Shown here piece after piece: positions 1-64,000 of a stretch of 64,000 bases of DNA (positions are counted from its first letter, which is position 1; every line of letters begins with the position of its first letter). The translations under genes and the position numbers were made by a program. Source of the stretch: a virus; IMG/VR virus record IMGVR_UViG_3300025687_000024, positions 1-64,000 of that record; one strand, given 5' to 3'. The notes beneath the pieces are model-generated. The model ran no database searches and was not told the DNA's origin. It worked only from the letters and a program-made list of their open reading frames with translations.

Positions 1-1
1 C

Positions 2-2800
2 ATGTTGCGCGGGATGTCCGACGAGCTCGGCGTAGGCGTCGATGATGTCAGCGCCATCGCGAAAGAGATGAACAGCATGAAGCTGTTCCAGACCACCAAG
101 TCGGTGGATGAGTTCAAGACGCGCTTCCGCGACATGCTCGATGTGGTCAAGGACGTGGCCAAGACGCTCCAGACCTCGCTCGACGACGCCGTCGGTGTCA
201 TGGGCGAGCTCCGGCAGCAGGGCTTCTACTCCGCGGGCGACATCCAGGGGCAGGCCGCTCGCATGCAGGCTCGCTCGGCCTCTACGGGGATCTCGACCTC
301 GACTTACAACGCACTCGGCCGTGCGGGCTCGCAGTATGCCCGCAGCCGCGGCATGCGCGGGCGCTTCGGCTCCGAGGCGTTCCAGCAGTCCACCGAGGCG
401 GTCTCCTACGCTGTCCGCCACGGGATGATGGACGAGAACGAGGTCATGGAGATGGGTGGGGTCGAGTCCGTCGGAGCTCGCCTGGCGGCGAAGCAGATGG
501 ACTTCCTGCGCACCTCCAGGGGCCGCGTGATGATCGCCAACGCCTACGGGCGGGGGGCTCAGGGGCTGGGAGGCATTCTCAACCCCAACGTCACCACCGA
601 GTCCCTGGTGACCGGCGCCGCAGGCCGCGGTCTGGGAGTCCTGCGCGCTGCCGGCAGTCGGGAGGCCAGGGAAGACTTCATGCCCTACGCCGGCATGGCG
701 ATGGTCTCCATGGCGGCCTCCCAGCAGCGGCAGCTCTACGGCGGTGTCTCCGAGCGAGGCGTCATCGGCATGCTCGGTACGATGGGGCTGGGGCGCGAAG
801 AGGCCAAGATGCTCATGCAGCAGACCATGGCCATGCCCCAGGCGCTCGCCGAGCGGCGACAGCAGGAGTTCGCTGCGGACCAGAAGCGCGCCTACGAGGA
901 CATCCGCCGCCACTACTCCGTCGGGTCGCGCTGGGACCGCCTCATGGACCGTACGGGCCTCGGCGGGATGTGGGACAGCTCGCGGGACTGGGGAGCCGCT
1001 GCCTACGCGTCCTACGGGCAGGGGTACCAGAACCTCATGGAGGGCATTACCGGGCGCCGGGAGTACGTGGCCGGCGGGGCCGAGCATCTTCGCTCAGCTC
1101 GCGAGTATGCCCGGAGCGGGCGCATCGTCTCGCTCACGGGAGAGGTGTCGGGGCGGGAAGGCGGCTGGCTCATGCCGTCCGAGCGTGACCGCGCGCGCTC
1201 TCTGTACCGGCCCTACCTGATCGGGGAGCACCTCGGCCGCGGGCTATCAGCGAAGGGGAAGGACGTCATCCAGCTCGGGAAGGGAGTGGCTATCCGCACG
1301 CAGGACATGGAGCGGGCGCAGTCGGTGCTGGAGACAGGCTTCAAGCCCGGATCGGCTCCGTCCGCGTCGGCCGTGTTGCGGCTCTCTCAGAAGCAGCAGG
1401 CGAAGCTGCGGGACCTGTCCATGCGCGGTGACCTCGACGACGTGGGGGACCTCGAGCGCTCCGACGACAGGTGGGGTCGGGGCAACCTGTCCAACGAGGA
1501 GCAGAATGCGTTCCTCATGGCGAGGGAGATCGGGGTGTTGGGGGAGGATGCGTCCATGGCGTCCTTCGCGGCGTCGAAGGACGAGAGGCTGCGTGTGTTG
1601 GGGGTCATGCAGCGCGGGTTGGCCGAGGAAGACCGCCGGCGTGGCACGGACCTGCGCAAGCTGGTCTCCGGAGACAGCACGCCGATCAGCGCAGGGGCGA
1701 TGACCCTGTCCGAGCTTCGTGACAGGTCAGACGCTGCGGTCAAGGACTTGCTCACCACTGCGGGCACGTCCGAGCTGTTCGGCGTCAACATCGACCGCGG
1801 CGGCTTGCTCGGCAAGTTCGTGGAGGCGACTGGGATCTGGACGGGGGATCGCCTGTCTGACGCCGGGGACGCCCTCAAGGGGTCTGTGGAGAACGACCCG
1901 AAGGCCCGAGCAGCCCTGGCCCGGTACATGCGTGCCTGGGCCGAGCAGGCCACGGACAAGAACGGGTTCAACGCGGGCGCTGTGGAGGAGCTGGAGCAGC
2001 TGGAGAAGGTGCTTGGGGCAGAGTCCCCCGCATTCCGGGAGCTGCAGCACATCCACAAGAAGATGACTTCGGATCCGGATGTCCGCTCCCGCGCGGTGGC
2101 CAAGGCCCGGCAGGAAGGCGGGATGCTCGACATCTTCGGTGCTCTGCCTTTCGAGGAGCGTCGCCAGCAGCAGATTTCAGCGGAGAACTCGCGTATCCGT
2201 GGCGCGATGGGGAAGCTTCGGCTGTCTGACGAGATGGAGGCGCGCGCCAAGAAGCTGCTCAACTCGCCGACGGGGCCCAGCGAGGGTTCGCGTCAGGCGC
2301 GCGCTGCGGCCCGCATGGGCCTCTTCGACGAAGCGCTCAAGACGCAGGGCACCATCGACGCGGGCGAGCAGGAGACGCTCCAGGCGCTCCTGGGCGACGG
2401 CGCTGGGGCGATGTCCACTGGCATCAACCGGCTGATGAGCGGGAAGAGCGAGTACGAGCTCGGAGAGTTCCTCGAGAAGCGCATCGGTATGACGGGAGAC
2501 GACAAGTCCGCGGCGCTGGAGCGCCTGCTCAAGACCAAGTCCGGCTCCGGCGCTCGGGCCGACGAGGTCATGTCCCTCATCAAGGAGATGCGCCTGGAGA
2601 ACCCCGAGTTGTGGGGCTCCGGCGGCGCTGAGGTGGCCGGTGTGGAGGGCGCTACCGGGCAGGGACTGACTACCGCCTACGTGGAGGCCAACACGCGCTT
2701 CGTGACCACCGTGGAGCGCTTCGTCAGCGCGATGAAGGAAGCCAACATCGATGGGCTCGATCTCTCGGACCTCGAGTTCAAGGGCGCCAGCCCGAAGTAG
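2..2800 (+). CDS. Tail tape-measure-like protein, 5' end missing
   Basis: An open frame of 932 codons runs from the left edge to a TAG at 2798-2800. The ATG at position 2 may be internal, because the frame is open to the edge. The protein is long and mostly helical by composition, rich in Ala, Arg, Met, Gln and Gly. It has no catalytic motif or signal peptide that I can see. Immediately downstream come small tail proteins and a gpD-like hub, which is the usual place of the tape-measure gene in contractile-tailed phages. A tape measure sets tail length and passes through the tail tube at infection. The call rests on length, composition and gene order, not on a recognised domain. Another long internal tail or virion protein is possible. 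Confidence 0.5.
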   Translation: MLRGMSDELGVGVDDVSAIAKEMNSMKLFQTTKSVDEFKTRFRDMLDVVKDVAKTLQTSLDDAVGVMGELRQQGFYSAGDIQGQAARMQARSASTGISTSTYNALGRAGSQYARSRGMRGRFGSEAFQQSTEAVSYAVRHGMMDENEVMEMGGVESVGARLAAKQMDFLRTSRGRVMIANAYGRGAQGLGGILNPNVTTESLVTGAAGRGLGVLRAAGSREAREDFMPYAGMAMVSMAASQQRQLYGGVSERGVIGMLGTMGLGREEAKMLMQQTMAMPQALAERRQQEFAADQKRAYEDIRRHYSVGSRWDRLMDRTGLGGMWDSSRDWGAAAYASYGQGYQNLMEGITGRREYVAGGAEHLRSAREYARSGRIVSLTGEVSGREGGWLMPSERDRARSLYRPYLIGEHLGRGLSAKGKDVIQLGKGVAIRTQDMERAQSVLETGFKPGSAPSASAVLRLSQKQQAKLRDLSMRGDLDDVGDLERSDDRWGRGNLSNEEQNAFLMAREIGVLGEDASMASFAASKDERLRVLGVMQRGLAEEDRRRGTDLRKLVSGDSTPISAGAMTLSELRDRSDAAVKDLLTTAGTSELFGVNIDRGGLLGKFVEATGIWTGDRLSDAGDALKGSVENDPKARAALARYMRAWAEQATDKNGFNAGAVEELEQLEKVLGAESPAFRELQHIHKKMTSDPDVRSRAVAKARQEGGMLDIFGALPFEERRQQQISAENSRIRGAMGKLRLSDEMEARAKKLLNSPTGPSEGSRQARAAARMGLFDEALKTQGTIDAGEQETLQALLGDGAGAMSTGINRLMSGKSEYELGEFLEKRIGMTGDDKSAALERLLKTKSGSGARADEVMSLIKEMRLENPELWGSGGAEVAGVEGATGQGLTTAYVEANTRFVTTVERFVSAMKEANIDGLDLSDLEFKGASPK

Positions 2801-2806
2801 GCAAGC

Positions 2807-3019
2807 ATGGCAGAAGCAACGGAGACCGCACGGCAGCGCATCGTCACGACCGACGGCATCGTCACCGCGACGGTGCTCGACCGCCTCGCGCCCGAGCGCC
2901 TGGCTCTCGCGCTGGTGCGGGGAGCTGCCGGCGCCCGCTATACTGGGAAGGCTGACGGGACCGCCCTGGTTCCTCGTGCCCTCAAGGACTTGCTGGTCAA
3001 CCCGGAATCGGAGGCGTAG
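2807..3019 (+). CDS. Small tail-region protein, unknown function
   Basis: A 70-residue protein starting at ATG 2807, six bases after the stop of the tape-measure-like gene. Its TAG (3017-3019) overlaps the GTG of the next gene by one base, so the two are probably translationally coupled. No Cys pairs, membrane segment or known motif is visible. The N-terminal half reads like a short strand-turn-helix segment and the C-terminus carries a few Lys and Arg. Position between tape measure and hub suggests a small structural or assembly protein of the tail, but nothing in the sequence proves this. Confidence 0.6.
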   Translation: MAEATETARQRIVTTDGIVTATVLDRLAPERLALALVRGAAGARYTGKADGTALVPRALKDLLVNPESEA

Positions 3020-3924
3020 TGGCTGTCCTCTTGCTGGAGAAGGATCCCTTCGCGGATGCTGTGGCGGACATGAGCTCGGAGCAGACGGGCTTCTCCCAGG
3101 CGAATGTGCGGCGTCCCCTCTGGGGGCTCATCCCCAAGGAAGACAGGTTCGCCTTCATCTCGGTCTACCGCGCCTCCAGCGAGGGAGGCAGCAGCATCAC
3201 CCCCATCAGCCTCTTGGACTCGTCGGCCCCCATCGTGACCGATGCGGAGGACCCTCGGGGGCGCTCCACCTCCAACCACAACTTCATCCTCCAGCGGGTC
3301 ACCATCCAGCGGAAGGAGAAGGCCCAGATCGTGGAGACCTTCGGGGACCACTTCGTGTTCCTCTACGGGGAGAAGCCCGAGTTCCTCGCAGTGCAGGGGA
3401 TGCTCTTCAACACCCGGGACTTCAACTGGAAGAACGAGTGGCTGGCGAACTACGACCAGTTCTTGCGAGGAACCAAGTGCGTGGAGAACCGCGCGCGGGT
3501 CTTCATCGGCTTCGATGACGTGCTGATCGGGGGCTACGTTCTGGGAACGGGAGTGGACCACGCAGAGAACCAGCCCATGTTGTGCCCCTTCAACTTCCAG
3601 ATGGTCGTGACGGACTACCACGACCTCTCGGATGCCAACGACCCGGTGAAGGGCGCGGAGCATGCGCGGACCCTCGAAGGTCGGACGGACTACTACCCCG
3701 AGTACTTGCGCGAGATCGCCGCCGAGCCGTACTACGTGGTCAACGAGCTGACGGGCGAGATCGAGATCTACCAGAACAGCGTCTTCGGCGGCACCACTCA
3801 GCTCGGGACGTCGCTGGTCAGCTCGGATGCGGATGTCGGAGCACTGGCGGGCTACGGCGACGCCTCGGTCGCCATGGGGAATGCGCTCGGCACAGGGGCG
3901 GGCACTCACATGGCAGCGATGTAG
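3019..3924 (+). CDS. Tail/baseplate structural protein
   Basis: A 301-residue protein starting at GTG 3019, overlapping the preceding TAG by one base. It is rich in aromatic residues and beta-prone segments (for example QRVTIQRKEKAQIVETFGDH at about residues 91-110). The C-terminal third becomes Gly, Ala and Ser rich. It lies directly before the hub gene in the same operon. In many contractile-tailed phages a LysM-type or tube-initiator protein sits here and links the tape measure to the hub. I do not recognise a specific family, so the call is from context and composition. No enzymatic motif is visible. Confidence 0.55.
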   Translation: MAVLLLEKDPFADAVADMSSEQTGFSQANVRRPLWGLIPKEDRFAFISVYRASSEGGSSITPISLLDSSAPIVTDAEDPRGRSTSNHNFILQRVTIQRKEKAQIVETFGDHFVFLYGEKPEFLAVQGMLFNTRDFNWKNEWLANYDQFLRGTKCVENRARVFIGFDDVLIGGYVLGTGVDHAENQPMLCPFNFQMVVTDYHDLSDANDPVKGAEHARTLEGRTDYYPEYLREIAAEPYYVVNELTGEIEIYQNSVFGGTTQLGTSLVSSDADVGALAGYGDASVAMGNALGTGAGTHMAAM

Positions 3925-3933
3925 GGAGCGCCC

Positions 3934-6375
3934 ATGGGTACCATCGCCTCCAGGCTGAATCTGCGGCTGTTCCTCGATGGGGTGGAGGTCCCTGTCATCG
4001 GAGCTCGGTGCACCTTCTCCGACGGCGCGCCGGCGACAGCTGAGGTCCAGATCGTGGCCACCAACGCCGTGCACGACATCCTGCCGCGCACGCTGGTCAC
4101 CCTGTTCTACTACGAGACCTACGACTACGAGAGGACCTCGGGCACCGTGGCGCTCACCAAGCTCGGGGTCGAAGACCCCCGGCGCTGGAAGTTGCTGTTC
4201 CTCGGGGAGGTGACAGGCCTGGCCATCCAGCAGCAGAACCAGCAGCGCGCCTGCGTGCTCTCCTGCGTGGATCCGTCTACCTACTGGGACTCCATCCGGC
4301 AGCACTACATCAACTTCCGCAACGCCGGCGTCGAGCTGTTCGAGAACGCCTTCATGGGCGTGCGGCTGGACCGCCTCAAGCACTTCGATGTCGTCACCAA
4401 GGATGCGCACTCCAACCTGTTCGTGTGGTTGTCGCAGTCCAAGGTGAAGACGGGCAAGACCGAGACCAAGCTCGCAGGCTACCGTCACACCATGTCGGGG
4501 AAGACCATCTCGGTGGACGAGTACAACTCGCTGGCGACGGCTGAACTGAGCTCCGATGAGCAGCACGTGCTGTCGCAGGGGGCGGTGAAGACCACCTCGG
4601 TCACCGAGGATGGCGAGAGCGCGAGTGACTACGCCCCGTACTATGCCGAGGTCGACGAGGAGTACTCCAACCTCTACGTCGGCATCCAGCGGATGCTGCG
4701 TGAGATGTTCTTCGCGTCCAACCTCTTCTACGCCAAGGCGTTCAACCGGCTGCGTCTCGGGGATATGCTCGTAGGGCTCCCCGAGGACAAGACCGCGGCG
4801 AAGCTGATGAAGCTCGACTACTTCGAGAAGTTCATCAAGGGCCAGGTCGGGGGTGCTGGAGGCTATGTCACGGCGCGGCAGCTCATCCAGCTCATGCTGG
4901 GGACGGTCTTCCACACCTACACGGCCGTGCCATGCCCGAAGTTCGACCCGGAAGGGACCTCGCGCGGCATGACCATGAGCGTGGAGCAGGACGCGCACCT
5001 GCTCAAGGAGATCCTCCCAAGGTACACCCGCCCGGGCGCGACGTTGAACTACCAGCTCATCAAGCCGGATGCCTGGTTCCTCGCTCCGCCTGCCTGCAAC
5101 GTCATCCTGCCCCACCAGATCAACAGCCTGGCCTACCAGCGCAACTTCTTGCAGGAGCCCACCAGGCTGTTCATGCGCACCAGCCTGCTGTTCACCGGGA
5201 CCAACAAGTGGCTCACGGAGCGTTTCTACGCTCCGGACTTCGCTGCCTTCGACGTGCAGATGTACGACAAGGGGGGCTTCAACGAGCGCATGGCCAGCAC
5301 GCTCCTCCCGCACGAGAAGTGGATCGGAATTGCTCCTATCGAGCACTGGCAGCACGACCTTCAGGCCTACGTCGCCAAGGGCCCGCGGCGGGAGTACCTC
5401 GCCCACCTGGCCGACTACCTCTTCTGGAAGCAGCGCTTCGCGCCGCGGACGGCCAACGTGGCGCTGCCCTTCACCCCCGACCTGGTGGTGGGGTACCCCG
5501 GGGTAGTTGTCACGGAGACCGGCCGGGTAGGCACGGCTGGGCGCCACATCATCGGGCACATGCAGACGCTCGTGCACAGCATCACCCAACAGGGAGGCTG
5601 GACCCACGTGACGATGCAGGGGTGCCGTAACCACGATGAAACCGCTGACTTCGACGCCGAGAAGCGCACCCTCGAGGAGCTCACCTCTCGGGGAGCTGAC
5701 GGGTTCCTCGATGACCGTTACGACGTGGGGCGCATCGGGCAGGAGGTCTACCAGCCCATCTTCGGGTGCGACAGCCTGGTGGACGCTGTCACTACGGACG
5801 ACCTCACCGAGGAGATCGAGCAGACGATCCTCACCGACCTGCAGTTCCTCCTGGACACCGAGGACTCGCCGCTGGCGGCGTCCGTCGTGGCGCTGCAGGT
5901 GCTCTACAGGTCTGCCGTACGCGCGAAGCTCGACATCAACGCGTTCACCAGGTCGCTGACGCACCGGCCCAAGGCCAACATGGTGGAGGTCATCGGGCTG
6001 CCTACCACGCAGGGCGCCACTAGTGAGATGGAGCAGATGATCTTGTCGCAGTCCGGCGAGGTCGAAGGGTTCCACTCCATCGCGGTCGATGTCGACGCCT
6101 CGGATCACAGCTACGACCAGTACACCACGACGCGCTACGAGAACGTGTCGGAGGTGAAGCACACTCCCGCGGTGATGGAGGAGCAGATCTTCCCGGACGG
6201 CGGCGTTATCTCGGTCGAGGAGGTCGAGGTCGAGAAGGCGAAGACCGAGAAGGTCACGTACACGCGGGAGATCAACGAGACGGCGACCTACGGCCTCAAG
6301 GACGATCTTGCGGAGCGGCAGGAGAGGATTCGGCTGTACCTTGATAGTCTGGTGATGCGAGGTATCCGCGGATGA
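3934..6375 (+). CDS. Baseplate hub protein (gpD/late control D-like)
   Basis: An 813-residue protein with a GGGAG Shine-Dalgarno before ATG 3934. The first 120 residues fit the hub-domain style of gpD/VgrG-like proteins: a short strand-rich start (LNLRLFLDGVEVPV), a central turn, then a segment typical of domains that bind other tail proteins (RRWKLLFLGEVTGLAIQ). The middle is aromatic and beta-rich. The last 60 residues are acidic and Lys-rich and may form a helix. The hub sits at the tip of the tail tube and carries the spike. Its stop overlaps the start of the next gene as ATGA. The family call is from overall pattern and gene order; the exact homologue is not certain. Confidence 0.6.
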   Translation: MGTIASRLNLRLFLDGVEVPVIGARCTFSDGAPATAEVQIVATNAVHDILPRTLVTLFYYETYDYERTSGTVALTKLGVEDPRRWKLLFLGEVTGLAIQQQNQQRACVLSCVDPSTYWDSIRQHYINFRNAGVELFENAFMGVRLDRLKHFDVVTKDAHSNLFVWLSQSKVKTGKTETKLAGYRHTMSGKTISVDEYNSLATAELSSDEQHVLSQGAVKTTSVTEDGESASDYAPYYAEVDEEYSNLYVGIQRMLREMFFASNLFYAKAFNRLRLGDMLVGLPEDKTAAKLMKLDYFEKFIKGQVGGAGGYVTARQLIQLMLGTVFHTYTAVPCPKFDPEGTSRGMTMSVEQDAHLLKEILPRYTRPGATLNYQLIKPDAWFLAPPACNVILPHQINSLAYQRNFLQEPTRLFMRTSLLFTGTNKWLTERFYAPDFAAFDVQMYDKGGFNERMASTLLPHEKWIGIAPIEHWQHDLQAYVAKGPRREYLAHLADYLFWKQRFAPRTANVALPFTPDLVVGYPGVVVTETGRVGTAGRHIIGHMQTLVHSITQQGGWTHVTMQGCRNHDETADFDAEKRTLEELTSRGADGFLDDRYDVGRIGQEVYQPIFGCDSLVDAVTTDDLTEEIEQTILTDLQFLLDTEDSPLAASVVALQVLYRSAVRAKLDINAFTRSLTHRPKANMVEVIGLPTTQGATSEMEQMILSQSGEVEGFHSIAVDVDASDHSYDQYTTTRYENVSEVKHTPAVMEEQIFPDGGVISVEEVEVEKAKTEKVTYTREINETATYGLKDDLAERQERIRLYLDSLVMRGIRG

Positions 6376-8147
6376 GTGTTCGGTGGTTCCAGAAGCTGGC
6401 GCAGTCGGCGCCCGTCACGCCGCGGGCCCCCGAGGTCCCGAAGGCCCCAGCTCGGCCGAAGACCCCGAAGCTCCCCAAGCCCCCGAGCGCTACCAAGGGG
6501 CCGAACGGTCACTGGCGCACGCTCCCGCCCGGGCACCAGGGGCACGACGCCCAGGGGAACGCCCAGGCAGGACGTACCTGGGTACGGCGTGGGGGCGGAC
6601 TCAAGCCCTCTGCCGCCCCGATGAAGCACCAGGCCGACTTCACCAAGGCGGTCACCAAGCTCCCGACGAAGAAGCCCTCGGGCCTCATCGCGGCCCACGG
6701 GACGGGCACGGGCAAGACGTTCTCGGCCATCGCTGCGGTGGAGAAGCTGCGCGAGAAGGGCCAGGTGGAGCGCACCCTCGTCGTGGCCCCTGCAGGCCTC
6801 CGGTCGAACTTCTTGGCCAAGGGCGTGAACAAGTTCACCACCTCCAAGGGCGTCATCGCCAACCGCCCCGGGGACATCCCGAAGGATGCGCACTACGTGG
6901 TGGTGTCCTACGCTGCCTTCCGGCAGAACCCAGACGCCTACATCGACGCCTACCAGCCCGACACGCTCATCGTGGACGAGGCGCACCGACTCACCAACAT
7001 GGAGAGCGCGTCCTACAAGGCCATCCGGCACGCCCGTACGCGGATCCCCCGAGTGATCCCGCTCACCGCCTCCATCGTGCAGAACGACCCCTCTGACGTG
7101 GTACCCCTGCTGAACATCGTCGCCGGGCAGGACCACACCCGGAAGGAGTTCAAGCAGCGCTACGTGCGCCGGGTGCCCACCGGGCAGAAGGGGGTGTTCG
7201 GCGGGAAGGTCTACGCGAAGAAGATCGTGCGGCAGGAGGAGCTCAAGCGCACCATCGGTCCGCACATCCACTACATCGAGGACCTCGACGCGGACAAGAA
7301 GCCGGCCAAGGAAGTGGAGACCGTAGAGGTCCCTATGAATGCGGAGCAGCTCAAGCTCTACCGCATGTCGATGAAGGGCGTGGACCCCAAGCTCCAGGCG
7401 CGCATCGCCGCCGGCGAGGCGGTCTCCCAGCGGGAGGCCATGACGGTGTTCACCCGGCTGATGCGTGCTCGCCAGGTGTCGAACAGCATCCACACGGTGC
7501 AGCCGAGCATGACGCCAGGACAGGCGGCGGACGCCACTCCCAAGATCAAGCAGATCTTGGACGACGCGGCTGCGCACATCGACAGCACGCCGGACGCCCA
7601 GATCATCATGTACTCCAACATGGTCCACGGGGGCGTTGACGTGCTCAAGGCGGGGCTCGAGAAGCGGGGCATCCCCTTCGGCATCTTCGCTGGGAAGGGC
7701 GTCAAGGGCATCACCGAGGAGACACGGCAGCAGGCGGTCGACGACTACCTGGCCGGGAAGATCAAGGCGATCATCATCACAGGCGCGGGTGCGGAGGGCC
7801 TGTCTCTCGGCAACACGACGCTGGTGCAGCTGGTGGACGGGCACTACAACCCTGAGCGCATCAGCCAGGCCGAGGCCCGCGGGGTGCGCGCCGGTGGACA
7901 GGCCCACCGGCCGCAGAGCGAGCGTCGGGTAGCAGTGAAGCGCTACGTGTCTACGCTCCCTCGAGGCTTCTGGAAGACCATCACGATGCAGCCGCGTGAG
8001 AAGAGCGTGGGGCAGTGGGTCTACGCTACGGCCGAGCGCAAGCGCGCTGCCAACGAGCAGTTCCGTGCTGTCCTCTCAGCGCGGCACGAACACGAGCAGA
8101 AGAGTCGGGAGAGCACGCTCTACCGACTCTTCGGAGGAGGCCCATGA
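6372..8147 (+). CDS. SF2 helicase (SNF2-like), virion-tag bearing
   Basis: A 591-residue SF2 ATPase. Walker A is GTGTGKT at residues 110-116, motif II is DEAH at 202-205 (TLIVDEAHRL), motif III is probably the TAS near 225. The C-terminal RecA-like domain carries a GAGAEGLSLG motif followed by QAEARGVRAG, the usual place of the arginine finger. The N-terminus is a Pro/Lys-rich linker and begins with WFQKLAQSA, a weak version of the tag seen in neighbouring virion proteins. The start ATG overlaps the hub stop (ATGA). A helicase inside a tail operon is unusual. It may be packaged, or may remodel nucleoprotein late in infection. ATPase identity is firm; the role and substrate are unknown. Confidence 0.85.
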   Translation: MSVRWFQKLAQSAPVTPRAPEVPKAPARPKTPKLPKPPSATKGPNGHWRTLPPGHQGHDAQGNAQAGRTWVRRGGGLKPSAAPMKHQADFTKAVTKLPTKKPSGLIAAHGTGTGKTFSAIAAVEKLREKGQVERTLVVAPAGLRSNFLAKGVNKFTTSKGVIANRPGDIPKDAHYVVVSYAAFRQNPDAYIDAYQPDTLIVDEAHRLTNMESASYKAIRHARTRIPRVIPLTASIVQNDPSDVVPLLNIVAGQDHTRKEFKQRYVRRVPTGQKGVFGGKVYAKKIVRQEELKRTIGPHIHYIEDLDADKKPAKEVETVEVPMNAEQLKLYRMSMKGVDPKLQARIAAGEAVSQREAMTVFTRLMRARQVSNSIHTVQPSMTPGQAADATPKIKQILDDAAAHIDSTPDAQIIMYSNMVHGGVDVLKAGLEKRGIPFGIFAGKGVKGITEETRQQAVDDYLAGKIKAIIITGAGAEGLSLGNTTLVQLVDGHYNPERISQAEARGVRAGGQAHRPQSERRVAVKRYVSTLPRGFWKTITMQPREKSVGQWVYATAERKRAANEQFRAVLSARHEHEQKSRESTLYRLFGGGP

Positions 8148-8572
8148 GCGATGCCCTGGTGACCAGCTACTTCAACGAGCTGGAGAAGATCGCAGAGACC
8201 GGAGGGCACGCTGACGTGTTCGCTGCGCTGGACAAGCTGGCGAACGAAGCGGATGCCGAGACCGAACCCACGGACGACTACGCCCCGACGCGTTGCCCGA
8301 AGTGCAAGACCCCGTGCACGCGGGACGACGTGAAGTGCAAGAAGTGCGGGACCAAGCTGAGGTCCGATGACCAGCGTGAGGACGCTGCGCAGCTGCAGGC
8401 CGAGGCCGAGAGTCCCGGACAGCACGAAGCACCCCCCGGACACGAGAAGACCGCGAAGACGGGCGATGCCCCGGACAAGCAGAAGCGCAAGGGGCCGAAC
8501 CCCATCCTGAATCTCCGCAAGGGGAAGAAGTCCAAGCGCATCCGAGCCCGGCTGGCCTCCTGCGCGGAGTAG
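8144..8572 (+). CDS. Zinc-ribbon protein with two copies of the KIA tag
   Basis: A 142-residue protein starting at ATG 8144, overlapping the helicase stop (ATGA); longer in-frame starts further upstream would lie inside the helicase gene. Residues about 8-17 read SYFNELEKIA and a second, weaker copy follows (VFAALDKLANEA). A four-cysteine zinc ribbon lies in the middle (CPKC, then CKKC). The C-terminal third is very basic (KQKRKGPNPILNLRKGKKSK), so nucleic-acid binding is plausible. It is coupled to the helicase gene and shares its tag, so the two products may act together in the particle. No catalytic motif is seen. The zinc ribbon is clear, the function is not known. Confidence 0.75.
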   Translation: MSDALVTSYFNELEKIAETGGHADVFAALDKLANEADAETEPTDDYAPTRCPKCKTPCTRDDVKCKKCGTKLRSDDQREDAAQLQAEAESPGQHEAPPGHEKTAKTGDAPDKQKRKGPNPILNLRKGKKSKRIRARLASCAE

Positions 8573-8575
8573 TGC

Positions 8576-8581
8576 TACGAT
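8576..8581 (+). promoter_or_regulatory. Candidate -10 element (TACGAT)
   Basis: TACGAT lies just after the stop at 8572, and a start point about 7 bases downstream would open directly into the three hairpins at 8588-8640. No good -35 box is visible 17 bases upstream, so an activator or a different sigma factor would be needed. Support is the hexamer and position only. Confidence 0.35.
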
Positions 8582-8587
8582 CCTGTC

Positions 8588-8640
8588 ACCGCGTGAGCGG
8601 TAGTGCAGGCTCACCAGCCTGTCCTCCGGAGGTCCGGAGG
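8588..8640 (+). promoter_or_regulatory. Three tandem hairpins in a structured 5' leader
   Basis: Three adjacent perfect stem-loops: ACCGC/GCGGT with a GTGA (GNRA-type) loop at 8588-8601; CAGGCT/AGCCTG with loop CACC at 8606-8621; CCTCCGG/CCGGAGG with loop AGGT at 8623-8640. A good Shine-Dalgarno (AGAGGAG) and the ATG at 8664 follow. The third stem is GC-rich but has no T-run, so a terminator is unlikely. A message-stabilising leader for a strongly expressed structural gene is the simplest reading. Confidence 0.55.
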
Positions 8641-8663
8641 CTATCCACTCAGAGGAGTCCCCC

Positions 8664-9293
8664 ATGTCCCAGCTCGGCAAGAGCCCCGTCCAGAACCTTC
8701 TCTCCTGGAGCCCCAAGAAGAAGGGCTGGTACCCCAAGACCATCGTCTCCCTGATGCAGCGCATCGTGAACGACATCTGGAAGTGCAACGAGATCCTCGA
8801 GGGCTGCAGCGCCATCGCGGACGGCGCCTCCATCAGCGCCACCACGCTCAACGTCACCACCACGGGCGCCCTGCGCTGCAAGCTCAACGGCCGCCTGATG
8901 GCCGCCCTGGCCATCCTGGACGATGCCGATCTCCTGGCCGACGTCGGCACCCCCATCTGGTCCGACGGTTCGCCGGTGGAGGCCTTCGAGCTCGGTGCGG
9001 GGGAGGACGTCACCGTCACCCTCATCGTCACCAACTCCGACGACGCGGGCGACGTGGACGAGGACGACGCGGGCACCCCGCTCCTGGTCCCGGTGCTCTC
9101 CGGCACGGCCGCGGCCTACACCGGCGGGCTGGACCAGCTCTCCTCCTACGAGATCCAGAGCGCCCTCGAGGCCAGCGATGAGCATGCCGGGGTCACCGGC
9201 TGGGCTCACGTGCTCCAGGCCGTGTTCACCGAGGACACCGGCGTCACCGGCGCCTACGTCCTGAACCGCAACAACGTCGTGTCGGAGGCCTAG
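8664..9293 (+). CDS. Virion structural protein, unknown (decoration or fibre-like)
   Basis: A 209-residue protein with a strong Shine-Dalgarno (AGAGGAG) and the only strongly structured leader in the window. The first 50 residues are mixed and basic (SPKKKGWYPK). The rest is Ala, Thr, Asp, Val and Gly rich and beta-prone, like phage decoration or fibre proteins. A very acidic stretch (DAGDVDEDDAG) lies near residue 130. No catalytic motif or membrane helix is seen. Strong translation signals and codon bias toward C-ending codons suggest an abundant structural product. The precise role (head decoration, tail sheath partner, fibre) cannot be told. Confidence 0.6.
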   Translation: MSQLGKSPVQNLLSWSPKKKGWYPKTIVSLMQRIVNDIWKCNEILEGCSAIADGASISATTLNVTTTGALRCKLNGRLMAALAILDDADLLADVGTPIWSDGSPVEAFELGAGEDVTVTLIVTNSDDAGDVDEDDAGTPLLVPVLSGTAAAYTGGLDQLSSYEIQSALEASDEHAGVTGWAHVLQAVFTEDTGVTGAYVLNRNNVVSEA

Positions 9294-9316
9294 CCCTGCC
9301 TCTGCGGAGGTAGGTC

Positions 9317-11152
9317 TTGGACTGCGTCCTTCCGAGCTTCGCGGCTGAGCTGACCAAGATCGCCGCCTCCGAGAGCAAGAGGCGGCGCTCCGGGTACGCA
9401 GCAGCTGTGGGGGCAGCCGCCCCCTTCGCCGCGGTGCAGGCCGCGACCGACTACCCTCGCGGGTGGGTCGACAAGGCGGTCGAGAACCGCGTGCTGGGCA
9501 AGCAGAACGTGGCCAAGCTCGGCCCGAAGGTCGCCCCGTGGTCCGTGGGGCTCGGCCGCGCAGCAGGCCGGCTCGGACCCGGCTTGCTGACGACGCCGAT
9601 CTTTCTCAGCGGCATCAAGGACCTGAGCAACGCGCAGTCGGATGCCGACAGGAAGAAGGGCTACGCCAAGATCCTGGGATCCGGCGTAGCCTTCTCGGGC
9701 GGCAAGGGGGCCATCGAAGGTGGCGTCCAGCGGCTCGGCGGGCTCTCGTCGAAGCAGGCCCTGCAGAAGGTCAAGAACCTGGCCAGCTCGCGGATGATCA
9801 CCGGGAGCCTGGCGGGCGCCCTCACGGCGCGGTCTGTGGCCAACAGCGTGCGCGACGACCGCAAGGGCAAGAAGAACAAGGGCCTGCTCATCCCCGCGGT
9901 GACTGGCGCGGCAGTGGGCGCGGGCAAGGGCGGCTTCGACAAGGCCTACGGGATCGTCAACCCCAAGTTCCGCAGGCAGCTCCCCAAGGCCGAGCGCCTG
10001 GTCGGGACCAAGAGAGCGATTCCGGCGGCCATGGCAGGGCGCGCGGCCGCGGGTGCGCTGTCCGCTGTGGTGCTCTCCCGCCTGGCCCGTGCGTACATGA
10101 AGAAGGGCAAGGAGAAGCAGGCCGCGGTGGAGGCACCCCCTGGACCGGGGCACACCTACGAGCAGGTACGGGCCTGGGCCGCGGACAAGTCGCCGGAAGA
10201 GGTGGCGCAGCAGTTCGCCCACACGCACAAGCGCGGGGACCCCGAGGCAACCCCCACTCGACGAGCGGTGTACTACGCCCTGCACGACGACCTCGCCCGG
10301 CGGGGGGCCACGGAGCTCCCGCCGCCCAAGAAGCGGGGGGAGGCTACCGGGGTGGCGCGCACCCCCAACGTGGCTCACGCAGCTGCGCTCTCTACCATCC
10401 TGGTGGCGCCGGAGCTGGTGTGGCACGGCATGACGCACACCATGGCCCCCGGGGAGAAGAGCCTGGTCATGTCCGAGGCCCTGGACCGCATGATCGCTGA
10501 GCGAGGGATCGAGCGGATGAACTCCGGACACCCCTTCTGGGGCACGTCCATGCGGCCCGGGGCCTACATGCGCCTGGAGGAAGAGGCGACGGACAAGGCG
10601 ACTCGGGAGCTCCTCGAGGTCGCTCGAGGGGCGAACAACTCCGAGGCGCGCAAGCTGCTGGCTGCCTACGGCACGGGGAAGCGCAAGTTCATCCTCGCCC
10701 CGGAGAAGGCGTTCCCAGACGTGCTCGCGCACGAGCTCGGCCACGCCACGGCGGGCTCCCTCCGGCAGAAGACGCTCCAGCACCCCATGGCGTCCGTCGT
10801 GGCGCGCTATGCTCGCCTGCCCGCCATCGCCCTCCCCATCATCGCCATGGCAGGGATCGGTGACGGCTCCTTCGCGACCAAGAAGGACTTCGAGAGCCGC
10901 GCCAAGTTCGTGCAGGGCGTCGGCATCGCCACGGCGCTCCTGAGTGGACCGAACCTGGCAGAGGAGGCGGTGGCCAGCGGGAAGGCGCTCAAGTACTTGA
11001 GCCGTGCCGGGGCGTCCCCTCGGCAGGCGACCCTGAAGGCGCTCAAGCGCCTCGTGCCAGCCTTCGGGACCTACGCGGCTCCCGTGGTCTTCCCCTTCGC
11101 CGTGGCACACTCCCTTCGTCGCAGAGCCGAGAAGGCTGGGAGAGACGGATGA
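9317..11152 (+). CDS. Virion-associated zinc metallopeptidase with KIA tag
   Basis: A 611-residue protein starting at TTG 9317, six bases after GCGGAGG. The N-terminus carries the tag SFAAELTKIA at residues 7-16. Several Gly/Ala-rich segments (for example after residue 26) look like glycine-zipper or membrane-penetrating helices. A metallopeptidase motif, HELGH, lies at residues 472-476, and an acidic NLAEEAVASG about 75 residues later may supply the third zinc ligand (gluzincin pattern). The neighbours are other tagged, Gly-rich proteins and the message is coupled to the next gene (ATGA). A packaged peptidase could cut the host envelope or process other virion proteins. Peptidase motif is clear; substrate unknown. 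Confidence 0.7.
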   Translation: MDCVLPSFAAELTKIAASESKRRRSGYAAAVGAAAPFAAVQAATDYPRGWVDKAVENRVLGKQNVAKLGPKVAPWSVGLGRAAGRLGPGLLTTPIFLSGIKDLSNAQSDADRKKGYAKILGSGVAFSGGKGAIEGGVQRLGGLSSKQALQKVKNLASSRMITGSLAGALTARSVANSVRDDRKGKKNKGLLIPAVTGAAVGAGKGGFDKAYGIVNPKFRRQLPKAERLVGTKRAIPAAMAGRAAAGALSAVVLSRLARAYMKKGKEKQAAVEAPPGPGHTYEQVRAWAADKSPEEVAQQFAHTHKRGDPEATPTRRAVYYALHDDLARRGATELPPPKKRGEATGVARTPNVAHAAALSTILVAPELVWHGMTHTMAPGEKSLVMSEALDRMIAERGIERMNSGHPFWGTSMRPGAYMRLEEEATDKATRELLEVARGANNSEARKLLAAYGTGKRKFILAPEKAFPDVLAHELGHATAGSLRQKTLQHPMASVVARYARLPAIALPIIAMAGIGDGSFATKKDFESRAKFVQGVGIATALLSGPNLAEEAVASGKALKYLSRAGASPRQATLKALKRLVPAFGTYAAPVVFPFAVAHSLRRRAEKAGRDG

Positions 11153-12003
11153 CCATCGCCAAGGATGTCGCAGCGGGCGTAGACCCGTTTGGTGTGTGGA
11201 CTACGCGCTTGGCTGCTGACGCGGAGCGTGCACGCACTTCGCGGAGGAAGCACCGCACCAAGACGCTGGCCGCAGCGGTCGGCGGCAGTATCGGCGGCGG
11301 CGTGGTGGTCCCCTCGGTCGTGTCCGGCGTCATCGGGGCGGCCAAGGGCGCCGGCGGCGGGGCGAGCTTCAAGCAGCGTCTCCGCGGAGCTGCCAAGGGG
11401 GCGGTTCGCGGCGCCCAGGCACCGCTCAAGAACCTGGTGCAGGGCGGCAAGGCTCTGCGGACGGCACGCCGGGCGGAGAAGAAGGGCCTGGCAGGCTTGT
11501 CGGAGCGCGAGATCGCGCGTACTCGGAAGATGATCGGCAACCTGCGGCTGAGCGACGTCTACGCGCATCGCAAGCACATGAAGCCCACCAAGGCGCTCAT
11601 GCGCGAGCTGCGCAGTGCCAAGAAGGGGGACTCGCCTGCCCGGAAGCACGTGGTCGAGCAGCTCGCAGGCAAGTACAAGGGCGTGCCCAAGGAGAAGCGC
11701 GACGAGATGGGCAAGCTCCTTCTCGGAGGCAGCGGCATCGTCAGCGCCGCCCGGAAGAAGGGTGAGCGGGCCTTCGCCAGTGGCGTGGCCGCCATGGGCA
11801 TGGCGGCCGGCGTCGGAGGCGGGGGCGCGGCCCTGCAGTACCAGAAGGGGCGAGAGATCGAGCAGGAGACGCGCCGCCGTCTGCGCGAGGCGCGCAAGCG
11901 CATGGGTGACGGCGGCAAGGAGAAGCAGAGCACTGCGCTCCCCGCGCTGACCGAGGCTGCGGTCAGGAGTTTTTGGCAGGAGCTCGCCCAGATCGCAGCA
12001 TAG
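11149..12003 (+). CDS. Basic glycine-zipper virion protein, tag at C-terminus
   Basis: A 284-residue, very basic protein whose ATG 11149 overlaps the peptidase stop. Two Gly/Ala/Val-rich segments (about residues 40-65 and near 215-230) look like membrane-active helices. The middle is Lys/Arg-rich helix. The last 13 residues read VRSFWQELAQIAA, a version of the KIA tag placed at the C-terminus instead of the N-terminus. No enzyme motif is visible. It resembles small internal virion proteins that are injected with the DNA. Assignment is by composition, tag and position in the tagged cluster. Confidence 0.6.
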   Translation: MTIAKDVAAGVDPFGVWTTRLAADAERARTSRRKHRTKTLAAAVGGSIGGGVVVPSVVSGVIGAAKGAGGGASFKQRLRGAAKGAVRGAQAPLKNLVQGGKALRTARRAEKKGLAGLSEREIARTRKMIGNLRLSDVYAHRKHMKPTKALMRELRSAKKGDSPARKHVVEQLAGKYKGVPKEKRDEMGKLLLGGSGIVSAARKKGERAFASGVAAMGMAAGVGGGGAALQYQKGREIEQETRRRLREARKRMGDGGKEKQSTALPALTEAAVRSFWQELAQIAA

Positions 12004-12034
12004 TTGGCACGTGCCTCGGGTCTCGGGGTACAAC
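12004..12034 (+). promoter_or_regulatory. Candidate promoter TTGGCA-19-TACAAC
   Basis: TTGGCA (12004-12009) and TACAAC (12029-12034) have a 19-base spacer, longer than ideal. A 10-bp palindrome GGCACGTGCC (12006-12015) overlaps the -35. The next gene starts at 12058 with AGAGAGG as Shine-Dalgarno. This is one of the few true gaps in the operon, which supports a separate start site, but the match is moderate. Confidence 0.3.
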
Positions 12035-12057
12035 GATGAAGACAGAGAGGTTCCCAC

Positions 12058-12675
12058 ATGGACAGCATCTACGGACACTTCACGTCGGCCGCGCTCGAGC
12101 TGGTGGCCCAAGCAGGCAACGCGGGTGCGAGGGTTCTCGGGGCCTTCGACGGCGAGCTCGAGAAGATCGCGGCGCGCATCCCCCAGGCCCGTCCGGAGTT
12201 CGCTCGGATGCGTATCCGGGCGTACCGCCAGCAGGTGCTCGAGCGGGCGGCCAGGCAGCCGAAGCCCGACATGCGCTCTCCCGGTGTCCGTCTCGCAGAG
12301 CGGGTGGCGCAGGGAGGCCCCGTGGCCACGCCGCCTGTGCGGTCTGCCCCGGTGCGCCCGCGTTCCGCTCCGAAGCCTGAGCCGGCCAAGCCGGCGCCGG
12401 CCAAGCCGGCGCCCGAGCCAGCCCAGGCCGCCCCCGTGGGAGCGGCTGACTCCGCCAAGCCCAAGAAGCCCAAGAAGGACAAGGGCAAGGGACTCCGCCC
12501 TTGGCAGGCCGTCGCTGGCGGCACCGCGGTCGCGGGCAGCGCGCTCGCGGGCGGCTACGCACTGTCGCAGCACAAGGAGCGCCGCGAAGACGAAGATCGC
12601 CGACGGCGCATCCTCAGCTACCTCCGCTCCCGCCCCCAGCAGCAGTCCCTGTCGCGTCAGCTTCGCGGAGCCTGA
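12058..12675 (+). CDS. Small membrane-prone virion protein with KIA tag
   Basis: A 205-residue protein starting at ATG 12058 after AGAGAGG. The tag AFDGELEKIAAR lies at about residues 29-40. A Pro/Ala/Lys-rich linker with near-repeats of PAKPAP follows, coded by repeated DNA near 12385-12420. Then a Gly/Ala/Val segment (WQAVAGGTAVAGSALAGGYA) forms a single likely membrane helix, and a basic, Arg-rich tail ends the protein. This layout (tag, linker, one glycine-rich helix, basic tail) recurs in the next gene. A virion protein that enters or bridges a membrane is plausible. No catalytic motif is seen. Confidence 0.65.
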   Translation: MDSIYGHFTSAALELVAQAGNAGARVLGAFDGELEKIAARIPQARPEFARMRIRAYRQQVLERAARQPKPDMRSPGVRLAERVAQGGPVATPPVRSAPVRPRSAPKPEPAKPAPAKPAPEPAQAAPVGAADSAKPKKPKKDKGKGLRPWQAVAGGTAVAGSALAGGYALSQHKERREDEDRRRRILSYLRSRPQQQSLSRQLRGA

Positions 12676-12676
12676 G

Positions 12677-13219
12677 ATGTACGACTTCGCGCGCATCATC
12701 GACGTCTTCGAGGATGAGCTGGAGAAGATCGCCAGGTTCCGGCACGCCTCCAACGAGGGGCTGCACGTGGTGCAGCAGGCGCTGCTCGGCAACAAGGCTG
12801 CGCTCAAGCAGCAGACTCGCGGTGAGGTCAAGGCGCTCGGCCTCGGGCGCTTCGTCCCGTTCACCTCGTCTCATCGCGCGGCCCACCAGGCCAAGCAGAG
12901 CGCGAAGTTCCAACGCCGCGCCTACGACAAGGAGCTGGCCGAGGTGCAGCAGGAGGTCAAGCGCCGTGCCCAGGAGGGCAAGTGGGCGGGGACGACGCGC
13001 CCCCGGTTCTTCGGCACGACGCCCACCGCGGGTGAGGTCGAGAAGGCCACGCGGAAGGCCATCAAGAACGAGCGGAAGGCCAAGCGGACGAAGACCCTGC
13101 GCATGGTGGGCGGCGGTGTGGCCGGTACCGGCGCGGTCGTCGCGGGCGGCGTGGCCGGGAAGAAGTACATCGATCATCGGCGGCGCACGAGGGCCTACGG
13201 CGGCTATGCGGGGTACTGA
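12677..13219 (+). CDS. Small basic virion protein with KIA tag and C-terminal glycine-rich helix
   Basis: A 180-residue protein starting at ATG 12677, one base after the stop of the previous gene. Tag VFEDELEKIARF is at residues 10-21, then a Lys/Arg/Gln-rich helical middle, then a Gly/Val/Ala helix (MVGGGVAGTGAVVAGGVAGK) close to the C-terminus, and a short basic tail. The TGA overlaps the next gene's ATG (TGATG), so it is coupled to the sigma-like factor. Longer in-frame starts upstream were rejected because they run through the previous gene in another frame. Role inferred only from tag and layout. Confidence 0.65.
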   Translation: MYDFARIIDVFEDELEKIARFRHASNEGLHVVQQALLGNKAALKQQTRGEVKALGLGRFVPFTSSHRAAHQAKQSAKFQRRAYDKELAEVQQEVKRRAQEGKWAGTTRPRFFGTTPTAGEVEKATRKAIKNERKAKRTKTLRMVGGGVAGTGAVVAGGVAGKKYIDHRRRTRAYGGYAGY

Positions 13220-13944
13220 TGGTCCGGAGGCGGCGCACCAAGAAGGCGGATGATGAGCTCCAGCTCTGGCAGAGCTGGAAGCAGGCTCCGTCCGACGCTA
13301 CGCTGACTCCGGTTCTGGACTCGCTGCAGCCAGTCATCCAGCGCAAGGCGCGTGAGTTCTCCACGGCACCCGTACCTCCCGGGGCCGTGCTCGGGGCTGC
13401 CAACGAGCTCGCGCTGCGTGCCATCAACACCTACGACCCGAACCGAGGCGCCTCTCTCCGCACGCACGTGGACTGGAACCTGCGCAAGGTTCGCTCCTTC
13501 GTCGTGAAGCACCAGAACCTGGGCAAGATCCCTGACCAGCGAGCCTACGGCATCGGGCGGTTCAAGGCTGTCGAGGACGAGCTCACGGAGAAGCTGGGGT
13601 ACCCGCCGGACGCGCAGACCATGGCAGAGGCACTGGGGCCGAAGTGGTCGGTGGCGGAGGTGCGCCGGATGCGGTCAGAGGACCGCCCGGACCTCATCGC
13701 GTCCCTCAACCTCGAGCCTGACCTGCTCCCCGAGATGGAGTCCAGCGCTGAGCGTGAGGTGCTTCGCTACATCTGGCAGGACCTCACGCCGGACGAGCGC
13801 ACCGTGTTCGAGTACTCCATCGGCGCGAACGGCAAGCCGAAGATGCGTGCAGGTCAGATCGCCGCCATGATGGGGATCTCCCAGCCGAAGGTCAGCCGCA
13901 TCCGTCGCAAGATCGACCGCAAGCTGCAGGAGCGTGGCGTATGA
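13219..13944 (+). CDS. Sigma-70 family RNA polymerase sigma factor (FliA/RpoD-like, small)
   Basis: A 241-residue protein. Residues about 25-105 match region 2 of small sigma-70 factors (ANELALRAINTYDPNRGA, then LRTHVDWNLRKVRSFV). Region 3 follows near residues 125-160 (YPPDAQTMAEALGPKWS). Region 4, the -35-binding helix-turn-helix, is at the C-terminus (LTPDERTVFEYSIG ... AAMMGISQPKVSRIRRKI). It directs RNA polymerase to promoters. Its ATG overlaps the stop of a tagged virion gene and its own stop overlaps the next ORF, so it is produced with the virion cluster. A partner is suggested by the RNAP beta homologue at 62280. Family assignment is confident; whether it acts on host or phage polymerase is unknown. 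Confidence 0.85.
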   Translation: MVRRRRTKKADDELQLWQSWKQAPSDATLTPVLDSLQPVIQRKAREFSTAPVPPGAVLGAANELALRAINTYDPNRGASLRTHVDWNLRKVRSFVVKHQNLGKIPDQRAYGIGRFKAVEDELTEKLGYPPDAQTMAEALGPKWSVAEVRRMRSEDRPDLIASLNLEPDLLPEMESSAEREVLRYIWQDLTPDERTVFEYSIGANGKPKMRAGQIAAMMGISQPKVSRIRRKIDRKLQERGV

Positions 13945-14126
13945 CGTCGGTAGACACCGCGCTCGAGTTGGTCAACGCAGCCGATGAGAAGCTGCAGGCC
14001 GACATCACGGCGATGGCGGAGCTGCTCACGTCGACCACCACCCCGATGGAGCGCTGCGCCGAGGATGCCCAGGAGGCGGCACTGGCTGAGGCCGAGGCCA
14101 TCGTGGCAGACATCTGGGGGGCGTGA
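13941..14126 (+). CDS. Small acidic protein, unknown
   Basis: A 61-residue acidic, Ala-rich helical protein. Its ATG (13941) overlaps the sigma-factor stop (ATGA) and its own TGA overlaps the next ATG. Composition (Ala, Glu, Asp, Thr) fits a short amphipathic coiled coil. It might be a partner of the sigma factor because the two are tightly coupled, but no anti-sigma motif is recognised. No cysteine pairs or membrane helix. Confidence 0.5.
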   Translation: MTSVDTALELVNAADEKLQADITAMAELLTSTTTPMERCAEDAQEAALAEAEAIVADIWGA

Positions 14127-14515
14127 TGCAGATGATCGCTTCCGGGCTCTCGGGACTGTACCCCTATGACGCGGGTGAGGCTGGGATCGCTGTAGGCATG
14201 CCCGTCGCCTTGGCCGCGGCCGCGCCGGGCGCGGTCATCAAGGCAGACGCGGGGGAGCCCGCACGGATGCCTGCCATCGGCGTCGTGGCTCGCGTCAGGG
14301 GAGCCCGGGTCTACGTGAGTCGGGAGCAGCCCGTTGCAGGGTACAGTGACCTGACGCCCGGCGCGGCCTACTTCGTGGCCGAGGGCGATCCCGGCACGAT
14401 CTCGGAAGAGGCCCCGGACCTCGCAGACGGCGGAACCACGCAGGTGATCGGGAGGGCCAGCAGTGCAACTACCCTGCTGGTGTGGCCCGGCGAGTATTCT
14501 GCAGTTGATGTGTAA
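14126..14515 (+). CDS. Small beta-rich virion domain (fibre-tip/decoration-like)
   Basis: A 129-residue protein. The ATG at 14126 overlaps the previous TGA as TGATG; the GTG at 14123 is a possible alternative. It contains the pattern VIKADAGEPARMPAIGVV then a strand-turn-strand series ending in ASSATTLLVWPGEY. The same kind of module forms the last 100 residues of the fibre at 15221 (IIKADN..., then GTPVYLG..., then TSATTMQVQL). Modules like this occur at the ends of many phage tail and head fibres and in decoration proteins. A stand-alone capping or decoration protein is the likely role. Moderate confidence; no catalytic motif. Confidence 0.55.
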   Translation: MQMIASGLSGLYPYDAGEAGIAVGMPVALAAAAPGAVIKADAGEPARMPAIGVVARVRGARVYVSREQPVAGYSDLTPGAAYFVAEGDPGTISEEAPDLADGGTTQVIGRASSATTLLVWPGEYSAVDV

Positions 14516-14533
14516 GCGGCAAGGCGCTACTAT
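14505..14533 (+). promoter_or_regulatory. Promoter TTGATG-17-TACTAT
   Basis: TTGATG (14505-14510) and TACTAT (14528-14533) are separated by exactly 17 bases. The -35 lies in the end of the previous gene and the -10 in the gap. The leader (about 14540-14586) is A/C/T-rich and unstructured, with AGGAAC before ATG 14587. This is a good sigma-70-type promoter for the small-protein/fibre operon. Confidence 0.55.
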
Positions 14534-14586
14534 CTTCACCTACGCACCCCTCCCCCACCAACCTCACCTACAGGAACGTCCCCACC

Positions 14587-14892
14587 ATGTCGAAGCGCGA
14601 AGCAGAACTGGAAGCCGAGCTGGCCGCCATCCGGCAGCAGGGCGCCGATGCCGATGCCGCCGCCCCCAAGGCGGACACCCCGACCAATCCCGACCTCGAG
14701 CGCCTCCACGCGCGCAAGGCCGAGATCGAGGCCGAGAAGAAGGAGAAGATCGAGGACTTCCAGGCGTACGCCACCGGGCTCCAGAAGCGCTTCGACGAGA
14801 AGCGCCAGGCGCACTCCGATGAGCTGAACGGCCTGGACACCCAGATCGCCGAGATCGACGGGGCCATCAAGTTCCTGGAGGGCACCCTCTAG
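14587..14892 (+). CDS. Coiled-coil protein, possibly scaffold-like
   Basis: A 101-residue, highly charged protein with two helical segments (EAELEAELAAIRQQ near the start, then a long Glu/Lys/Arg helix from about residue 37) separated by an Ala/Asp/Pro linker. The composition is that of a coiled coil. It is the first gene after the promoter at 14505-14533 and precedes a small protein and the long fibre. A chaperone or scaffold for the fibre or another structural protein is plausible. There is no motif to prove it. Confidence 0.6.
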   Translation: MSKREAELEAELAAIRQQGADADAAAPKADTPTNPDLERLHARKAEIEAEKKEKIEDFQAYATGLQKRFDEKRQAHSDELNGLDTQIAEIDGAIKFLEGTL

Positions 14893-14904
14893 AACGAGGA
14901 CCTC

Positions 14905-15147
14905 ATGGCCCAGTTCAAGTACGTCGGCCACGAGCAGGGGGTTGACACCCCTGCTGGCGGCCTGATCACCATCCGTGGTCTGAAGAACGCCTTCAATGGC
15001 GGCGAAGAAGACAACCGCTTCGAACTCCAGGTGGAGCCCGGGGAGATCTTCGAGATCCCCGACTCCTGGGAGACGGCGGTGCAGTCGCTGGAGCTGAAGA
15101 AGAGCCCGACCGACAGCAGCAAGTTGCTGTACGAGCGCGTGTCTTAG
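14905..15147 (+). CDS. Small structural protein, unknown
   Basis: An 80-residue protein starting at ATG 14905 after GAGGA. The pattern FKYVGHEQGVDTPAGGLITI and the later strand FELQVEPGEIFEIPDSW look like a compact beta-sandwich or SH3-like fold. The last 25 residues are helical and charged. It sits between a coiled-coil protein and the long fibre. Likely a head-tail connector or decoration protein by style; not proven. Confidence 0.55.
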   Translation: MAQFKYVGHEQGVDTPAGGLITIRGLKNAFNGGEEDNRFELQVEPGEIFEIPDSWETAVQSLELKKSPTDSSKLLYERVS

Positions 15148-15220
15148 CGCGCTTCCGCACCCACAAGCCCCTCTTCTCTTCCCAGTGCCCCTGCACTGAC
15201 CTCACTCTCAGGAGACTCAC

Positions 15221-17926
15221 ATGACTCAGGTCACCCTGGTTCGTCTCAACGCCGGTCGCCCCAAGGTCGTGAACCCGGCCCTCGAGACCGCCCGCCTCGA
15301 CACCGGCTTCCAGGTCGGCGGCTCCGACGCCTCCGGCGGCGCCACCTACATGTCCATCATCCCCAAGACCGGCGAGTCCGACTCGCAGGTCATGCTCGAC
15401 ATCAGCAACGGGGCCTTCCAGTTCAAGAAGGACGGTTCCGCTTCGCTGGGCGTGAGCGGCAAGACCATCACCTTCCAGGGCGCCATCCAGGTCGAGGGCA
15501 CCCACACCATCGTCGGCGGCACCACCTTCCGCGGCGACGTGGACCTCGGCGATGACGCTGCGGACACCATCACCTTCGTGGGCATCGTCGACTCCAACAT
15601 CACCCCCGACGGCGCGGGCACCCGCAGCCTCGGCTCCGCCACGGCCGAGTGGAAGGACATCTTCATCGCCACCGGCGCCACGGCCATCAAGATGGGCTCC
15701 GGGCAGGAAGCCAGCGTGGGCTACGACGCCGGCACGGGCCTGAACCTGACCTCGGATCACTCCGTGCAGGTCACCCTGGGCGACGATGCGGGTACCTACG
15801 CCTTCAAGGTCTTCGACTCCACCCCCGGTGTGGCGCTGTTCTCCGTCAACTCGCTGGGCGTCGCGGCCTTCTCCGGCACCGTGGGCGTCGCGGGCGACTT
15901 CGATGTCAACACCGACAAGTTCACCGTGGCCGCGGCCACCGGCAACGTCGGCATCGGCGGCACCCTCACCACGGGCGATGACAAGGCCGTCACCTTCGGC
16001 GACACCGTGCTGACCAGCACCAGCGCCAGCAGCGCCATGGTCGTCACGGGAGACGCCTGGGTGTTCTCGAACACCAGCGGCATCGCGCTCGCCGACAACC
16101 TGGGCATCGCCTTCGGCAACATCGGTGGGGCGCCCGACATGGCCGTGTCCTCCGACGGCACCGACGGCTACATCAGCGCCACCAACGTGCTGAACCTCAT
16201 CGCCAACGGCGGCAACCTGGTCCTGGACGCCAGCGGCGACAGCGTCATCGCCGAGGACGTCTACATCACCGACAACCAGATCGGCGTCTCGGGTGACCTC
16301 GACCTGATGACCCTGACCTCCGGCACCCTGACGGTGGCCGGCAACGTGGTCGCCAGCACGGACGGCTACGTCTCCTCGGGCCTCCTGCGCCTCACGGAGC
16401 AGAGCAGCGCCCCGTCTCACGTCGCCAACACGGGCCTGGTCTACTCCAAGGAGATCGGAGGCCTCACCGAGCTGTTCTACCGTGACAGCAACGGCACGGA
16501 CACCGGGCAGGAGATCCAGCTCACCAGCAACGGCTCCATCAACGTCGGCTCCATCAGCTTCTCCCTGGACGATGCCTACAACGACGGCTCGACCGTGACC
16601 GTGGACAACACCGACGTGCTCTGGGACATGTCGGTCAACAGCGCGACCGCCTTCAAGGTGCAGGGCAGCGGCGGCAACTTCATCGTCTGCAGCAACGCCA
16701 CGGGTGCGAACACCCTCCTGCTGGGCGGCGCTTCCGTGCCGGTGGCGTTCGTCAGCGCGATCGGAGGAGCGGACACCGTCCAGCTCGCCTCCAATGCCAA
16801 CCGCTCCCTCATGGTGATGGGCTCCGGTGGCGAGTCCGCCGGCAAGTCGTTCACCCTGGCGGCCGGTGCGGCCAACCCCGTGGCCTCCGGTGACTTCAAC
16901 GGTGGTGACCTGATCCTGAACGCGGGCGCCAAGGTCAACGGCGGCACCAACGGCGCGGTCAAGCTGGGCAACGCCTCCACCTCCGTGGTCAAGGTCGAGG
17001 CAGCGCTCCAGGTCACCGCTGGGCTGACCCAGACGACGGGCATCTTCAGCGTGGCCTCGGCCATCGCTGGGGGCGGCATCACCATCACGGGCCAGGACTT
17101 CGGCATCAACACCGTGTCCAGTGGTACCCTGACCCTCGGGTCGGCGGGCCTGATGGACGTGAACGCCAGCGGCGGGTTCGACCTGGACGTGACCGGCGGC
17201 AACTCCATCAGCCTGAACACGGTGGGCGGCGGCGGCAACGTCAGCATCGGGGCCGATGGAGGCACCGTCACCCTGACCGGAGCCAACGGCATCAACCTCT
17301 CCGTGAGCGGCAGCAACGAGCTCGACATCACCGCCGGCGTCCTCGACGTCAACGTGCAGTCCTTCACCCTCGACGGCACCAGCGCCTCCTCCGTCACCGT
17401 GACGGGCGCGAACCTGACCCTGTCCACGGCGACCTCCGGTACCGTGGAGCTGAGCGGCGCCGACGGCATCAACGTGAACAGCGCCCTGGAGCACAAGGGC
17501 AACGTCACCTTCGATGCGCAGACGCGGACGCTCAACGGCATCGAGGTGCGTGACCTGCCCTCCGCCACCACCGCCTACACCAACAACACCGGCGGCGAGA
17601 TCGCCCAGTACACCGTGGTGGCCGCGACCACCACGGGCGGCGAGATCATCAAGGCCGACAACAGCGCCGCGGCCTCCGCGCGGGTGCTGGGCCTGGCCGC
17701 TGCGTCCATCGCAGACGCCGCCTCCGGCCGCGTGTGGGTCCGTGACGGCGAGGCCATCACCAACGGCGCCTGGGCCTGGACCATCGGCACCCCGGTGTAC
17801 CTCGGCACCGCGGGCGGGCTGACCCAGACCGCTCCCACCGCCGCGGACAGCGTGGTCTACCAGGTGGGCATCGCCACCAGCGCCACCACCATGCAGGTGC
17901 AGCTGCAGTTCATCCTCGAGAACTAG
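15221..17926 (+). CDS. Long trimeric-type fibre protein
   Basis: A 901-residue protein with AGGAGA seven bases before ATG 15221. It is very rich in Gly, Ala, Thr, Ser, Val, Asp and Asn and consists of many short beta repeats, as in elongated phage fibres. Recognisable fibre phrases are LGSATAEWKDIFIATG (about residue 136) and GLTELFYRDSNGTDTG followed by QLTSNGSINV. The last 100 residues form a separate capping module like that of the protein at 14126. No enzyme site is seen. Codon use is extremely C-ending, consistent with strong expression. It likely projects from tail or head and contacts the host. The perfect palindrome after the stop suggests the end of this transcript. Confidence 0.75.
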   Translation: MTQVTLVRLNAGRPKVVNPALETARLDTGFQVGGSDASGGATYMSIIPKTGESDSQVMLDISNGAFQFKKDGSASLGVSGKTITFQGAIQVEGTHTIVGGTTFRGDVDLGDDAADTITFVGIVDSNITPDGAGTRSLGSATAEWKDIFIATGATAIKMGSGQEASVGYDAGTGLNLTSDHSVQVTLGDDAGTYAFKVFDSTPGVALFSVNSLGVAAFSGTVGVAGDFDVNTDKFTVAAATGNVGIGGTLTTGDDKAVTFGDTVLTSTSASSAMVVTGDAWVFSNTSGIALADNLGIAFGNIGGAPDMAVSSDGTDGYISATNVLNLIANGGNLVLDASGDSVIAEDVYITDNQIGVSGDLDLMTLTSGTLTVAGNVVASTDGYVSSGLLRLTEQSSAPSHVANTGLVYSKEIGGLTELFYRDSNGTDTGQEIQLTSNGSINVGSISFSLDDAYNDGSTVTVDNTDVLWDMSVNSATAFKVQGSGGNFIVCSNATGANTLLLGGASVPVAFVSAIGGADTVQLASNANRSLMVMGSGGESAGKSFTLAAGAANPVASGDFNGGDLILNAGAKVNGGTNGAVKLGNASTSVVKVEAALQVTAGLTQTTGIFSVASAIAGGGITITGQDFGINTVSSGTLTLGSAGLMDVNASGGFDLDVTGGNSISLNTVGGGGNVSIGADGGTVTLTGANGINLSVSGSNELDITAGVLDVNVQSFTLDGTSASSVTVTGANLTLSTATSGTVELSGADGINVNSALEHKGNVTFDAQTRTLNGIEVRDLPSATTAYTNNTGGEIAQYTVVAATTTGGEIIKADNSAAASARVLGLAAASIADAASGRVWVRDGEAITNGAWAWTIGTPVYLGTAGGLTQTAPTAADSVVYQVGIATSATTMQVQLQFILEN

Positions 17927-17950
17927 CGGCTTCGCGTCGCTGCCTCTCTC

Positions 17951-17980
17951 GAAGCCCCGCGGCTGCAGCCGCGGGGCTTC
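17951..17980 (+). terminator. Perfect 30-bp palindrome, probable terminator
   Basis: The 30 bases from 17951 to 17980 are a perfect palindrome (15-bp arms, core GGCTGCAGCC). It sits 25 bases after the fibre stop and before a new promoter. The tail TCGCGTTACG is not a strong T-run, so termination could be weak or need help. Because it is symmetric it could act on either strand, or be a protein-binding site. Confidence 0.65.
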
Positions 17981-18018
17981 TCGCGTTACGGGACCTTCGC
18001 GGGAGCGCTCCCCCCGGG

Positions 18019-18047
18019 CTGACTGGGAGCATCGAAGGCGGTATAGT
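18019..18047 (+). promoter_or_regulatory. Promoter CTGACT-17-TATAGT, leaderless start
   Basis: CTGACT (18019-18024) and TATAGT (18042-18047) are separated by 17 bases. The -10 ends exactly 6 bases before the ATG at 18054 and no Shine-Dalgarno is present. A start point at or next to the ATG would give a leaderless message. It follows the palindrome at 17951-17980 and heads the long operon to 40637. Confidence 0.55.
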
Positions 18048-18053
18048 TGCTCC

Positions 18054-18461
18054 ATGCAAGACGTAGATGCCCCCATCGCTGATATCTTCGAATTCGTGGA
18101 TCGAGGTGAGCACGGGCTCGTCCCCAAGCGCATCTCGGGCGTGAAGAAGGGCTTGGCTCTGCGCTACTTCATCGCGCTGCTGCGCGGGTTCACGGCCCGC
18201 CGTGGCGGGGTGTTCCGCGCGTACGACGAGACCAACACGCACGCGGGTGAGATGTGCATGGAGGGCGAAGTCCTCACCTTCCGTGTGCTGGGCAAGCCTG
18301 TGCTCGGGATCACCCGGAAGAAGGCCAAGGTGCCCGTCCTCGAGGTGGGAGAGCCGGGAGCCTCGTGGCTGGAGATGTGGTGCGGCGATGAGCTGCGCTA
18401 CGTGTCCCTCACCCCTTCGGGCCGCCTGACGGTCCGCAAGACTCCCCCGGGGAAGGCATGA
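18054..18461 (+). CDS. Conserved-looking small protein, unknown
   Basis: A 135-residue protein beginning at ATG 18054, with no Shine-Dalgarno but a well-placed -10 element. The N-terminus is acidic, the middle basic (GVKKGLALRYFIALLRGFTARRG), the C-terminal half beta-prone (LTFRVLGKPVLGITRKKAKV). The next gene overlaps its stop (ATGA). No catalytic motif is seen. Being first in a structural operon it may be an assembly or regulatory protein. Not recognised. Confidence 0.5.
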   Translation: MQDVDAPIADIFEFVDRGEHGLVPKRISGVKKGLALRYFIALLRGFTARRGGVFRAYDETNTHAGEMCMEGEVLTFRVLGKPVLGITRKKAKVPVLEVGEPGASWLEMWCGDELRYVSLTPSGRLTVRKTPPGKA

Positions 18462-19396
18462 GCACGCGCCACGCCAAGGTCGAAGAAGCCCTCGTCGAGG
18501 TCTTCACGGTGTTCGACCTTGACGGGTACACCCCCGTCTCTGGCCTCACGGCGGACGACTTCGAGCTGACGGTCTACCAGAACGGGGCCGTCGCCGCCGG
18601 GGTTGAGTGCGCACTGACCGAGGTGGGGTCCTCGGGGGACTACGTGCTCTCGGTGGCAGCCGGGCTGCCTGCGTCAGGGGTCTGGGTCATCACGGCCTAC
18701 TGCACGTTCAACGAGGCGCGCTACCGTTCGGTCATCGAAGTGCGCGAGCACGACGTGGACGACATCTTCGACATCATGGTGTCCGGCGGCTCCGGTACTG
18801 AGAGCGTGACTGTGCGCATCGTGGACACGGTCCACGACGACACTCCGCTGGCCGACGTCCTGGTCAACGTCTTCAACGAGGACGAGACGGTGTTCGTCAC
18901 CTTCGGGCGCACGGATGTTGACGGGGAGCGTACCTTCTTCCTTGACGAAGGGACCTACGCCTTGCGGTGCTTCTCGCCCGGGGTGAGCTTCGACTCGGAG
19001 ATGCAGCTTGTCGTGGAGACGGGCGGCGGTGTCGAAGTCATCGAAGCCGAGGCTACCGTGGTGACCCCTCCGTCGAACCCGCAGCTCTGCCGCTTCTACG
19101 CTGACCTCATGCAGCAGAACGGGCAGCCGCTGGCAGACTTCCGCATCAGGGTCACCAACCTGCACAAGCCTACCGACTCCACAGCACTGGCGGTGGTGGA
19201 CAACGAGGCCCTCTACACGACCGATGCCGCGGGACACGTCGAGTTCGATGTGGTCCGGGGAACGCGGATCCGGGTATCCTTCGTGAAGTCCCGCTTGACG
19301 CGTGAGATCATCGTGCCCTCTCAGTCCGTGGCCAACCTGCTGACTGTGTTCGGCGCCGCCTCGGACGCCTTCGCTGTGGTGAGGAGAACCGGATGA
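18458..19396 (+). CDS. Structural protein with Ig-like/carboxypeptidase-regulatory-like domains
   Basis: A 312-residue, Val/Asp/Thr-rich, all-beta protein. Residues about 120-175 fit the carboxypeptidase regulatory-like pattern (ADVLVNVFNEDETVFVTFGR ... DEGTYALRCF) and a second similar unit spans about 205-290. Such domains are common in phage tail and fibre proteins as adhesive or spacer modules. The start overlaps the previous stop (ATGA) and the next gene overlaps this stop. The role is likely a baseplate or fibre attachment protein. No enzyme motif is present. Confidence 0.6.
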   Translation: MSTRHAKVEEALVEVFTVFDLDGYTPVSGLTADDFELTVYQNGAVAAGVECALTEVGSSGDYVLSVAAGLPASGVWVITAYCTFNEARYRSVIEVREHDVDDIFDIMVSGGSGTESVTVRIVDTVHDDTPLADVLVNVFNEDETVFVTFGRTDVDGERTFFLDEGTYALRCFSPGVSFDSEMQLVVETGGGVEVIEAEATVVTPPSNPQLCRFYADLMQQNGQPLADFRIRVTNLHKPTDSTALAVVDNEALYTTDAAGHVEFDVVRGTRIRVSFVKSRLTREIIVPSQSVANLLTVFGAASDAFAVVRRTG

Positions 19397-20988
19397 CCAG
19401 CCCGAACCCTACCCTGGTGCGCCAGTCCAAGGCGTCGGACCTGCCCGTGTTGGTAGGGCCCAACCTGCTCATCAACCCTGTGTTCGAGCACATCATCACC
19501 AAGCGCGGGGCGTCGGGCACCATGGCTCTCCCCACGGCGTTCTCGGACACCTTCCAGTATGCTCCTGGGTGGTACGACTGGGGCGGGGAGAACTGTGGGA
19601 GCCTCGGTCAGCCGAATCCGGCCTCCCAGCAGTACAACCCGTTCCGTGCGGGGGCCAACTGCGACAGCGGCATCGAGATCGAGCAGACGGCCCAGTGGCA
19701 GAAGGGCGTCGTCCAGCTCGTGCCGCGGGGAGCCACCCTCAGGGGGCGGCGCATCCGCGTCTCCGGGTGCTACCGCATCCCGACGGGAGGCAACCCGGAC
19801 GACCTGACGGGCATCTCCATCTGGCTCAAGGGCGCGGTTGTCGACGAAGCCGGGGCCGGCGCCTGGGTCAGCAACACCGACTACAGCATGCAGGAGGACT
19901 GCATGCACGTCATCCGGGTCACGACCGAGCTCGACGCCGCGGATGCCGCGAACACCTACGACTCGGGGGAGGAGTTGTTCTTCCGCGCGTTCGACTCCTG
20001 GACCTTCGACGGCGTGGACGACTCGATCACGTTCGGCGGTGCGGGGGTGCGCTCGCAGCAGGCGATTCGGGTGTTCCTCCTGAACGGTACCTTCACCGAC
20101 GACGCCGCCTTGGGTGACGTCGAGGTCTACACCGAGACCCAGGTCGGGGACGGGGCCACCCACTACTTCGAGGCATTCTTCGACGTGCCCAACGAGGCAG
20201 GGCTCTTCCCCGAGGACGACGTCTGGATCATCGCCATGCCCGTCTCGCCGGACAGCCAGGGGGACATGACCGGGGACGCCACCATCGTGGTGTGGGGCTT
20301 GTCCCTCGAGGTCGTGGTGCAGGAGGCCGAGGGGCAGGTGCTCACCGGGCTCCTCAGTCCCGCGCCCTTCGGCTCCGCGATGGGCTACGGCTCGGGAGGC
20401 CTCCCCCTGGAGCAGCTGTACCGCTACCCCATCTACGTCCCTACGATCTACCCGCTGGACGTCCACGGTGCGCCGAAGATCGCGAGTGACTACTCCAACG
20501 TCTACAAGCACATCGACGTCGGGGATCGCGAGAACCTGCTCTCCTTCTACGGCAGTGGGTCGGTGGCGCTGGTCGCCAAGCAGCACACGCCGCCTCCTGG
20601 GGCGCACATCATCTCGGCCGCGTGGCGCTACGCGCTGGACACCAACAGCGGCTCGGCCACGGCCTCCGAGCTGTACCAGGTCCTCACCTTCGACCCGGCT
20701 GACACTGCCACCAAGGCGTCGCAGCAGGTCGTGTGCGACTGGGGCGCGCTCGGTACGACGGGCTGGAAGGAGTGCGACGCTGTGCGCAACCGCGTCGGCA
20801 TGTACTGGCCCGCGGACGCCGCTGATGCTCTCGAGGACTTCGGAGCGCAGGCTGCGGCCAGCCTGTGGTTCGAGCAGACGCTCACGGGCAACGGCTCGGG
20901 ACACACCGCGGTGCAGGACGGCTTCATCTACGCTGTCGAGGATCCCCGCCTCGGGCGTGCCTGCTGGAAGAACCCGAGCGGGAGCTGA
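19393..20988 (+). CDS. Tail protein with carbohydrate-binding-type beta-sandwich
   Basis: A 531-residue protein with GAGGAG before ATG 19393. It begins with the opening typical of carbohydrate-binding jelly-roll modules in phage proteins (NLLINPVFEHI, later GWYDWGG). Residues about 90-320 are aromatic and beta-rich, with GISIWLKGAVV and YTETQVGDGATHYFEAFFDV. A second region from about 330 is more variable and Gly/Tyr-rich. No catalytic triad is obvious. It is followed by an IPT/TIG protein and is probably a surface protein that binds host glycan or another virion part. Confidence 0.55.
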   Translation: MTSPNPTLVRQSKASDLPVLVGPNLLINPVFEHIITKRGASGTMALPTAFSDTFQYAPGWYDWGGENCGSLGQPNPASQQYNPFRAGANCDSGIEIEQTAQWQKGVVQLVPRGATLRGRRIRVSGCYRIPTGGNPDDLTGISIWLKGAVVDEAGAGAWVSNTDYSMQEDCMHVIRVTTELDAADAANTYDSGEELFFRAFDSWTFDGVDDSITFGGAGVRSQQAIRVFLLNGTFTDDAALGDVEVYTETQVGDGATHYFEAFFDVPNEAGLFPEDDVWIIAMPVSPDSQGDMTGDATIVVWGLSLEVVVQEAEGQVLTGLLSPAPFGSAMGYGSGGLPLEQLYRYPIYVPTIYPLDVHGAPKIASDYSNVYKHIDVGDRENLLSFYGSGSVALVAKQHTPPPGAHIISAAWRYALDTNSGSATASELYQVLTFDPADTATKASQQVVCDWGALGTTGWKECDAVRNRVGMYWPADAADALEDFGAQAAASLWFEQTLTGNGSGHTAVQDGFIYAVEDPRLGRACWKNPSGS

Positions 20989-20991
20989 GTC

Positions 20992-21828
20992 ATGCCTGAT
21001 GTCTACCAAGGAGTCGTAGGTCGACAGCTGCGGGTACCCCTGCGCGATTCGTTGGGGACCACGGGCCTGGCGCTGGAGGACTTCACCATCTACGCCGCCT
21101 CGGAGGCTTCCTGGGTGGCGGATGCGGAAGCTACGCTGGCACTCATCCTCATCGAGGTCGACAGTGAGAACTTCCCCGGGTACTACGAGCTGGCGCTCAC
21201 GCCTGTGGGCGAGGGCTTGCTCTATCTGTCCGTCGCCGGGACCGATACGCATCACCTGGCGGTGCAGGCCGCCCACGAGGGTGTGGACCTGGTCGGTACG
21301 GTGCAAGCTGGTGCGGAAGGGACGTACACCGTCACCGTCGAGGACGACGGCGGGAGTCCGGTTTCGGGAGCGACGGTCAAGATCTACTCGAGCGGCGGGA
21401 CCCGCCTCGTAGCTCGAGGTACGACCAACGCAGCTGGGCAGGTAGCCTTCGGGCTGCCCACTGGCTCGTACTACGTGCGGGTCTACGTGGATGGCTACGA
21501 CTGCACCGAGGTGAACCCCACGGAGATCCTGGTAGTGGCTGACCCGACGGTAGACCCCGTGGTGCTCAGCGCGGTGCCGGAATCCCCGCTCGCCGGCGGC
21601 AGCGTCACCCTGCTCGGCACGTGCCTGGGGGACACCCTGGCCGACGTGGATGTGCTGTTCGACGGGGAGGTCGTGGCAGCCTCGGCGCTGGCGGAGGGCG
21701 GCACGGCCGTGGTGGCCTCCGTGCCCGAGGCTGCTGGAGGGCCCGTGTCCCTGCAGGTACGCAAGCCGGATCCCAGCAACCCGGGGGAGTACCTGGTGTC
21801 CAACATCGTGTGGGTGGAGATCGTATGA
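20992..21828 (+). CDS. Structural protein with regulatory-like and IPT/TIG domains
   Basis: A 278-residue all-beta protein. The middle (about residues 115-170) has a carboxypeptidase regulatory-like unit (GASVKIY-type phrase SPVSGATVKIYSSGGTRLVA, then TTNAAGQVAFGLPTGSYYVR). The C-terminal third is an IPT/TIG Ig-like domain (VVLSAVPESPLAGGSVTLLG ... VSLQVRKPDPSNPGEY). These modules are widespread in phage fibres. Start ATG 20992 is three bases after the previous TGA. The next gene begins within this stop (ATGA). Likely baseplate or fibre adaptor; no enzyme. Confidence 0.65.
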   Translation: MPDVYQGVVGRQLRVPLRDSLGTTGLALEDFTIYAASEASWVADAEATLALILIEVDSENFPGYYELALTPVGEGLLYLSVAGTDTHHLAVQAAHEGVDLVGTVQAGAEGTYTVTVEDDGGSPVSGATVKIYSSGGTRLVARGTTNAAGQVAFGLPTGSYYVRVYVDGYDCTEVNPTEILVVADPTVDPVVLSAVPESPLAGGSVTLLGTCLGDTLADVDVLFDGEVVAASALAEGGTAVVASVPEAAGGPVSLQVRKPDPSNPGEYLVSNIVWVEIV

Positions 21829-22625
21829 GGCCCTACCTACAGCACCTCGAGAAGACTGCGGCGCACCCGGTCGTGGCGCGCGCCGTGGAGGCGCTGGTCG
21901 GGGCCATCCTCGGCGGCGGTGTCGGCGCAGGCGCGGGGGCCATCACCTACAAGCCCGATGAGCCGAAGACCCTGCGCCTTCCCGACGGCTCGCTCTACAC
22001 GCGCAAGTTCACGCAGGACGAGCGCAGCCAGCTGCTCGACCGGGCGCTCAAGGGGGCCCTCATCGGGGGTCTGGTGGGCGGCGGTGCTACGGGTGGCCTG
22101 GCAGCCCTCATGCGACGCTCCACCGCCCGGAAGGAGAAGGCCGACGCGCCGTACCTGGTCAACAAGTACCTCACGTCGCTGCGTTCGCTGGAGCGCGGTG
22201 CCAAGAGGGACGTGGCTTCGGGGCAGCGGCATCTCGGGGATCTGCGGGCAGCTCAGCGCGGGCCCGCGGCAGAGCGTCCGGGAGCCATGCGGCTGTTGGA
22301 GGTCCAGGAGCGCATCACGGAGGCCCACCGCCGCCAGCAAGCCATCGACGCGCTCATGCAAGCCGAGAAGGCGCAGTTCGAGGGGTTCCTCGGAGCGGCC
22401 AAGAAGGCGCGCGCGCGTTCCCTCTTCGGCGGCCCGCGCTTCATGATCGCCAAGCAGGACGGGGAGAAGCTGTTCCTGCCGGCGCCGACGCGGCACGAGG
22501 GCCAGATCTTGCAGCACCTCGGCATCGACAACCCGGCCCTGTCCTTCCGTCCTCGAGGACGGCGGCATGATGCGGTCATCCCGGAGGCGTACTGGCAGCA
22601 GCGCCTGCAGGGCGCAGCGAGGTAG
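21825..22625 (+). CDS. Glycine-zipper virion protein with KIA-type tag
   Basis: A 266-residue protein starting at ATG 21825 (ATGA overlap); longer in-frame starts within the preceding gene were rejected. The N-terminus carries YLQHLEKTAA, a variant of the tag. Two glycine-zipper segments follow (ALVGAILGGGVGAGAGAI at about residue 23 and ALKGALIGGLVGGGATGGLA at about 70). A Lys/Arg-rich helical tail ends the protein. The layout matches the tagged proteins at 11149-13219 and 59697. A membrane-active internal virion protein is likely by composition. No catalytic motif is seen. Confidence 0.6.
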   Translation: MRPYLQHLEKTAAHPVVARAVEALVGAILGGGVGAGAGAITYKPDEPKTLRLPDGSLYTRKFTQDERSQLLDRALKGALIGGLVGGGATGGLAALMRRSTARKEKADAPYLVNKYLTSLRSLERGAKRDVASGQRHLGDLRAAQRGPAAERPGAMRLLEVQERITEAHRRQQAIDALMQAEKAQFEGFLGAAKKARARSLFGGPRFMIAKQDGEKLFLPAPTRHEGQILQHLGIDNPALSFRPRGRRHDAVIPEAYWQQRLQGAAR

Positions 22626-22628
22626 CCC

Positions 22629-23303
22629 ATGGCCAACTCGATCACCCTCACGGTCACCCGGCTCGGGACTACGACGGCCGACAACCCGGCGCTGTGCCGC
22701 GTGTCCGGCTACCTCCGGGACATTCACGGCAACGCCCTGCCCGGGGAAGCGCTGACCGTGCGCCACGTGTACAACCCCATCGTCGTGGGGACGGACACGC
22801 TCATCCTGAACGAGGAGCAGGAGGTCGTTTCGGACGGCAACGGGCTGGTGCAGTTCGACCTGTACCGCGAAGCCACCGTGCGCATCGAGCTCCCCAACAG
22901 GGTGCTCGACCTGGTGCGCGAGGTCACGGTGCCCGACGCTTCCAGCGTTGACCTGGTGGCCCTGGTCTTCCCCTACATCGTCAGCGTGGCTTTCGAGGAT
23001 ACGAGCCCCGTGCTGGCTTCGGTGGGAGCCTCGCTCTCGCTGGCGGCCGTGGCCACGTTCTCGGACGGAACCGAGGTCGATGTGTCGGTCCAGGCTACCT
23101 ACGAGGTCAGTGACTCCGACGTGCTGGCAGACCTCGGGGCGGGTGCGTTCAGTGCGCTGGCGGCCGGCTCTGCGACGGTGAGCATCACTGCCGTCGATAC
23201 CGACGAGCTCACGCAGTACCAGGACCTCGACGGCGAAGTACTCGGGAGGCTCGACCTGCCGGACATCACCTACCCTGACGCGATCACCGTCGAGGTGTCC
23301 TGA
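22629..23303 (+). CDS. Ig-like structural protein
   Basis: A 224-residue beta-rich protein beginning at ATG 22629. The N-terminal unit (LTVTRLGTTTADNPALCRVS ... DGNGLVQFDLYRE) and a C-terminal unit resembling bacterial Ig-like group 2 (ASVGASLSLAAVATFSDGTE ... SALAAGSATVSITAVD) are visible. These domains act as spacers or adhesins in phage tails. TGA overlaps the next ATG (TGATG). No catalytic residues. Similar in style to the proteins at 18458 and 20992, with which it probably assembles. Confidence 0.6.
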   Translation: MANSITLTVTRLGTTTADNPALCRVSGYLRDIHGNALPGEALTVRHVYNPIVVGTDTLILNEEQEVVSDGNGLVQFDLYREATVRIELPNRVLDLVREVTVPDASSVDLVALVFPYIVSVAFEDTSPVLASVGASLSLAAVATFSDGTEVDVSVQATYEVSDSDVLADLGAGAFSALAAGSATVSITAVDTDELTQYQDLDGEVLGRLDLPDITYPDAITVEVS

Positions 23304-23551
23304 TGCTCCCCAGCTTCGCAGCAGCGCTCGAGAAGTACGCCAAGGCGGAGCGTCTCTCGGTCTCCCCGAAGGACCGCGTTGCGTGGAAGGCGCGCCTGGC
23401 GCAGGCGAAGGTCCCGGAGGGCGACACCCCTTCGGTGGGGCGGGACAAGCAGGGGTTCTACGTCTACACGCACAGGGCGCGCTCGTCCTCCTACCCCACC
23501 CCCGGCGCGATCCCCCTGGCCAAGATCCGGTTCGTCGGCTCTACGGGGTGA
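23303..23551 (+). CDS. Small tagged virion protein
   Basis: An 82-residue protein whose ATG overlaps the previous stop (TGATG). The start SFAAALEKYAKAERL at about residues 4-18 is the KIA tag with Tyr in place of Ile. The rest is basic, with Arg/Lys/Ser and a beta-prone end (GFYVYTHRARSSSYP, IPLAKIRFVG). No known domain is recognised. Its size and tag put it with the small packaged proteins in this phage. Confidence 0.6.
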   Translation: MLPSFAAALEKYAKAERLSVSPKDRVAWKARLAQAKVPEGDTPSVGRDKQGFYVYTHRARSSSYPTPGAIPLAKIRFVGSTG

Positions 23552-23556
23552 GGATC

Positions 23557-23574
23557 GCAGGATAGAATCCCTGC
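23557..23574 (+). promoter_or_regulatory. -10 element TAGAAT, leaderless start, inside an inverted repeat
   Basis: TAGAAT (23563-23568) ends exactly 6 bases before ATG 23575, the same spacing as at 18042-18047. No Shine-Dalgarno is present. GCAGG (23557-23561) and CCTGC (23570-23574) flank the hexamer and could form a hairpin or operator. The -35 region is weak (TCTACG-like). A second leaderless transcript start is likely. Confidence 0.5.
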
Positions 23575-26500
23575 ATGACCATCACCTCTGACCAGCTCCG
23601 CGCCGCTGTCGAGCAGTACCTCCCCACCACGGTGAACTACGCCGCGGACCCGGACACGGGGGACATCGACAAGGCGGCGGTGTTCGCGCGGGTGCGTCAG
23701 GTGCTCAACGTCGCCCTGGCGCTCGATGCCGAGGCGGTGTTCTACCTGGTGCACTTGGCGGTACAGCGGCTGGTTGAGCAGGTCGAGGAGACCCAGGCCA
23801 TCCTGACCACACTGCAGGACAGCGACCACCTGCGCGCCGTCACCCCCGAAGCTCCCCGCGGGATCGCGAGTACGCAGCGACTCCGCGCAGCTCGGTTCCG
23901 GGTGTTGCAGGTGAAGGGGAGCATCCGGCGGCAGGGCTCCGTAGGTGCCACCGCATACGCAGCGCTGCAGGACGATCTCATGGGGTTCTTGCAGGAGGAA
24001 GTGCACCCCAATGCGCGCAACCGGGCGCTGGTGGCGCGCGCGCTGCGCGAGCAGGCCGAGCTGCTCGATGCAGCCTGGGTGGCTTCTCTGGCTGAGTGCG
24101 CGAGTACCTTTGCGGTCTACGACGACTTCGTCGAGCAGGACCTGGCCACGGCCGCGGTGGCGGCGCTGCTCGATGACGTCACCCAACGCATCGTAGAGCT
24201 CGAGGCACAGATCGCGCAGGCATCGGCCGGCGGTGCCCTGGATGTCGAGAGCCTCCTGGTAGACGTAGCTGCAGCTGTGGCTGCGCTGCGCATCGCAGGG
24301 AGTCCCCCGAGCATTGCGGGCACGGTGACGCGGGAGATCGCAGCCGACGGCTCCACGGAGCCCGACTACCGGCTCATCGAGGGGACAGCTCTCACCAAGC
24401 CCCCGTGCATCGTGGACGAGGGGACGGGTTCGCTGGATATCCTCCCCCTGGCGGCGGCGGATAGCGGCGTTCCTGTCGACGACGGCGACGGGGACCTGAC
24501 CACGCCCACGTATCAGGATGCCTCCGCTGATTTCGTGGCAGCGGGCATCGTTGCAGGGCACTACCTCACGGTGGTGGTGACGGGAGCGAGCTACCGCATC
24601 ACGCAGGTGACCGAAACGGCGCTGGAGGTCGCCCCCGAGATCCCTACGGGCCTCAGCGATGGGCGCTACGTGGTTACCGAGGATGTGCCCGGTGCGCGCT
24701 TCGCTGCTGAGGCGGGCAGTTTCATGGCGTCCTACTCGGGAGGGGCCACCGGGACGTCGGCGCTGCTCTCCGGCACCGCGGGGGCCTTCGTGCGCTCCGA
24801 GACAGGCGGCGCGGATGGAAGCAATCTGCGGACGCGCGGCAGTGACGGTCAGGTGCTGGCCGAGTTCTGCGCGGGGAGTGCCGGGGAGATTGACTCCGGA
24901 GCAGACGACACGCTGTTCACCGACGCGACCGCGGCCTTCGTCACCGATGGCGTTTCTCCGGGTGACGTGCTCCATCTCGATGATGGAGACCCAGGAGACT
25001 ACACGGTCAGCGCAGTGTTGTCCGAGACCGAGCTGACCATCGCGGAGACGTTCTCCGGTACCGCGAGCGGCATCTCCTGGCAGGTTCACCAGGCGGGCGA
25101 TGTCTTCGTGGCTCCTGGAGCCGGGCTCATCGCTGCGGGGGTTGCCCCCGGGCACACCATCACGGTGGCTGGGACCGACTACACCGTCTCCGATCTGCTG
25201 AGCTCGACGAGCTTGCGCATCACGGGGACGTTCCCGGGGGCGCTGGCCGCGGCCGAGTGGTGCGTGCCCCTCGACGCGGACGAGTTCACCACCGCGGAGG
25301 CCCTGGCTGCGGACGCGACCTATGTGCTCGAGATCTTTGGCACTGGCGGTGCGCTGGACGGGGTCTACGCCATCGCGTCGGTGGCCGGGCGTGTCGTCAC
25401 GATCAGCGAGGACTTTCCGGTGACCGGCTTCGACGCCGTGGACTGGCTCGTCTACGAAGCGGATGGCTTGACCCAGCAGTTCGTGCAGACCGATGAGGAC
25501 CTGCAGGCCGCGGGTATCGCTGCTCTCATGGAAGATGCCGACGGCCGGTGGCTCACCACGCGCCTGCTGGTCGGGGCTGCCGAGTACGCCGTGGCGCGCG
25601 TCGCCGACACGGAGACGCTGCACGTGGCTGGGCGAGCGGCGCCCACCGCTCCCGGGGCATGGACGCTCTGCCTGGGCAGCACGACGCGGACGCTGCGCGA
25701 CAGTGTCAACAGCCCCTTCGGCGCGCACGCTCCTGGGGACGTCGTGATCCTGAACCCCGGGGCGAACAACGAAGCGGTCTCCACCATCGCCGAGGTGGTC
25801 GCCGCTGACGAAGTGCTTCTCGGCGCCCCCGTACCGGCAGACCTGGGCGGGGTCGACTACCTGGTGGGCACCTCGGTCACGTCGGGGATGGACCTGGTGG
25901 TGCGCGGGAAGCGAAGCCAGATCCGAGAGGTCATCAACGGCACTTCCCTACGCGTCGATCCGCCGTTGCCCCTCTACGTCGGAGTGGACGTACCCTACCT
26001 GGTGGTGCCCCGCGGTGCCGGGTTGACCACGCGCAAGTTGGTGGACACCTCCAGCGTGCTCACGGATGATCTCGTGGGCTGTGAGCTGCAGCTGATGCTG
26101 GGTCGCCCGTGGCGTGCGGTCGTGGAGGCGGTCGACGGAGACGAGCTGTTGCTCGACCGAGAGGTGCCGTCCGGACGCCGCGAGATCCCCTACCGTGTGC
26201 TGGCCCTGGCCGAGGGGACGGCCGAGATGGTGCGTGTGCCTGCAGTCGGCGCCGAGGTGGCCGCAGGAGACCTCTTGACCATCTGGGGGGATGGGACCGC
26301 CTACACGGTGGCCAGCGCTCCGACGGGCACCGGGATGCCGGTGACCCCCCAGGTCCCGGCGAACTACGCAGGGCGCACGCTCATCACGGTGCGTGGAGGT
26401 GCGCAGAGCTACGGGCGCTACCTGCTGTTGGTGCACGCGTATGAGGCGCTCTCGCTGGATACCGAGCTCGCCCAGCTGCGGCTTCATCTGGCTGAGGTGC

Positions 26501-27399
26501 TGACCGACTGGGGGGTTGATCGGACCGAGGTCACCGTCGGCGACGCTGGAACCGTGACGCCGGACGGGGACGCCGACGGGGTGTCTCCGTACTTCGACGC
26601 CCCCGCAGCGGACTTCATGGCCGCGGGGGCTCGCGCGGGCGATGTGCTCACCGCGGTGCTGAGTGTGGACGGGACACCCACGCCGACCGAGACCTACGTC
26701 ACCGAGGTAGCCTCAGCGACGCGCCTCGAGGTGGCCCCCGAGCTCGGGGAGTACCCGGTCATCACGTGGGTGCTCGAGCGGTCGAGCGTGTCGTGCGCGC
26801 TCTACGAGTGCTCGCGGCTAGAGGCTCAGCTCACCCAGCTCACCGGCGTGCTGGGAGGCTACACCACGCCGAGGTGCCCCGCCGTGGAAAACGTGCTCAC
26901 GTTGCTCAGCGACCAGGGCATGGACCGCGCAGCCGACTTGCTGCGCAGCGGGGACATGGAGGCGTTCGCCGCGCTGACCGAGAACGACACCAGCTACGCG
27001 AGCGCTGCGCGTACCGCGGTCCAGGAGGTGGGCGCGAGCACCCAGGACGGCACGGAGAGCAGCGCTACGTCCGCGACGGCCTATTCCCCGTCTTCCGGAA
27101 CCTCGCAGGAGATCGATATCCGCTCGAGCCTGTCCTCCGGGGCGGAGTTCTTGTCAGGGGAGGACCGCACGGCCACCGCACACAGCACCAGCGTGGACGA
27201 GATGCGCAACCGGGCGGTCTACGAGCTCACGGGGGAGGTTACCAGCTCCGCTGTGACTGACCAGGATGCTACGCTACCCTGGTTGGCCAAGACGGGCTCA
27301 CGGTCTGCTCGGATGAGTGCTCGCCTGGCTGAGATGCGTGCAGCTCTGGAGTACATCCGGGACCACCCGGAGGAGTTCGAGAGCGCGGAGGTTTCGTGA
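23575..27399 (+). CDS. Very large baseplate/tail structural protein with repeated beta modules
   Basis: A 1274-residue protein. The first 270 residues are helical (many Ala, Val, Glu, Gln). Then several copies of a beta module follow, with the pattern F-x-x-x-G-V-x-P-G-D-x-L ... Y-x-V ... L-x-V: for example FVTDGVSPGDVLHL, GVAPGHTITVAGTDYTVSDL, FMAAGARAGDVLTAVL. The last 200 residues are helical again, with Ser/Thr-rich parts (STQDGTESSATSAT). The start may be leaderless (see 23557-23574). It overlaps the next gene (GTGA). Likely a major baseplate or tail-fibre scaffold. No enzyme motif. Confidence 0.65.
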   Translation: MTITSDQLRAAVEQYLPTTVNYAADPDTGDIDKAAVFARVRQVLNVALALDAEAVFYLVHLAVQRLVEQVEETQAILTTLQDSDHLRAVTPEAPRGIASTQRLRAARFRVLQVKGSIRRQGSVGATAYAALQDDLMGFLQEEVHPNARNRALVARALREQAELLDAAWVASLAECASTFAVYDDFVEQDLATAAVAALLDDVTQRIVELEAQIAQASAGGALDVESLLVDVAAAVAALRIAGSPPSIAGTVTREIAADGSTEPDYRLIEGTALTKPPCIVDEGTGSLDILPLAAADSGVPVDDGDGDLTTPTYQDASADFVAAGIVAGHYLTVVVTGASYRITQVTETALEVAPEIPTGLSDGRYVVTEDVPGARFAAEAGSFMASYSGGATGTSALLSGTAGAFVRSETGGADGSNLRTRGSDGQVLAEFCAGSAGEIDSGADDTLFTDATAAFVTDGVSPGDVLHLDDGDPGDYTVSAVLSETELTIAETFSGTASGISWQVHQAGDVFVAPGAGLIAAGVAPGHTITVAGTDYTVSDLLSSTSLRITGTFPGALAAAEWCVPLDADEFTTAEALAADATYVLEIFGTGGALDGVYAIASVAGRVVTISEDFPVTGFDAVDWLVYEADGLTQQFVQTDEDLQAAGIAALMEDADGRWLTTRLLVGAAEYAVARVADTETLHVAGRAAPTAPGAWTLCLGSTTRTLRDSVNSPFGAHAPGDVVILNPGANNEAVSTIAEVVAADEVLLGAPVPADLGGVDYLVGTSVTSGMDLVVRGKRSQIREVINGTSLRVDPPLPLYVGVDVPYLVVPRGAGLTTRKLVDTSSVLTDDLVGCELQLMLGRPWRAVVEAVDGDELLLDREVPSGRREIPYRVLALAEGTAEMVRVPAVGAEVAAGDLLTIWGDGTAYTVASAPTGTGMPVTPQVPANYAGRTLITVRGGAQSYGRYLLLVHAYEALSLDTELAQLRLHLAEVLTDWGVDRTEVTVGDAGTVTPDGDADGVSPYFDAPAADFMAAGARAGDVLTAVLSVDGTPTPTETYVTEVASATRLEVAPELGEYPVITWVLERSSVSCALYECSRLEAQLTQLTGVLGGYTTPRCPAVENVLTLLSDQGMDRAADLLRSGDMEAFAALTENDTSYASAARTAVQEVGASTQDGTESSATSATAYSPSSGTSQEIDIRSSLSSGAEFLSGEDRTATAHSTSVDEMRNRAVYELTGEVTSSAVTDQDATLPWLAKTGSRSARMSARLAEMRAALEYIRDHPEEFESAEVS

Positions 27400-28055
27400 G
27401 CTACGACATCCAGACCATCTCCTTCGTGGACTCGCTCGCGGTGGAATCGATCACCGAGGTAGCTGGAGCGTCCCCCCGGGCGCTGCGGGTTGTGGGGGAG
27501 GGCTTCCGCTCCGCACAGCGCCTCGAGGTCAACGGCTACTACGTGGACACCTTCACGGTGGTCAACGACAGCTTGATGCTGGTCTACCCCGGCGCGGCCT
27601 TTGACTCGATCGGGACGGCCGACATGGTCATCTACGTCCTCTCGAGCTCATGGACGCGTGCGCGCAACACGCGCATCGTGTTCGGCCCCACGTCTCACGT
27701 GCGGAAGGTGACCGGGCTCTTGAAGCTGGCGCAGCAGGTGCTGAAGGTGCTCATCTCGGCGCCGGGGTCGAACAGGTTCAGCCTGGCCTCGGGCGGGGGC
27801 CTGACCTCCATGCTGGGAGCGAGCCTCTCGCCCGACGACAAGCCGGCGATCGCGGCCACGGTGGCGCAGGCGGTGGCCAGCACGCAGGAGCAGTTCGTGG
27901 CAGCCCAGACCGGCCGGCGCATCCCGGCTGACGAGCGGCTGATGGGGCTCTCGCTCCGCGGCGTGGCGTTCAACCCGGTGAGCATGGAGGTCGTTGCGTA
28001 CCTCCGCCTGCTGTCGTTCGCGGGCCGCTCGGTCGACATCCCCCTGACCCTCTGA
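27396..28055 (+). CDS. gp25-like baseplate wedge protein with N-terminal IPT-like domain
   Basis: A 219-residue protein starting at GTG 27396 (overlap GTGA). Residues 1-95 form an IPT/TIG-like Ig domain (ALRVVGEGFRSAQRLEVNGY). Residues about 105-219 resemble GPW/gp25-type wedge proteins: a helical start (LLKLAQQVLKVLISAPGSN), a Gly-rich turn, a helix with Gln/Ala (ATVAQAVASTQEQF), and strands at the end (FNPVSMEVVAYLRLLSF). gp25 is a core wedge protein of contractile tails. It is followed by the J-like gene, the standard order. The match is by pattern, moderately confident. Confidence 0.6.
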   Translation: MSYDIQTISFVDSLAVESITEVAGASPRALRVVGEGFRSAQRLEVNGYYVDTFTVVNDSLMLVYPGAAFDSIGTADMVIYVLSSSWTRARNTRIVFGPTSHVRKVTGLLKLAQQVLKVLISAPGSNRFSLASGGGLTSMLGASLSPDDKPAIAATVAQAVASTQEQFVAAQTGRRIPADERLMGLSLRGVAFNPVSMEVVAYLRLLSFAGRSVDIPLTL

Positions 28056-28062
28056 GGCACAC

Positions 28063-30615
28063 ATGGCTACCAACGTCGAGACCCTTCTGCAGGAACTCGT
28101 CGCCATCTACGACGACACCATCGACACCGGCACGGGGTCCTCCTTCCACTCCCAGGTCATCACGCCGCTGCTGGCCCGCCTCGGGGACGACCCGCTGTCG
28201 GTGGATGCCGAGGCGCTCATCCAGCAGGTGGTGGAGGAATACGACGACACCATCGATACGTCTGACTACTCGGACTTCCGGGACCTGGTCATCCGGATCA
28301 TGTCCATCATCCAGGAGCCGCTGCGGCGCGAGATCGCTGGGATCAAGGTCGGGCTGAGCCTCAACGACTACGAGGCGGCGACGCGCGCCGAGGTCGATGC
28401 CCTGTTGGGCAACTACTTCACTGCTCTGGGAGAGGGCGGAGTCGCGACGGGCACCGTGCGTGTCTGGTTCTACTCCCCGCAGTCGGCCACCTTCTCCACG
28501 CTGATGCGGTTCTACACGGGCGGGGGGTTGAACTTCTACCCCAGCGCGACGCAGAGCATCAGCGCTACCCAGATGAGCTTCCAGCAAGCCGGGAGCCTCT
28601 ACTACGCCGACGTGACCGTCACGGCGGAGGCGCGGGGATCGGACTACAGCGTGGGGGCCGGGGCGATCATCGGTGTGAGCGGCTTGGCGGGAGTCGCGCG
28701 GGTGAGCAACACGTCGTCGTTCGCTGTGGTGGCTGACGACGAGACCAAGGCGGAGGGGGTCGAACGGGCGCAGACCTCGGTGACGCAGCGTACGCTGGCC
28801 ACGCTGCAGGGCATCGGCTTCGTCCTGGACGAGAGCTACAGCGCCTACGCGCCGTTTCAGGTCATCGGCAAGGGCGAAGACGAGATGGAGCGCGACATCG
28901 TCTGGGGACCTGCGATGGTGTCCGGTCTTCCCGGCGGCATCGTCGGCGACAGCCTTCCGTCCGTGGGCGCCGGTGCCCACATCCACATCGGAGGCATGAC
29001 CGACGTGTACGCGTACCAGCCGGCCCCCGACACGGGAACGCTGGAGATCGCGGACATCACCGACTGGGGCGTGCGCGTGGCTGCGGGGACGCACGGGTAC
29101 ACCCAGGCAGGGGGAGCTACGAGCATCTGGCGGGATGACCACGGGCACTTCGCCACCAAGGGGGTGGCTGCCGGGGACAAGCTGCGCCTCGGAGCTGATC
29201 TCTATGACATCGACGTGGTGAGCGAAGGCGAGCTCGAGATCGACGGGTCGCTCGACGGCTCGATGTACGAGCAGACCTACGAGGTCGTGCGGCAGTATGA
29301 GGGGTACATCGACATCCCGCTGTTCGACCTCGTGGCTCTCGACAGCTCGGGCGAGGCTGTGCTGGATGACGACGACAACCCGGTCCAGCCGACGCCGGGG
29401 GATCCCGACCTGGGGCAGCTACTCGATGAGCTCGGCGAGCCCGTGGTCAAGAGCGACAACATCTGCGAGGGGAACCTGCAACTCCCGCTGGTGGCCCCAG
29501 TCTCGGTGCAGCATCTCGACCCCCTCACCCTGGAGGCCACGGGGACCTACATTCCCTGCTGCGACGTGGTGCTGGTGACGACGCCGGCGGGGTTCACCGG
29601 CGGTGGGCCGGCGGCGAAGGCTGCGGGCTTGGTGCGCGTGTTCTTCCGGGAAGCGGTCAACGCCTGGGCGGACTGGCTGACGACTCGCTTCACCTACCAG
29701 ACGAGGACGTTCCGCCCTGTGCGGTTGACGGGCCCCACCTACACTGCGCGCATCGCGGATGTGGGAGGCACGCTCACGCTCATCCTCGAGGATGACTACA
29801 CCGCGGAGTTCTCCGGCGGCTGGCGCTTCCTCTTCGACGGCACGGTGTGGGAGGCCTTGAGCCTGACCGAGGTGGCGGGGGAGACGCACGTGACCACGAG
29901 GGTCGAGCCTGCGGCGGCCAAGCCGTCGGCGACGTTCTCGGCACTCAAGGGGGTGCTCGAGGCCGACATGCAGCAGGACGAGGACACGGGGCTCTACTAC
30001 ATGGACGTGCTGGTCGAGGCGCTGCTCAACGGGGCCGCGGGCAACCTGGCCGCGGACACCGAGCTCGCGGTGACAGCGTTCAAGGCCGAGGGGTGGACCG
30101 TCCACAACCTGAGCGCATCCGATGCGTTCAGCACACGAGAGAAGGCCTACCTGCGGCTGACTCGCTGGGTCAACGACGACGTGGATCTCGAGGATCCGCT
30201 GACCGCGCCGGCGGTGCAGCTCTACTACAGGTACGCGTCGGGCTTGAGTTCGCTGCAGGACTTCGTCGAGAGCGAGGACGAGCGCTGCGTCGGAGAGGAC
30301 ATCCTCATCAAGCACTACCGCCCGCTCTACGTCGCCGGCGACTTCCTGGTAGGTGGCATCACCGAGGAAGCGGCGGGAGACCTCCTGGAGGAGACCATCA
30401 ACGCGGTCGCGCCCGACGACGGCCTCGAGGTAGCTGACCTGGTAGATGAGCTGAAGGGAAGCGCCACGCGGGTGCGGTCTCCGCTCACCCTGGTGGCCTT
30501 GGGACAGGATGCCCAGCGCAGGTGGACTGCCGAGGTGGTCGACGACACGGTGAGCACCACGCGCATCCAGCACCTGGTCTACGATGCCGAGAGGACGACC
30601 ATCACGGCGGAGTAG
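28063..30615 (+). CDS. Baseplate J-like wedge protein
   Basis: An 850-residue protein at ATG 28063. The first 120 residues are helical and acidic. The core (about residues 125-400) fits baseplate J: an Arg/Glu-containing helix that ends in SLNDYEAATRAEVDALLGNY, then beta units with FYSPQSATFSTLMRFYTGGG and RGSDYSVGAGAIIGVSG, the SxxYNVGAG-like motif of J-type proteins. A GD-type module follows (GVAAGDKLRLGADLYDIDVV). The C-terminal third is helical and Asp/Glu rich. It is placed after a gp25-like gene, the usual order. The stop lies close to the convergent minus-strand gene, whose end overlaps by 14 bases. The J-like assignment is reasonably strong. Confidence 0.75.
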   Translation: MATNVETLLQELVAIYDDTIDTGTGSSFHSQVITPLLARLGDDPLSVDAEALIQQVVEEYDDTIDTSDYSDFRDLVIRIMSIIQEPLRREIAGIKVGLSLNDYEAATRAEVDALLGNYFTALGEGGVATGTVRVWFYSPQSATFSTLMRFYTGGGLNFYPSATQSISATQMSFQQAGSLYYADVTVTAEARGSDYSVGAGAIIGVSGLAGVARVSNTSSFAVVADDETKAEGVERAQTSVTQRTLATLQGIGFVLDESYSAYAPFQVIGKGEDEMERDIVWGPAMVSGLPGGIVGDSLPSVGAGAHIHIGGMTDVYAYQPAPDTGTLEIADITDWGVRVAAGTHGYTQAGGATSIWRDDHGHFATKGVAAGDKLRLGADLYDIDVVSEGELEIDGSLDGSMYEQTYEVVRQYEGYIDIPLFDLVALDSSGEAVLDDDDNPVQPTPGDPDLGQLLDELGEPVVKSDNICEGNLQLPLVAPVSVQHLDPLTLEATGTYIPCCDVVLVTTPAGFTGGGPAAKAAGLVRVFFREAVNAWADWLTTRFTYQTRTFRPVRLTGPTYTARIADVGGTLTLILEDDYTAEFSGGWRFLFDGTVWEALSLTEVAGETHVTTRVEPAAAKPSATFSALKGVLEADMQQDEDTGLYYMDVLVEALLNGAAGNLAADTELAVTAFKAEGWTVHNLSASDAFSTREKAYLRLTRWVNDDVDLEDPLTAPAVQLYYRYASGLSSLQDFVESEDERCVGEDILIKHYRPLYVAGDFLVGGITEEAAGDLLEETINAVAPDDGLEVADLVDELKGSATRVRSPLTLVALGQDAQRRWTAEVVDDTVSTTRIQHLVYDAERTTITAE

Positions 30616-30787
30616 GGCAGGTAGGGCAGCGGTAGACGATGCGGCCGCTCGCGTTGACCTCCGGGGCCATGAGGCGCTGGCAGTCAGGGCAGCGTTCGGG
30701 CTCCAGCAGGCTCTGCAGAGGCTGATGGTCTTTCAGGAGCTCCGCGGCCAGGCTCGGGGGGAGCGCTCTCGGCTTCTGGGTCGTCAC
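30602..30787 (-). CDS. Small zinc-ribbon protein, minus-strand insert
   Basis: A 61-residue protein on the minus strand. Start GTG at 30785-30787 is preceded by AAGGAGG at 5 bases, a strong Shine-Dalgarno. The C-terminal half holds CPDC and CPTC, a four-cysteine zinc ribbon. The N-terminus is Pro/Leu/Lys-rich. The stop overlaps the end of the plus-strand J-like gene by 14 bases. It lies against the direction of the surrounding 22 kb operon and may be a moron-type insertion. Role unknown. Confidence 0.65.
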   Translation of the reverse strand: MTTQKPRALPPSLAAELLKDHQPLQSLLEPERCPDCQRLMAPEVNASGRIVYRCPTCPTPP

Positions 30788-31031
30788 GGCGGCCTCCTTG
30801 GATGACCCGAAGGGTGGGTACTCCGGGGATGGGATATGCTAGTTTCCTCGCGGCCGCAGATACTTCGTGTTCGAGGTAGGCTGGGTCCACGTCCCCGCTG
30901 GCGCGGAGCTGCTCCAGGACGAAGGAGAGGTAGTCCAGATGGTCGCCGCAGAAGTTGAACCGCAGGAAGTCCAGCTCTTCGGGAGGCTCCACGGCGCTAC
31001 TTCGGCAGGTCTTCGCGTTGCAGGTGAACAT
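30684..31031 (-). CDS. Small Cys-containing protein, minus-strand insert
   Basis: A 115-residue minus-strand protein from ATG 31029-31031 to the stop at 30684. Codon use is strongly C/G-ending, so it looks coding. It starts MFTCNAKTC and has a helical, acidic middle (EELDFLRFNFCGDHLDYLSF). Its C-terminal 35 residues overlap the downstream minus gene in another frame by 104 bases. Its start codon shares the hexamer ACATGT with the ATG of the plus-strand gene at 31030, an unusual arrangement. No strong Shine-Dalgarno is seen, so a longer start upstream is possible. Function is unknown. Confidence 0.5.
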   Translation of the reverse strand: MFTCNAKTCRSSAVEPPEELDFLRFNFCGDHLDYLSFVLEQLRASGDVDPAYLEHEVSAAARKLAYPIPGVPTLRVIQGGRRDDPEAESAPPEPGRGAPERPSASAEPAGARTLP

Positions 31032-32562
31032 GTCTGAGCTCAGCACCACCGCACTGGACAGGAACGGCATCCAGCGGCTCCTGAACGATAACATCAGGGA
31101 CCTGCAGTTCGTGGATGTCAGCTCGTCCGAGTTCGCCAACCCGTCAGCGGGCTACACGGGCTACGCAGCGAACGGCTACTGGTACTTCCAAGGAGCTCTA
31201 CGGCCGCTGGAGGTACCGTACAAGGCGCTGTGGGCGCAGGAGGGCGAAGGCGCCCCGTCGCTGCACCGGGGGGATCTCGACTCCTTCCCTGACCGCATCC
31301 TCGTGGTGACGACCGACGTGGAGGTGGTGCTGCTCGACGCCGACAGCCTCGACGTGTGGATGCGCTTCGTCCTGCTGCTCGGACCGGCTGGCGGCGCCTA
31401 CGGCAACTTCCTGGGCGGGCCTGCCACCGAGATCTACCAGGCCAGGTTCTGCGAGGGTTACCTGGTAGTAGCCACCAGTGCGGGACTGCGCGTCGCAGAC
31501 TTCCGCCAGGATAGGGGGACGGTGCACGCGCAAGGGGACTCCATGCGCTCGCGGTACAAGGACGACGGGGCGCCCTACGTCGGACTCTCGCTGCGCAACG
31601 CCGATGAGTACCTCGAGTACGCCCCGCTGGCGGCGTCCGCTGACCTGGCTGACGACGTGACCTCTTGCTGTGCCGTGGCTCCTGTGGGGGACTCCGTTGT
31701 CGCGGCGCTGGGGACCCCGACGGGGCTCGCAGCGCTCGTGCTCTACGAAGGCGCTCTGGGGGTACCAACAGCCAAGACCCACGCGACGTTCTCGCAAGAC
31801 TACGCAGCCTCCGGCGGGCGCGCGCTGGACGACGCTGACGGCGACGCGGTGACGCCCTACTTCACGGACGATCCGCGCACGTGGGAGAGCGATGGAGTGC
31901 GCCCGGGAGACGTGCTCGCGCTGCCAGGGAGCTCCCACCGGGTGGTCGAGGTGACCGACCAGCACCTCGAGGTGGTACCGGAGCTCTCCGTGACTGCGCT
32001 GGAGGACGACTACACCATCTTCCGCCCGGTGTCTGCCGTGCTGGTGCGCGATGGCGGCGTGCTCTACTACGCGAACGGCACGACGCGGGTGGCGCGAGAG
32101 AGCACCGAGGACTGGTACACGGGCCCGGGCTTGCTGGACCCCTTCGGGGCGTCGGCCAACGGGGTGCCGCTGCACAGCTTGGTCACCGCGGTACACTGCA
32201 TCGTCCCGCGAGGCACGGACTACTACGTGGGCACCGACCTCGGTGTGTTCTTCGCCCCGGATGCGTCCTTCGACACGCAGACTGCCGCCGAGCTGCGCTA
32301 CGCCGCTTCCGAGGGCAGCGTGGCGGTCACCTACCCGGTCTTGGAGGGAGTGATCAACGAAGTGGTCGCCCTGGCAGTCGACCCGGAGACCGGGCACGTG
32401 CTGGTGGCCGCCACGGACGAGGCGGCCTCTTGCGTGACCGAGATCGACGTGAGCATCCACCAGGCGTTCCGCTACTTCGCGACCGACGACCTCGGGGGAA
32501 CAGTCAACGCCCTGGCGGCTTTCCGCAACCCCCAAGGCCCGCCTGACGCGGAGGTGAGCTGA
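31030..32562 (+). CDS. Baseplate/tail protein with beta modules
   Basis: A 510-residue protein. I chose ATG 31030 over an upstream in-frame start at 30955, because the latter would overlap the minus-strand gene by 75 more bases and has no better ribosome site. The fold is beta-rich, with YAANGYWYFQGALRPLEVPY near the start and a GD-type module at about residues 270-340 (PYFTDDPRTWESDGVRPGDV ... HRVVEVTDQHLEVVPEL). Propeller-like strands with Asp/Gly turns are likely elsewhere. It overlaps the next gene (TGATG). A baseplate or fibre attachment role fits the context. No enzyme motif. Confidence 0.6.
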   Translation: MSELSTTALDRNGIQRLLNDNIRDLQFVDVSSSEFANPSAGYTGYAANGYWYFQGALRPLEVPYKALWAQEGEGAPSLHRGDLDSFPDRILVVTTDVEVVLLDADSLDVWMRFVLLLGPAGGAYGNFLGGPATEIYQARFCEGYLVVATSAGLRVADFRQDRGTVHAQGDSMRSRYKDDGAPYVGLSLRNADEYLEYAPLAASADLADDVTSCCAVAPVGDSVVAALGTPTGLAALVLYEGALGVPTAKTHATFSQDYAASGGRALDDADGDAVTPYFTDDPRTWESDGVRPGDVLALPGSSHRVVEVTDQHLEVVPELSVTALEDDYTIFRPVSAVLVRDGGVLYYANGTTRVARESTEDWYTGPGLLDPFGASANGVPLHSLVTAVHCIVPRGTDYYVGTDLGVFFAPDASFDTQTAAELRYAASEGSVAVTYPVLEGVINEVVALAVDPETGHVLVAATDEAASCVTEIDVSIHQAFRYFATDDLGGTVNALAAFRNPQGPPDAEVS

Positions 32563-35537
32563 TGGCGTACGTTCTGGGAGGATCGTTTGGCGGGGTGTTC
32601 GAAGCAGCCTCGCTCTCGGTCATCGAGCAGCAGTACGATCCCGTCTACGGGACGGCCATCGACACCAGCTTCCTCTGGAACCTCTTGGGGAGCTACTACC
32701 GCACGGTCATGGCCGATCACGAGGTGTTCGAGGCCGTGTGGGACGCCATGCTTCGCGTGCAAGCGGCGGACCTGCTGCACCTCTGGGAGGTGGACTACTC
32801 CAAGAGCCTGCGAGACGTTCCGGTCTACTCGCAGCGGATGTGGCTGAAGTACGAGTTCATGCAGGACGTGGCGTTCACGGAGGACCCGGGCTTCCTCGAA
32901 GCGGGGACGCCGGACATGTTCGCCTACGGGAGCAGTGAGCTCGCAAGCGTCTGGACGAACCGTGCGGCGTTGTCCGATGGAGCTTGGCTGGAGCTGCGGG
33001 GAGAAGTCACCGAGGCGGCCTCGCTGGCGTGGACTGCGCGCATGCGGTTCGACGCGGTGGAGCGGCACGGGACGGCGCTGTGCGGCTACGGCAGCTCGAC
33101 GGCGACGGGCATGGCAGGGATGATCCTGGCGGGCGTCGTCGGGGACTCGTCCAGCGAGGATGCCCCGTACCCGGTCCTCGTGCACCTGGATCCCGCCGGC
33201 GGGTTGACCTACCGGAAGGCCGCTGCCGTGCTGTCGACCGAGGTCGAGTACGACTTCGTGGTCGCCTACCGGGCAGCCGATGGCGCCCTGACCCTCGAAG
33301 TGCTCGAGGTAGAGGCGGTGAAGGTCTCCGGGGTGAGCGGGTACACCGGGGACGAGAACGAGATCTACTCGTCGGAGTTCGCCGATGACACGGCCGAGTT
33401 CGTGTCGGAGGGGGTCGTGCCCGGGGACTACCTGGTCTACGCCGGTACGAGCTACGAGATCCTGACGGTGACGGAGACCACCCTGACCGTCACCACCGGC
33501 CTGCTCCCCGCCAGCGCTACTGGACTGAGCTACGAAGTGCGCGGAGCGCACCAGGTGGCGGCGTTGGCCATGACGCTACCGGCAGTGGCGGCTGACCCGG
33601 GGTTCACCGTGGACAGGTTCGGTACGTGCGCGTTCGACTTGAGGCACCGCGCGGCGGGCTTCATAGGGACCGTGGCTGTGGCGAATCGCCGGCGAGTGCG
33701 CGGCGCCGTGACTGGACTGAGCTACTTCGACCCGGTCGACGCCAACACGGTTGTCTCCGTGCCGTTGCTGCAGGACAAGGTGGGCGCCCCGACGGCGATG
33801 CTCTACGAGGGCACGGACTTCACCATCCAGGACTCGGTGTTCCTCTTCCAGGAGCCGCCCACGGCCGCCTGGTGGGCGCCGTACGCTCGCTACGACGAGG
33901 CCTTCATCGAGAACAACTTCGGCGTCGCCGTCGGCTTGTCGGAGGCGTCGTCCGAGGACTACCTGGCCAAGGTGCGCGGCCTCTTCTACGCCTACTACAA
34001 GGGCCCCACCCCCGCGGCGCTTCGGACAGGAGTGCAGATCATGCTCGGGCTCCCCATTGCGGCGAGCGCGGGCGCAGTCGAGGCGGTCAACCCGAGCTAC
34101 TCGGGGCAGTACGGGCAGATCGTGATCGGCGGGAAGGGGTACCTGTACCCGCTGGCTGTGGGGACCGACCTCGTAGTCGGGGACGAGGTGGATGCCTACC
34201 AGCCGCTCTCCCTTGGCGTGGAGATCCGGGACTGGCTGAGTCACCCCGAGTGGTTCCTTCCCCTGGGGCTCTCGGAGATCGAGAAGTACCACACCTTCTG
34301 TGTGCTGGTGAACCTCGATGCGTTCAACACCGCCGACCTCACGCAGGCCGCCAGCTTCGTCGAGCGGCTCCGGCCTACGTGGAAGTCTGCCCTCTTCGTG
34401 GGCTACAAGGAGGTCGCGGACACCATCGATATCGACGACAGCATGACGGTGGCCATCGCGTACACCTTGGTGGACACGCTGTGCTCCGGTCCCCTGGTGG
34501 CCTACGACGACGCTGAGTGGGAAGGCGACGAGGCCGACTGGAGGTTCGACCAGGGGGAGGTTGACTGGGAGGCCACGAGTGCGGCCATGCGGGGGAGTGC
34601 CGTGCACCGTACCAAGGTGCTGACGCTCGGACTGTACGGCCCTGCTGGGCAGCGTGAGCGCCTCTCGGGAGTGCTCACGCTCACGGATGCCAGCGCGGTG
34701 GTTCTGGGCACGGGTACGGCCTTCCTCTCCGAGATCGGAGGCCCCGGCGCTGTGACGGACACCTACCTGCTGTTCGAGGACCCGGTGACCGGCGAGCTCG
34801 CTACCTGGTGCCGCGTGCTCGCCGTGCTCGACGATGAGACCCTCACGCTCACCGCGGCCTTCTCGGGAGACACCGGGGACTACCTGGCCGCTCTCGGGGA
34901 TCCTGACTACCGCAAGGTCTACTTCGACCAGTACCACGAGCTGCATCCGGAGGAGCGCCTCACGGTGGTGCTGGGAACTTCCCCCGGCATCGCGGAGACC
35001 ATGCTGACCGGGAGAGCCAGCTGCGGCGTCGGGGAGACCTGGCTCCACGGAGAGCTGTCGGACTGGCTGGCAGAGATCGGCAGTGGAGCCGTGGTGGACA
35101 AGTACGTCGTCTTCCCGGACGGGGAGTGGGTGCGCGTGTCCTTCGTGGACGACCCCGAGTCCGCTACGCTGGCCTCCCCCGCGCCCGCGACGCACACCGA
35201 GGTGCTCATCTTCTTGGCAGACGATGTGCTCGCCGGGACGCTGGACTTCCTCGCCGGCAGCGCCACGGTGGCGACGACGGACAACCTCGTAGGCGTCGTG
35301 GCCCCTGGTGACTGCGTGCAAGCGGTCCCCGGGAGCGGGCCGGTGGTCGAGGTGCAGAGCGTCGCGGCCGGAAGCCTCACGCTGGTGGACGACTACCCGG
35401 GCGCCGACGCTCTCGGGACCAAGGCCATCAACCGGGGCGCGTGGTCCGACGTCGTGACGGGGCTCGGGGACCTCACAGGGTGGTACGGGACGGCTGGAGG
35501 GACTGCCACCTACCAGGTGCCCGAGGAGTCCCCATGA
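32562..35537 (+). CDS. Large baseplate wedge/fibre-connector protein
   Basis: A 991-residue protein. The first 110 residues are helical with aromatic residues (SFLWNLLGSYYRTVMADHEV ... LHLWEVDYSKSLRDV). A GD-type module lies at about residues 275-325 (FADDTAEFVSEGVVPGDYLV). The middle (430-640) has tyrosine-rich segments and a helical unit with LGLPIAASAGAVEAVNPSYSG. The C-terminal 300 residues are Asp/Gly/Leu rich with several strand repeats. The style is that of large T4-like or jumbo-phage wedge proteins. The stop overlaps the next ATG (ATGA). No catalytic site is seen. Structural role inferred from size and context. Confidence 0.6.
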   Translation: MAYVLGGSFGGVFEAASLSVIEQQYDPVYGTAIDTSFLWNLLGSYYRTVMADHEVFEAVWDAMLRVQAADLLHLWEVDYSKSLRDVPVYSQRMWLKYEFMQDVAFTEDPGFLEAGTPDMFAYGSSELASVWTNRAALSDGAWLELRGEVTEAASLAWTARMRFDAVERHGTALCGYGSSTATGMAGMILAGVVGDSSSEDAPYPVLVHLDPAGGLTYRKAAAVLSTEVEYDFVVAYRAADGALTLEVLEVEAVKVSGVSGYTGDENEIYSSEFADDTAEFVSEGVVPGDYLVYAGTSYEILTVTETTLTVTTGLLPASATGLSYEVRGAHQVAALAMTLPAVAADPGFTVDRFGTCAFDLRHRAAGFIGTVAVANRRRVRGAVTGLSYFDPVDANTVVSVPLLQDKVGAPTAMLYEGTDFTIQDSVFLFQEPPTAAWWAPYARYDEAFIENNFGVAVGLSEASSEDYLAKVRGLFYAYYKGPTPAALRTGVQIMLGLPIAASAGAVEAVNPSYSGQYGQIVIGGKGYLYPLAVGTDLVVGDEVDAYQPLSLGVEIRDWLSHPEWFLPLGLSEIEKYHTFCVLVNLDAFNTADLTQAASFVERLRPTWKSALFVGYKEVADTIDIDDSMTVAIAYTLVDTLCSGPLVAYDDAEWEGDEADWRFDQGEVDWEATSAAMRGSAVHRTKVLTLGLYGPAGQRERLSGVLTLTDASAVVLGTGTAFLSEIGGPGAVTDTYLLFEDPVTGELATWCRVLAVLDDETLTLTAAFSGDTGDYLAALGDPDYRKVYFDQYHELHPEERLTVVLGTSPGIAETMLTGRASCGVGETWLHGELSDWLAEIGSGAVVDKYVVFPDGEWVRVSFVDDPESATLASPAPATHTEVLIFLADDVLAGTLDFLAGSATVATTDNLVGVVAPGDCVQAVPGSGPVVEVQSVAAGSLTLVDDYPGADALGTKAINRGAWSDVVTGLGDLTGWYGTAGGTATYQVPEESP

Positions 35538-35692
35538 GCTTCCTGAAGCCCCTGGTCGACCGCCTCCGACCGCGGGACACCGTGCAGGTGTTGTTGAAGA
35601 AGGACGGGAAGCCTGTCGCCGCGGCGTACGCGGATGATAAGGTGAAGCACGCAACGACCCCGGAGAAGCCTGATGTTCGCCCTCATCGTTAA
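35534..35692 (+). CDS. Very small basic protein
   Basis: A 52-residue protein at ATG 35534, overlapping the previous stop (ATGA). It is Lys/Arg-rich with a short strand (TVQVLLKKDGKPVAAAYADD). Its 3' end overlaps the next gene's start by 20 bases. The start of the next protein contains a similar phrase, so they may be related or one may regulate the other. Codon use is consistent with coding. Function unknown. Confidence 0.5.
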   Translation: MSFLKPLVDRLRPRDTVQVLLKKDGKPVAAAYADDKVKHATTPEKPDVRPHR

Positions 35693-36254
35693 GGCCAGGT
35701 TCTGGCTGCGGTCTCTGGTCAAGGCTGGCCAGGCGTTCGTGGATACGCTGAAGCCCAGCGGTCACGTTGAGGTCGTTCTGCGGTACGCAGACGGCCCGTT
35801 GGCGGGGCAGGTGGCCCGCGTGCTGCGCGGACGCAACGTGGTGACGGGGTTCGTGTCCTTCCCGGCGACGCCCCCCTACTCGGGGAGGGACATCGTCCGG
35901 CGCCTCATCGTTCCCGCGGCCCAGGCCGGGAGTCTGAGCACCAACGATGACGTCACGGTGCAGTACTGTGAGCTGGGCGACGGCACCGCCGCCGAGACCG
36001 CAGCGGACACCGACCTGCAGTCCGCCATCTCACCGAGTACCCTGAAGGCACTGGCCGAGGTGGAGTACGACACCGCCAACCCCTACGTCACCTTCATCTT
36101 CAACTACGACGAGAGCGAGGCCAACACGGAGATCTCCGAGATGTGCTTGCGCTCTGGTTCGACACCTGCCGACTTCTGGGCGCGGAAGACCATCACGCCG
36201 TTCACGAAGACCTCGGAGTTCACGATGCAGGTGCGCTGGCAGATCCGGGTGTAG
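35673..36254 (+). CDS. Beta-rich tail/fibre protein
   Basis: A 193-residue protein starting ATG 35673. N-terminal 30 residues are hydrophobic and basic (FALIVKARFWLRSLVKAGQ) and could be an amphipathic or membrane-associated helix. The remainder is beta-rich with Tyr/Thr (PYVTFIFNYDESEANTEISE ... FTMQVRWQIRV). Located between a wedge protein and fibre genes. A small adaptor or assembly protein is plausible. No catalytic motif. Confidence 0.55.
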   Translation: MFALIVKARFWLRSLVKAGQAFVDTLKPSGHVEVVLRYADGPLAGQVARVLRGRNVVTGFVSFPATPPYSGRDIVRRLIVPAAQAGSLSTNDDVTVQYCELGDGTAAETAADTDLQSAISPSTLKALAEVEYDTANPYVTFIFNYDESEANTEISEMCLRSGSTPADFWARKTITPFTKTSEFTMQVRWQIRV

Positions 36255-36257
36255 CGC

Positions 36258-38768
36258 ATGAGCATCTCCGACAAGCTCAGTACCCATGCCGAGATGACGG
36301 CGGACCTCGAGTTCGTCCAGTACCTCGAGCAGCTCGTCTCGGGCTCCGAGGCATCCGGCACGGGCGTCAACAGGTCGCTGGAGCGCCTGGCCTACGGGCT
36401 CGACGCGCTGCTGGATACGGTCCAGGGGACCAAGGGGCTGTTCATCACGGGCGGGGGTGTCATCGCCTGGAGCCATGCCACCAACCAGCTGACGTGGTCG
36501 GCCCACATCTACTTCTACTTCCCCCACGAGCTCGGCGGCGCCGCCTGGAATCGCCTCCCCGTGGGGTCGAGTCCTCTCACCATCGACGCTTCCGGGAAGG
36601 TGGCCTACGTCGTCTTTGACCGTACGACGGACGCCAACGTGGCATCCGTGGGCGTGGCGAACAGCATGGCGGCGTTCATGGCCACGCTCTCGGGGGACAA
36701 GGACCGCCTGGACTACCACCCTGTGGCCTACCGGGACGGCGACGACCTCATCCTGTGGGACGGCCGTAGGGTGCGCTCGGGCTACTCCCTCTCGGTCAAC
36801 GGCTTCCGGGACACCCAGTATGCGCAGCAGACCGAGGTCACGGCCATGCGCGCCCGGGAACGGGATGACCTCAAGCTGAGGCTGCACGGCGGAGGTACGG
36901 TCTCCTGGGACGAGGGTACTGGGGAGCTCGCTTGGGACGGCCAGCTGCACATCGCCTTCCCCCACAAGAGCGGGGACAACTACATCCCGGCCGGGAGCGT
37001 GACCCTGACTGCGGGTGACGTGGCCTACGTGACTCTGAACAGGGCGCCCGGGGGAGGGAGCATCGATCTCGGAGCCCCTACGGTCGTCGCAGACGGGTCT
37101 GTCCCCGACGGGGACGGGCAGGAGGATGTCTTCGTCATCGCCCTGCGCGACGCGACAGACGGCCGCGTGTACCTGGCGGACGGGACGGCCCTGTCCGACG
37201 GCGAAGCGGTGCTGCTCGGCGGCGTGCGTTCCGGGCTCCAGTGGGCCTACTTCTCTGCGGGGGATGACGCTCAGGTCACGGACCTGACCGAGGGAGGGGC
37301 CTACAGCAACCGGGCCTATCGGGTTGGCTCCAAGGAGCTGATGGTCTACAGGAACGGTGCGAAGGCTCGCGGGGCGCTGAACTGCTACTGGGCAGGCGGG
37401 GTCTACCCCTTCACGGGGGCGCTGGTGGGGACGTACACCGACGAGGACCACTACGTCGAGTACGACGACGGAGACGGCACGGGGTCCAAGATCATCTGGA
37501 TCGCTGACCTGCAGGCCGTGGCAGAGCCCATCTACCACGCCCCGGGCGCTCGCCTTCCTGCTACGCGCGCGCTCTTCACGTGGCCCAGCACGGACGACTG
37601 GCTGGAGGTCTTCGTCGGGCTGCACGGTGAAGGGCCCAGCCCGGTCGAGTCCATCGGCTTGGAGCCCGAGCCGGGTGACGGTCCCTTGGAGGGTGCCGTC
37701 AAGCTGAAGGAAGGCACCAACATCACGATGACCTACGAGTTGGCGACGAACTCGATCATCATCTCCGCGTCGGTCACCGCTGGCGTGAACAGCCTCTCCG
37801 TGGATGGCGGAGACCAGCGCACGGGCAACATCGATATCGTCAGCGGGCCGGGGATCGAGGTCGTCGACGGCGAGACCACGTTCACCATCAACAACCTCAT
37901 CACGTCCCTGGCGGACCTGACCGGGGTCGATGCAGACCTCGAGGATGCCATCCTCGATGCCGGGGACTCTCCCCTGGGTACCTTCCCGCCCAGCGCGGAC
38001 AACCCCCTGGTGACCTACGAGGGCCTGCTCGCGTCGCTGGGCGTGAGCTCGACGACGTCCCCTGTGTGGGGCTTCGACGTGATCCTGTTCACGGCGGATG
38101 CAGTCCACCTCGGGATCGGTGCGGTTCACCTCGACGGAACGGTCTACCAGGCAACCGCCGCCCTCTCGGTCGAAGTCTCCGACGTCGTGGCCGGCGAAGC
38201 TGTGTTGACCGACGACTGGAACTTCATCTACGTGGGCTACGACGAGGGCGCCGGCGCGCTGGCGGGCTTCGTCTCGCCGACGGCCCCAGGCCTCGGAGGG
38301 CTGCACCCATCGCCGCCCGGGGACTACGCTCTGCGGTGCCTCACCAGCGTCTACGTGACCTCGGGCAGTGAGTTCAAGCGGGGGGTGAAGCAGGGCGGCT
38401 GGGTCACGCTCGAAGACCCGGTCAGCACCGGGACGTCCGTGGACATCGCCGGCGGGAGTGCGCTGAACGACATCGGCGCGGCGCTCCCCGACGGCGGGAG
38501 TCACGTGCCCGCTGTTGCGCTGCGCATCTCCCTCCTGCTGTACAGCTCGGGGAGCCTTCGGCTCGGCTACGACGGCTCGGAGGGGACGGACTACACCTAC
38601 GTCTACCAGGGCGGGGATGCTGGGGAGTACGTCACCTACGACATCAAGACCACCATCGGAGCTGAGCGGAAGGTGCGGACGATCCTCAACGCTCAGGTCA
38701 GTGCCCAGCTCGGCTACTGGCTCGTCGGGTATGCCGAGAGCTTCCACGCGTTCGGGGACTGGAGGTAG
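36258..38768 (+). CDS. Fibre protein with repeated GGG-W domain
   Basis: An 836-residue protein. Two units near the N-terminal half share the pattern L-x-L-x-GGG-x-V-x-W-x-x-x-T-x-x-L-x-W: KGLFITGGGVIAWSHATNQL at about residue 58, and LKLRLHGGGTVSWDEGTGEL at about 206. A third copy opens the next protein. The central region has YWAGGVYPFTGALVGTYTDE and KEGTNITMTYELATNSIIIS, a helical-hinge/strand style common in fibre shafts. The C-terminal part is Gly/Asp/Ser rich. No enzyme motif. It probably forms a tail or neck fibre; its host specificity cannot be told. Confidence 0.65.
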   Translation: MSISDKLSTHAEMTADLEFVQYLEQLVSGSEASGTGVNRSLERLAYGLDALLDTVQGTKGLFITGGGVIAWSHATNQLTWSAHIYFYFPHELGGAAWNRLPVGSSPLTIDASGKVAYVVFDRTTDANVASVGVANSMAAFMATLSGDKDRLDYHPVAYRDGDDLILWDGRRVRSGYSLSVNGFRDTQYAQQTEVTAMRARERDDLKLRLHGGGTVSWDEGTGELAWDGQLHIAFPHKSGDNYIPAGSVTLTAGDVAYVTLNRAPGGGSIDLGAPTVVADGSVPDGDGQEDVFVIALRDATDGRVYLADGTALSDGEAVLLGGVRSGLQWAYFSAGDDAQVTDLTEGGAYSNRAYRVGSKELMVYRNGAKARGALNCYWAGGVYPFTGALVGTYTDEDHYVEYDDGDGTGSKIIWIADLQAVAEPIYHAPGARLPATRALFTWPSTDDWLEVFVGLHGEGPSPVESIGLEPEPGDGPLEGAVKLKEGTNITMTYELATNSIIISASVTAGVNSLSVDGGDQRTGNIDIVSGPGIEVVDGETTFTINNLITSLADLTGVDADLEDAILDAGDSPLGTFPPSADNPLVTYEGLLASLGVSSTTSPVWGFDVILFTADAVHLGIGAVHLDGTVYQATAALSVEVSDVVAGEAVLTDDWNFIYVGYDEGAGALAGFVSPTAPGLGGLHPSPPGDYALRCLTSVYVTSGSEFKRGVKQGGWVTLEDPVSTGTSVDIAGGSALNDIGAALPDGGSHVPAVALRISLLLYSSGSLRLGYDGSEGTDYTYVYQGGDAGEYVTYDIKTTIGAERKVRTILNAQVSAQLGYWLVGYAESFHAFGDWR

Positions 38769-38770
38769 AC

Positions 38771-40294
38771 ATGACCGGTGGTGGACTGAAGCGCGAGCAG
38801 ACCGCATCGGCGGAGAGCACGCAGAACACGCGGCAGGACAGGAACCTCTTCATCACCGATGGCGGGGTGTTCACCTGGGACGCCTCGACGGGCATCGTGG
38901 AGTGGGACGCGCCCATCAAGGTGCGCGTAGGCACCTTGGGGGAGCACACCATCCCGGCGGGGAGCCAGCCGGGCCTGGCTTCGGACGGCTTCGCTGCGGT
39001 CATCCAGCTCGACCGGGAGGCCGAGGATCCCACGCTCAGCGTGGTGCTCCGGGAGATGGACAACACCACCATGCTCCAGTCGGACACGGGGCTCGTGCTC
39101 TGCGTGCGCGCGGCTGACGGGCGGCTGCACTTCCGGGACGGCACGGTGTTCAACTCAGGAGACCAGCGGCGCCTCGGAACCACGCAGCCGTCGGACGTCG
39201 AGCGCACCGACTTCGAGTCGGACGGGCGCGCCTGGCCGGCTACCTACTACGCTCTCGGGGACACGGTGATCGCTGGCAGTGACGGCGTCATCTCGGCTGA
39301 CGGCAACACCTTCAGCAGCGCCACGGGTGGCTTCCTGGCCGCTGTGGCCGAGGGCGACTACGTCGCTCTGCGCGCGTACCAGGAGCACGTCGAGGTCATC
39401 TCCGTCGACGACGACAACACCCTCACCATCGACGGCTCCGCGAACGGGCCCTCGACCGGGGAGCCCTTCCGGGTGATTCGGGCGCCTGTCGTCTACTTGA
39501 CCGGGGCCGAGCAGCTGCGCGTGGAGGTCGGTGGACTGGGCCAGGTCGCCGGGACTCACTACAACGAGGTCGGACCTCTCGGGACCCTTTCTTCGTGGAT
39601 CCGGTTCGCGAACGGGGAGGAGCCCGGTGCGGGCGAGAGCATCACGGCCTACAACCTGGCAGGCGCACAGGGGCCTGCCGGGCCCGCCCAGTACCAGGAC
39701 CTCCAAGAGGTCTACGACCATGGTAGCTCCAAGAAGGTCGATACGACGGCGGACGACGAGCCTGTCGTGCTGACGGGTTCGGGAGCGAACCCTGTGATCG
39801 AGGTCGGAACCGAGGGCGGAGTCGAGGACCTCATCAAGCTCTGCGCTGATGGCACCATCGAGTGCGCGGGGTTGCGCATCCCAGACGGTACGGGATCCTA
39901 CTGGGTCTTCGGCATCGGCGGGGCCGCTTCGCTGAGCGTGGCGAACGACGGCGACGCGGACAGCCAGGCCCGCTTCCACAAGACGGGAGGCCTCGGCTGG
40001 GGAGCAGGAGACGAGCTCCGCTGGGCCGAGTTCGCGGGGTCCATGAACGCCGGCGGCGCTACGATCATCGCAACGGGCTTGGCGGGCATCAAGGGGTGCC
40101 TGCTGCTCCTCGAGGACACGGTCACCGGGTTCCACTACGCGGTGGAGATGCAGCTCGCCGACAACGCCAACCGGCGGAGCGTCGTCTCCTGGGACCCTGC
40201 GGGCAATCTCCAGATCTCGGGGGACTGGCTGGTGACCGCTCCGGTAGGGGTCAACCTGCAGGGCGGAGACTACACCCTCATCGTCTTCTACTGA
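38771..40294 (+). CDS. Fibre protein, paralogous to the preceding fibre
   Basis: A 507-residue protein starting ATG 38771. It opens with the same domain as the previous gene (RNLFITDGGVFTWDASTGIV, then EWDAPIKVRVGTLGEHTIPA). A GD-type module lies in the middle (TGGFLAAVAEGDYVALRAYQ). A collagen-like short phrase (AGAQGPAGPAQ) at about residue 295 connects to a C-terminal beta domain. This organisation is typical of short tail fibres. It may be the receptor-binding partner of the larger fibre. No catalytic motif is seen. Confidence 0.65.
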   Translation: MTGGGLKREQTASAESTQNTRQDRNLFITDGGVFTWDASTGIVEWDAPIKVRVGTLGEHTIPAGSQPGLASDGFAAVIQLDREAEDPTLSVVLREMDNTTMLQSDTGLVLCVRAADGRLHFRDGTVFNSGDQRRLGTTQPSDVERTDFESDGRAWPATYYALGDTVIAGSDGVISADGNTFSSATGGFLAAVAEGDYVALRAYQEHVEVISVDDDNTLTIDGSANGPSTGEPFRVIRAPVVYLTGAEQLRVEVGGLGQVAGTHYNEVGPLGTLSSWIRFANGEEPGAGESITAYNLAGAQGPAGPAQYQDLQEVYDHGSSKKVDTTADDEPVVLTGSGANPVIEVGTEGGVEDLIKLCADGTIECAGLRIPDGTGSYWVFGIGGAASLSVANDGDADSQARFHKTGGLGWGAGDELRWAEFAGSMNAGGATIIATGLAGIKGCLLLLEDTVTGFHYAVEMQLADNANRRSVVSWDPAGNLQISGDWLVTAPVGVNLQGGDYTLIVFY

Positions 40295-40301
40295 GGTCGC
40301 G

Positions 40302-40637
40302 ATGTTCTACTACGTGGTGAACGTGAAGAGTGAGCAGGTGCTGCTGCGAGGGTCGCGCCCGATCACTCCCCGGCAGGGCGAAGCAGTCATCGGAAGTGCG
40401 CTGAAGCTCAAGCCGCGAGAGGCGGCGGTGGTGGATGGCGTGATCGTCCGCAAGCCCCCCAGTGAGGTGGCGCAGGAGCGCAGGCAGCATGCCGAGGCCG
40501 CAGACGTGGTCGAGATGCAGACGATGCGGGACCTCTCCGAGTTCGAGCAGCTGTACGCCGCTCAGTCGGAGGACATGAAGCGGCTCATCTGCTTGGCCCT
40601 GATGCTCCCCCGGGACCTCGTACTGGGCCGCATGTAG
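40302..40637 (+). CDS. Small protein at operon end, unknown
   Basis: A 111-residue protein at ATG 40302 after GAGGT. The first 45 residues are strand-rich (FYYVVNVKSEQVLLRGSRPI) and the rest is helical and charged (SEFEQLYAAQSEDMKRLICLALML). It closes the plus operon, followed by strong stem-loops. A chaperone for the fibre or a small virion part are possible. Not recognised. Confidence 0.55.
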   Translation: MFYYVVNVKSEQVLLRGSRPITPRQGEAVIGSALKLKPREAAVVDGVIVRKPPSEVAQERRQHAEAADVVEMQTMRDLSEFEQLYAAQSEDMKRLICLALMLPRDLVLGRM

Positions 40638-40643
40638 GCGAAA

Positions 40644-40693
40644 GGCGACCCTAAGCAGGTGGAGGGGTCGCCCTTTCTCGGGGCGACCCCTCC
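40644..40693. terminator. Overlapping stem-loops between convergent operons
   Basis: GGAGGGGTCGCCC (40661-40673) and GGGCGACCCCTCC (40681-40693) form a 13-bp perfect stem with a 7-base loop. GGCGACCC at 40644-40651 can instead pair with GGGTCGCC (40665-40672), so the two hairpins exclude each other. It lies between the plus operon ending at 40637 and the minus operon ending at 40722, so it can act as a bidirectional terminator. Confidence 0.7.
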
Positions 40694-40721
40694 GGGGTTG
40701 CGGGAGGAGGCAGTACCCGCG

Positions 40722-42071
40722 CTACTGGTTGAGAGCCGCGGCCTGGCGGAGGATCTTCCGGATCAGGCCCTTCTCGTACATGTGGGCGTAGGGGTCCGGG
40801 ACACCGACGTGATCGGCCACGCGCTGCAGCTCCTGCAGGGAGAGCGTGCGGAGCCAGTCCGCGGTGATCTCGTCGGGGATCTCGACGTCAGCGGAGCCGC
40901 TGGCGGCCGGCTGCTGGACCTGCTGCCGCGGGGCCTCCGGCTTCGGGTCCGCGGGCTGCTGGACGAGCTGCGCCTGATGCGCCGCCACCTGCACGGGGGA
41001 GGGCTCGGTGTTCTCGGCGGGCGCGGCCTCGTCCGCCCCGGCGTCGCCGATGAGGTTCGCGACCGCGCGCATGTCGTTCTTGATGTCGTTCGGCACCTCG
41101 GCGGGCTCGGCGTGCTCATCGACGAACATCATGAGCGTGGCGATCTGCTCGAGCACGATCTCCTGCATGCCGTAGAGGCTGACGAAGCCGCGAGCGAGCG
41201 TGCTGCGTGCCGTGGTGTTGAGGTCGTGCAGGTCGCCGAACATGCTCCGGAGCTCCTCGACCTGGCCCTGCATGGCCTCGGTCAGGCGCCCCTCCAGCTC
41301 CTCGAGGGCACCCGCGAGGGCCTCTCCGTCGATGCCCACCTGGACCTGCTGGACCGGCTGCTGCTGGACCTGCGGGGAGGGGTGCTCGGTGTGCGGGATG
41401 ATGACCTCATCCTCGGGGACCTGCTGCTGCTGCTGCTGCTGGACCTGCTGCGGGACCTGGGCCGCGTCTCCGATGAGCGCCTCCAAGCCCTCGACCAGCT
41501 TGGCGCGGTTGCGCCCGGCCTTCTCGACCTGCAGGAGGCTCTGGAGCGCGGGAACGTCCCAGTCGCCCACATGGCGGATGATGCTGGGGAAGCGCTTCCC
41601 GAGCAGCTCGTCGTAGTTCGGGGCCGCGGCGGCCTGCTGCTGGGCCTGCGGAGGCGGCTGGACCTGCTGCTGCTGAACCTGCTGCTCCTGCTGCTGCGGG
41701 GCCTGGCCCTGCTGCGGGGCAGCGCCGTCGGCCTGGGGGAACACCTGGGGGAAGAGCGAGACGTCGAGCCCCAGCTCGGTCATGATGCTCTCGTCGGCCA
41801 GGTCGTTCCGGGCGGCGGCCAGCGCCTCCATGACGGCGTCGGACTTGGGCCACTGGAGCCCGTTGTCGCCTTCCACGATGCAGGCCTTGTAGGAGAAGAT
41901 GCCCTCACGCTCGGCGTCGATGAGGGAGGCGAGGTCGGCGTTCCTGAACTGGGTGACGGACTTGGCCGCGGCCAGGCCGTTGCCGATGCCGAACACCAGC
42001 TGGGCGAGAGCGAGGATGTTCGGGCGCCGCTTGGCGGCGTCGGCGGTGGGGGTGTTGATGTCGATACTCAT
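40722..42071 (-). CDS. Gln-rich protein with C-terminal SAP-like helical domain
   Basis: A 449-residue protein. The first 115 residues are helical and mixed. Two low-complexity Gln/Pro stretches follow (about residues 120-150 and 215-245), one coded by (CAG)7 (CTG repeats on the plus strand at 41421-41441). A central helical region with Glu/Gln/Met (ALEELEGRLTEAMQGQVEEL) is coiled-coil-like. The last 50 residues (LRTLSLQELQRVADHVGVPD) look like a SAP or Rho-N-type DNA-binding helix pair. It is the last gene of the replication operon. A DNA-binding accessory or structural protein is possible. The domain call is moderate. Confidence 0.55.
   Translation of the reverse strand: MSIDINTPTADAAKRRPNILALAQLVFGIGNGLAAAKSVTQFRNADLASLIDAEREGIFSYKACIVEGDNGLQWPKSDAVMEALAAARNDLADESIMTELGLDVSLFPQVFPQADGAAPQQGQAPQQQEQQVQQQQVQPPPQAQQQAAAAPNYDELLGKRFPSIIRHVGDWDVPALQSLLQVEKAGRNRAKLVEGLEALIGDAAQVPQQVQQQQQQQVPEDEVIIPHTEHPSPQVQQQPVQQVQVGIDGEALAGALEELEGRLTEAMQGQVEELRSMFGDLHDLNTTARSTLARGFVSLYGMQEIVLEQIATLMMFVDEHAEPAEVPNDIKNDMRAVANLIGDAGADEAAPAENTEPSPVQVAAHQAQLVQQPADPKPEAPRQQVQQPAASGSADVEIPDEITADWLRTLSLQELQRVADHVGVPDPYAHMYEKGLIRKILRQAAALNQ
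41421..41441 (+). repeat. (CTG)7 trinucleotide repeat
   Basis: Seven CTG triplets in a row, coding for seven Gln on the minus strand in the protein at 40722-42071. Such runs can expand or contract during replication. It is a repeat inside a gene, not a CRISPR array. Confidence 0.9.
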
Positions 42072-42083
42072 CTTCTGCGTCCT

Positions 42084-42533
42084 CTACTGTGGGGTCACCT
42101 TGCGGTGGTTGGCGGTGTAGCACTCAACGACGCGGTTGTGCGGGCACTGGAAGCACTCGAAGCCGCAGGTGCTGGCGGAAGGCATGATCTGGGTGTTGCC
42201 GTGGGTGAACTCGTAGGTGCGCTCGCGCACTACTTCGAGTGGGTCGGGGGTCTCGATGGGCTCTCCCAGTAGGAGAGCGATGAGGTCTTCTCGGGGGAGC
42301 TGCCTGCTGGCCGACGCGTGCCCTTGCATCTGGCACAACTGGGCGATCTCCGTGGTGCTCATATCGTTGACGAGGGTGAAGTCGAGGCAGATTTCGTCCG
42401 CCTTCTTCTTTCGCTTCCGGGCCATGGGTCCTTCCTCGGGGAACAGCTCTTCCAGCTCGGCGATCCGGCTCTCCATGCGCTCGAGCTGGGAGTGCATGTC
42501 GAGTACGAGCCTAACCAGCCGCTCCTGCTTCAT
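42084..42533 (-). CDS. Helical protein with C-terminal four-cysteine motif
   Basis: A 149-residue protein on the minus strand. The N-terminal 35 residues form a coiled coil (LVLDMHSQLERMESRIAELE), followed by a basic patch ARKRKKK. The C-terminus carries CGFECFQCPHNRVVEC, four cysteines that could hold zinc or an Fe-S cluster. Its 3' neighbour is the Gln-rich gene. Its 5' end overlaps the RusA-like gene by 23 bases. Likely a DNA-associated accessory protein. Family not recognised. Confidence 0.6.
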   Translation of the reverse strand: MKQERLVRLVLDMHSQLERMESRIAELEELFPEEGPMARKRKKKADEICLDFTLVNDMSTTEIAQLCQMQGHASASRQLPREDLIALLLGEPIETPDPLEVVRERTYEFTHGNTQIMPSASTCGFECFQCPHNRVVECYTANHRKVTPQ

Positions 42534-42969
42534 GGGGGTCGTCCTCCAGCGCGGAAGGGTAGAGGTAAGCGACCACGCGTGGTCCTTGTGAGTAGGCTTC
42601 CCGCTTATGCAGGAGAACGTCGAAGTTATTCCGGTCGCTCAGGCCCACCAGCTTGGCGATGCAGTCCTCTACCAGCTTGATGAGGTTGGACACGTCGACG
42701 TTCTTGTAGGGGTGCTTGGTCTTCGCCTTCACGCCCCAGGAGAGGTTGTAGAGGTCTTCGGGGGCGATGTAGAACCAGACCTCGAGGGTGTAGGCCTGCT
42801 CCCGCTCTACTCGGATAGCGAGGAAGTCCTTGGTGGACATCCCTCCTTGGGCGGCGAGGAAGGCCTGCCTCCAGTTCCTACCTGCCGTGGTGAGGATCTT
42901 GCGTCCCCGGGCCACGGTGTAGAGCTTGTTGACGGACACGGGGAGGGCGGGGAACTGGAAGCAGTACAT
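42511..42969 (-). CDS. RusA-like Holliday junction resolvase
   Basis: A 152-residue protein. The order of elements fits RusA: N-terminal PVSVNKLYTVARGRKILT, a strand with a Tyr-rich hydrophobic core (YTLEVWFYIAP), then the metal-binding core VDVSNLIKLVEDCIAKLVG with a following acidic segment DRNNFDVLLHKREAYSQGP. In RusA three conserved Asp bind the metal; here D in DVSN, D in EDCI and D in DRNN are candidates. It resolves branched DNA made by recombination. The TGA/ATG overlap (TGATG) couples it to the upstream gene. Good pattern match, length is a little above average. Confidence 0.75.
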   Translation of the reverse strand: MYCFQFPALPVSVNKLYTVARGRKILTTAGRNWRQAFLAAQGGMSTKDFLAIRVEREQAYTLEVWFYIAPEDLYNLSWGVKAKTKHPYKNVDVSNLIKLVEDCIAKLVGLSDRNNFDVLLHKREAYSQGPRVVAYLYPSALEDDPHEAGAAG

Positions 42970-43592
42970 CAGCGGGGCCTACGCCAGCGCTGGGGGTTGA
43001 CGACCGGCGCGGTGCGCTCCTGCCGATCCTGGTTCTCGACGTCCTGGGCCTTCCTGGTCTGCTCACGGGAGATGAGGTTGAGGGAGCGCTTCATCTGCTC
43101 GAACCGCTCCTGCGTCTTGCGCATGTAGACCTCCATGCGCAGCAGGCCAGCGTCGGCGGAGACGAAGCGCTCATCCATGTCGATCTTGGCGTCCAGCATG
43201 GCCGCTGCGATGCCGCAGTCCTCCTTGTAGTAGATCTTCAGCGCACTCTGAAGCACCCGGACAGTTCGGGACTGGACCAGGTGCATGGCCTTGGAGCGCA
43301 TGTACTCGGCGGACAGGTAGTTGGTCCAGCCGCTGGCGTAGCCGAAGAGCTTGCCCAGTGTGACCAGGTCGAGCTCGGTGACGTCGGCGGGCACGATGGG
43401 GTCCCCGTTCTCAGCGAACTCGATGTGGCCCTCGAGGCCAGTCGGGAGCGCGGGGATGGGGAGCCTGTCGCTGATCGCACGTTCGGCCAAGCTGCGGTCG
43501 ACATCGTCGATGATGTTGTCGTAGATGTCGATGAGCTCGTCGATGCGGACGTTGCTCGGGACGGGGAACGCGGCACCGCCTGTGTGGGACAT
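42969..43592 (-). CDS. Possible UvsY-like recombination mediator
   Basis: A 207-residue helical protein starting ATG 43590-43592, with AGGAGG close upstream and overlap TGATG with the nuclease gene. A longer start at 43658 was rejected because it overlaps the nuclease gene. The second half has the features of phage UvsY-type mediators: a Tyr/Ala helix (YASGWTNYLSAEYMRSKAMH), a long basic helix with Gln/Arg, and a final helix (FEQMKRSLNLISREQTRKAQ). It lies between a RusA-like enzyme and a Cas4-like nuclease in an operon with RecA. UvsY loads RecA-type proteins on SSB-coated DNA. Homology is tentative. Confidence 0.4.
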   Translation of the reverse strand: MSHTGGAAFPVPSNVRIDELIDIYDNIIDDVDRSLAERAISDRLPIPALPTGLEGHIEFAENGDPIVPADVTELDLVTLGKLFGYASGWTNYLSAEYMRSKAMHLVQSRTVRVLQSALKIYYKEDCGIAAAMLDAKIDMDERFVSADAGLLRMEVYMRKTQERFEQMKRSLNLISREQTRKAQDVENQDRQERTAPVVNPQRWRRPR

Positions 43593-44911
43593 CAGAACCT
43601 CCTCTGCCGCTTGTACGCAGCGGGCTTGCAGGTCCACATGTAGGGGCACTCCCCGCACTTGGACTTGATGTCGATCTGCGGGGGGAGCAGGCCCTGTTGG
43701 ACCGTCTTGATGATGTGGGCGCAGCGGGTGGCTGTCTTCTTCCAGGACACCCGGTTGTGCGGCGTCACGAACTGCTTCATGACGCCCTCTTCCTTGTTGA
43801 CGTAGAGGTAGAGGACGCGCTCCAAGCCGAGCAAGGCGCAGTAGATGTTGGCCTGGTCAACATGCTCGCGCTTCGCCTTGGTGAACTTCTTGTAGCTGCT
43901 GCCCCCCGCACTCTTGATCTCGTAGCCGAGCACGTCTTCCTGCCCGTCACAGTGCCCGGTGATCTTGAGTTGCTCGTGCTGGACACGCACTTCCTCCTGG
44001 AAGGCGTCTCCCTTGGCGATGGCCAGGGCCATCTGCACGATGTCGTGGAGCGCGTGCCCGGCGTTGAAGATGCGGCGCAGGTGCGACGAGATCTGCCCCA
44101 TCTGACGGATGCCCATGAGGCCATAGGCGATGCGGCGGTCGCAGGGCGTCATGGAGAGCTCGGACGGATGGATGCAGTGCGTAGCCCGCCCCGAGTCCTT
44201 GAAGTTCAGGCTGAACAGGTACCTGTCGAGCTCGATGATGATGTCGGTGGTGGGCACCGCCCGGATGCCGTTGCTCGGCCAAGGGTCGGGAGGGCCGAAG
44301 CGGTCTGCATCACACTTGGTGGCGTAGGGGCAGGCCGCGCAGTCGTTGTCGGACGCTGTCCCGCCGGGGAAGCCCTCACCGCGCCAGAGGCTCGCCAGGT
44401 AGGCAGGTACCTTCGCCACAGCTTTCCCGGCCTCGTCGATGTCCGTGAGCGTCCAGGCTGACCACTTCTGCGTGTTGCGGTCCACCAGGATGACGATGAC
44501 TGCCTCCGCGCCGAGCATGTGGGCGCGGGCCGCTGCGATGAGCTTGGAGCGCGCAGGGAACTGGGGGAACACCCGGGTGGACTCGTGGGAGAGCATCACG
44601 GGAAGTCCGTCGAGGTAGCCCAGGTGCTGTACTTGTACCCCGGAGTACAGCGTAGGAGCTGCGCGAGAGAAGCGGGTGGGGAAGCACGCGGCCAGGTAGC
44701 GCTGCACGTGCTCCCCGAACTTGTACTCGTAGAGCCGCAGCAGGACCTTGGCGGGATCCTCGAGGCGGTCGGGTTCTTCCCCGATGAGCTGTAGGTAGAG
44801 GCGCCAGCTGCACGGCGTCTTGACGACGTCAGCGACCTCTACCTCTTGGGGGTAGCTGCCGATGCGGCTCAGCACCTGCTCAACGGCTGCTACTGCGTCC
44901 ACTGTCTGCAT
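43592..44911 (-). CDS. Tandem Cas4/RecB-like PD-(D/E)XK nuclease with two Fe-S sites
   Basis: A 439-residue protein made of two similar halves. The C-terminal half has a full Cas4-like set: C257 (TPCDRR), GHCDG with D322, EIK (E331, K333), then H350/Q353/Y357 (HVDQANIY), then C419, C422 and C428. The N-terminal half repeats it: C34 (TPCSWR), GYLDG with D101, E110 but no lysine at the EIK place, then C191, C194 and C200. So both halves keep four Fe-S cysteines, but only the C-terminal half looks catalytic. Such enzymes process DNA ends. The Shine-Dalgarno AGGAGA precedes ATG 44911. It overlaps the next gene by 32 bases. Confidence 0.8.
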   Translation of the reverse strand: MQTVDAVAAVEQVLSRIGSYPQEVEVADVVKTPCSWRLYLQLIGEEPDRLEDPAKVLLRLYEYKFGEHVQRYLAACFPTRFSRAAPTLYSGVQVQHLGYLDGLPVMLSHESTRVFPQFPARSKLIAAARAHMLGAEAVIVILVDRNTQKWSAWTLTDIDEAGKAVAKVPAYLASLWRGEGFPGGTASDNDCAACPYATKCDADRFGPPDPWPSNGIRAVPTTDIIIELDRYLFSLNFKDSGRATHCIHPSELSMTPCDRRIAYGLMGIRQMGQISSHLRRIFNAGHALHDIVQMALAIAKGDAFQEEVRVQHEQLKITGHCDGQEDVLGYEIKSAGGSSYKKFTKAKREHVDQANIYCALLGLERVLYLYVNKEEGVMKQFVTPHNRVSWKKTATRCAHIIKTVQQGLLPPQIDIKSKCGECPYMWTCKPAAYKRQRRF

Positions 44912-45487
44912 GGAATCTCCTGAAGGCGGCTTCCGACATGACCACGGCCCGGGGTTCCAAGGGGATCTCCAAGGGCTCGGGGTAGTCGTGTCGTGCGAAG
45001 GTCACACCCCCGCGGGTGAGCGGGAGGGCCCCGCGGTCGGGTAGGTGCCCCTCCAAAGCTGCAGCTCGGGCGAGGACGATGGTGATGTGGGGGTGCTGGG
45101 TGAACACGACACGCAGGAGGGGTTCCTCGCCGGCGGCGAGGGCTCCTTGGACGAAGTCAGTCCAGGTGGAGCCCTTCAGCCGGTAGCGGTCGCTGCGAGT
45201 ACTCTTGTTCTCGACGCGCCACGCGCCGAGCGTCCGGACGTCGCCGTCCATGTTCTCGGCGCCAGAGCGCAGGGTCTCTCGGCCTCCAACCAGGGCGGCA
45301 GCTCCCTTCTCGGTAGAGCGCCAGGCCTGCTTCTTGAGGTGCTTGGGTTGTGCCCGCTTCTTGCGTGGGCAGTCGTCGGCGTGGTCGATCCCGTCCAGGA
45401 TGTTGGCGGTCCTGTTCTTCAGGACGCGCTTGACCCGGACGGGTCCCTCGCGGCCGCACAGTAGGCAGCGGCTCTGGCGCCAGTCGC

Positions 45488-45491
<4 letters not shown>
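44880..45491 (-). CDS. Zinc-finger PD-(D/E)XK resolvase-like protein
   Basis: A 203-residue protein. It starts with CLLCGREG and another Cys pair region later (DDCPRKK), a likely zinc finger. The middle resembles a PD-(D/E)XK Holliday-junction-resolvase fold: [20 protein letters not shown] followed by KST, with D in GDVR and the E-x-K pair in VENKS. Later Lys/Arg/Gln and hydrophobic strands complete the core. It lies between the Cas4-like nuclease and RecA, with a 4-base overlap to RecA. It may nick or resolve recombination intermediates. The nuclease core match is good but not decisive. Confidence 0.6.
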
Positions 45492-46554
<1,063 letters not shown>

Positions 46555-46555
<1 letters not shown>

Positions 46556-46701
46556 TACTTCTTCTCCTCACGCACGGGCTGCTTGCGCTCGCGGACTTCG
46601 CCCTTCTCGGGGCGGGACAGCTGCTTGGCCTGGGCTTCGGCCGCGGCGTGGGCCTTCTTCTCCATGTCGGTCTGGACGACACCGTGCTTCTCGATGGTCA
46701 T
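46555..46701 (-). CDS. Small charged protein between polA-like and recA
   Basis: A 48-residue protein, too short for many gene finders. ATG 46699-46701 follows an AGGAG at normal distance and TAG 46555-46557 overlaps the RecA GTG by one base. It is Lys/Glu-rich ([20 protein letters not shown], ending in VREEKK), so a single charged helix is likely. Its position between polymerase and RecA makes a DNA-related helper possible, but nothing shows it. Confidence 0.6.
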
Positions 46702-46720
46702 GGCGGACTCCTGGTGGGCC

Positions 46721-48613
46721 TTAGCCCTTGGCGGCTCCCCAGTTCTCCACAGCGGCAGGCTCTGCCGGCAGGGGAACGGGGAGGGGTTGATCGAAGGGAC
46801 GCTCCATCACGTACTGGACGTACTCCATGGCCTCGGCGTGGGTTTCCCGCGGGCCGCAGAAGACGAGCTCGTCGTGCACCTGCAGGCGCAGGGTCGTACC
46901 GAGCTCGTGCACGAGGTAGGCGTCGTTGTTGAGGCGGATCATCGCTTTCTTCACGATGTCCGCAGCGCTGCCCTGGATGGGCGCGTTGATGGCCTGGTTC
47001 TCTGCGTGCCCTCGCAGGCGCCAGTTCTTGGCCTTCGCTTTGGACAGCCGCCGCAGGCGGCCACAGATGGTCTGCACGTACCCCTTCTTGCGCGCGTGCT
47101 CGATCATCGAGTCCATGTAGGTCTGCACCCCGGGGTAGATGGCGAGGTACTGGTCGATGTAGCCCTGGGCCTCTTCCCGAGACACTACGCGACCCAGCTT
47201 CTGCGTGAGCTGGACAGCCAGGCCCACCGAGGTGATCCCGTAGACGATACCGAAGCCGACGTTCTTGGCTCCCTGACGCATCTGGAGCGCGATGGCGTCC
47301 CCGATGGCCTTGAGCGCGACGAACTCGTCGTATTCGATGCCCATCATCATCGCCGCCGTGAACGAGTGCATGTCCAGGCCTTCGTTGATGGCACGGATCA
47401 TGGTCGGGTCGTTCGCGAAGCACGCGAGGATGCGCATCTCCAGCTGGGCATAGTCTGCGACGATGAGCAACTGGCTCGGGTCGTCAGGCACGAAGACGGA
47501 GCGGATGCCGTGGGGGTCGTTGTCCGGGCGAGGGACGTTCTGGAGGTTGGGGTCGGACGAGCCGAGACGGCCCGTGAGCTTCGTAGCGGAGTACGTAGTG
47601 TGGATGCGCCCGTCGGCCTGAATCCACTTCGCCAGGCCCTCGGCGTAGGTGCCCTTGAGCTTCGACGCCTTTCGGTACTGCAGGATGAGCTCGCACTCCT
47701 TGACTCCCTGGCCCACGAAGTACTTCAGCGTCTTCTCGTCACAGCTCGGGTCCCCTCCGGGGGTCTTGCTTCGCGGCGTCAGGCCGAGGTCGCGGAACAG
47801 CAGTTCGCGCACCTGCTTGGTGCTGTTCGGGTTGAAAGGCTTCCCGACCATGCAGTTGAGCTCGAAGGCGACATCGTCCATCTCCCGCTGGAGAGAGACT
47901 CCCATGTGCTCGAGCCCATCCCGGTCCACGCGGATACCGCGCCGTTCCATGTCGAAGAGGCACAGCAGCTGCGGTTCTTCGGTGTCCCAGTAGTGGCTGA
48001 GCAGGGTGGTGTCGAGGTCAGGCCACAGGCGCACCTGGCCCAGCTTCTCCATGTGGTGCTCGGCCAGCTTGCGGGTCACCCACGGGTCCAGGGACGCATA
48101 GTCGAGGAACTTGGCCCAGAGGGCGTGCCCAGGCTGGACCTCGCGAGGGTCGGCCTTGCCGAACAGCTCCTTGTACTTGCCCATCGGGATGCCGAAGTAG
48201 TCCCACGAGCACTGGTCGAGGCTGTGGCGGTTCTCCCGCGTGTCCTCGTCGTAGAGGAAGTCCCCCATGAGCGTGTCGAAGGTGTGGCCCCCCACCGCGA
48301 TGCCTGCGTTGGCGAAGCGGTGGAAGTCGTACTTCATGTTGTGCATCGCCTTGACGCTGTGCTCGTTCTCCAGCACGGGGGCGAAGTGGCGCAGGTAGCG
48401 GTACGGCACCAGGTAGCGGGTGTACTCGTCCGGACTCAGGCCCGTGTACAGGGCCTGGTCCGTCATGTTGGTGTAGATGGTGGTGCTGAGGATCTGCAGG
48501 GTCTCGGTGTCGGCACCCAGCAGGGTAGCGTCCATGCAGCGCCGTACACTCTCCTCCACAGCTTCGGGGGTGTCCACATAGACGGGCGGCGGCGCCGCGG
48601 TCACGAACTCCAT
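46721..48613 (-). CDS. Family A DNA polymerase with 3'-5' exonuclease
   Basis: A 630-residue protein. Exonuclease motifs: D35/E37 in GADTETL, D96 in NMKYDFHRF, Y172/D176 in DYASLDPWV. Polymerase motif A is DYAQLEMRIL (D387), motif B is RQGAKNVGFGIVYG (R446, K450, F454, Y458), motif C is LQVHDELVF (H580-D-E). All catalytic residues are present, including Phe at the E. coli F762 position. There is no 5'-3' exonuclease domain, as in many phage enzymes. ATG 48611-48613 overlaps the previous stop. Replicates the phage genome together with the primase and helicase of this operon. Confidence 0.95.
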   Translation of the reverse strand: MEFVTAAPPPVYVDTPEAVEESVRRCMDATLLGADTETLQILSTTIYTNMTDQALYTGLSPDEYTRYLVPYRYLRHFAPVLENEHSVKAMHNMKYDFHRFANAGIAVGGHTFDTLMGDFLYDEDTRENRHSLDQCSWDYFGIPMGKYKELFGKADPREVQPGHALWAKFLDYASLDPWVTRKLAEHHMEKLGQVRLWPDLDTTLLSHYWDTEEPQLLCLFDMERRGIRVDRDGLEHMGVSLQREMDDVAFELNCMVGKPFNPNSTKQVRELLFRDLGLTPRSKTPGGDPSCDEKTLKYFVGQGVKECELILQYRKASKLKGTYAEGLAKWIQADGRIHTTYSATKLTGRLGSSDPNLQNVPRPDNDPHGIRSVFVPDDPSQLLIVADYAQLEMRILACFANDPTMIRAINEGLDMHSFTAAMMMGIEYDEFVALKAIGDAIALQMRQGAKNVGFGIVYGITSVGLAVQLTQKLGRVVSREEAQGYIDQYLAIYPGVQTYMDSMIEHARKKGYVQTICGRLRRLSKAKAKNWRLRGHAENQAINAPIQGSAADIVKKAMIRLNNDAYLVHELGTTLRLQVHDELVFCGPRETHAEAMEYVQYVMERPFDQPLPVPLPAEPAAVENWGAAKG

Positions 48614-49767
48614 CAGGCGACTCCTTCGAGCTGATCGGTGAGTTGTACGAGGGCCGGGAGATCTCCCATGGGGAGGTCCTCGCCGAGCAGGGCAGATAGG
48701 GTCTCGAGGGCGGTGCAGTACAGCCTGGCGTTACGCTGCATGTTCTTGACCCACCAGTCCGCGGGAGGCTCTCGGCGGTGCTGGATGTCGTCTACGCGGG
48801 CAGCGACATTCTCGAGCAGCCGGCGGTGGTTCTCCCGGTAGGCCTCGGGCGCGCGCGCCTCTATCTCCTGCACGATGTCTGCGTCGGAGATGCCGTGCCA
48901 GCGTAGCGACGAGACGGCGACCTTCATCTCCCAGGAGATCTGCCCGTTCTCCAGGCGCAGCTTCCACGGGTTGTCCTGGTCGAAGCGCAGGGGATCGTAG
49001 GTCTCCAGGCAGGACAGCAGGCGCTCCCAGGACAGCATCTCACCTGCCCAGCAGGCGCGGGAGGCGTGCACCCACAGGGGCCTCCCGTCTGCCGACGTGG
49101 TGCCGCTGTGCGCCTTCGCGTTGCGGTCCCGTTCGGGGTGGAGGTACCCCATGACCTGGTGCTCCGGGTGGAACAGCACGAGGGGAGGTGGGGCGTCGAG
49201 CGGGGGCTCGCTGTCGTAGATCGCTTCGGGGGAGGGCACGAATACCTGGACACCCGCCGCATGCAGGTGGCGGAACACCGGAGCGCTGATGCTCGCGTAG
49301 ATCTCGCCGTCGTTGTAGACGTAGTAGAGCTCCTTGTCGCGCAGGGGAACGGGGGTGTCGCGCTCCTGCTCGGAGTCGTACACCGTCGTCATCTTGCCCG
49401 CGACGTACGCTTCGGTCATCGAAGCGTGCATGTCTCGGCGGGTGAGCACGTCGTAGCGGGGTAGGCCTGCAGTCGCGGCGGTGATGGTGGGGACGTTGTA
49501 GCCCTCGGCCATCACGGGGACGAACTTGCGGCAGTAGGGGGGAAGGAACCTGTCAGGAGTGATGCTGCTGGCGTAGATGACGCGCCAGTCAACCGGGGCA
49601 TCGCCCGCCTGGGCCAGGATGTCCCTGGCGTGGGCGGGCAGCAAGCCGCTGTGCGGGAGGAGTAGGCACCACTGCGTGTTGCCCAGGTACACCCGCCCGT
49701 CGTCGAGCTGCAGCAGCACGACGTTGTCACCCATCTGGCGGGTTGACTCCTTGCTCAAAAAGAACAC
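48613..49767 (-). CDS. Conserved replication-operon protein, unknown
   Basis: A 384-residue protein starting at GTG 49767, with AGAGGAGG close upstream. ATG at residue 12 is an alternative start. The N-terminal half is beta-rich (NVVLLQLDDGRVYLGNTQWC) with several Tyr and Pro; the C-terminal half is helical and Trp/Arg rich (DIVQEIEARAPEAYRENHRR). No Walker, zinc or nuclease motif is seen. It is coupled to the polymerase by TGATG. It may be a polymerase partner or clamp-like protein, but this is only from position. Confidence 0.55.
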   Translation of the reverse strand: MFFLSKESTRQMGDNVVLLQLDDGRVYLGNTQWCLLLPHSGLLPAHARDILAQAGDAPVDWRVIYASSITPDRFLPPYCRKFVPVMAEGYNVPTITAATAGLPRYDVLTRRDMHASMTEAYVAGKMTTVYDSEQERDTPVPLRDKELYYVYNDGEIYASISAPVFRHLHAAGVQVFVPSPEAIYDSEPPLDAPPPLVLFHPEHQVMGYLHPERDRNAKAHSGTTSADGRPLWVHASRACWAGEMLSWERLLSCLETYDPLRFDQDNPWKLRLENGQISWEMKVAVSSLRWHGISDADIVQEIEARAPEAYRENHRRLLENVAARVDDIQHRREPPADWWVKNMQRNARLYCTALETLSALLGEDLPMGDLPALVQLTDQLEGVA

Positions 49768-49942
49768 TCAGCCTCCTCTTGGGACGCACGGCGAGGGTGT
49801 GGCACAGGCGGAGGTAGGCCTCGTAGGACCTCCTCGCCTGTGCCACGTCACCGAGCTCGAGTTGTACGAGGGTGTGCATGTGGGCCAGGGCCAAGCGGTG
49901 CCTCAAGCACCGCAGGGCGTCTGACCGCTCATGCCAGCCCAT
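49727..49942 (-). CDS. Small TPR-like helical protein
   Basis: A 71-residue protein on the minus strand. The segment LAHMHTLVQLELGDVAQARR followed by SYEAYLRLC fits a single tetratricopeptide-like helical pair. The ends are basic. The start ATG 49942 lacks a good Shine-Dalgarno but it is close to the stop of the SSB-like gene. It overlaps the next gene by 41 bases. Codon use looks coding. May be an adaptor protein; unproven. Confidence 0.45.
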   Translation of the reverse strand: MGWHERSDALRCLRHRLALAHMHTLVQLELGDVAQARRSYEAYLRLCHTLAVRPKRRLSVLFEQGVNPPDG

Positions 49943-49946
49943 CTAT

Positions 49947-51137
49947 CTACTGGGGCCGGCGGAACTGCCGCTGGCCTCCGCCACCGCCCCAGGGGGCGGA
50001 GCGGGTCTGGGTCTGGGCCTGGTAGGGGTTGGGGCGCTTGAGCTGCTTGGCCTGCACGTCCAGCACGGCCGCCACGTACTCGGCGTCGGAGCTGAACTTG
50101 GAGCGGTCCACGCGCTCGGGACGGAAGCGGTGGTGCAGGTCCCAGTGCTGGAGCAGCGCCTTGAGCTCGGCGTCGTCCAGCCCGTAGCCCTGCAGGTCGT
50201 TGTGGATGTTGGAGAAGGGCTGGCTGCGGTCGAAGTTCAGCGTGGTGTACTTCCGCTGACGGCCCGAACGGTCGGTCTTGACCTCGCCCGCGCAGTTGAC
50301 CTCGAGGGTCTTGTCGAACACGGTAGCCGGGACGGGGTCATGCGCCTCGCTGGCGCACATCTGGATCTCCTTGGGGTAGCCGCGCTTCCCGCACTTGGGG
50401 CACTCGTGCTCCTGCTCGATGAACTCCAGGATCTTCTCGGGGGGTTCGGTCTGCAGGTGATGCTCCTCGAACCAGGCGTGCATCTGGCAGTGGGGGCAGA
50501 CGAACTCGACGGGGAACACGTCCTGACCGCAGACCTGGCCCGTGGCCTGGTCGTAGTGCAGGCAGGTCTGCCCGAGGATGTCGTTGACCGCGTACAGCTG
50601 CTGGAAGTGGGTCTTGCCCATCTCCCAGACCTTGTGCCCGCCCATGAAGCGCTCGGCGACGGAGGGGTCGTGGCTGTTGCAGAAGCGGCAGCGGTTGCGC
50701 TGGGGCAGGATCTCGTCGGACATGCAGCGCTCGAAGGCGATCTTGCCGTCGGAGCCCTTGACCCGGTGGTAGAAGCGCAGGTCGATGACCTCGATGGCGT
50801 AGACCAGGCGCGGGTACAGCTTGTCGATGTCCTTCTGCTGCTGTTCCGTGAGGCTACCTCCGGCGTTCCGGGCCTGCTGGGCCTGGTGGAGGTAGTGGCA
50901 GTAGACGCAGTGACCCTCGAACCCGGGCCACTCGCTGGTGCAGGTACGGGGCCCGGCGCCGGGCAGCCAGTGACGCTTGAGCACGAGCAGCTCATCGTTG
51001 GCCGGCGCGAGCACGCGCACCATGCCACGCTCGCCCGCAGCGATCTTGTAGATCTCGGCCTCCCACGGATCGTAGGCCGTGGTCGGCGCGAGCTGCTCCG
51101 CCTGGCGGCGGGCATTGCGGAATGCACTCCAGCTCAT
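49947..51137 (-). CDS. Zinc-ribbon protein, possible ssDNA-binding protein
   Basis: A 396-residue protein. The N-terminal half has an aromatic, basic core of OB-fold style (RGMVRVLAPANDELLVLKRH) with cysteines at 66, 77 and 80 and another pair at 150 and 153. Further pairs occur at CPHC and CPKC around residues 215-250. The C-terminus is Gln/Gly/Arg-rich (WGGGGGQRQFRRPQ), the disordered tail style of phage single-stranded DNA-binding proteins. Location in a replication operon next to the primase supports that role. A zinc-containing SSB is the best guess; a zinc-rich scaffold is the alternative. Confidence 0.55.
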   Translation of the reverse strand: MSWSAFRNARRQAEQLAPTTAYDPWEAEIYKIAAGERGMVRVLAPANDELLVLKRHWLPGAGPRTCTSEWPGFEGHCVYCHYLHQAQQARNAGGSLTEQQQKDIDKLYPRLVYAIEVIDLRFYHRVKGSDGKIAFERCMSDEILPQRNRCRFCNSHDPSVAERFMGGHKVWEMGKTHFQQLYAVNDILGQTCLHYDQATGQVCGQDVFPVEFVCPHCQMHAWFEEHHLQTEPPEKILEFIEQEHECPKCGKRGYPKEIQMCASEAHDPVPATVFDKTLEVNCAGEVKTDRSGRQRKYTTLNFDRSQPFSNIHNDLQGYGLDDAELKALLQHWDLHHRFRPERVDRSKFSSDAEYVAAVLDVQAKQLKRPNPYQAQTQTRSAPWGGGGGQRQFRRPQ

Positions 51138-52186
51138 GGGGTACTCCTTCTTCGACTTCGTCGTGTCCAGGCAACGCCTGGTAGGGTGGCCAGCTGACCG
51201 ATGGTCTTGGCGTTTGTCACGGCAGCTGAGAGGTGAGTGGTGTCAAGGTCATCCGGGCTCGTTCCTTCGGGGGAACCGTCCGGGTAGAGGCAGACGTAGG
51301 CACGCCCACTTCGCGATAGGCGCTGTGCAATCCTTATCGCAGAACACCGCCGGTTTTTGTCCGGGTCGGGGAAGTAGACGCCCTTTCCAGGCTCGTGATC
51401 CAAGAGGACGTAGTAGGGTCCCCGGAGCCGTGTGATGAGGCGCTCCTGCTGCTTGGTCAGCGTGGAGCCCTGCAGGGCTACGGTGTGCGGGAAGCCGTGC
51501 TCTATGCACCACAGGCATCCCTTGTAGCCCTCGACGATGACCAGCGGCGGCCGCGCTCCCTCATCTGCGAAGAAGCGCGCGGCGTAGATGCGGTCGAAGG
51601 CGTACAGGTGCTTGCGGTTGGCCCCCGTGTAGCCGGGAACGATATCGTGGAACTCCTTCTCGTAGACGTAGTAGCGAGGCTCTACCCAGTCGTCGTAGGC
51701 GCGTCCGCTGATACCCACGAGCCTCCCGAGATAGTCTCGGATGGGGAAGGTGATGCGGTCGCGGCTCGCGTCATACCCGATGAACATCTCTTGGAGGATG
51801 TCTTCGGAGAAGCCCAGGTCGAGCATCTTGAGGGGGCACTGGTTGTAGGCGCCGAGCACGTACTCGGGCAGGACGTGCCACTCCCACCCCTGCTTCCCCT
51901 CCAGCTTCCGCTGGGCCAGTTCGGGCAGGGGAGGCGGGAGCCGCAGCTCCCCGATCTCCTGCTGTACGCGCTCTCCGGAGAGGCCCAGCTTGTAGAGGAG
52001 GTGGTAGACGGACCCGCCCGCGTGGCAGGAGAAGCAGGTCCAGCTCCCTTCCTTGGTGACGTAGAGCGAGCGCGAGGCTGACTTGGACTTGTGGAACGGG
52101 CACTCTGCACGCAGGTTCCCTTCACCAGAAGGGCGCACGTTGCGCAAGTAGCGCTCTGCCAGCCTCCTGATCTTGTCCGAGAGCAT
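51134..52186 (-). CDS. DnaG-like DNA primase (CHC2 + TOPRIM)
   Basis: A 350-residue protein. CHC2 zinc finger residues are C29, H32, C51 and C54 (CPFH ... CFSC). The TOPRIM domain has the Glu at residue 219 in VIVEGYKG and Asp at 263 in LLDHEPGKG. The C-terminal end is short and Arg-rich. The usual helicase-binding domain is missing, so it is a compact phage primase. It makes RNA primers for lagging-strand synthesis and stands next to the helicase gene. ATG 52184-52186; its stop overlaps the next start (ATGA). High confidence. Confidence 0.9.
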   Translation of the reverse strand: MLSDKIRRLAERYLRNVRPSGEGNLRAECPFHKSKSASRSLYVTKEGSWTCFSCHAGGSVYHLLYKLGLSGERVQQEIGELRLPPPLPELAQRKLEGKQGWEWHVLPEYVLGAYNQCPLKMLDLGFSEDILQEMFIGYDASRDRITFPIRDYLGRLVGISGRAYDDWVEPRYYVYEKEFHDIVPGYTGANRKHLYAFDRIYAARFFADEGARPPLVIVEGYKGCLWCIEHGFPHTVALQGSTLTKQQERLITRLRGPYYVLLDHEPGKGVYFPDPDKNRRCSAIRIAQRLSRSGRAYVCLYPDGSPEGTSPDDLDTTHLSAAVTNAKTIGQLATLPGVAWTRRSRRRSTP

Positions 52187-52195
52187 CGGCTTCGG

Positions 52196-53548
52196 CTATC
52201 CTCCAGTCGGCCGGCGAGGGGGCTTGAAGCTGCTCAGGTCCACCTTCGTGGGAATGTCCCCAGCGGGGGCGGCCCCTGTGCGCTTCTTGCTCTGCTCGGC
52301 AGACGTTTCGTTGGCGTTGTACTCTTCGACCCACGAGGTGTTGTCGGCTACGGCCTGGCCGAAGCCGTCACACAGGCGAGCGCTGATGGTGAGGGAGATC
52401 TCCTCGTTCATGCCACGAGCGGCGTTGGGGATGAGGGCGAGGAGGTCCTGTTGCTTGTTGCAGATGATGCGCAGCGCGAGGTCCACCTTGCGGGCGATGT
52501 GGTCCGACCAGGCGTGCTCCACCGAGCTGCGCCCACGGGTCTTGTCCCCTTCCCGGTTGGCGTGCCCGCAGATGATAGCCGGCAGCTTCGCCTTGGAGAT
52601 CAGGTAGGCCTTGAGCATGTCGATGGTGCGCGCCACGTAGACGTGCTCGCGTGCGTTGGACTTCTCGGCCATCGCATCGTCGGCCATCGCCTTCCAGTAG
52701 TCGTGGATGATGATGTGCGGCTTGACGTCCTCGACCTTGCCCTTGAACCCGCTCAGCCCACCTTCGACATCGGTGAAGATGAGCTTGCCTCGCGTCCGGA
52801 GGTCGCGGAGGAGCTGCTCTATGCGCTGCATCCCAGCGGGCGAGACGTCTCCCTTGAGCAGGCGCCCGTAGTCGAACTGCCCTCGGATAGCGATGACACG
52901 CCACTCCAGCTCTTCGGCGGTCATCTCCCGCGTGAAGAAGAGCACACGGAGGCCGAGAGCCTCATAGAACAGGGCGAGGAACAGCAGGAGGAAGGTCTTC
53001 CGGGTCTTGTGTCTCCCGTAGATGTAGATGAGGTTGCCAGGACAGAGCCCGGCCGAGTTGTTGTTGAACAGGTCCCAGGGCCAGGGGTAGCCCAGGAGGC
53101 CTTGCCCGGTCTGGAGACGCTCGAGCTTCTTGAAGATGGCGTCCGGATCGGACCCGACCACGAGGTCCGTGCGTCCCCGTTGGTTGAGTAGGTTGATCCG
53201 ATCGGCAGCGTCCACCAGGAACTTCTTGGCTGCCCAGGGATCGCCTACGTTGACCTCTGCCGTGCGGTGCAGAGCGTCGTCGATCTCGGAGCCGAGCTTG
53301 TAGGTCTGGAGCTCAGCGATGATGGCCGAGAGGCCGTCGGACGGGGTGTGGTGCTGGTAGGTGGGGCAGAGTCCCTGGAAGTAGGGGACGGACGGCACTT
53401 CGTGGTGGTTCTCGTAGTGCTCGGTGATCACGTCCCAGAACAGCTTGGCTTCGTCGCCGAGCAGCGAGGGATGCGCCCCCGCTTTCAGCGCCTCCGCCAA
53501 GTCTCTACTTTCCAGCACTGCTGCGACCAGCGCCAGATCGAGGTTCAT
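52196..53548 (-). CDS. DnaB-like replicative helicase
   Basis: A 450-residue RecA-fold helicase. Walker A is GRHKTRKT at residues 178-185, an unusual version of the GxxxxGKT loop: the Gly before Lys is replaced by Arg. Walker B is HIIIHDYW near 284-291. An arginine-rich segment lies before the C-terminus. The N-terminal 110 residues are helical, similar to the DnaB N-domain. It unwinds the replication fork with the primase. The gap upstream holds a good promoter on this strand (53631-53659). Function is clear; the altered P-loop is notable. Confidence 0.85.
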   Translation of the reverse strand: MNLDLALVAAVLESRDLAEALKAGAHPSLLGDEAKLFWDVITEHYENHHEVPSVPYFQGLCPTYQHHTPSDGLSAIIAELQTYKLGSEIDDALHRTAEVNVGDPWAAKKFLVDAADRINLLNQRGRTDLVVGSDPDAIFKKLERLQTGQGLLGYPWPWDLFNNNSAGLCPGNLIYIYGRHKTRKTFLLLFLALFYEALGLRVLFFTREMTAEELEWRVIAIRGQFDYGRLLKGDVSPAGMQRIEQLLRDLRTRGKLIFTDVEGGLSGFKGKVEDVKPHIIIHDYWKAMADDAMAEKSNAREHVYVARTIDMLKAYLISKAKLPAIICGHANREGDKTRGRSSVEHAWSDHIARKVDLALRIICNKQQDLLALIPNAARGMNEEISLTISARLCDGFGQAVADNTSWVEEYNANETSAEQSKKRTGAAPAGDIPTKVDLSSFKPPRRPTGG

Positions 53549-53630
53549 GCCTCCTCCGCGTACTGGACCCTCCCTGCTCTGCGCCGCAGGGGGTCCGCTG
53601 CTTCAGGTGAAGTGAGTGCGCAGCTCGCTG

Positions 53631-53659
53631 ACTCTAGAGGGCTGGGAGGAGACCGTCAA
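53631..53659 (-). promoter_or_regulatory. Minus-strand promoter TTGACG-17-TAGAGT
   Basis: On the minus strand TTGACG (plus 53654-53659) and TAGAGT (plus 53631-53636) have a 17-base spacer. They lie in the gap between the 104-residue gene and the helicase, about 85 bases before the helicase start. It is the best sigma-70-like promoter of the replication block. Confidence 0.65.
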
Positions 53660-53661
53660 CC

Positions 53662-53976
53662 CTATCCCGCAAAGGAGAGCCCCCCGCTGGGCTGCGGCGG
53701 TTCATCGAAGGGGTCGTCGTCGAGGGGCCGGTGGGCCGGCGGCGGGGTGTGCCGCGTCAGGTGTGCGGCCACGTCGTCCTCGATGGACTCCTTGAGGGCG
53801 TGCAGGATCTGCAGGGACCGCTCGCTCCATGCCCCGTAGGTGAGGAAGGAGACGGTGTTGCCGTTTGGGTCCATGAAGGACATCTTGGCGAGGGGGTTGA
53901 GCCCGCCGATGAAGCGAACGCGAAGCTCGCCCACCACGACGTGCGCGATGTCGTTGTTGGGGGGAATCTGGGCCAT
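53662..53976 (-). CDS. Small protein, unknown
   Basis: A 104-residue protein from ATG 53974-53976, one base after the stop of the upstream gene, with GGAGG at normal distance. The first 50 residues are strand-rich (IAHVVVGELRVRFIGGLNPL), the last 40 have a Pro/Asp-rich, disordered look (HTPPPAHRPLDDDPFDEPPQ). An upstream extension to 54342 was rejected, since it is another frame over the next gene. Function unknown. Confidence 0.6.
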   Translation of the reverse strand: MAQIPPNNDIAHVVVGELRVRFIGGLNPLAKMSFMDPNGNTVSFLTYGAWSERSLQILHALKESIEDDVAAHLTRHTPPPAHRPLDDDPFDEPPQPSGGLSFAG

Positions 53977-53977
53977 G

Positions 53978-54346
53978 TCAGCCTCCGCTGGAAGCGATGT
54001 CCGGGAAGAACTCGGCGACGATCTCGTCGCGCCGAGCGTGCAGCTCCGACTTGACGAAGTCCACGCAGTCTTGAAGGGCCGCGCGCTTCTCTGGCTCGGT
54101 AATCCCGCAAGGGACCGTGCACCAGGCCGTGACCTCGACCTTCTCTCGGGAGAACTCGGTCGAGGTGCCGATAGCGATGGAGATGCCGACGCTGGCAGGG
54201 TGCGGGGGGAGCGCCTTTCGCGGGTCGAGCGGAGGCGCCTCGGTCGGGCGAGCGATCTGGTGAGGAGGGGAGCCCGGGCGCCGGGCCGTGGCCACGGAGC
54301 CGCGCTTGCCCGAGTCGGGCGGGCGGCGGAACGGAGAGTCACTCAT
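53978..54346 (-). CDS. Small protein, unknown (possibly DNA-related)
   Basis: A 122-residue protein starting ATG 54344-54346. The first 50 residues are basic and Pro/Arg-rich (DSGKRGSVATARRPGSPPHQ), likely disordered. The rest is a mixed alpha/beta domain with VGISIAIGTSTEFSREKVEV and a charged C-terminal helix. The overall style recalls small SSB-associated or annealing proteins, but I can not support a family. Located in the replication operon, between a coiled-coil gene and a small gene. Confidence 0.5.
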   Translation of the reverse strand: MSDSPFRRPPDSGKRGSVATARRPGSPPHQIARPTEAPPLDPRKALPPHPASVGISIAIGTSTEFSREKVEVTAWCTVPCGITEPEKRAALQDCVDFVKSELHARRDEIVAEFFPDIASSGG

Positions 54347-54905
54347 CGGAGAGCTCCTTGATACGGATCTGAGGGTGCTTGCGGCGCGAGGTGCGCTTGA
54401 AGGGGGCGACGACGTCTTCCGTCAGGTCGCCCTGGGCCACGAGGCGGTCCACCAGGTCGGCGTCGATGACCTGGCGCACTACGGGGTCGCCGTCCACCTC
54501 GAGCGTGCGCAGCTCGGGGCACTGGACGAGCAGGCCGTCCGAGTAGGAGCTGTCCACCTGGATGCGCGACGAGGTGACCTGCCACGGGGTGTTGTCAGCC
54601 TCGAGGCGGAGGCCTGCGGCCAGGTCGGTGTCCGGGAGGGCGCGGATGTTCTCCTTGATGCGCTCTTCGGTGGCTGCGATCTCTTCGGTCACGGTGTCGA
54701 GGTCCTGGTAGGTGTCCAGTTCCTGCTCGCGCAGAAGGAGCTGCTCTTGAGCGATCTGGCCCTCGAGCAGGGAGATGTGATCGCGGAGCTCGCGCACCTT
54801 CGCCGCTCTGGCGTTGTCCTCCAGGTACTCCTCGATGTCGCGCCGTCTGCGGTGCAGCTTGGCGAGGGCCTGTAGGTCGTGTTCGATGGAAGTGGTGTCC
54901 GGCAC
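54339..54905 (-). CDS. Coiled-coil protein in the replication operon
   Basis: A 188-residue protein starting GTG 54903-54905 after GAGGAGAG. Residues 1-85 are a long charged coiled coil (LAKLHRRRRDIEEYLEDNAR ... LLREQELDTYQDLDTVTEEI). The C-terminal part is beta-rich then basic (PFKRTSRRKHPQIRIKE). Gam-type nuclease inhibitors and small recombination factors have a similar layout, but the match is weak. Its end overlaps the next gene by 8 bases. Confidence 0.5.
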   Translation of the reverse strand: MPDTTSIEHDLQALAKLHRRRRDIEEYLEDNARAAKVRELRDHISLLEGQIAQEQLLLREQELDTYQDLDTVTEEIAATEERIKENIRALPDTDLAAGLRLEADNTPWQVTSSRIQVDSSYSDGLLVQCPELRTLEVDGDPVVRQVIDADLVDRLVAQGDLTEDVVAPFKRTSRRKHPQIRIKELSDE

Positions 54906-54906
54906 G

Positions 54907-55617
54907 TCACTCTCCTCGGGTGGGCAGGGTGGCCCCGGTGTAGATGTGGTGGTACATGTCGGCGGTCTGGAACGCCTTGAGCCAGGTACGGAAGGCGTGG
55001 TGGCGGTCGCTCCCGTGCTCCATGGCAGCGTTCTCGGGGCGCAGCAGGTACTGCATGGGGAAGCTCACGTAGGCCGTGCGCTTCACGAGCGTGCATTGGC
55101 CCTGCGTGTAGGCGTCGTAGGTGGGTACCGTCGGGTTGCGCGCCATGGAGGTGACGCTGGGGCGCACCTTGAGGAGCGCCTTGATGGCCGTGTTCCCGAG
55201 CACCAGGAGGACGTAGGGGTCGATGATCTCGATGACCCGGTGCAGCCGTGCCTGGCAGGCCTGCACCTCTTCCTTGGCCGCGGGCCTGTGCCGCAGGTAG
55301 CCGTCGTCCTCTGCGCGGGTGGCGCGGCAGCCTACGGCCTTGAGCAGGAACACCTCCGCTCGGCTGGAGTGCACGCCGGCGAGGTAGCTGTCGAGCAGGG
55401 CACCGTCGTTCCCGCTGAAGATCTTGCCCGAGGCGTCCTCGTGCTCGTCGGGAGCCTCGTCGATGATGACGACCTTCGCATCGGGGTTGCCGCTGCCGAA
55501 GACCATGTGACGTCGGTCGCGGCCTTCCGGGTGGGCCAGTGCGCACAGCTCGCAGGCAGCGTACTCTTCCCAGAGGGCCATGAGGAGGTCTTGCTTCTCC
55601 TGGGTGGGCATGGTCAT
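54907..55617 (-). CDS. Uracil-DNA glycosylase superfamily protein (family 4-like, divergent motifs)
   Basis: A 236-residue protein starting ATG 55615-55617 (ATGA overlap). The four Fe-S cysteines of family 4 enzymes are present: C22 and C25 (CELC), C97 (VGCRATR), C121 (VQAC). The order of motifs fits family 4: VFGSGNP, then IDEAPDEHED where GEAPGxxED is usual, then SGNDGALLD, LLVLGNTAIKALL, and FPMQYLLRP where HPAYLLR is usual. So both active-site loops are changed and the His is Phe. It may be a DNA repair enzyme with a different base specificity, or inactive. It is placed next to a UvsW-like helicase. Fold call is firm; activity uncertain. Confidence 0.75.
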   Translation of the reverse strand: MTMPTQEKQDLLMALWEEYAACELCALAHPEGRDRRHMVFGSGNPDAKVVIIDEAPDEHEDASGKIFSGNDGALLDSYLAGVHSSRAEVFLLKAVGCRATRAEDDGYLRHRPAAKEEVQACQARLHRVIEIIDPYVLLVLGNTAIKALLKVRPSVTSMARNPTVPTYDAYTQGQCTLVKRTAYVSFPMQYLLRPENAAMEHGSDRHHAFRTWLKAFQTADMYHHIYTGATLPTRGE

Positions 55618-56972
55618 ACTGCGGGTCTCTCCTGAACAGCGTAGGGGTACTGGAAGCCGGCGAGGTGGTGCATGAGCTTGTTGCACATGTTTCGCGCGGA
55701 TGGGATCAAGTTGTCGTAGATGACCACGACGACAGGCGGCTTCTTCCCGGCGCATTTGCGCTGGATGCGCCCGATGATCTGGCGGAGGCGTCCTTCGTCT
55801 ACGAAGGGCATGCAGATGAAGATGGTGTCGAGGTCCTTGCGGTCGAGACCTTCCTTGGCCAGCGGTGTCGTAGCGAAGACGAGGTCGTAGCTCTGCAGGA
55901 TCTCTTCCCGGGCCTCTCCCTTCACGCCGCCGTAGATGAGCCCGTGTGGGGTGGGCCACTGGAAGGACGCCATGAACTTCAGGTGGTTGACCCGCTCCGA
56001 GAGCACGAGGGGCTTGCGCCCGTCCTGCACAGCGCCCCAGAGCATGTTGCAGATGATGTCGTTGCGCTCGTCGCAGTCGGCCAACCAGTTGTAGAGCTTG
56101 GCCAGGTTCGCCCCAGAGGACGTAGACATCGACGCCAGGTCTTCCTTCGTAGGGTTGATGTCCGTCTTCACGAAGAAGACTTCCGGTACGATGTCTGCTT
56201 GCATGCTCTCGAACAGCACCCCGCCGATGTGCGCCATGTAGAGCCGGTCGAGGCCATCGGCCCGCAGCGGCGTCCCGGACAGTCCCCAACGAACACCTCC
56301 GCAGAGGGGAGCCGTCGTGTTGAACCAGGGCGCTCCCAGGTGGTGCACCTCGTCGTAGACCGCGATCCCGAAGTGGTTCCGCATCTCGACGGGGAGGTCA
56401 TCGTACTTGGCTGCGAGGGTCTGAATCATGGCCAGGGTGACAGGCTTCTCCCAGTCCATGGTCGTCCCCTGGACGATGCCGATGTCCTCGCGCTCCAAGG
56501 ATGCGTGCTCCGTCAGGCGAGTGATCCACTGGTAGAGCAGGTCCTTGGTATGAACGACCACGAGCGCAGGCATGCCGAGCGCGGCCATGGCGTGAATGGC
56601 GACGACCGTCTTGCCCTTGCCTGGCAGCAAGGCGAGCACACCGTCCCCCTCGTCCACCATCGAGGCGTAGCCCATGCGCTGAATGGGCCCGCGGAGATCG
56701 TAGGTCAGGGGGCCGATCTCCACCTGGGGGAACCTCTTGGGCCGGATATCCACGATCTCGAAGTCGTACTGGTCCTCATCGCTGGGCGGGATGAATGCAC
56801 GAGGCACCACGAGGTGCGTGCTGGTGGTTCCCCAGGCACACACAGGCGCCTTGTCGGAGAGCGGGAAGGTCAGGGAGGCTTGGATACCCGCTCGGTTGGG
56901 TACGTGCTCCAGGGGCAGCCAGAGGTAGTCCCCTCGGTAGCCCTTGCGCGGGTCCATGCGGCGGTACTTCAT
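55614..56972 (-). CDS. UvsW-like SF2 DNA helicase
   Basis: A 452-residue SF2 helicase. Walker A is LPGKGKT at residues 116-122, motif II DEVH at 207-210, motif III SGTP at 232-235, and the last motif RLRQIIGRIQRK lies near 405. The N-terminal 80 residues are a beta-rich region, like the small DNA-binding domain of UvsW. UvsW drives branch migration and origin switching in T4-like phages. It follows a small HTH gene (4-base overlap). Family assignment is confident; the exact role in this phage is from homology. Confidence 0.85.
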   Translation of the reverse strand: MKYRRMDPRKGYRGDYLWLPLEHVPNRAGIQASLTFPLSDKAPVCAWGTTSTHLVVPRAFIPPSDEDQYDFEIVDIRPKRFPQVEIGPLTYDLRGPIQRMGYASMVDEGDGVLALLPGKGKTVVAIHAMAALGMPALVVVHTKDLLYQWITRLTEHASLEREDIGIVQGTTMDWEKPVTLAMIQTLAAKYDDLPVEMRNHFGIAVYDEVHHLGAPWFNTTAPLCGGVRWGLSGTPLRADGLDRLYMAHIGGVLFESMQADIVPEVFFVKTDINPTKEDLASMSTSSGANLAKLYNWLADCDERNDIICNMLWGAVQDGRKPLVLSERVNHLKFMASFQWPTPHGLIYGGVKGEAREEILQSYDLVFATTPLAKEGLDRKDLDTIFICMPFVDEGRLRQIIGRIQRKCAGKKPPVVVVIYDNLIPSARNMCNKLMHHLAGFQYPYAVQERPAV

Positions 56973-57370
56973 GGGCGACTCACTGCGGCGGTCAGCTTCT
57001 GCTCGAGGGCCTCCCGTAGCGCCTTGCGCTCCCGGGCGTCCAGCTGCAGGCGCAGGACGTTCTCGGCTTCGACGGCAGCCAGGGCTGCGATGTCTCTGAG
57101 CAGAACATCTGGGTGTGGAGAGAGGGTGACGTGGGCACGCACCTCGGGGTCGAGCTGGTGCTCGGCGAGGAGGCGCCAGGCGACCAAGCGCCTGTCGGGC
57201 GGAACCTCGAGGGCGTTGAGCAAGTACTCCAGCAGCTCCCCCGACGGGTAGGACGTTCCGAGGAAGATGCGGCGAATGTGCTCCGGGGACACGCCGACCC
57301 CGGCCGCTACTTCATGCTGGGCTATCCACGGGGCCTTGGCTGCCGCCAGTAGCTTCCCCAGGGACATCAT
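56969..57370 (-). CDS. HTH protein (XRE-like)
   Basis: A 133-residue protein. I chose ATG 57368-57370 because it overlaps the previous stop (ATGATG); an ATG at 57367 is equally close. A helix-turn-helix of the XRE type lies at residues about 18-45 (HEVAAGVGVSPEHIRRIFLG) followed by a fourth helix with leucines. The C-terminal half is helical with Ala, Leu, Arg and Glu. Longer start options upstream were rejected as another frame of the neighbouring gene. It may regulate the replication operon. HTH call is good; target unknown. Confidence 0.65.
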   Translation of the reverse strand: MMSLGKLLAAAKAPWIAQHEVAAGVGVSPEHIRRIFLGTSYPSGELLEYLLNALEVPPDRRLVAWRLLAEHQLDPEVRAHVTLSPHPDVLLRDIAALAAVEAENVLRLQLDARERKALREALEQKLTAAVSRP

Positions 57371-57828
57371 GACGTGCCCTGGTGGTACTTGGAGCCGAAG
57401 CGCCGACGTGTGAAGAAGTAGGCGACCTCGGCGGCGATCGCCTGCACCCCGGCTTCGACCATGCGTAGGCCGAGGTCCTTCATGATGTCCCAGAACGAGG
57501 GGCGTTTCCACTTGCGCACTTCCCCCGGCTTCTGGGCGGCGACGGGAGCGTAGGCGGAGGGGCGGTCACCGTCGGCTTGACGGGGCGGCGTGGCGGCCGG
57601 CGGCGGGGCGGGGGCGACGTTGGTGCGGACGGTAGGCTGGCGGAGGGTCTGGGTGGTAGTTCTCACGGGAGCCTGCACGGGTGCTGGTGTGGGAGCGGCG
57701 GGAGCAGCTCGCGGGGGACGAAAAGGACTGCTGGAGCTTCCCTGGAAGGAGAACTGCTCTTGCGGAGGGGGCTGCGCCGCCGTGTTACCCCGGCGGAGCT
57801 GCTGGTAGAGCCTGTCGTTCGGTGGCAA
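57367..57828 (-). CDS. Pro/Ala-rich protein with basic end, first gene of the minus operon
   Basis: A 153-residue protein. Start TTG at 57826-57828 is chosen because GGAGGAG stands just upstream; an in-frame ATG at 57921 would overlap the divergent gene. The first 100 residues are low-complexity Pro/Ala/Gln/Thr. The last 45 residues form a helix with a Trp (RKWKRPSFWDIMKDLGLRMV) and then a basic end. It may interact with DNA or the membrane. It is the first gene downstream of the divergent promoter region. Function unknown. Confidence 0.55.
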   Translation of the reverse strand: MPPNDRLYQQLRRGNTAAQPPPQEQFSFQGSSSSPFRPPRAAPAAPTPAPVQAPVRTTTQTLRQPTVRTNVAPAPPPAATPPRQADGDRPSAYAPVAAQKPGEVRKWKRPSFWDIMKDLGLRMVEAGVQAIAAEVAYFFTRRRFGSKYHQGTS

Positions 57829-57919
57829 CGGGGGCTCCTCCTGTGCTAATGGTGTTGATGCGACCAGTCTCCTTATGCGCGATATTCGGCATCCTGTGCC
57901 CCCAGCCGAGAGAGTACCC
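57829..57919. promoter_or_regulatory. Divergent intergenic region with shared CCTTATGCG motif
   Basis: A 91-base gap between divergent genes (minus TTG 57828, plus ATG 57920). It holds TCCTTATGCGCGA (57870-57882), which also occurs as TCCTTATGCGAGA at 62240-62252. On the minus strand this reads TCGCGCATAAGGA / TCTCGCATAAGGA, with CATAAG as a possible -10 and about 40 bases of leader before the minus start. On the plus strand GATATT (57881-57886) could be a -10. Likely promoter or operator for both directions. Confidence 0.45.
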
Positions 57920-59017
57920 ATGGACCTTCGGACCCAGGTGATCGACTTCTACGACGACCGAGAAGGTCGGATCCTCCAAGGCTTCGTTCCTGACCCCTCG
58001 GACCTCCCGCCGCTGGTCAAGACTGCTGCGGTCCTGGCGGAGAGCGCGCACAACAACCAGTACGCCTTGGTGATGAGCGATCAGCAGGGCACGCTGAGGC
58101 GTTTCCCCACCAACGACGTGGGGAACACCTGGTTGTCGGCGCTCTACTTCCACGCCACCCATGACGTGCTGCCGGAAGAGGCGGAGAAGGTCGCGGCGGC
58201 CAACCTCCTGCTCGCCTGCAATCACTTCCAGATCGACCCCCCGCAGAGCTTGGTGGAGGCAGCCTCGAGGCACGACGGACCCCCCACGACCAACCTGGTC
58301 GACATCACGGGTCAGCGTCGCGAGATCATCAAGGAGGCCGAGGCTCTTCCCGAGGACGACGTCGTCTACGCCCTCGAGGACGAGAAGCGATACCCCCTGG
58401 CCAGCGCGCAGGACGCCCGCACCGCTATGACCTACCTGGACAGGCACCTGCGGGGCTTTGCCCCCGGCCAGCGACGCGAGTTCGCCACCAAGGTCGCCAG
58501 TGTGGCCGAGCGTGCAGGGCTCCCAGTGGAGGGGGCGGTCGCGCAGTACGCGGGCAACGACTACTCCCCCGGGCTGCAGGGACACCTCACCGCCCGCGCC
58601 GCGTACCTGGTGGACATCGGGGCCACGCCCAAGGTGCGCGCCGAGTTGACCAAGGTCGCGGCCCAGCGCACCGCGCTCCCGCCCGACGAGTTCGCCGCGG
58701 CGCTGCAGACCTTCGATGAGAGCCACGGGCTGGATCGTCTGTGGGACCAGGGCATCGCGGATCCCTACTACTCCACCTTCGGGTGGACGGTGAAGACCGC
58801 TGCCGACAAGGCGCGCTACGAGGCGGGCATCCTCTCCGTGTCCGAGGATGAGCTCCGCTCGCTGGCGGAGTACGGGCGCAAGGTGCTGGTCGAGCGCTTC
58901 GGAGAGAAGCTCGCCAACGCCTTCTGCAAGAACCCGGTCGCCATCTTCACGTCCATGCCGCTCCCGCAGCGGCAGATCCTGGCCAACATGGCCTCCAGCG
59001 TCACCGACTTGCAGTAG
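57920..59017 (+). CDS. Virion protein near portal, unknown
   Basis: A 365-residue protein starting at ATG 57920; an in-frame start at 57875 has no better ribosome site and would lie in the divergent promoter region. It is mostly helical, with Ala/Arg/Glu. Early part: DREGRILQGFVPDPSDLPPL, then NNQYALVMSDQQGTLRRFPT. Later part has ADKARYEAGILSVSEDELRS and a hydrophobic end. No catalytic motif is visible. It heads the operon that leads to the portal gene and is probably an internal head or head-completion protein. The exact family is not recognised. Confidence 0.55.
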   Translation: MDLRTQVIDFYDDREGRILQGFVPDPSDLPPLVKTAAVLAESAHNNQYALVMSDQQGTLRRFPTNDVGNTWLSALYFHATHDVLPEEAEKVAAANLLLACNHFQIDPPQSLVEAASRHDGPPTTNLVDITGQRREIIKEAEALPEDDVVYALEDEKRYPLASAQDARTAMTYLDRHLRGFAPGQRREFATKVASVAERAGLPVEGAVAQYAGNDYSPGLQGHLTARAAYLVDIGATPKVRAELTKVAAQRTALPPDEFAAALQTFDESHGLDRLWDQGIADPYYSTFGWTVKTAADKARYEAGILSVSEDELRSLAEYGRKVLVERFGEKLANAFCKNPVAIFTSMPLPQRQILANMASSVTDLQ

Positions 59018-59025
59018 GAGGGCAC

Positions 59026-59700
59026 GTGAAGCCCCTCTTCCAGCCCGCGAGACCGTTCGAGGACGGGATGGGGCTTCACGTGCAGCCCCTCACAACGCTG
59101 CTTCTGCAGTTGCTCGGCCCCGAGTACATCGACTGGGACTCCGAGGCGCTCTTCCTCGAGTTGGAAGAGCGTGGAGGCGTCCCCGTGGGTGCGATGACGC
59201 AGGAGCGCATCCAGGCGGTGCGTCTGATGCACCGGCAGCCCTCGTTCTGGCACGACTGGGGAGTGTTCGAGAACGTGACGGCGGCCATCCTCGGACACGG
59301 CGCGGTCTTCAGCCACGCTCAGCCCCCCGATGCGCACGAGATCGCGATCGCGTTGGACGTGGCGCGCGTCTTGGACGCCTCGCGTGCCTACTCGGCCGAG
59401 GTGCTGCAGTACATCGTCAGTGCGCTGCTCTACGACGGCGTGTGGTACCTCGAGGAGCCTCTCGACCTTGCACAGGCGACCTTGGCGGACCACGATAGCA
59501 CCAAGGGCATCCTTCGGGACGTAGGTCAGGTGGCTGCCGTGCTACAGCGTGTTGGGAACCGCTACATCACGACGCCTTCGACAGCGGCCGAGGTGCAGGC
59601 CAACCACGTCATAGAGGTCAGGAAGGCACGAGCGGAGTACAATCAGCAGGTGCAGGCGCAGTTGCGCCAACTTCCGCAGATCCTCCAGGAGCTACGATGA
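59026..59700 (+). CDS. Helical protein before portal, unknown
   Basis: A 224-residue protein starting at GTG 59026 with GGAGGG just upstream. It is helical, with Leu, Gln, Ala and Glu, and a Trp-containing core (QPSFWHDWGVFENVTAAILG). The C-terminus is a charged Gln-rich helix (YNQQVQAQLRQLPQILQELR). The next gene overlaps its stop (ATGA). Structural or chaperone role for the portal or head is plausible from position. No motif. Confidence 0.55.
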   Translation: MKPLFQPARPFEDGMGLHVQPLTTLLLQLLGPEYIDWDSEALFLELEERGGVPVGAMTQERIQAVRLMHRQPSFWHDWGVFENVTAAILGHGAVFSHAQPPDAHEIAIALDVARVLDASRAYSAEVLQYIVSALLYDGVWYLEEPLDLAQATLADHDSTKGILRDVGQVAAVLQRVGNRYITTPSTAAEVQANHVIEVRKARAEYNQQVQAQLRQLPQILQELR

Positions 59701-60068
59701 GCCAGTACGACACCGTCAGGGAACAGATCATCCTCATGGCGTTCGAGGAAGAGCTCGAGAAGATCGCCGCCGGCTGGTTCACCCCCATCAAGAAGGGGCT
59801 GAAGTCGGCGGGCCACCGCATCATCTCCAAGGCGGCGCCCACGGGCAGCGGGGCGGCTACCGCTGGCATCCGCGGCCTGCGGAAGGGCGTGAAGCAGGGC
59901 AAGCGTGGCTACTGGAAGGCCGGCAAGAAGGCCAGCTTCAAGACGCGGGCGCGGGTCTTCGGAGCCAACGCCATGAACTTCGCCGCGCGGAACCCCGGTA
60001 CCGCTGCTGCGGGCGTCGGCCTGGGAGCGGTCGGTGCGGGTGCTGTGGGCGCCAAGGTCCTGAGCTAA
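59697..60068 (+). CDS. Small glycine-zipper virion protein with KIA tag
   Basis: A 123-residue protein starting ATG 59697 (ATGA overlap). The tag AFEEELEKIAAGWF stands at residues 15-28. The middle is Lys/Arg/Gly rich (KKGLKSAGHRIISKAAPTGS) and the last 25 residues form a Gly/Ala/Val helix (AAAGVGLGAVGAGAVGAKVL). It is next to the portal gene. The layout matches the other tagged small proteins, so it may be packaged inside the head and injected. No catalytic motif. Confidence 0.65.
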   Translation: MSQYDTVREQIILMAFEEELEKIAAGWFTPIKKGLKSAGHRIISKAAPTGSGAATAGIRGLRKGVKQGKRGYWKAGKKASFKTRARVFGANAMNFAARNPGTAAAGVGLGAVGAGAVGAKVLS

Positions 60069-60072
60069 GCCT

Positions 60073-62004
60073 ATGTCGGGTAGCGGCTTCGGTCCATCCT
60101 CCGGGTACCGCATGAGCGGCAGCAGCAGCTACGCCTTCGGTTCACTGGATGGGAGGAACAACAGCTTCAAGTACCCCTCGGCCTGGTGGGATGCGGCTCA
60201 CATGGAGCTGCCCACCACGGTCAAGCACCTCTTCAAGTGGTGCCGCTACCATGCCGTCGCCAACCCGCTCATCAGCTCGACGACCCGCAAGATGGCGTCG
60301 TACCCCATCACGCGGCTCATCATCGAAGACGAGCCCATGGAGGGGTTCGGCAAGAACAAGGAGCGCTGGGAGGACTTGCTCTTCCGGGTGCTGAACATCC
60401 AGCGGTTCATGTTCGAGGGTGGACTGGACTACCACACCTACGGCAACTGCATCGTCAGCCTGCTCTACCCCTTCCACAAGTACCTCGGGTGCCGCTCTTG
60501 CGGCTTCCGCGAGCGCATCAAGCGGCTGAAGTACCAGCAGGAGTGGACGTTCCGCAACTTCAGCTACGAGCTCAACTGCCCGAAGTGCGGCACCACGGCG
60601 CCGGCCGAGGTCAAGGATGAGTGGTACCTCTCTTACAGAGGCATCAAGATCATCCGCTGGGACCCCTCGTCGATCTCCATCGAGTTCAACCCCATCACCC
60701 AGGCATCCGAGTACGCCTACACGATCCCCGAGCGCATCCGGGCCAAGATCGTGAACAAGCACAAGCCCTACCTCGAGGAGATGCCGCACACCTTCATCCG
60801 GGCGGCGCGTCACCGGCGCCCTGTGCAGCTCGTGGCGGGCAACGTCTTCCACTTCCGAGCGCCGACACCCTCCGTCAGCGGGAACGACTCCGGTTGGGGC
60901 TACCCGCCCATCCTGCCTGCGCTCAAGGACAGCTTCTACCTGCAGGTGCTCAAGAAGGCGAACGAAGCCATCATGCTCGAGCACCTGGTCCCGCTGGACA
61001 TCCTGTTCCCCAGCACGGCCGACGCCCACGCCAACCCCTACCTGCACGTCAACCTCTCCGACTGGAAGCGGCGCATCGAGACCGAGCTGGTCAAGTGGCG
61101 CATGGACCCCAACCACAAGCCGATCCTGCCGCTCCCCGTGGGGTACCAGCGTGTGGGCGGCACGGGGCGCAGCTTGATGCCTGTGCAGGAGATCCGAGCC
61201 TGGTCCGAGCACATCGTCGTGGGCATGGGGGTTCCTCAGGAGTTCGCCTTCGGGGGCTTGACCTGGTCAGGTTCGAGCGTCTCCATGCGCATGCTGGAGA
61301 ACCACTTCCTGATGTACCGGGACATGCTGCACCACTTCATCCAGCACTTCCTGATCCCGAGCGTCTCCCGGTTCATGAACTGGCAGCCAGTCTCGGCCCG
61401 GATGAAGTCCTTCAAGATGGCCGACGACATGCAGATGAAGCAGCTGCTGCTGTCGCTCAACCAGATGAAGAAGCTGTCGGACAAGAGCTTGTTGGCCGAC
61501 TTCGACAAGGACTCCCTCGAGGAGCTGCGCCTCATCGAGCAGGAGCAGCGACGCGCGCACGATGTGCAGCGGCAGGACCAGCTGGCCCAGGCGGAGGCAC
61601 AGGGCGAGTCCCAGCAGGTCGCCACCAAGTTCCAGATCCGCGCCGAGGAGATGATGCGGAAGCATCAGGAGAGCCTGCAGCGGGAGCAGACGCAGGTGAT
61701 GGGGAGCCAGCCCCCGGCACCCGGGCAGGATCCCGCACTGGCAGCAGGCCAGCCCCAGGCTCCCGGTCGACCGCCTGCCCAGCAGCACGTCAGCAACGTC
61801 AACGTCATCGAGCTGGCCGATGCTTGGGCCAAGCGCCTGCTCGGCCTGGAGCAGCACGAGCAGTCCCGGGTCCTCCAGGACATGGCTCGCCAGAGCCCCT
61901 CCCTGCACAAGCTCATCCTGCAAAAGATGAGCGAGGTGAGGGCGGCGACGCAGGAGCCGCTGCCAGAGCAGAGGCCCCCACGTCGCCAGAACGCGGTGAT
62001 CTGA
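60073..62004 (+). CDS. Portal protein with zinc-ribbon insertion
   Basis: A 643-residue protein with the gp20-like portal layout: N-terminal part with PSAWWDAAHMELPTTVKHLF and a membrane-like connector core, a long helical stem region around residues 290-340 (ILPALKDSFYLQVLKKANEA), then a crown (SLNQMKKLSDKSLLADFDKD, later Gln-rich helices). A four-cysteine zinc ribbon is inserted in the N-terminal half (C140, C143, C169, C172). The last 130 residues are Gln/Pro-rich. The portal forms the ring through which DNA enters and leaves the head. The zinc ribbon is not usual in known portals. Portal call is good; the insertion is an observation. Confidence 0.75.
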   Translation: MSGSGFGPSSGYRMSGSSSYAFGSLDGRNNSFKYPSAWWDAAHMELPTTVKHLFKWCRYHAVANPLISSTTRKMASYPITRLIIEDEPMEGFGKNKERWEDLLFRVLNIQRFMFEGGLDYHTYGNCIVSLLYPFHKYLGCRSCGFRERIKRLKYQQEWTFRNFSYELNCPKCGTTAPAEVKDEWYLSYRGIKIIRWDPSSISIEFNPITQASEYAYTIPERIRAKIVNKHKPYLEEMPHTFIRAARHRRPVQLVAGNVFHFRAPTPSVSGNDSGWGYPPILPALKDSFYLQVLKKANEAIMLEHLVPLDILFPSTADAHANPYLHVNLSDWKRRIETELVKWRMDPNHKPILPLPVGYQRVGGTGRSLMPVQEIRAWSEHIVVGMGVPQEFAFGGLTWSGSSVSMRMLENHFLMYRDMLHHFIQHFLIPSVSRFMNWQPVSARMKSFKMADDMQMKQLLLSLNQMKKLSDKSLLADFDKDSLEELRLIEQEQRRAHDVQRQDQLAQAEAQGESQQVATKFQIRAEEMMRKHQESLQREQTQVMGSQPPAPGQDPALAAGQPQAPGRPPAQQHVSNVNVIELADAWAKRLLGLEQHEQSRVLQDMARQSPSLHKLILQKMSEVRAATQEPLPEQRPPRRQNAVI

Positions 62005-62005
62005 G

Positions 62006-62074
62006 CTACGAGTCGCTGACGCCCAGGAGAGCTCCCCAGGCGATGGCGCAGGTACAGAAGGCGGTGAACAGCAT
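62006..62074 (-). CDS. Tiny hydrophobic peptide, minus strand
   Basis: A 22-residue peptide on the minus strand (MLFTAFCTCAIAWGALLGVS plus two residues). ATG 62072-62074 overlaps the stop of the upstream 42-residue ORF as TGATG, so it would be translated by coupling. It is almost wholly hydrophobic and could span a membrane. It is too short to be sure. It lies in the gap between the portal and the RNAP gene, antisense to the operon. Confidence 0.3.
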   Translation of the reverse strand: MLFTAFCTCAIAWGALLGVSDS

Positions 62075-62202
62075 CAGTCGGTGTCCTCTTCGTCATCGAC
62101 GTCGAAGTCAGGGTCGTCGTAGTCGTCTTCGTCGTCGTAGGGGTTCAGGCCGAACTCCAGGTCATCCCAGAGCTCATCAGTGTGGGTACGGGGACCGTGC
62201 AC
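62074..62202 (-). CDS. Tiny acidic protein, minus strand
   Basis: A 42-residue, very acidic minus-strand protein (for example PYDDEDDYDDPDFDVDDEED). GTG 62200-62202 has TGGAGGT at a good distance. Upstream is CATAAG in the shared motif (see 57829-57919). It is followed directly by the 22-residue ORF. High acidity is like DNA-mimic or inhibitor proteins, but this is only a hint. Confidence 0.4.
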   Translation of the reverse strand: MHGPRTHTDELWDDLEFGLNPYDDEDDYDDPDFDVDDEEDTD

Positions 62203-62279
62203 GCGGGTTACCTCCAAGTCGTGGTAGTTGGCGTCATAGTCCTTATGCGAGAATGTGAGCGCTTCCGTAGGAGCCCCTC
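62203..62279. promoter_or_regulatory. Divergent gap with second copy of the CCTTATGCG motif
   Basis: A 77-base gap between the minus GTG 62202 and plus ATG 62280. TCCTTATGCGAGA is at 62240-62252. On the minus strand CATAAG could be a -10 with a 39-base leader. GTAGGAG before ATG 62280 is a good Shine-Dalgarno for the plus gene. Confidence 0.4.
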
Positions 62280-64000
62280 ATGCCGTACCTGAGCCCTGAC
62301 GAACAGTTCGCTGACCTCAAGAGCAAGGTCTCGTCCACCCTGATGGAGCTCTTCCCCGTGGAGGGGCGCGGCGGCCGCGTCGTCCTCAAGAACGTGGAGG
62401 TCGACGACAACCTCGACACGCATGACCTGCGCTCGCAGCGGGTAGCTCTGCAGGAGGGGAAGACCTGGGCGGTGCCCGTGTACGGGGATGCTGTGCTCGA
62501 GCGCGAGGGCCAGGAGATCGACCGCAAGCGCGTCCTGCTGATGCACCTGCCCAAGACCACGGACAGGTTCGGCTACATCGTCAAGGGGCGGGAGTACCAG
62601 GCGCTCACCCAGTTCCGGCAGAAGTCCGGCGTGTACCACCGCACGGCGAGCAACGGCGCGCTGTTGGCCGAGTTCAACCTGGCCAACAGGGACCAGTTCG
62701 CCAACGGGCGTACCTTCAAGGTGCGGTTCGATCCCGAGGAGGCGGTCTACTACCTGCAGCACGGCAACTCCAACATCCCGCTGTACCACCTGTTGAAGGG
62801 TGCCGGGGTCTCCGACCGGGAACTCGAGCAGCGCTGGGGAGCTGCCATCGTGCAGAAGAATCGAGAGCGGGCCTCGGCCGAGCAGGTCTACTCCCGCTTC
62901 TACAAGGCGGTGAACAAGAAGCAGCCCGCGGATCCCATGAGGCACGCTGGGCTGTTCCGCGAGCTGCTCGGTAAGACCCGGCTGCGGGCGGACACGACCA
63001 AGAAGACGCTGGGCGCCGAGTTCGAGACTGTCGACAACGAGGTCCTCCTGCGCGCGACCGAGAACCTCCTCGACATGTCGAAGGGGCGCCGGGAGGATGA
63101 CCCGAAGACTTCGCTGGAGTTCCAGTCCGTTCACACCATCGACGACTTCATCGACGGCCGCTTGAAGCGTGCGGCGCCGAGCATTCGCCGGAAGCTGGCC
63201 AACGCTCTGGCCAGCGGGCGCACGCGCAACGTACGCCGCGTGGTGAAGGCCGATCCGTTCGACCGGGCAGTGCAGGGCTACTTCACCTCTGACCTGACGG
63301 TGAACCCCGAGCAGACCAACCCCTTGGAGATGCTCGCCGGCCAGCTCAAGACCACCATCATGGGCGAGCAGGGAGGCTACAAGTCGGCGCACGTGGTGTC
63401 CGAGGAGTCCAAGCTCATCAGCCCGTCGCACCTCGGCTTCCTCGACCCCATCCACACCCCGGAGAGCGACAAGACGGGAGTGACCCTCTCGCTGCCGCTC
63501 GGTGTGAAGAAGGTCGGCAACGAGCTCGAGACGCTGCTGGTGGACGCCCGGACGGGGAGGACGCGGCGCATGCAGCCCGCGGACGTGCTCGACCAGACGG
63601 TGGCCTTCCCCGATCAGTACGAGCGGAAGGGGAAGAAGCTGGTAGCCCGTCACGCCAAGGTCAAGGCTACTCGTGGTGGAGAGGTCGTCACGGTCCCTGC
63701 GAGCGAGGTCGACTACGTACTCCCCAGCCCACGCAGCCTGTTCGGCGTAGCGTCCAACCTGGTGCCCTTCCTGCAGAACAACCAGGGCAACCGCGCCATG
63801 ACCGCGGCCAAGCAGCAAGAACAGGCCGTGCCCCTGGAGCACCGGGAGGCTCCCCTGGTGCAGGTCGAGATGGACCGCGGGGGTACCTTCGAACAGGCTC
63901 TTGGCCTGTACGCCTCTCGCCGGGCCCCCGTAGCCGGGGTCGTCAAGACGGTGAAGAAGGACGCGGTGATCATCAACGACGGGGACAAGGACCACGAGGT
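62280..64000 (+). CDS. Multisubunit RNA polymerase beta-subunit homologue (N-terminal part)
   Basis: The first 573 codons of an open frame that continues past the right edge; GTAGGAG precedes ATG 62280. Diagnostic beta motifs are in the right order: FGYIVKGREYQALTQFRQKSG (about 97-117, like the FVINGTERVIVSQ block) then NIPLYHLLKGAGV (165-177), TNPLEMLAGQLKTTIMG (346-362, the rifampicin-region block), SPSHLGFLDPIHTPES (381-396, like HPTHYGRVCPIETPE), and LVPFLQNNQGNRAMTAAKQQ then EQAVPL (494-519, like [21 protein letters not shown]). It is shorter in the lobe than bacterial RpoB. It would form a catalytic polymerase with a beta-prime partner, which is not in the window. The Rif-site His, Arg and Ser are changed to Gly, Lys and Thr. 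High confidence in family. Confidence 0.9.
   Translation, partial: MPYLSPDEQFADLKSKVSSTLMELFPVEGRGGRVVLKNVEVDDNLDTHDLRSQRVALQEGKTWAVPVYGDAVLEREGQEIDRKRVLLMHLPKTTDRFGYIVKGREYQALTQFRQKSGVYHRTASNGALLAEFNLANRDQFANGRTFKVRFDPEEAVYYLQHGNSNIPLYHLLKGAGVSDRELEQRWGAAIVQKNRERASAEQVYSRFYKAVNKKQPADPMRHAGLFRELLGKTRLRADTTKKTLGAEFETVDNEVLLRATENLLDMSKGRREDDPKTSLEFQSVHTIDDFIDGRLKRAAPSIRRKLANALASGRTRNVRRVVKADPFDRAVQGYFTSDLTVNPEQTNPLEMLAGQLKTTIMGEQGGYKSAHVVSEESKLISPSHLGFLDPIHTPESDKTGVTLSLPLGVKKVGNELETLLVDARTGRTRRMQPADVLDQTVAFPDQYERKGKKLVARHAKVKATRGGEVVTVPASEVDYVLPSPRSLFGVASNLVPFLQNNQGNRAMTAAKQQEQAVPLEHREAPLVQVEMDRGGTFEQALGLYASRRAPVAGVVKTVKKDAVIINDGDKDHE

Follow-up and report, generated by a model that had tools for sequence, protein, structure and literature searches.

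The DNA analysed here, referred to as the window, comprises bases 1-64000 of a virus record of 110,689 bases in total; the rest of the record was also read, and genes were called over its full length. Several genes in the left part of the window, and a few farther to the right, encode proteins carrying a short peptide of the type F-x-x-E-L-x-K-I-A (the tag). Copies were scored with a ten-position profile trained on 140 tags of other phages, this phage and its near-identical copies being excluded; those listed below all lie on the plus strand. The 142-aa product of 8144-8572, which gives a weak zinc ribbon match (1.7e-5, under the curated cut-off), carries YFNELEKIA at residues 9-17 (positions 8168-8194; score 29.4, 0 expected from shuffles). 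The 611-aa protein encoded at 9317-11152 has FAAELTKIA near its N-terminus, at residues 8-16 (9338-9364; score 25.0). It is likely, judging from its relatives, to be a zinc metallopeptidase: it groups by BLASTP with a tagged protein (L068) that matches Zn_peptidase_2 (3.3e-5). In the 284-aa protein of 11149-12003, the peptide reads FWQELAQIA, with Q in place of K, and stands at the C-terminus (11971-11997; score 13.6, 0.01 expected), one of just two C-terminal copies in 15 proteomes. Two basic proteins complete this group, one of 205 aa (12058-12675) with FDGELEKIA at residues 30-38 (12145-12171; score 20.6), the other of 180 aa (12677-13219) with FEDELEKIA at residues 11-19 (12707-12733; score 27.9). 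Farther on, FAAALEKYA occupies residues 5-13 of the 82-aa protein of 23303-23551 (23315-23341; score 12.3, 0.035 expected), and FEEELEKIA residues 16-24 of a basic 123-aa protein encoded at 59697-60068 (59742-59768; score 27.1). The latter tag is retained in the near-identical record G021, and its gene adjoins one for a weakly portal-like protein (60112-62004, plus strand; phrog_16240 portal, E 7e-4).

The earlier note on this DNA had listed nine such strings, all of which are present in the genes to which it assigned them. The seven described above are confirmed by the profile built from other phages, each with no more than 0.04 matches expected per shuffled proteome. An eighth, YLQHLEKTA in the 266-aa protein of 21825-22625 (21834-21860), is borderline: its position at residues 4-12 speaks for it, but its score of 4.4 corresponds to about 1.25 chance matches genome-wide. 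The ninth, WFQKLAQSA, lies near the start of a gene for a SNF2-type helicase (6372-8147; SNF2 domain, 6.7e-18) at 6384-6410 and is unsupported by itself (score -15.5), although strongly tagged orthologues of this helicase occur in other phages (L020, L022). The second, weaker copy that had been read in gene 8144 likewise finds no support from the profile. Over the whole record, the profile identified 17 tag sites, against 0.035 expected in shuffled proteins; the top score in reversed proteins was 8.9. Beyond the window, the search of the whole record added further copies, at its positions 79989, 83261, 89541, 90139, 91555, 92103, 96249, 97094 (internal) and 98905, as well as a weaker internal copy within a scaffold-like gene at 87503. 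An exact-pattern search of the same record yielded one copy only, the pattern being too strict. The proposal that the tagged proteins are otherwise unrelated was borne out by all-against-all BLASTP of the parts following the tag, which detected no similarity among those of this phage. The replication module (40.7-57.9 kb, 20 genes), which encodes RecA, DNA polymerase A and a DnaB-like helicase, contains no profile-supported tag. The earlier note would have taken an equal frequency of the motif in shuffled or replication proteins as a refutation, and that condition is thus not fulfilled. On the replication side, the product of 49947-51137 (minus strand; no Pfam match) has WEAEIYKIA at residue 25 with a score of 7.1, in the chance range.

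The major capsid protein of this phage is encoded at record positions 85226-86254 (phrog_2522, 1.2e-12) and has relatives in Salmonella phage Arash and in Vibrio phages D69, D148 and D181. It is matched by 215 stretches in IMG/VR, many of whose contigs measure 180-200 kb. Searching 10 proteomes with a strict form of the tag motif gave 48 matches, 43 of which fall among the 45 N-terminal residues; its reversal had none. With a profile trained on all phages, 97 sites were found in 15 proteomes against 5 in reversed sequences, and 83 of the 97 fell within the first 45 residues. The forward DNA pattern had at least 117 matches in IMG/VR, the reversed protein motif 74 in the whole collection; among the forward matches listed, T4-like portals aside, most have the form M-x(3-10)-[AS]-FxDELEKIA and open a reading frame. 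In whole records, the DNA pattern of the tag had 35 forward matches and its backward control 0. One recurrent mimic, F-x-SELEKIA inside the portal proteins of T4-like cyanophages, was removed as an unrelated conserved stretch; it is internal (LAQKDIRFARTIQRLQRAFxSELEKIA, in L005, L008, L011 and similar contigs) and its contigs lack the protease described below. The full tag does not occur above chance in phage G, PaBG, Arash or Vibrio D69. The phages that carry it form a large, mostly uncultured family.

The cargo attached to the tag is diverse. The 172 tagged proteins of related phages fall into 123 groups without BLASTP similarity to one another, and aligning 63 of them reveals hardly any conservation beyond the tag itself. 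These observations, together with shuffled and reversed controls that stay near zero, virtually exclude chance recurrence or the leftover homology of a single gene family, even though some copies (6372, 21825) are weak. As far as sequences can establish it, the tag is a real, mostly N-terminal and modular element common to unrelated proteins. The parts following the tag are basic: they have a charge of +0.063 per residue, compared with -0.012 in proteins overall (p = 2e-43), and for this phage the two values are +0.105 and -0.017 (p = 1.5e-6). Many tagged proteins are also rich in glycine and alanine (median 23% vs 15%). Recognisable domains include SNF2-type helicases, NUDIX, GNAT plus glyoxalase, pyrophosphatase, C92 and NlpC/P60 hydrolases, a zinc metallopeptidase and a P-loop protein. 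Among the cargo are enzymes of kinds that are known, or would be expected, to be injected. In record G019, about ten small unrelated genes stand in a row, nearly all starting with MNxFExGFFDELxKIA (L226-L227, record 33.6-53.9 kb), an arrangement that resembles a cargo cassette with a copied start. The same SNF2-type helicase bears the full tag in L020, L022 and L105 and a reduced MRRLASSFEKIAKK start in G019; the Arash helicase is untagged and begins about where the tagged version starts after its tag. Two helicase genes (L022:3304-5397 and G022, record 199006-201309) have a second tag just past the helicase domain, ahead of a further stretch, as if a single gene gave two separately released cargoes. 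For the second tag of L022, an internal start codon cannot be excluded.

The consensus derived from these proteins is [ASG]-F-x-D-E-L-E-K-I-A, with a median start at residue 9. A small residue precedes the F in 89% of the copies and D occupies position 3 in 59%; since the search required neither, both are independent signs of a real element. It is likely, by inference, that F, L and I lie on one face of a short helix. Features of a secretion signal (a basic start, a long hydrophobic core) are absent from the logo, which is amphipathic with D or E at positions 3, 4 and 6.

The back half of the tag, hydrophobic-x-K-x-A, is found again in many head proteins. When K-x-A sites were counted by region of this record, the head gene groups had 57 against 14.3±3.4 in shuffles and 9 against 2.2±1.5, the limits of the regions having been set by us from the annotation. 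The motif was at expectation in the tail, fibre, replication and early regions and was enriched only in the head groups; in the replication module of this phage, 6 sites were counted and 7.8 expected. In capsid proteins, a K-x-A lies near the N-terminus, exactly 7 residues ahead of RDxLRE, in all 42 sequences. (A structure model of the capsid protein had a mean pLDDT of 42, too poor to be used.) A 365-aa protein of the head group (57920-59017, plus strand) contains 4 sites against 0.25 in shuffles, and the 13 members of its family have 3-7 sites apiece. A family encoded some 3 kb upstream of the capsid gene (L122-L201) shares a strongly conserved element, EADFLGRVMAHAYVxEL with I..KxA or KIA after it, which includes the tag-like stretch MAHAYVxELxKIA; we infer from position and sequence character only that it is the scaffold. 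Two head proteins look built for chopping up: one (record 87503-88435; L003) has acidic repeats split by EKTAG, and the other (71863-73881; L002), a 672-aa protein, has about 10 K-x-A sites. The K-x-A end of the tag is evidently common to the capsid protein, the protease and the scaffold-like proteins, although cutting at these sites has not been shown. As to other genes in the vicinity, the Arash annotation places genes for multisubunit RNA polymerase beta (gp206 and gp216) next to the head genes (L202-L205), and the present record encodes a 2036-aa protein at 62280-68390.

The confinement of K-x-A enrichment to head genes bears on the possibility that the tag routes proteins elsewhere: to the tail, the membrane, an intracellular phage compartment or degradation. 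Many tagged proteins are Gly/Ala-rich, as membrane-active injection proteins can be. However, neither tail nor early genes are enriched for K-x-A, the tag accompanies a head protease, and its acidic, amphipathic consensus is unlike a secretion signal. Homing, membrane and degradation roles were set aside because the enrichment is found in head genes only, and a destination other than the head appears highly improbable. A separate question is whether the peptide is nothing but a cleavage site, the cargo entering the head by other means, for instance by binding DNA through its basic charge, and the peptide merely marking where it is trimmed. The strongly basic character of the tagged proteins would suit such a scheme, as would the fact that K-x-A alone is common to head proteins. 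Yet 1,637 non-tag K-x-A sites in head proteins show no enrichment of F and E in front comparable to that in the tag. What the tag has in common with these sites is thus L-x-K-x-A, while [ASG]-F-x-D-E is peculiar to cargo; being conserved and absent from other head sites, the front half probably has another job. Since, in addition, a need for trimming basic proteins is not evident, a role in cleavage alone is regarded as improbable.

A candidate for the enzyme that would recognise these sites is encoded at record positions 81143-82828. This 561-aa predicted prohead protease accounts for one of 68 matches in the sets of sequences fetched. A K-x-[AS] lies 28-39 residues ahead of the catalytic core in 52 of 52 members (the count being of distinct homologues with a recognisable core), while the flanks vary widely; in an alignment of 32 members K41 is invariant and A43 conserved in at least 90%. 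The predicted structure (mean pLDDT 78) has a disordered stretch at residues 1-42, with the K-x-A site at 39-43 and order starting just after it; other K-x-A sites fall mostly in low-confidence linkers near 260-315 and 500-520. Such placement, at a boundary between disorder and order and in linkers, is typical of self-cutting sites. The fold resembles that of 92 predicted viral structures (E<=0.001), among them gp19 of phage G and many that are named prohead protease; phrog_18299, a head maturation protease family, is matched by 9 of the 32 members, at best with 6.5e-6. No match was found among solved structures (Foldseek against the PDB) or in Pfam, and a profile search of the PDB returned chance matches only, so that the identification depends on predicted folds and on weak profile matches. 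The protease gene is present on 34 of 47 tag-bearing contigs and on none of 50 control contigs, which contained reversed-motif matches, T4-like portals or other internal matches. The controls are mostly shorter, so length could explain part of the gap; yet the gene is also missing from all three controls above 120 kb. Several relatives of the protease have long intein-like insertions (..CFPDGAAVKTAHGRMPIEE..) in the conserved catalytic stretch (L179:3661-6648; G018, record 113249-118273; L175; L180; L190; G006, record 141237-145256).

The earlier note had suggested a virion packaging or docking peptide like the capsid-targeting sequence of T4, and packaging remains the best-supported reading. 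It is an inference, no virion proteomics or N-terminal sequencing having been found for any tagged phage, and its basis is the sharing of K-x-A with head proteins only, the co-occurrence with the protease, the basic cargo and the presence of enzymes of injected type. What that note missed is that the last five residues resemble a cleavage site for a head protease, which points to a removable propeptide rather than a docking peptide only. We therefore favour, with a probability of about 0.75, the interpretation that the tag is a removable capsid-targeting propeptide, which docks cargo in the prohead and is taken off by the prohead protease after K-x-A; the argument is drawn from sequences, and packaging, cutting and injection have not been shown. 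The front half, [ASG]-F-x-D-E, would bring the cargo into the core of the prohead, probably by forming a short amphipathic helix that binds the scaffold or the inner shell. The back half, L-x-K-I-A, would be the cleavage site of the phage's own prohead protease. Cutting after the A, as inferred from motif sharing, would free the cargo inside the head, and the freed cargo would presumably be injected with the DNA.

Some observations count against a propeptide. A cut at the C-terminal copy would take off a single residue, and the isolates Arash and Vibrio D69 have the same head genes and no F-x-x-E tag. (Labels of 'structural protein' in the Arash annotation were not accepted as virion evidence; they include antirepressor-like proteins of the early region and may be predictions.) It is also conceivable that the tag attaches to the scaffold or inner shell and is never cut off, remaining on the mature cargo, with K-x-A as a shared binding motif. 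The residue following the tag shows only a mild A/E/G/S bias (55%, vs 68% at other head sites), which leaves this possibility standing, and both the C-terminal copy and the tag-like MAHAYVxELxKIA inside the scaffold-like protein would fit it. It accounts less readily for the K-x-A sites of the protease, which lie at the disorder/order boundary and in linkers without any F-x-x-E. On balance a permanent docking peptide seems unlikely, though it cannot be dismissed, and the removable propeptide is retained as the preferred reading.

The closest precedent for such a propeptide is in T4, where the residues for targeting and for cutting are neighbours within a 10-residue sequence: positions 4 and 7 matter for the former, positions 8 and 10 for the latter (PMC9026906). 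There too, a short N-terminal propeptide on head-internal proteins is cut by gp21, and one protease cuts both core proteins and the capsid protein (PMC9026906, PMC5694885). However, the published sites of T4 and of giant phages end in E (LIE, gp21, PMC9026906; AXE, SPN3US, PMC10052503), whereas that of the tag is hydrophobic-x-K-x-A. The tag was not classed with the T4 sequence, since its end, L-x-K-I-A, with K and A as the shared residues, departs from the L/I-x-E at which T4 cuts. It also sits on many more unrelated genes, and its targeting and cutting are inferred only. Another parallel is offered by phage P1, whose DarB protein is a SNF2-type helicase. The first 30 residues of DarB bring a reporter to the capsid, and here as well the signal is N-terminal and 10-30 residues long (PMC9024508). 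A signal of this type on a SNF2-type helicase is matched by the tagged helicases of L020, L022 and L105, the copy at 6372 being a poor one. The Dar proteins share no N-terminal consensus (PMC9024508), whereas the tag has a strict one across more than 100 groups. In the giant phages phiKZ and SPN3US, injected head proteins lose an N-terminal propeptide to the prohead protease, and each propeptide contains several copies of a motif (PMC10052503). Most of these propeptides have 111-254 residues, cleavage follows AXE or SQE, and no short universal tag has been described there (PMC10052503, PMC5694885). The protease itself has a relative in gp19 of Bacillus phage G, by sequence (2e-11) as well as predicted fold. 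Phage G has K-x-A in the same N-terminal place (LVKTAA at residue 41 of gp19) and MAKQAAS near the start of its portal, but no F-x-x-E-L-x-K-I-A tags above chance.

No description of the tag was found in the literature searched, which was limited to open-licence papers. The working principle is known from T4 and P1; as far as that literature shows, what is new is the consensus, the specificity for K-x-A and the large number of unrelated proteins that bear the tag. We consider it somewhat better than an even bet that this lineage of large, uncultured phages loads unrelated cargo into the head by means of a universal plug-in tag, the set being open-ended and exceeding 120 groups so far, sometimes with a second, internal tag at a domain junction (the L022 and G022 helicases) that would yield two cargoes per gene after cutting. 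The proposal predicts a new prohead-protease specificity, K-x-A, seen also in phage G, which is an isolate, and a tag this compact might serve to load chosen proteins into phage heads. Injected proteins are known for few model phages, and the targeting signals there are hard to spot from sequence. If the interpretation is true, the set of proteins that each of these phages injects could be read from its sequence, and the strict tag would allow candidate injected proteins, including anti-defence and host-takeover enzymes, to be listed in phages that have not been cultured.
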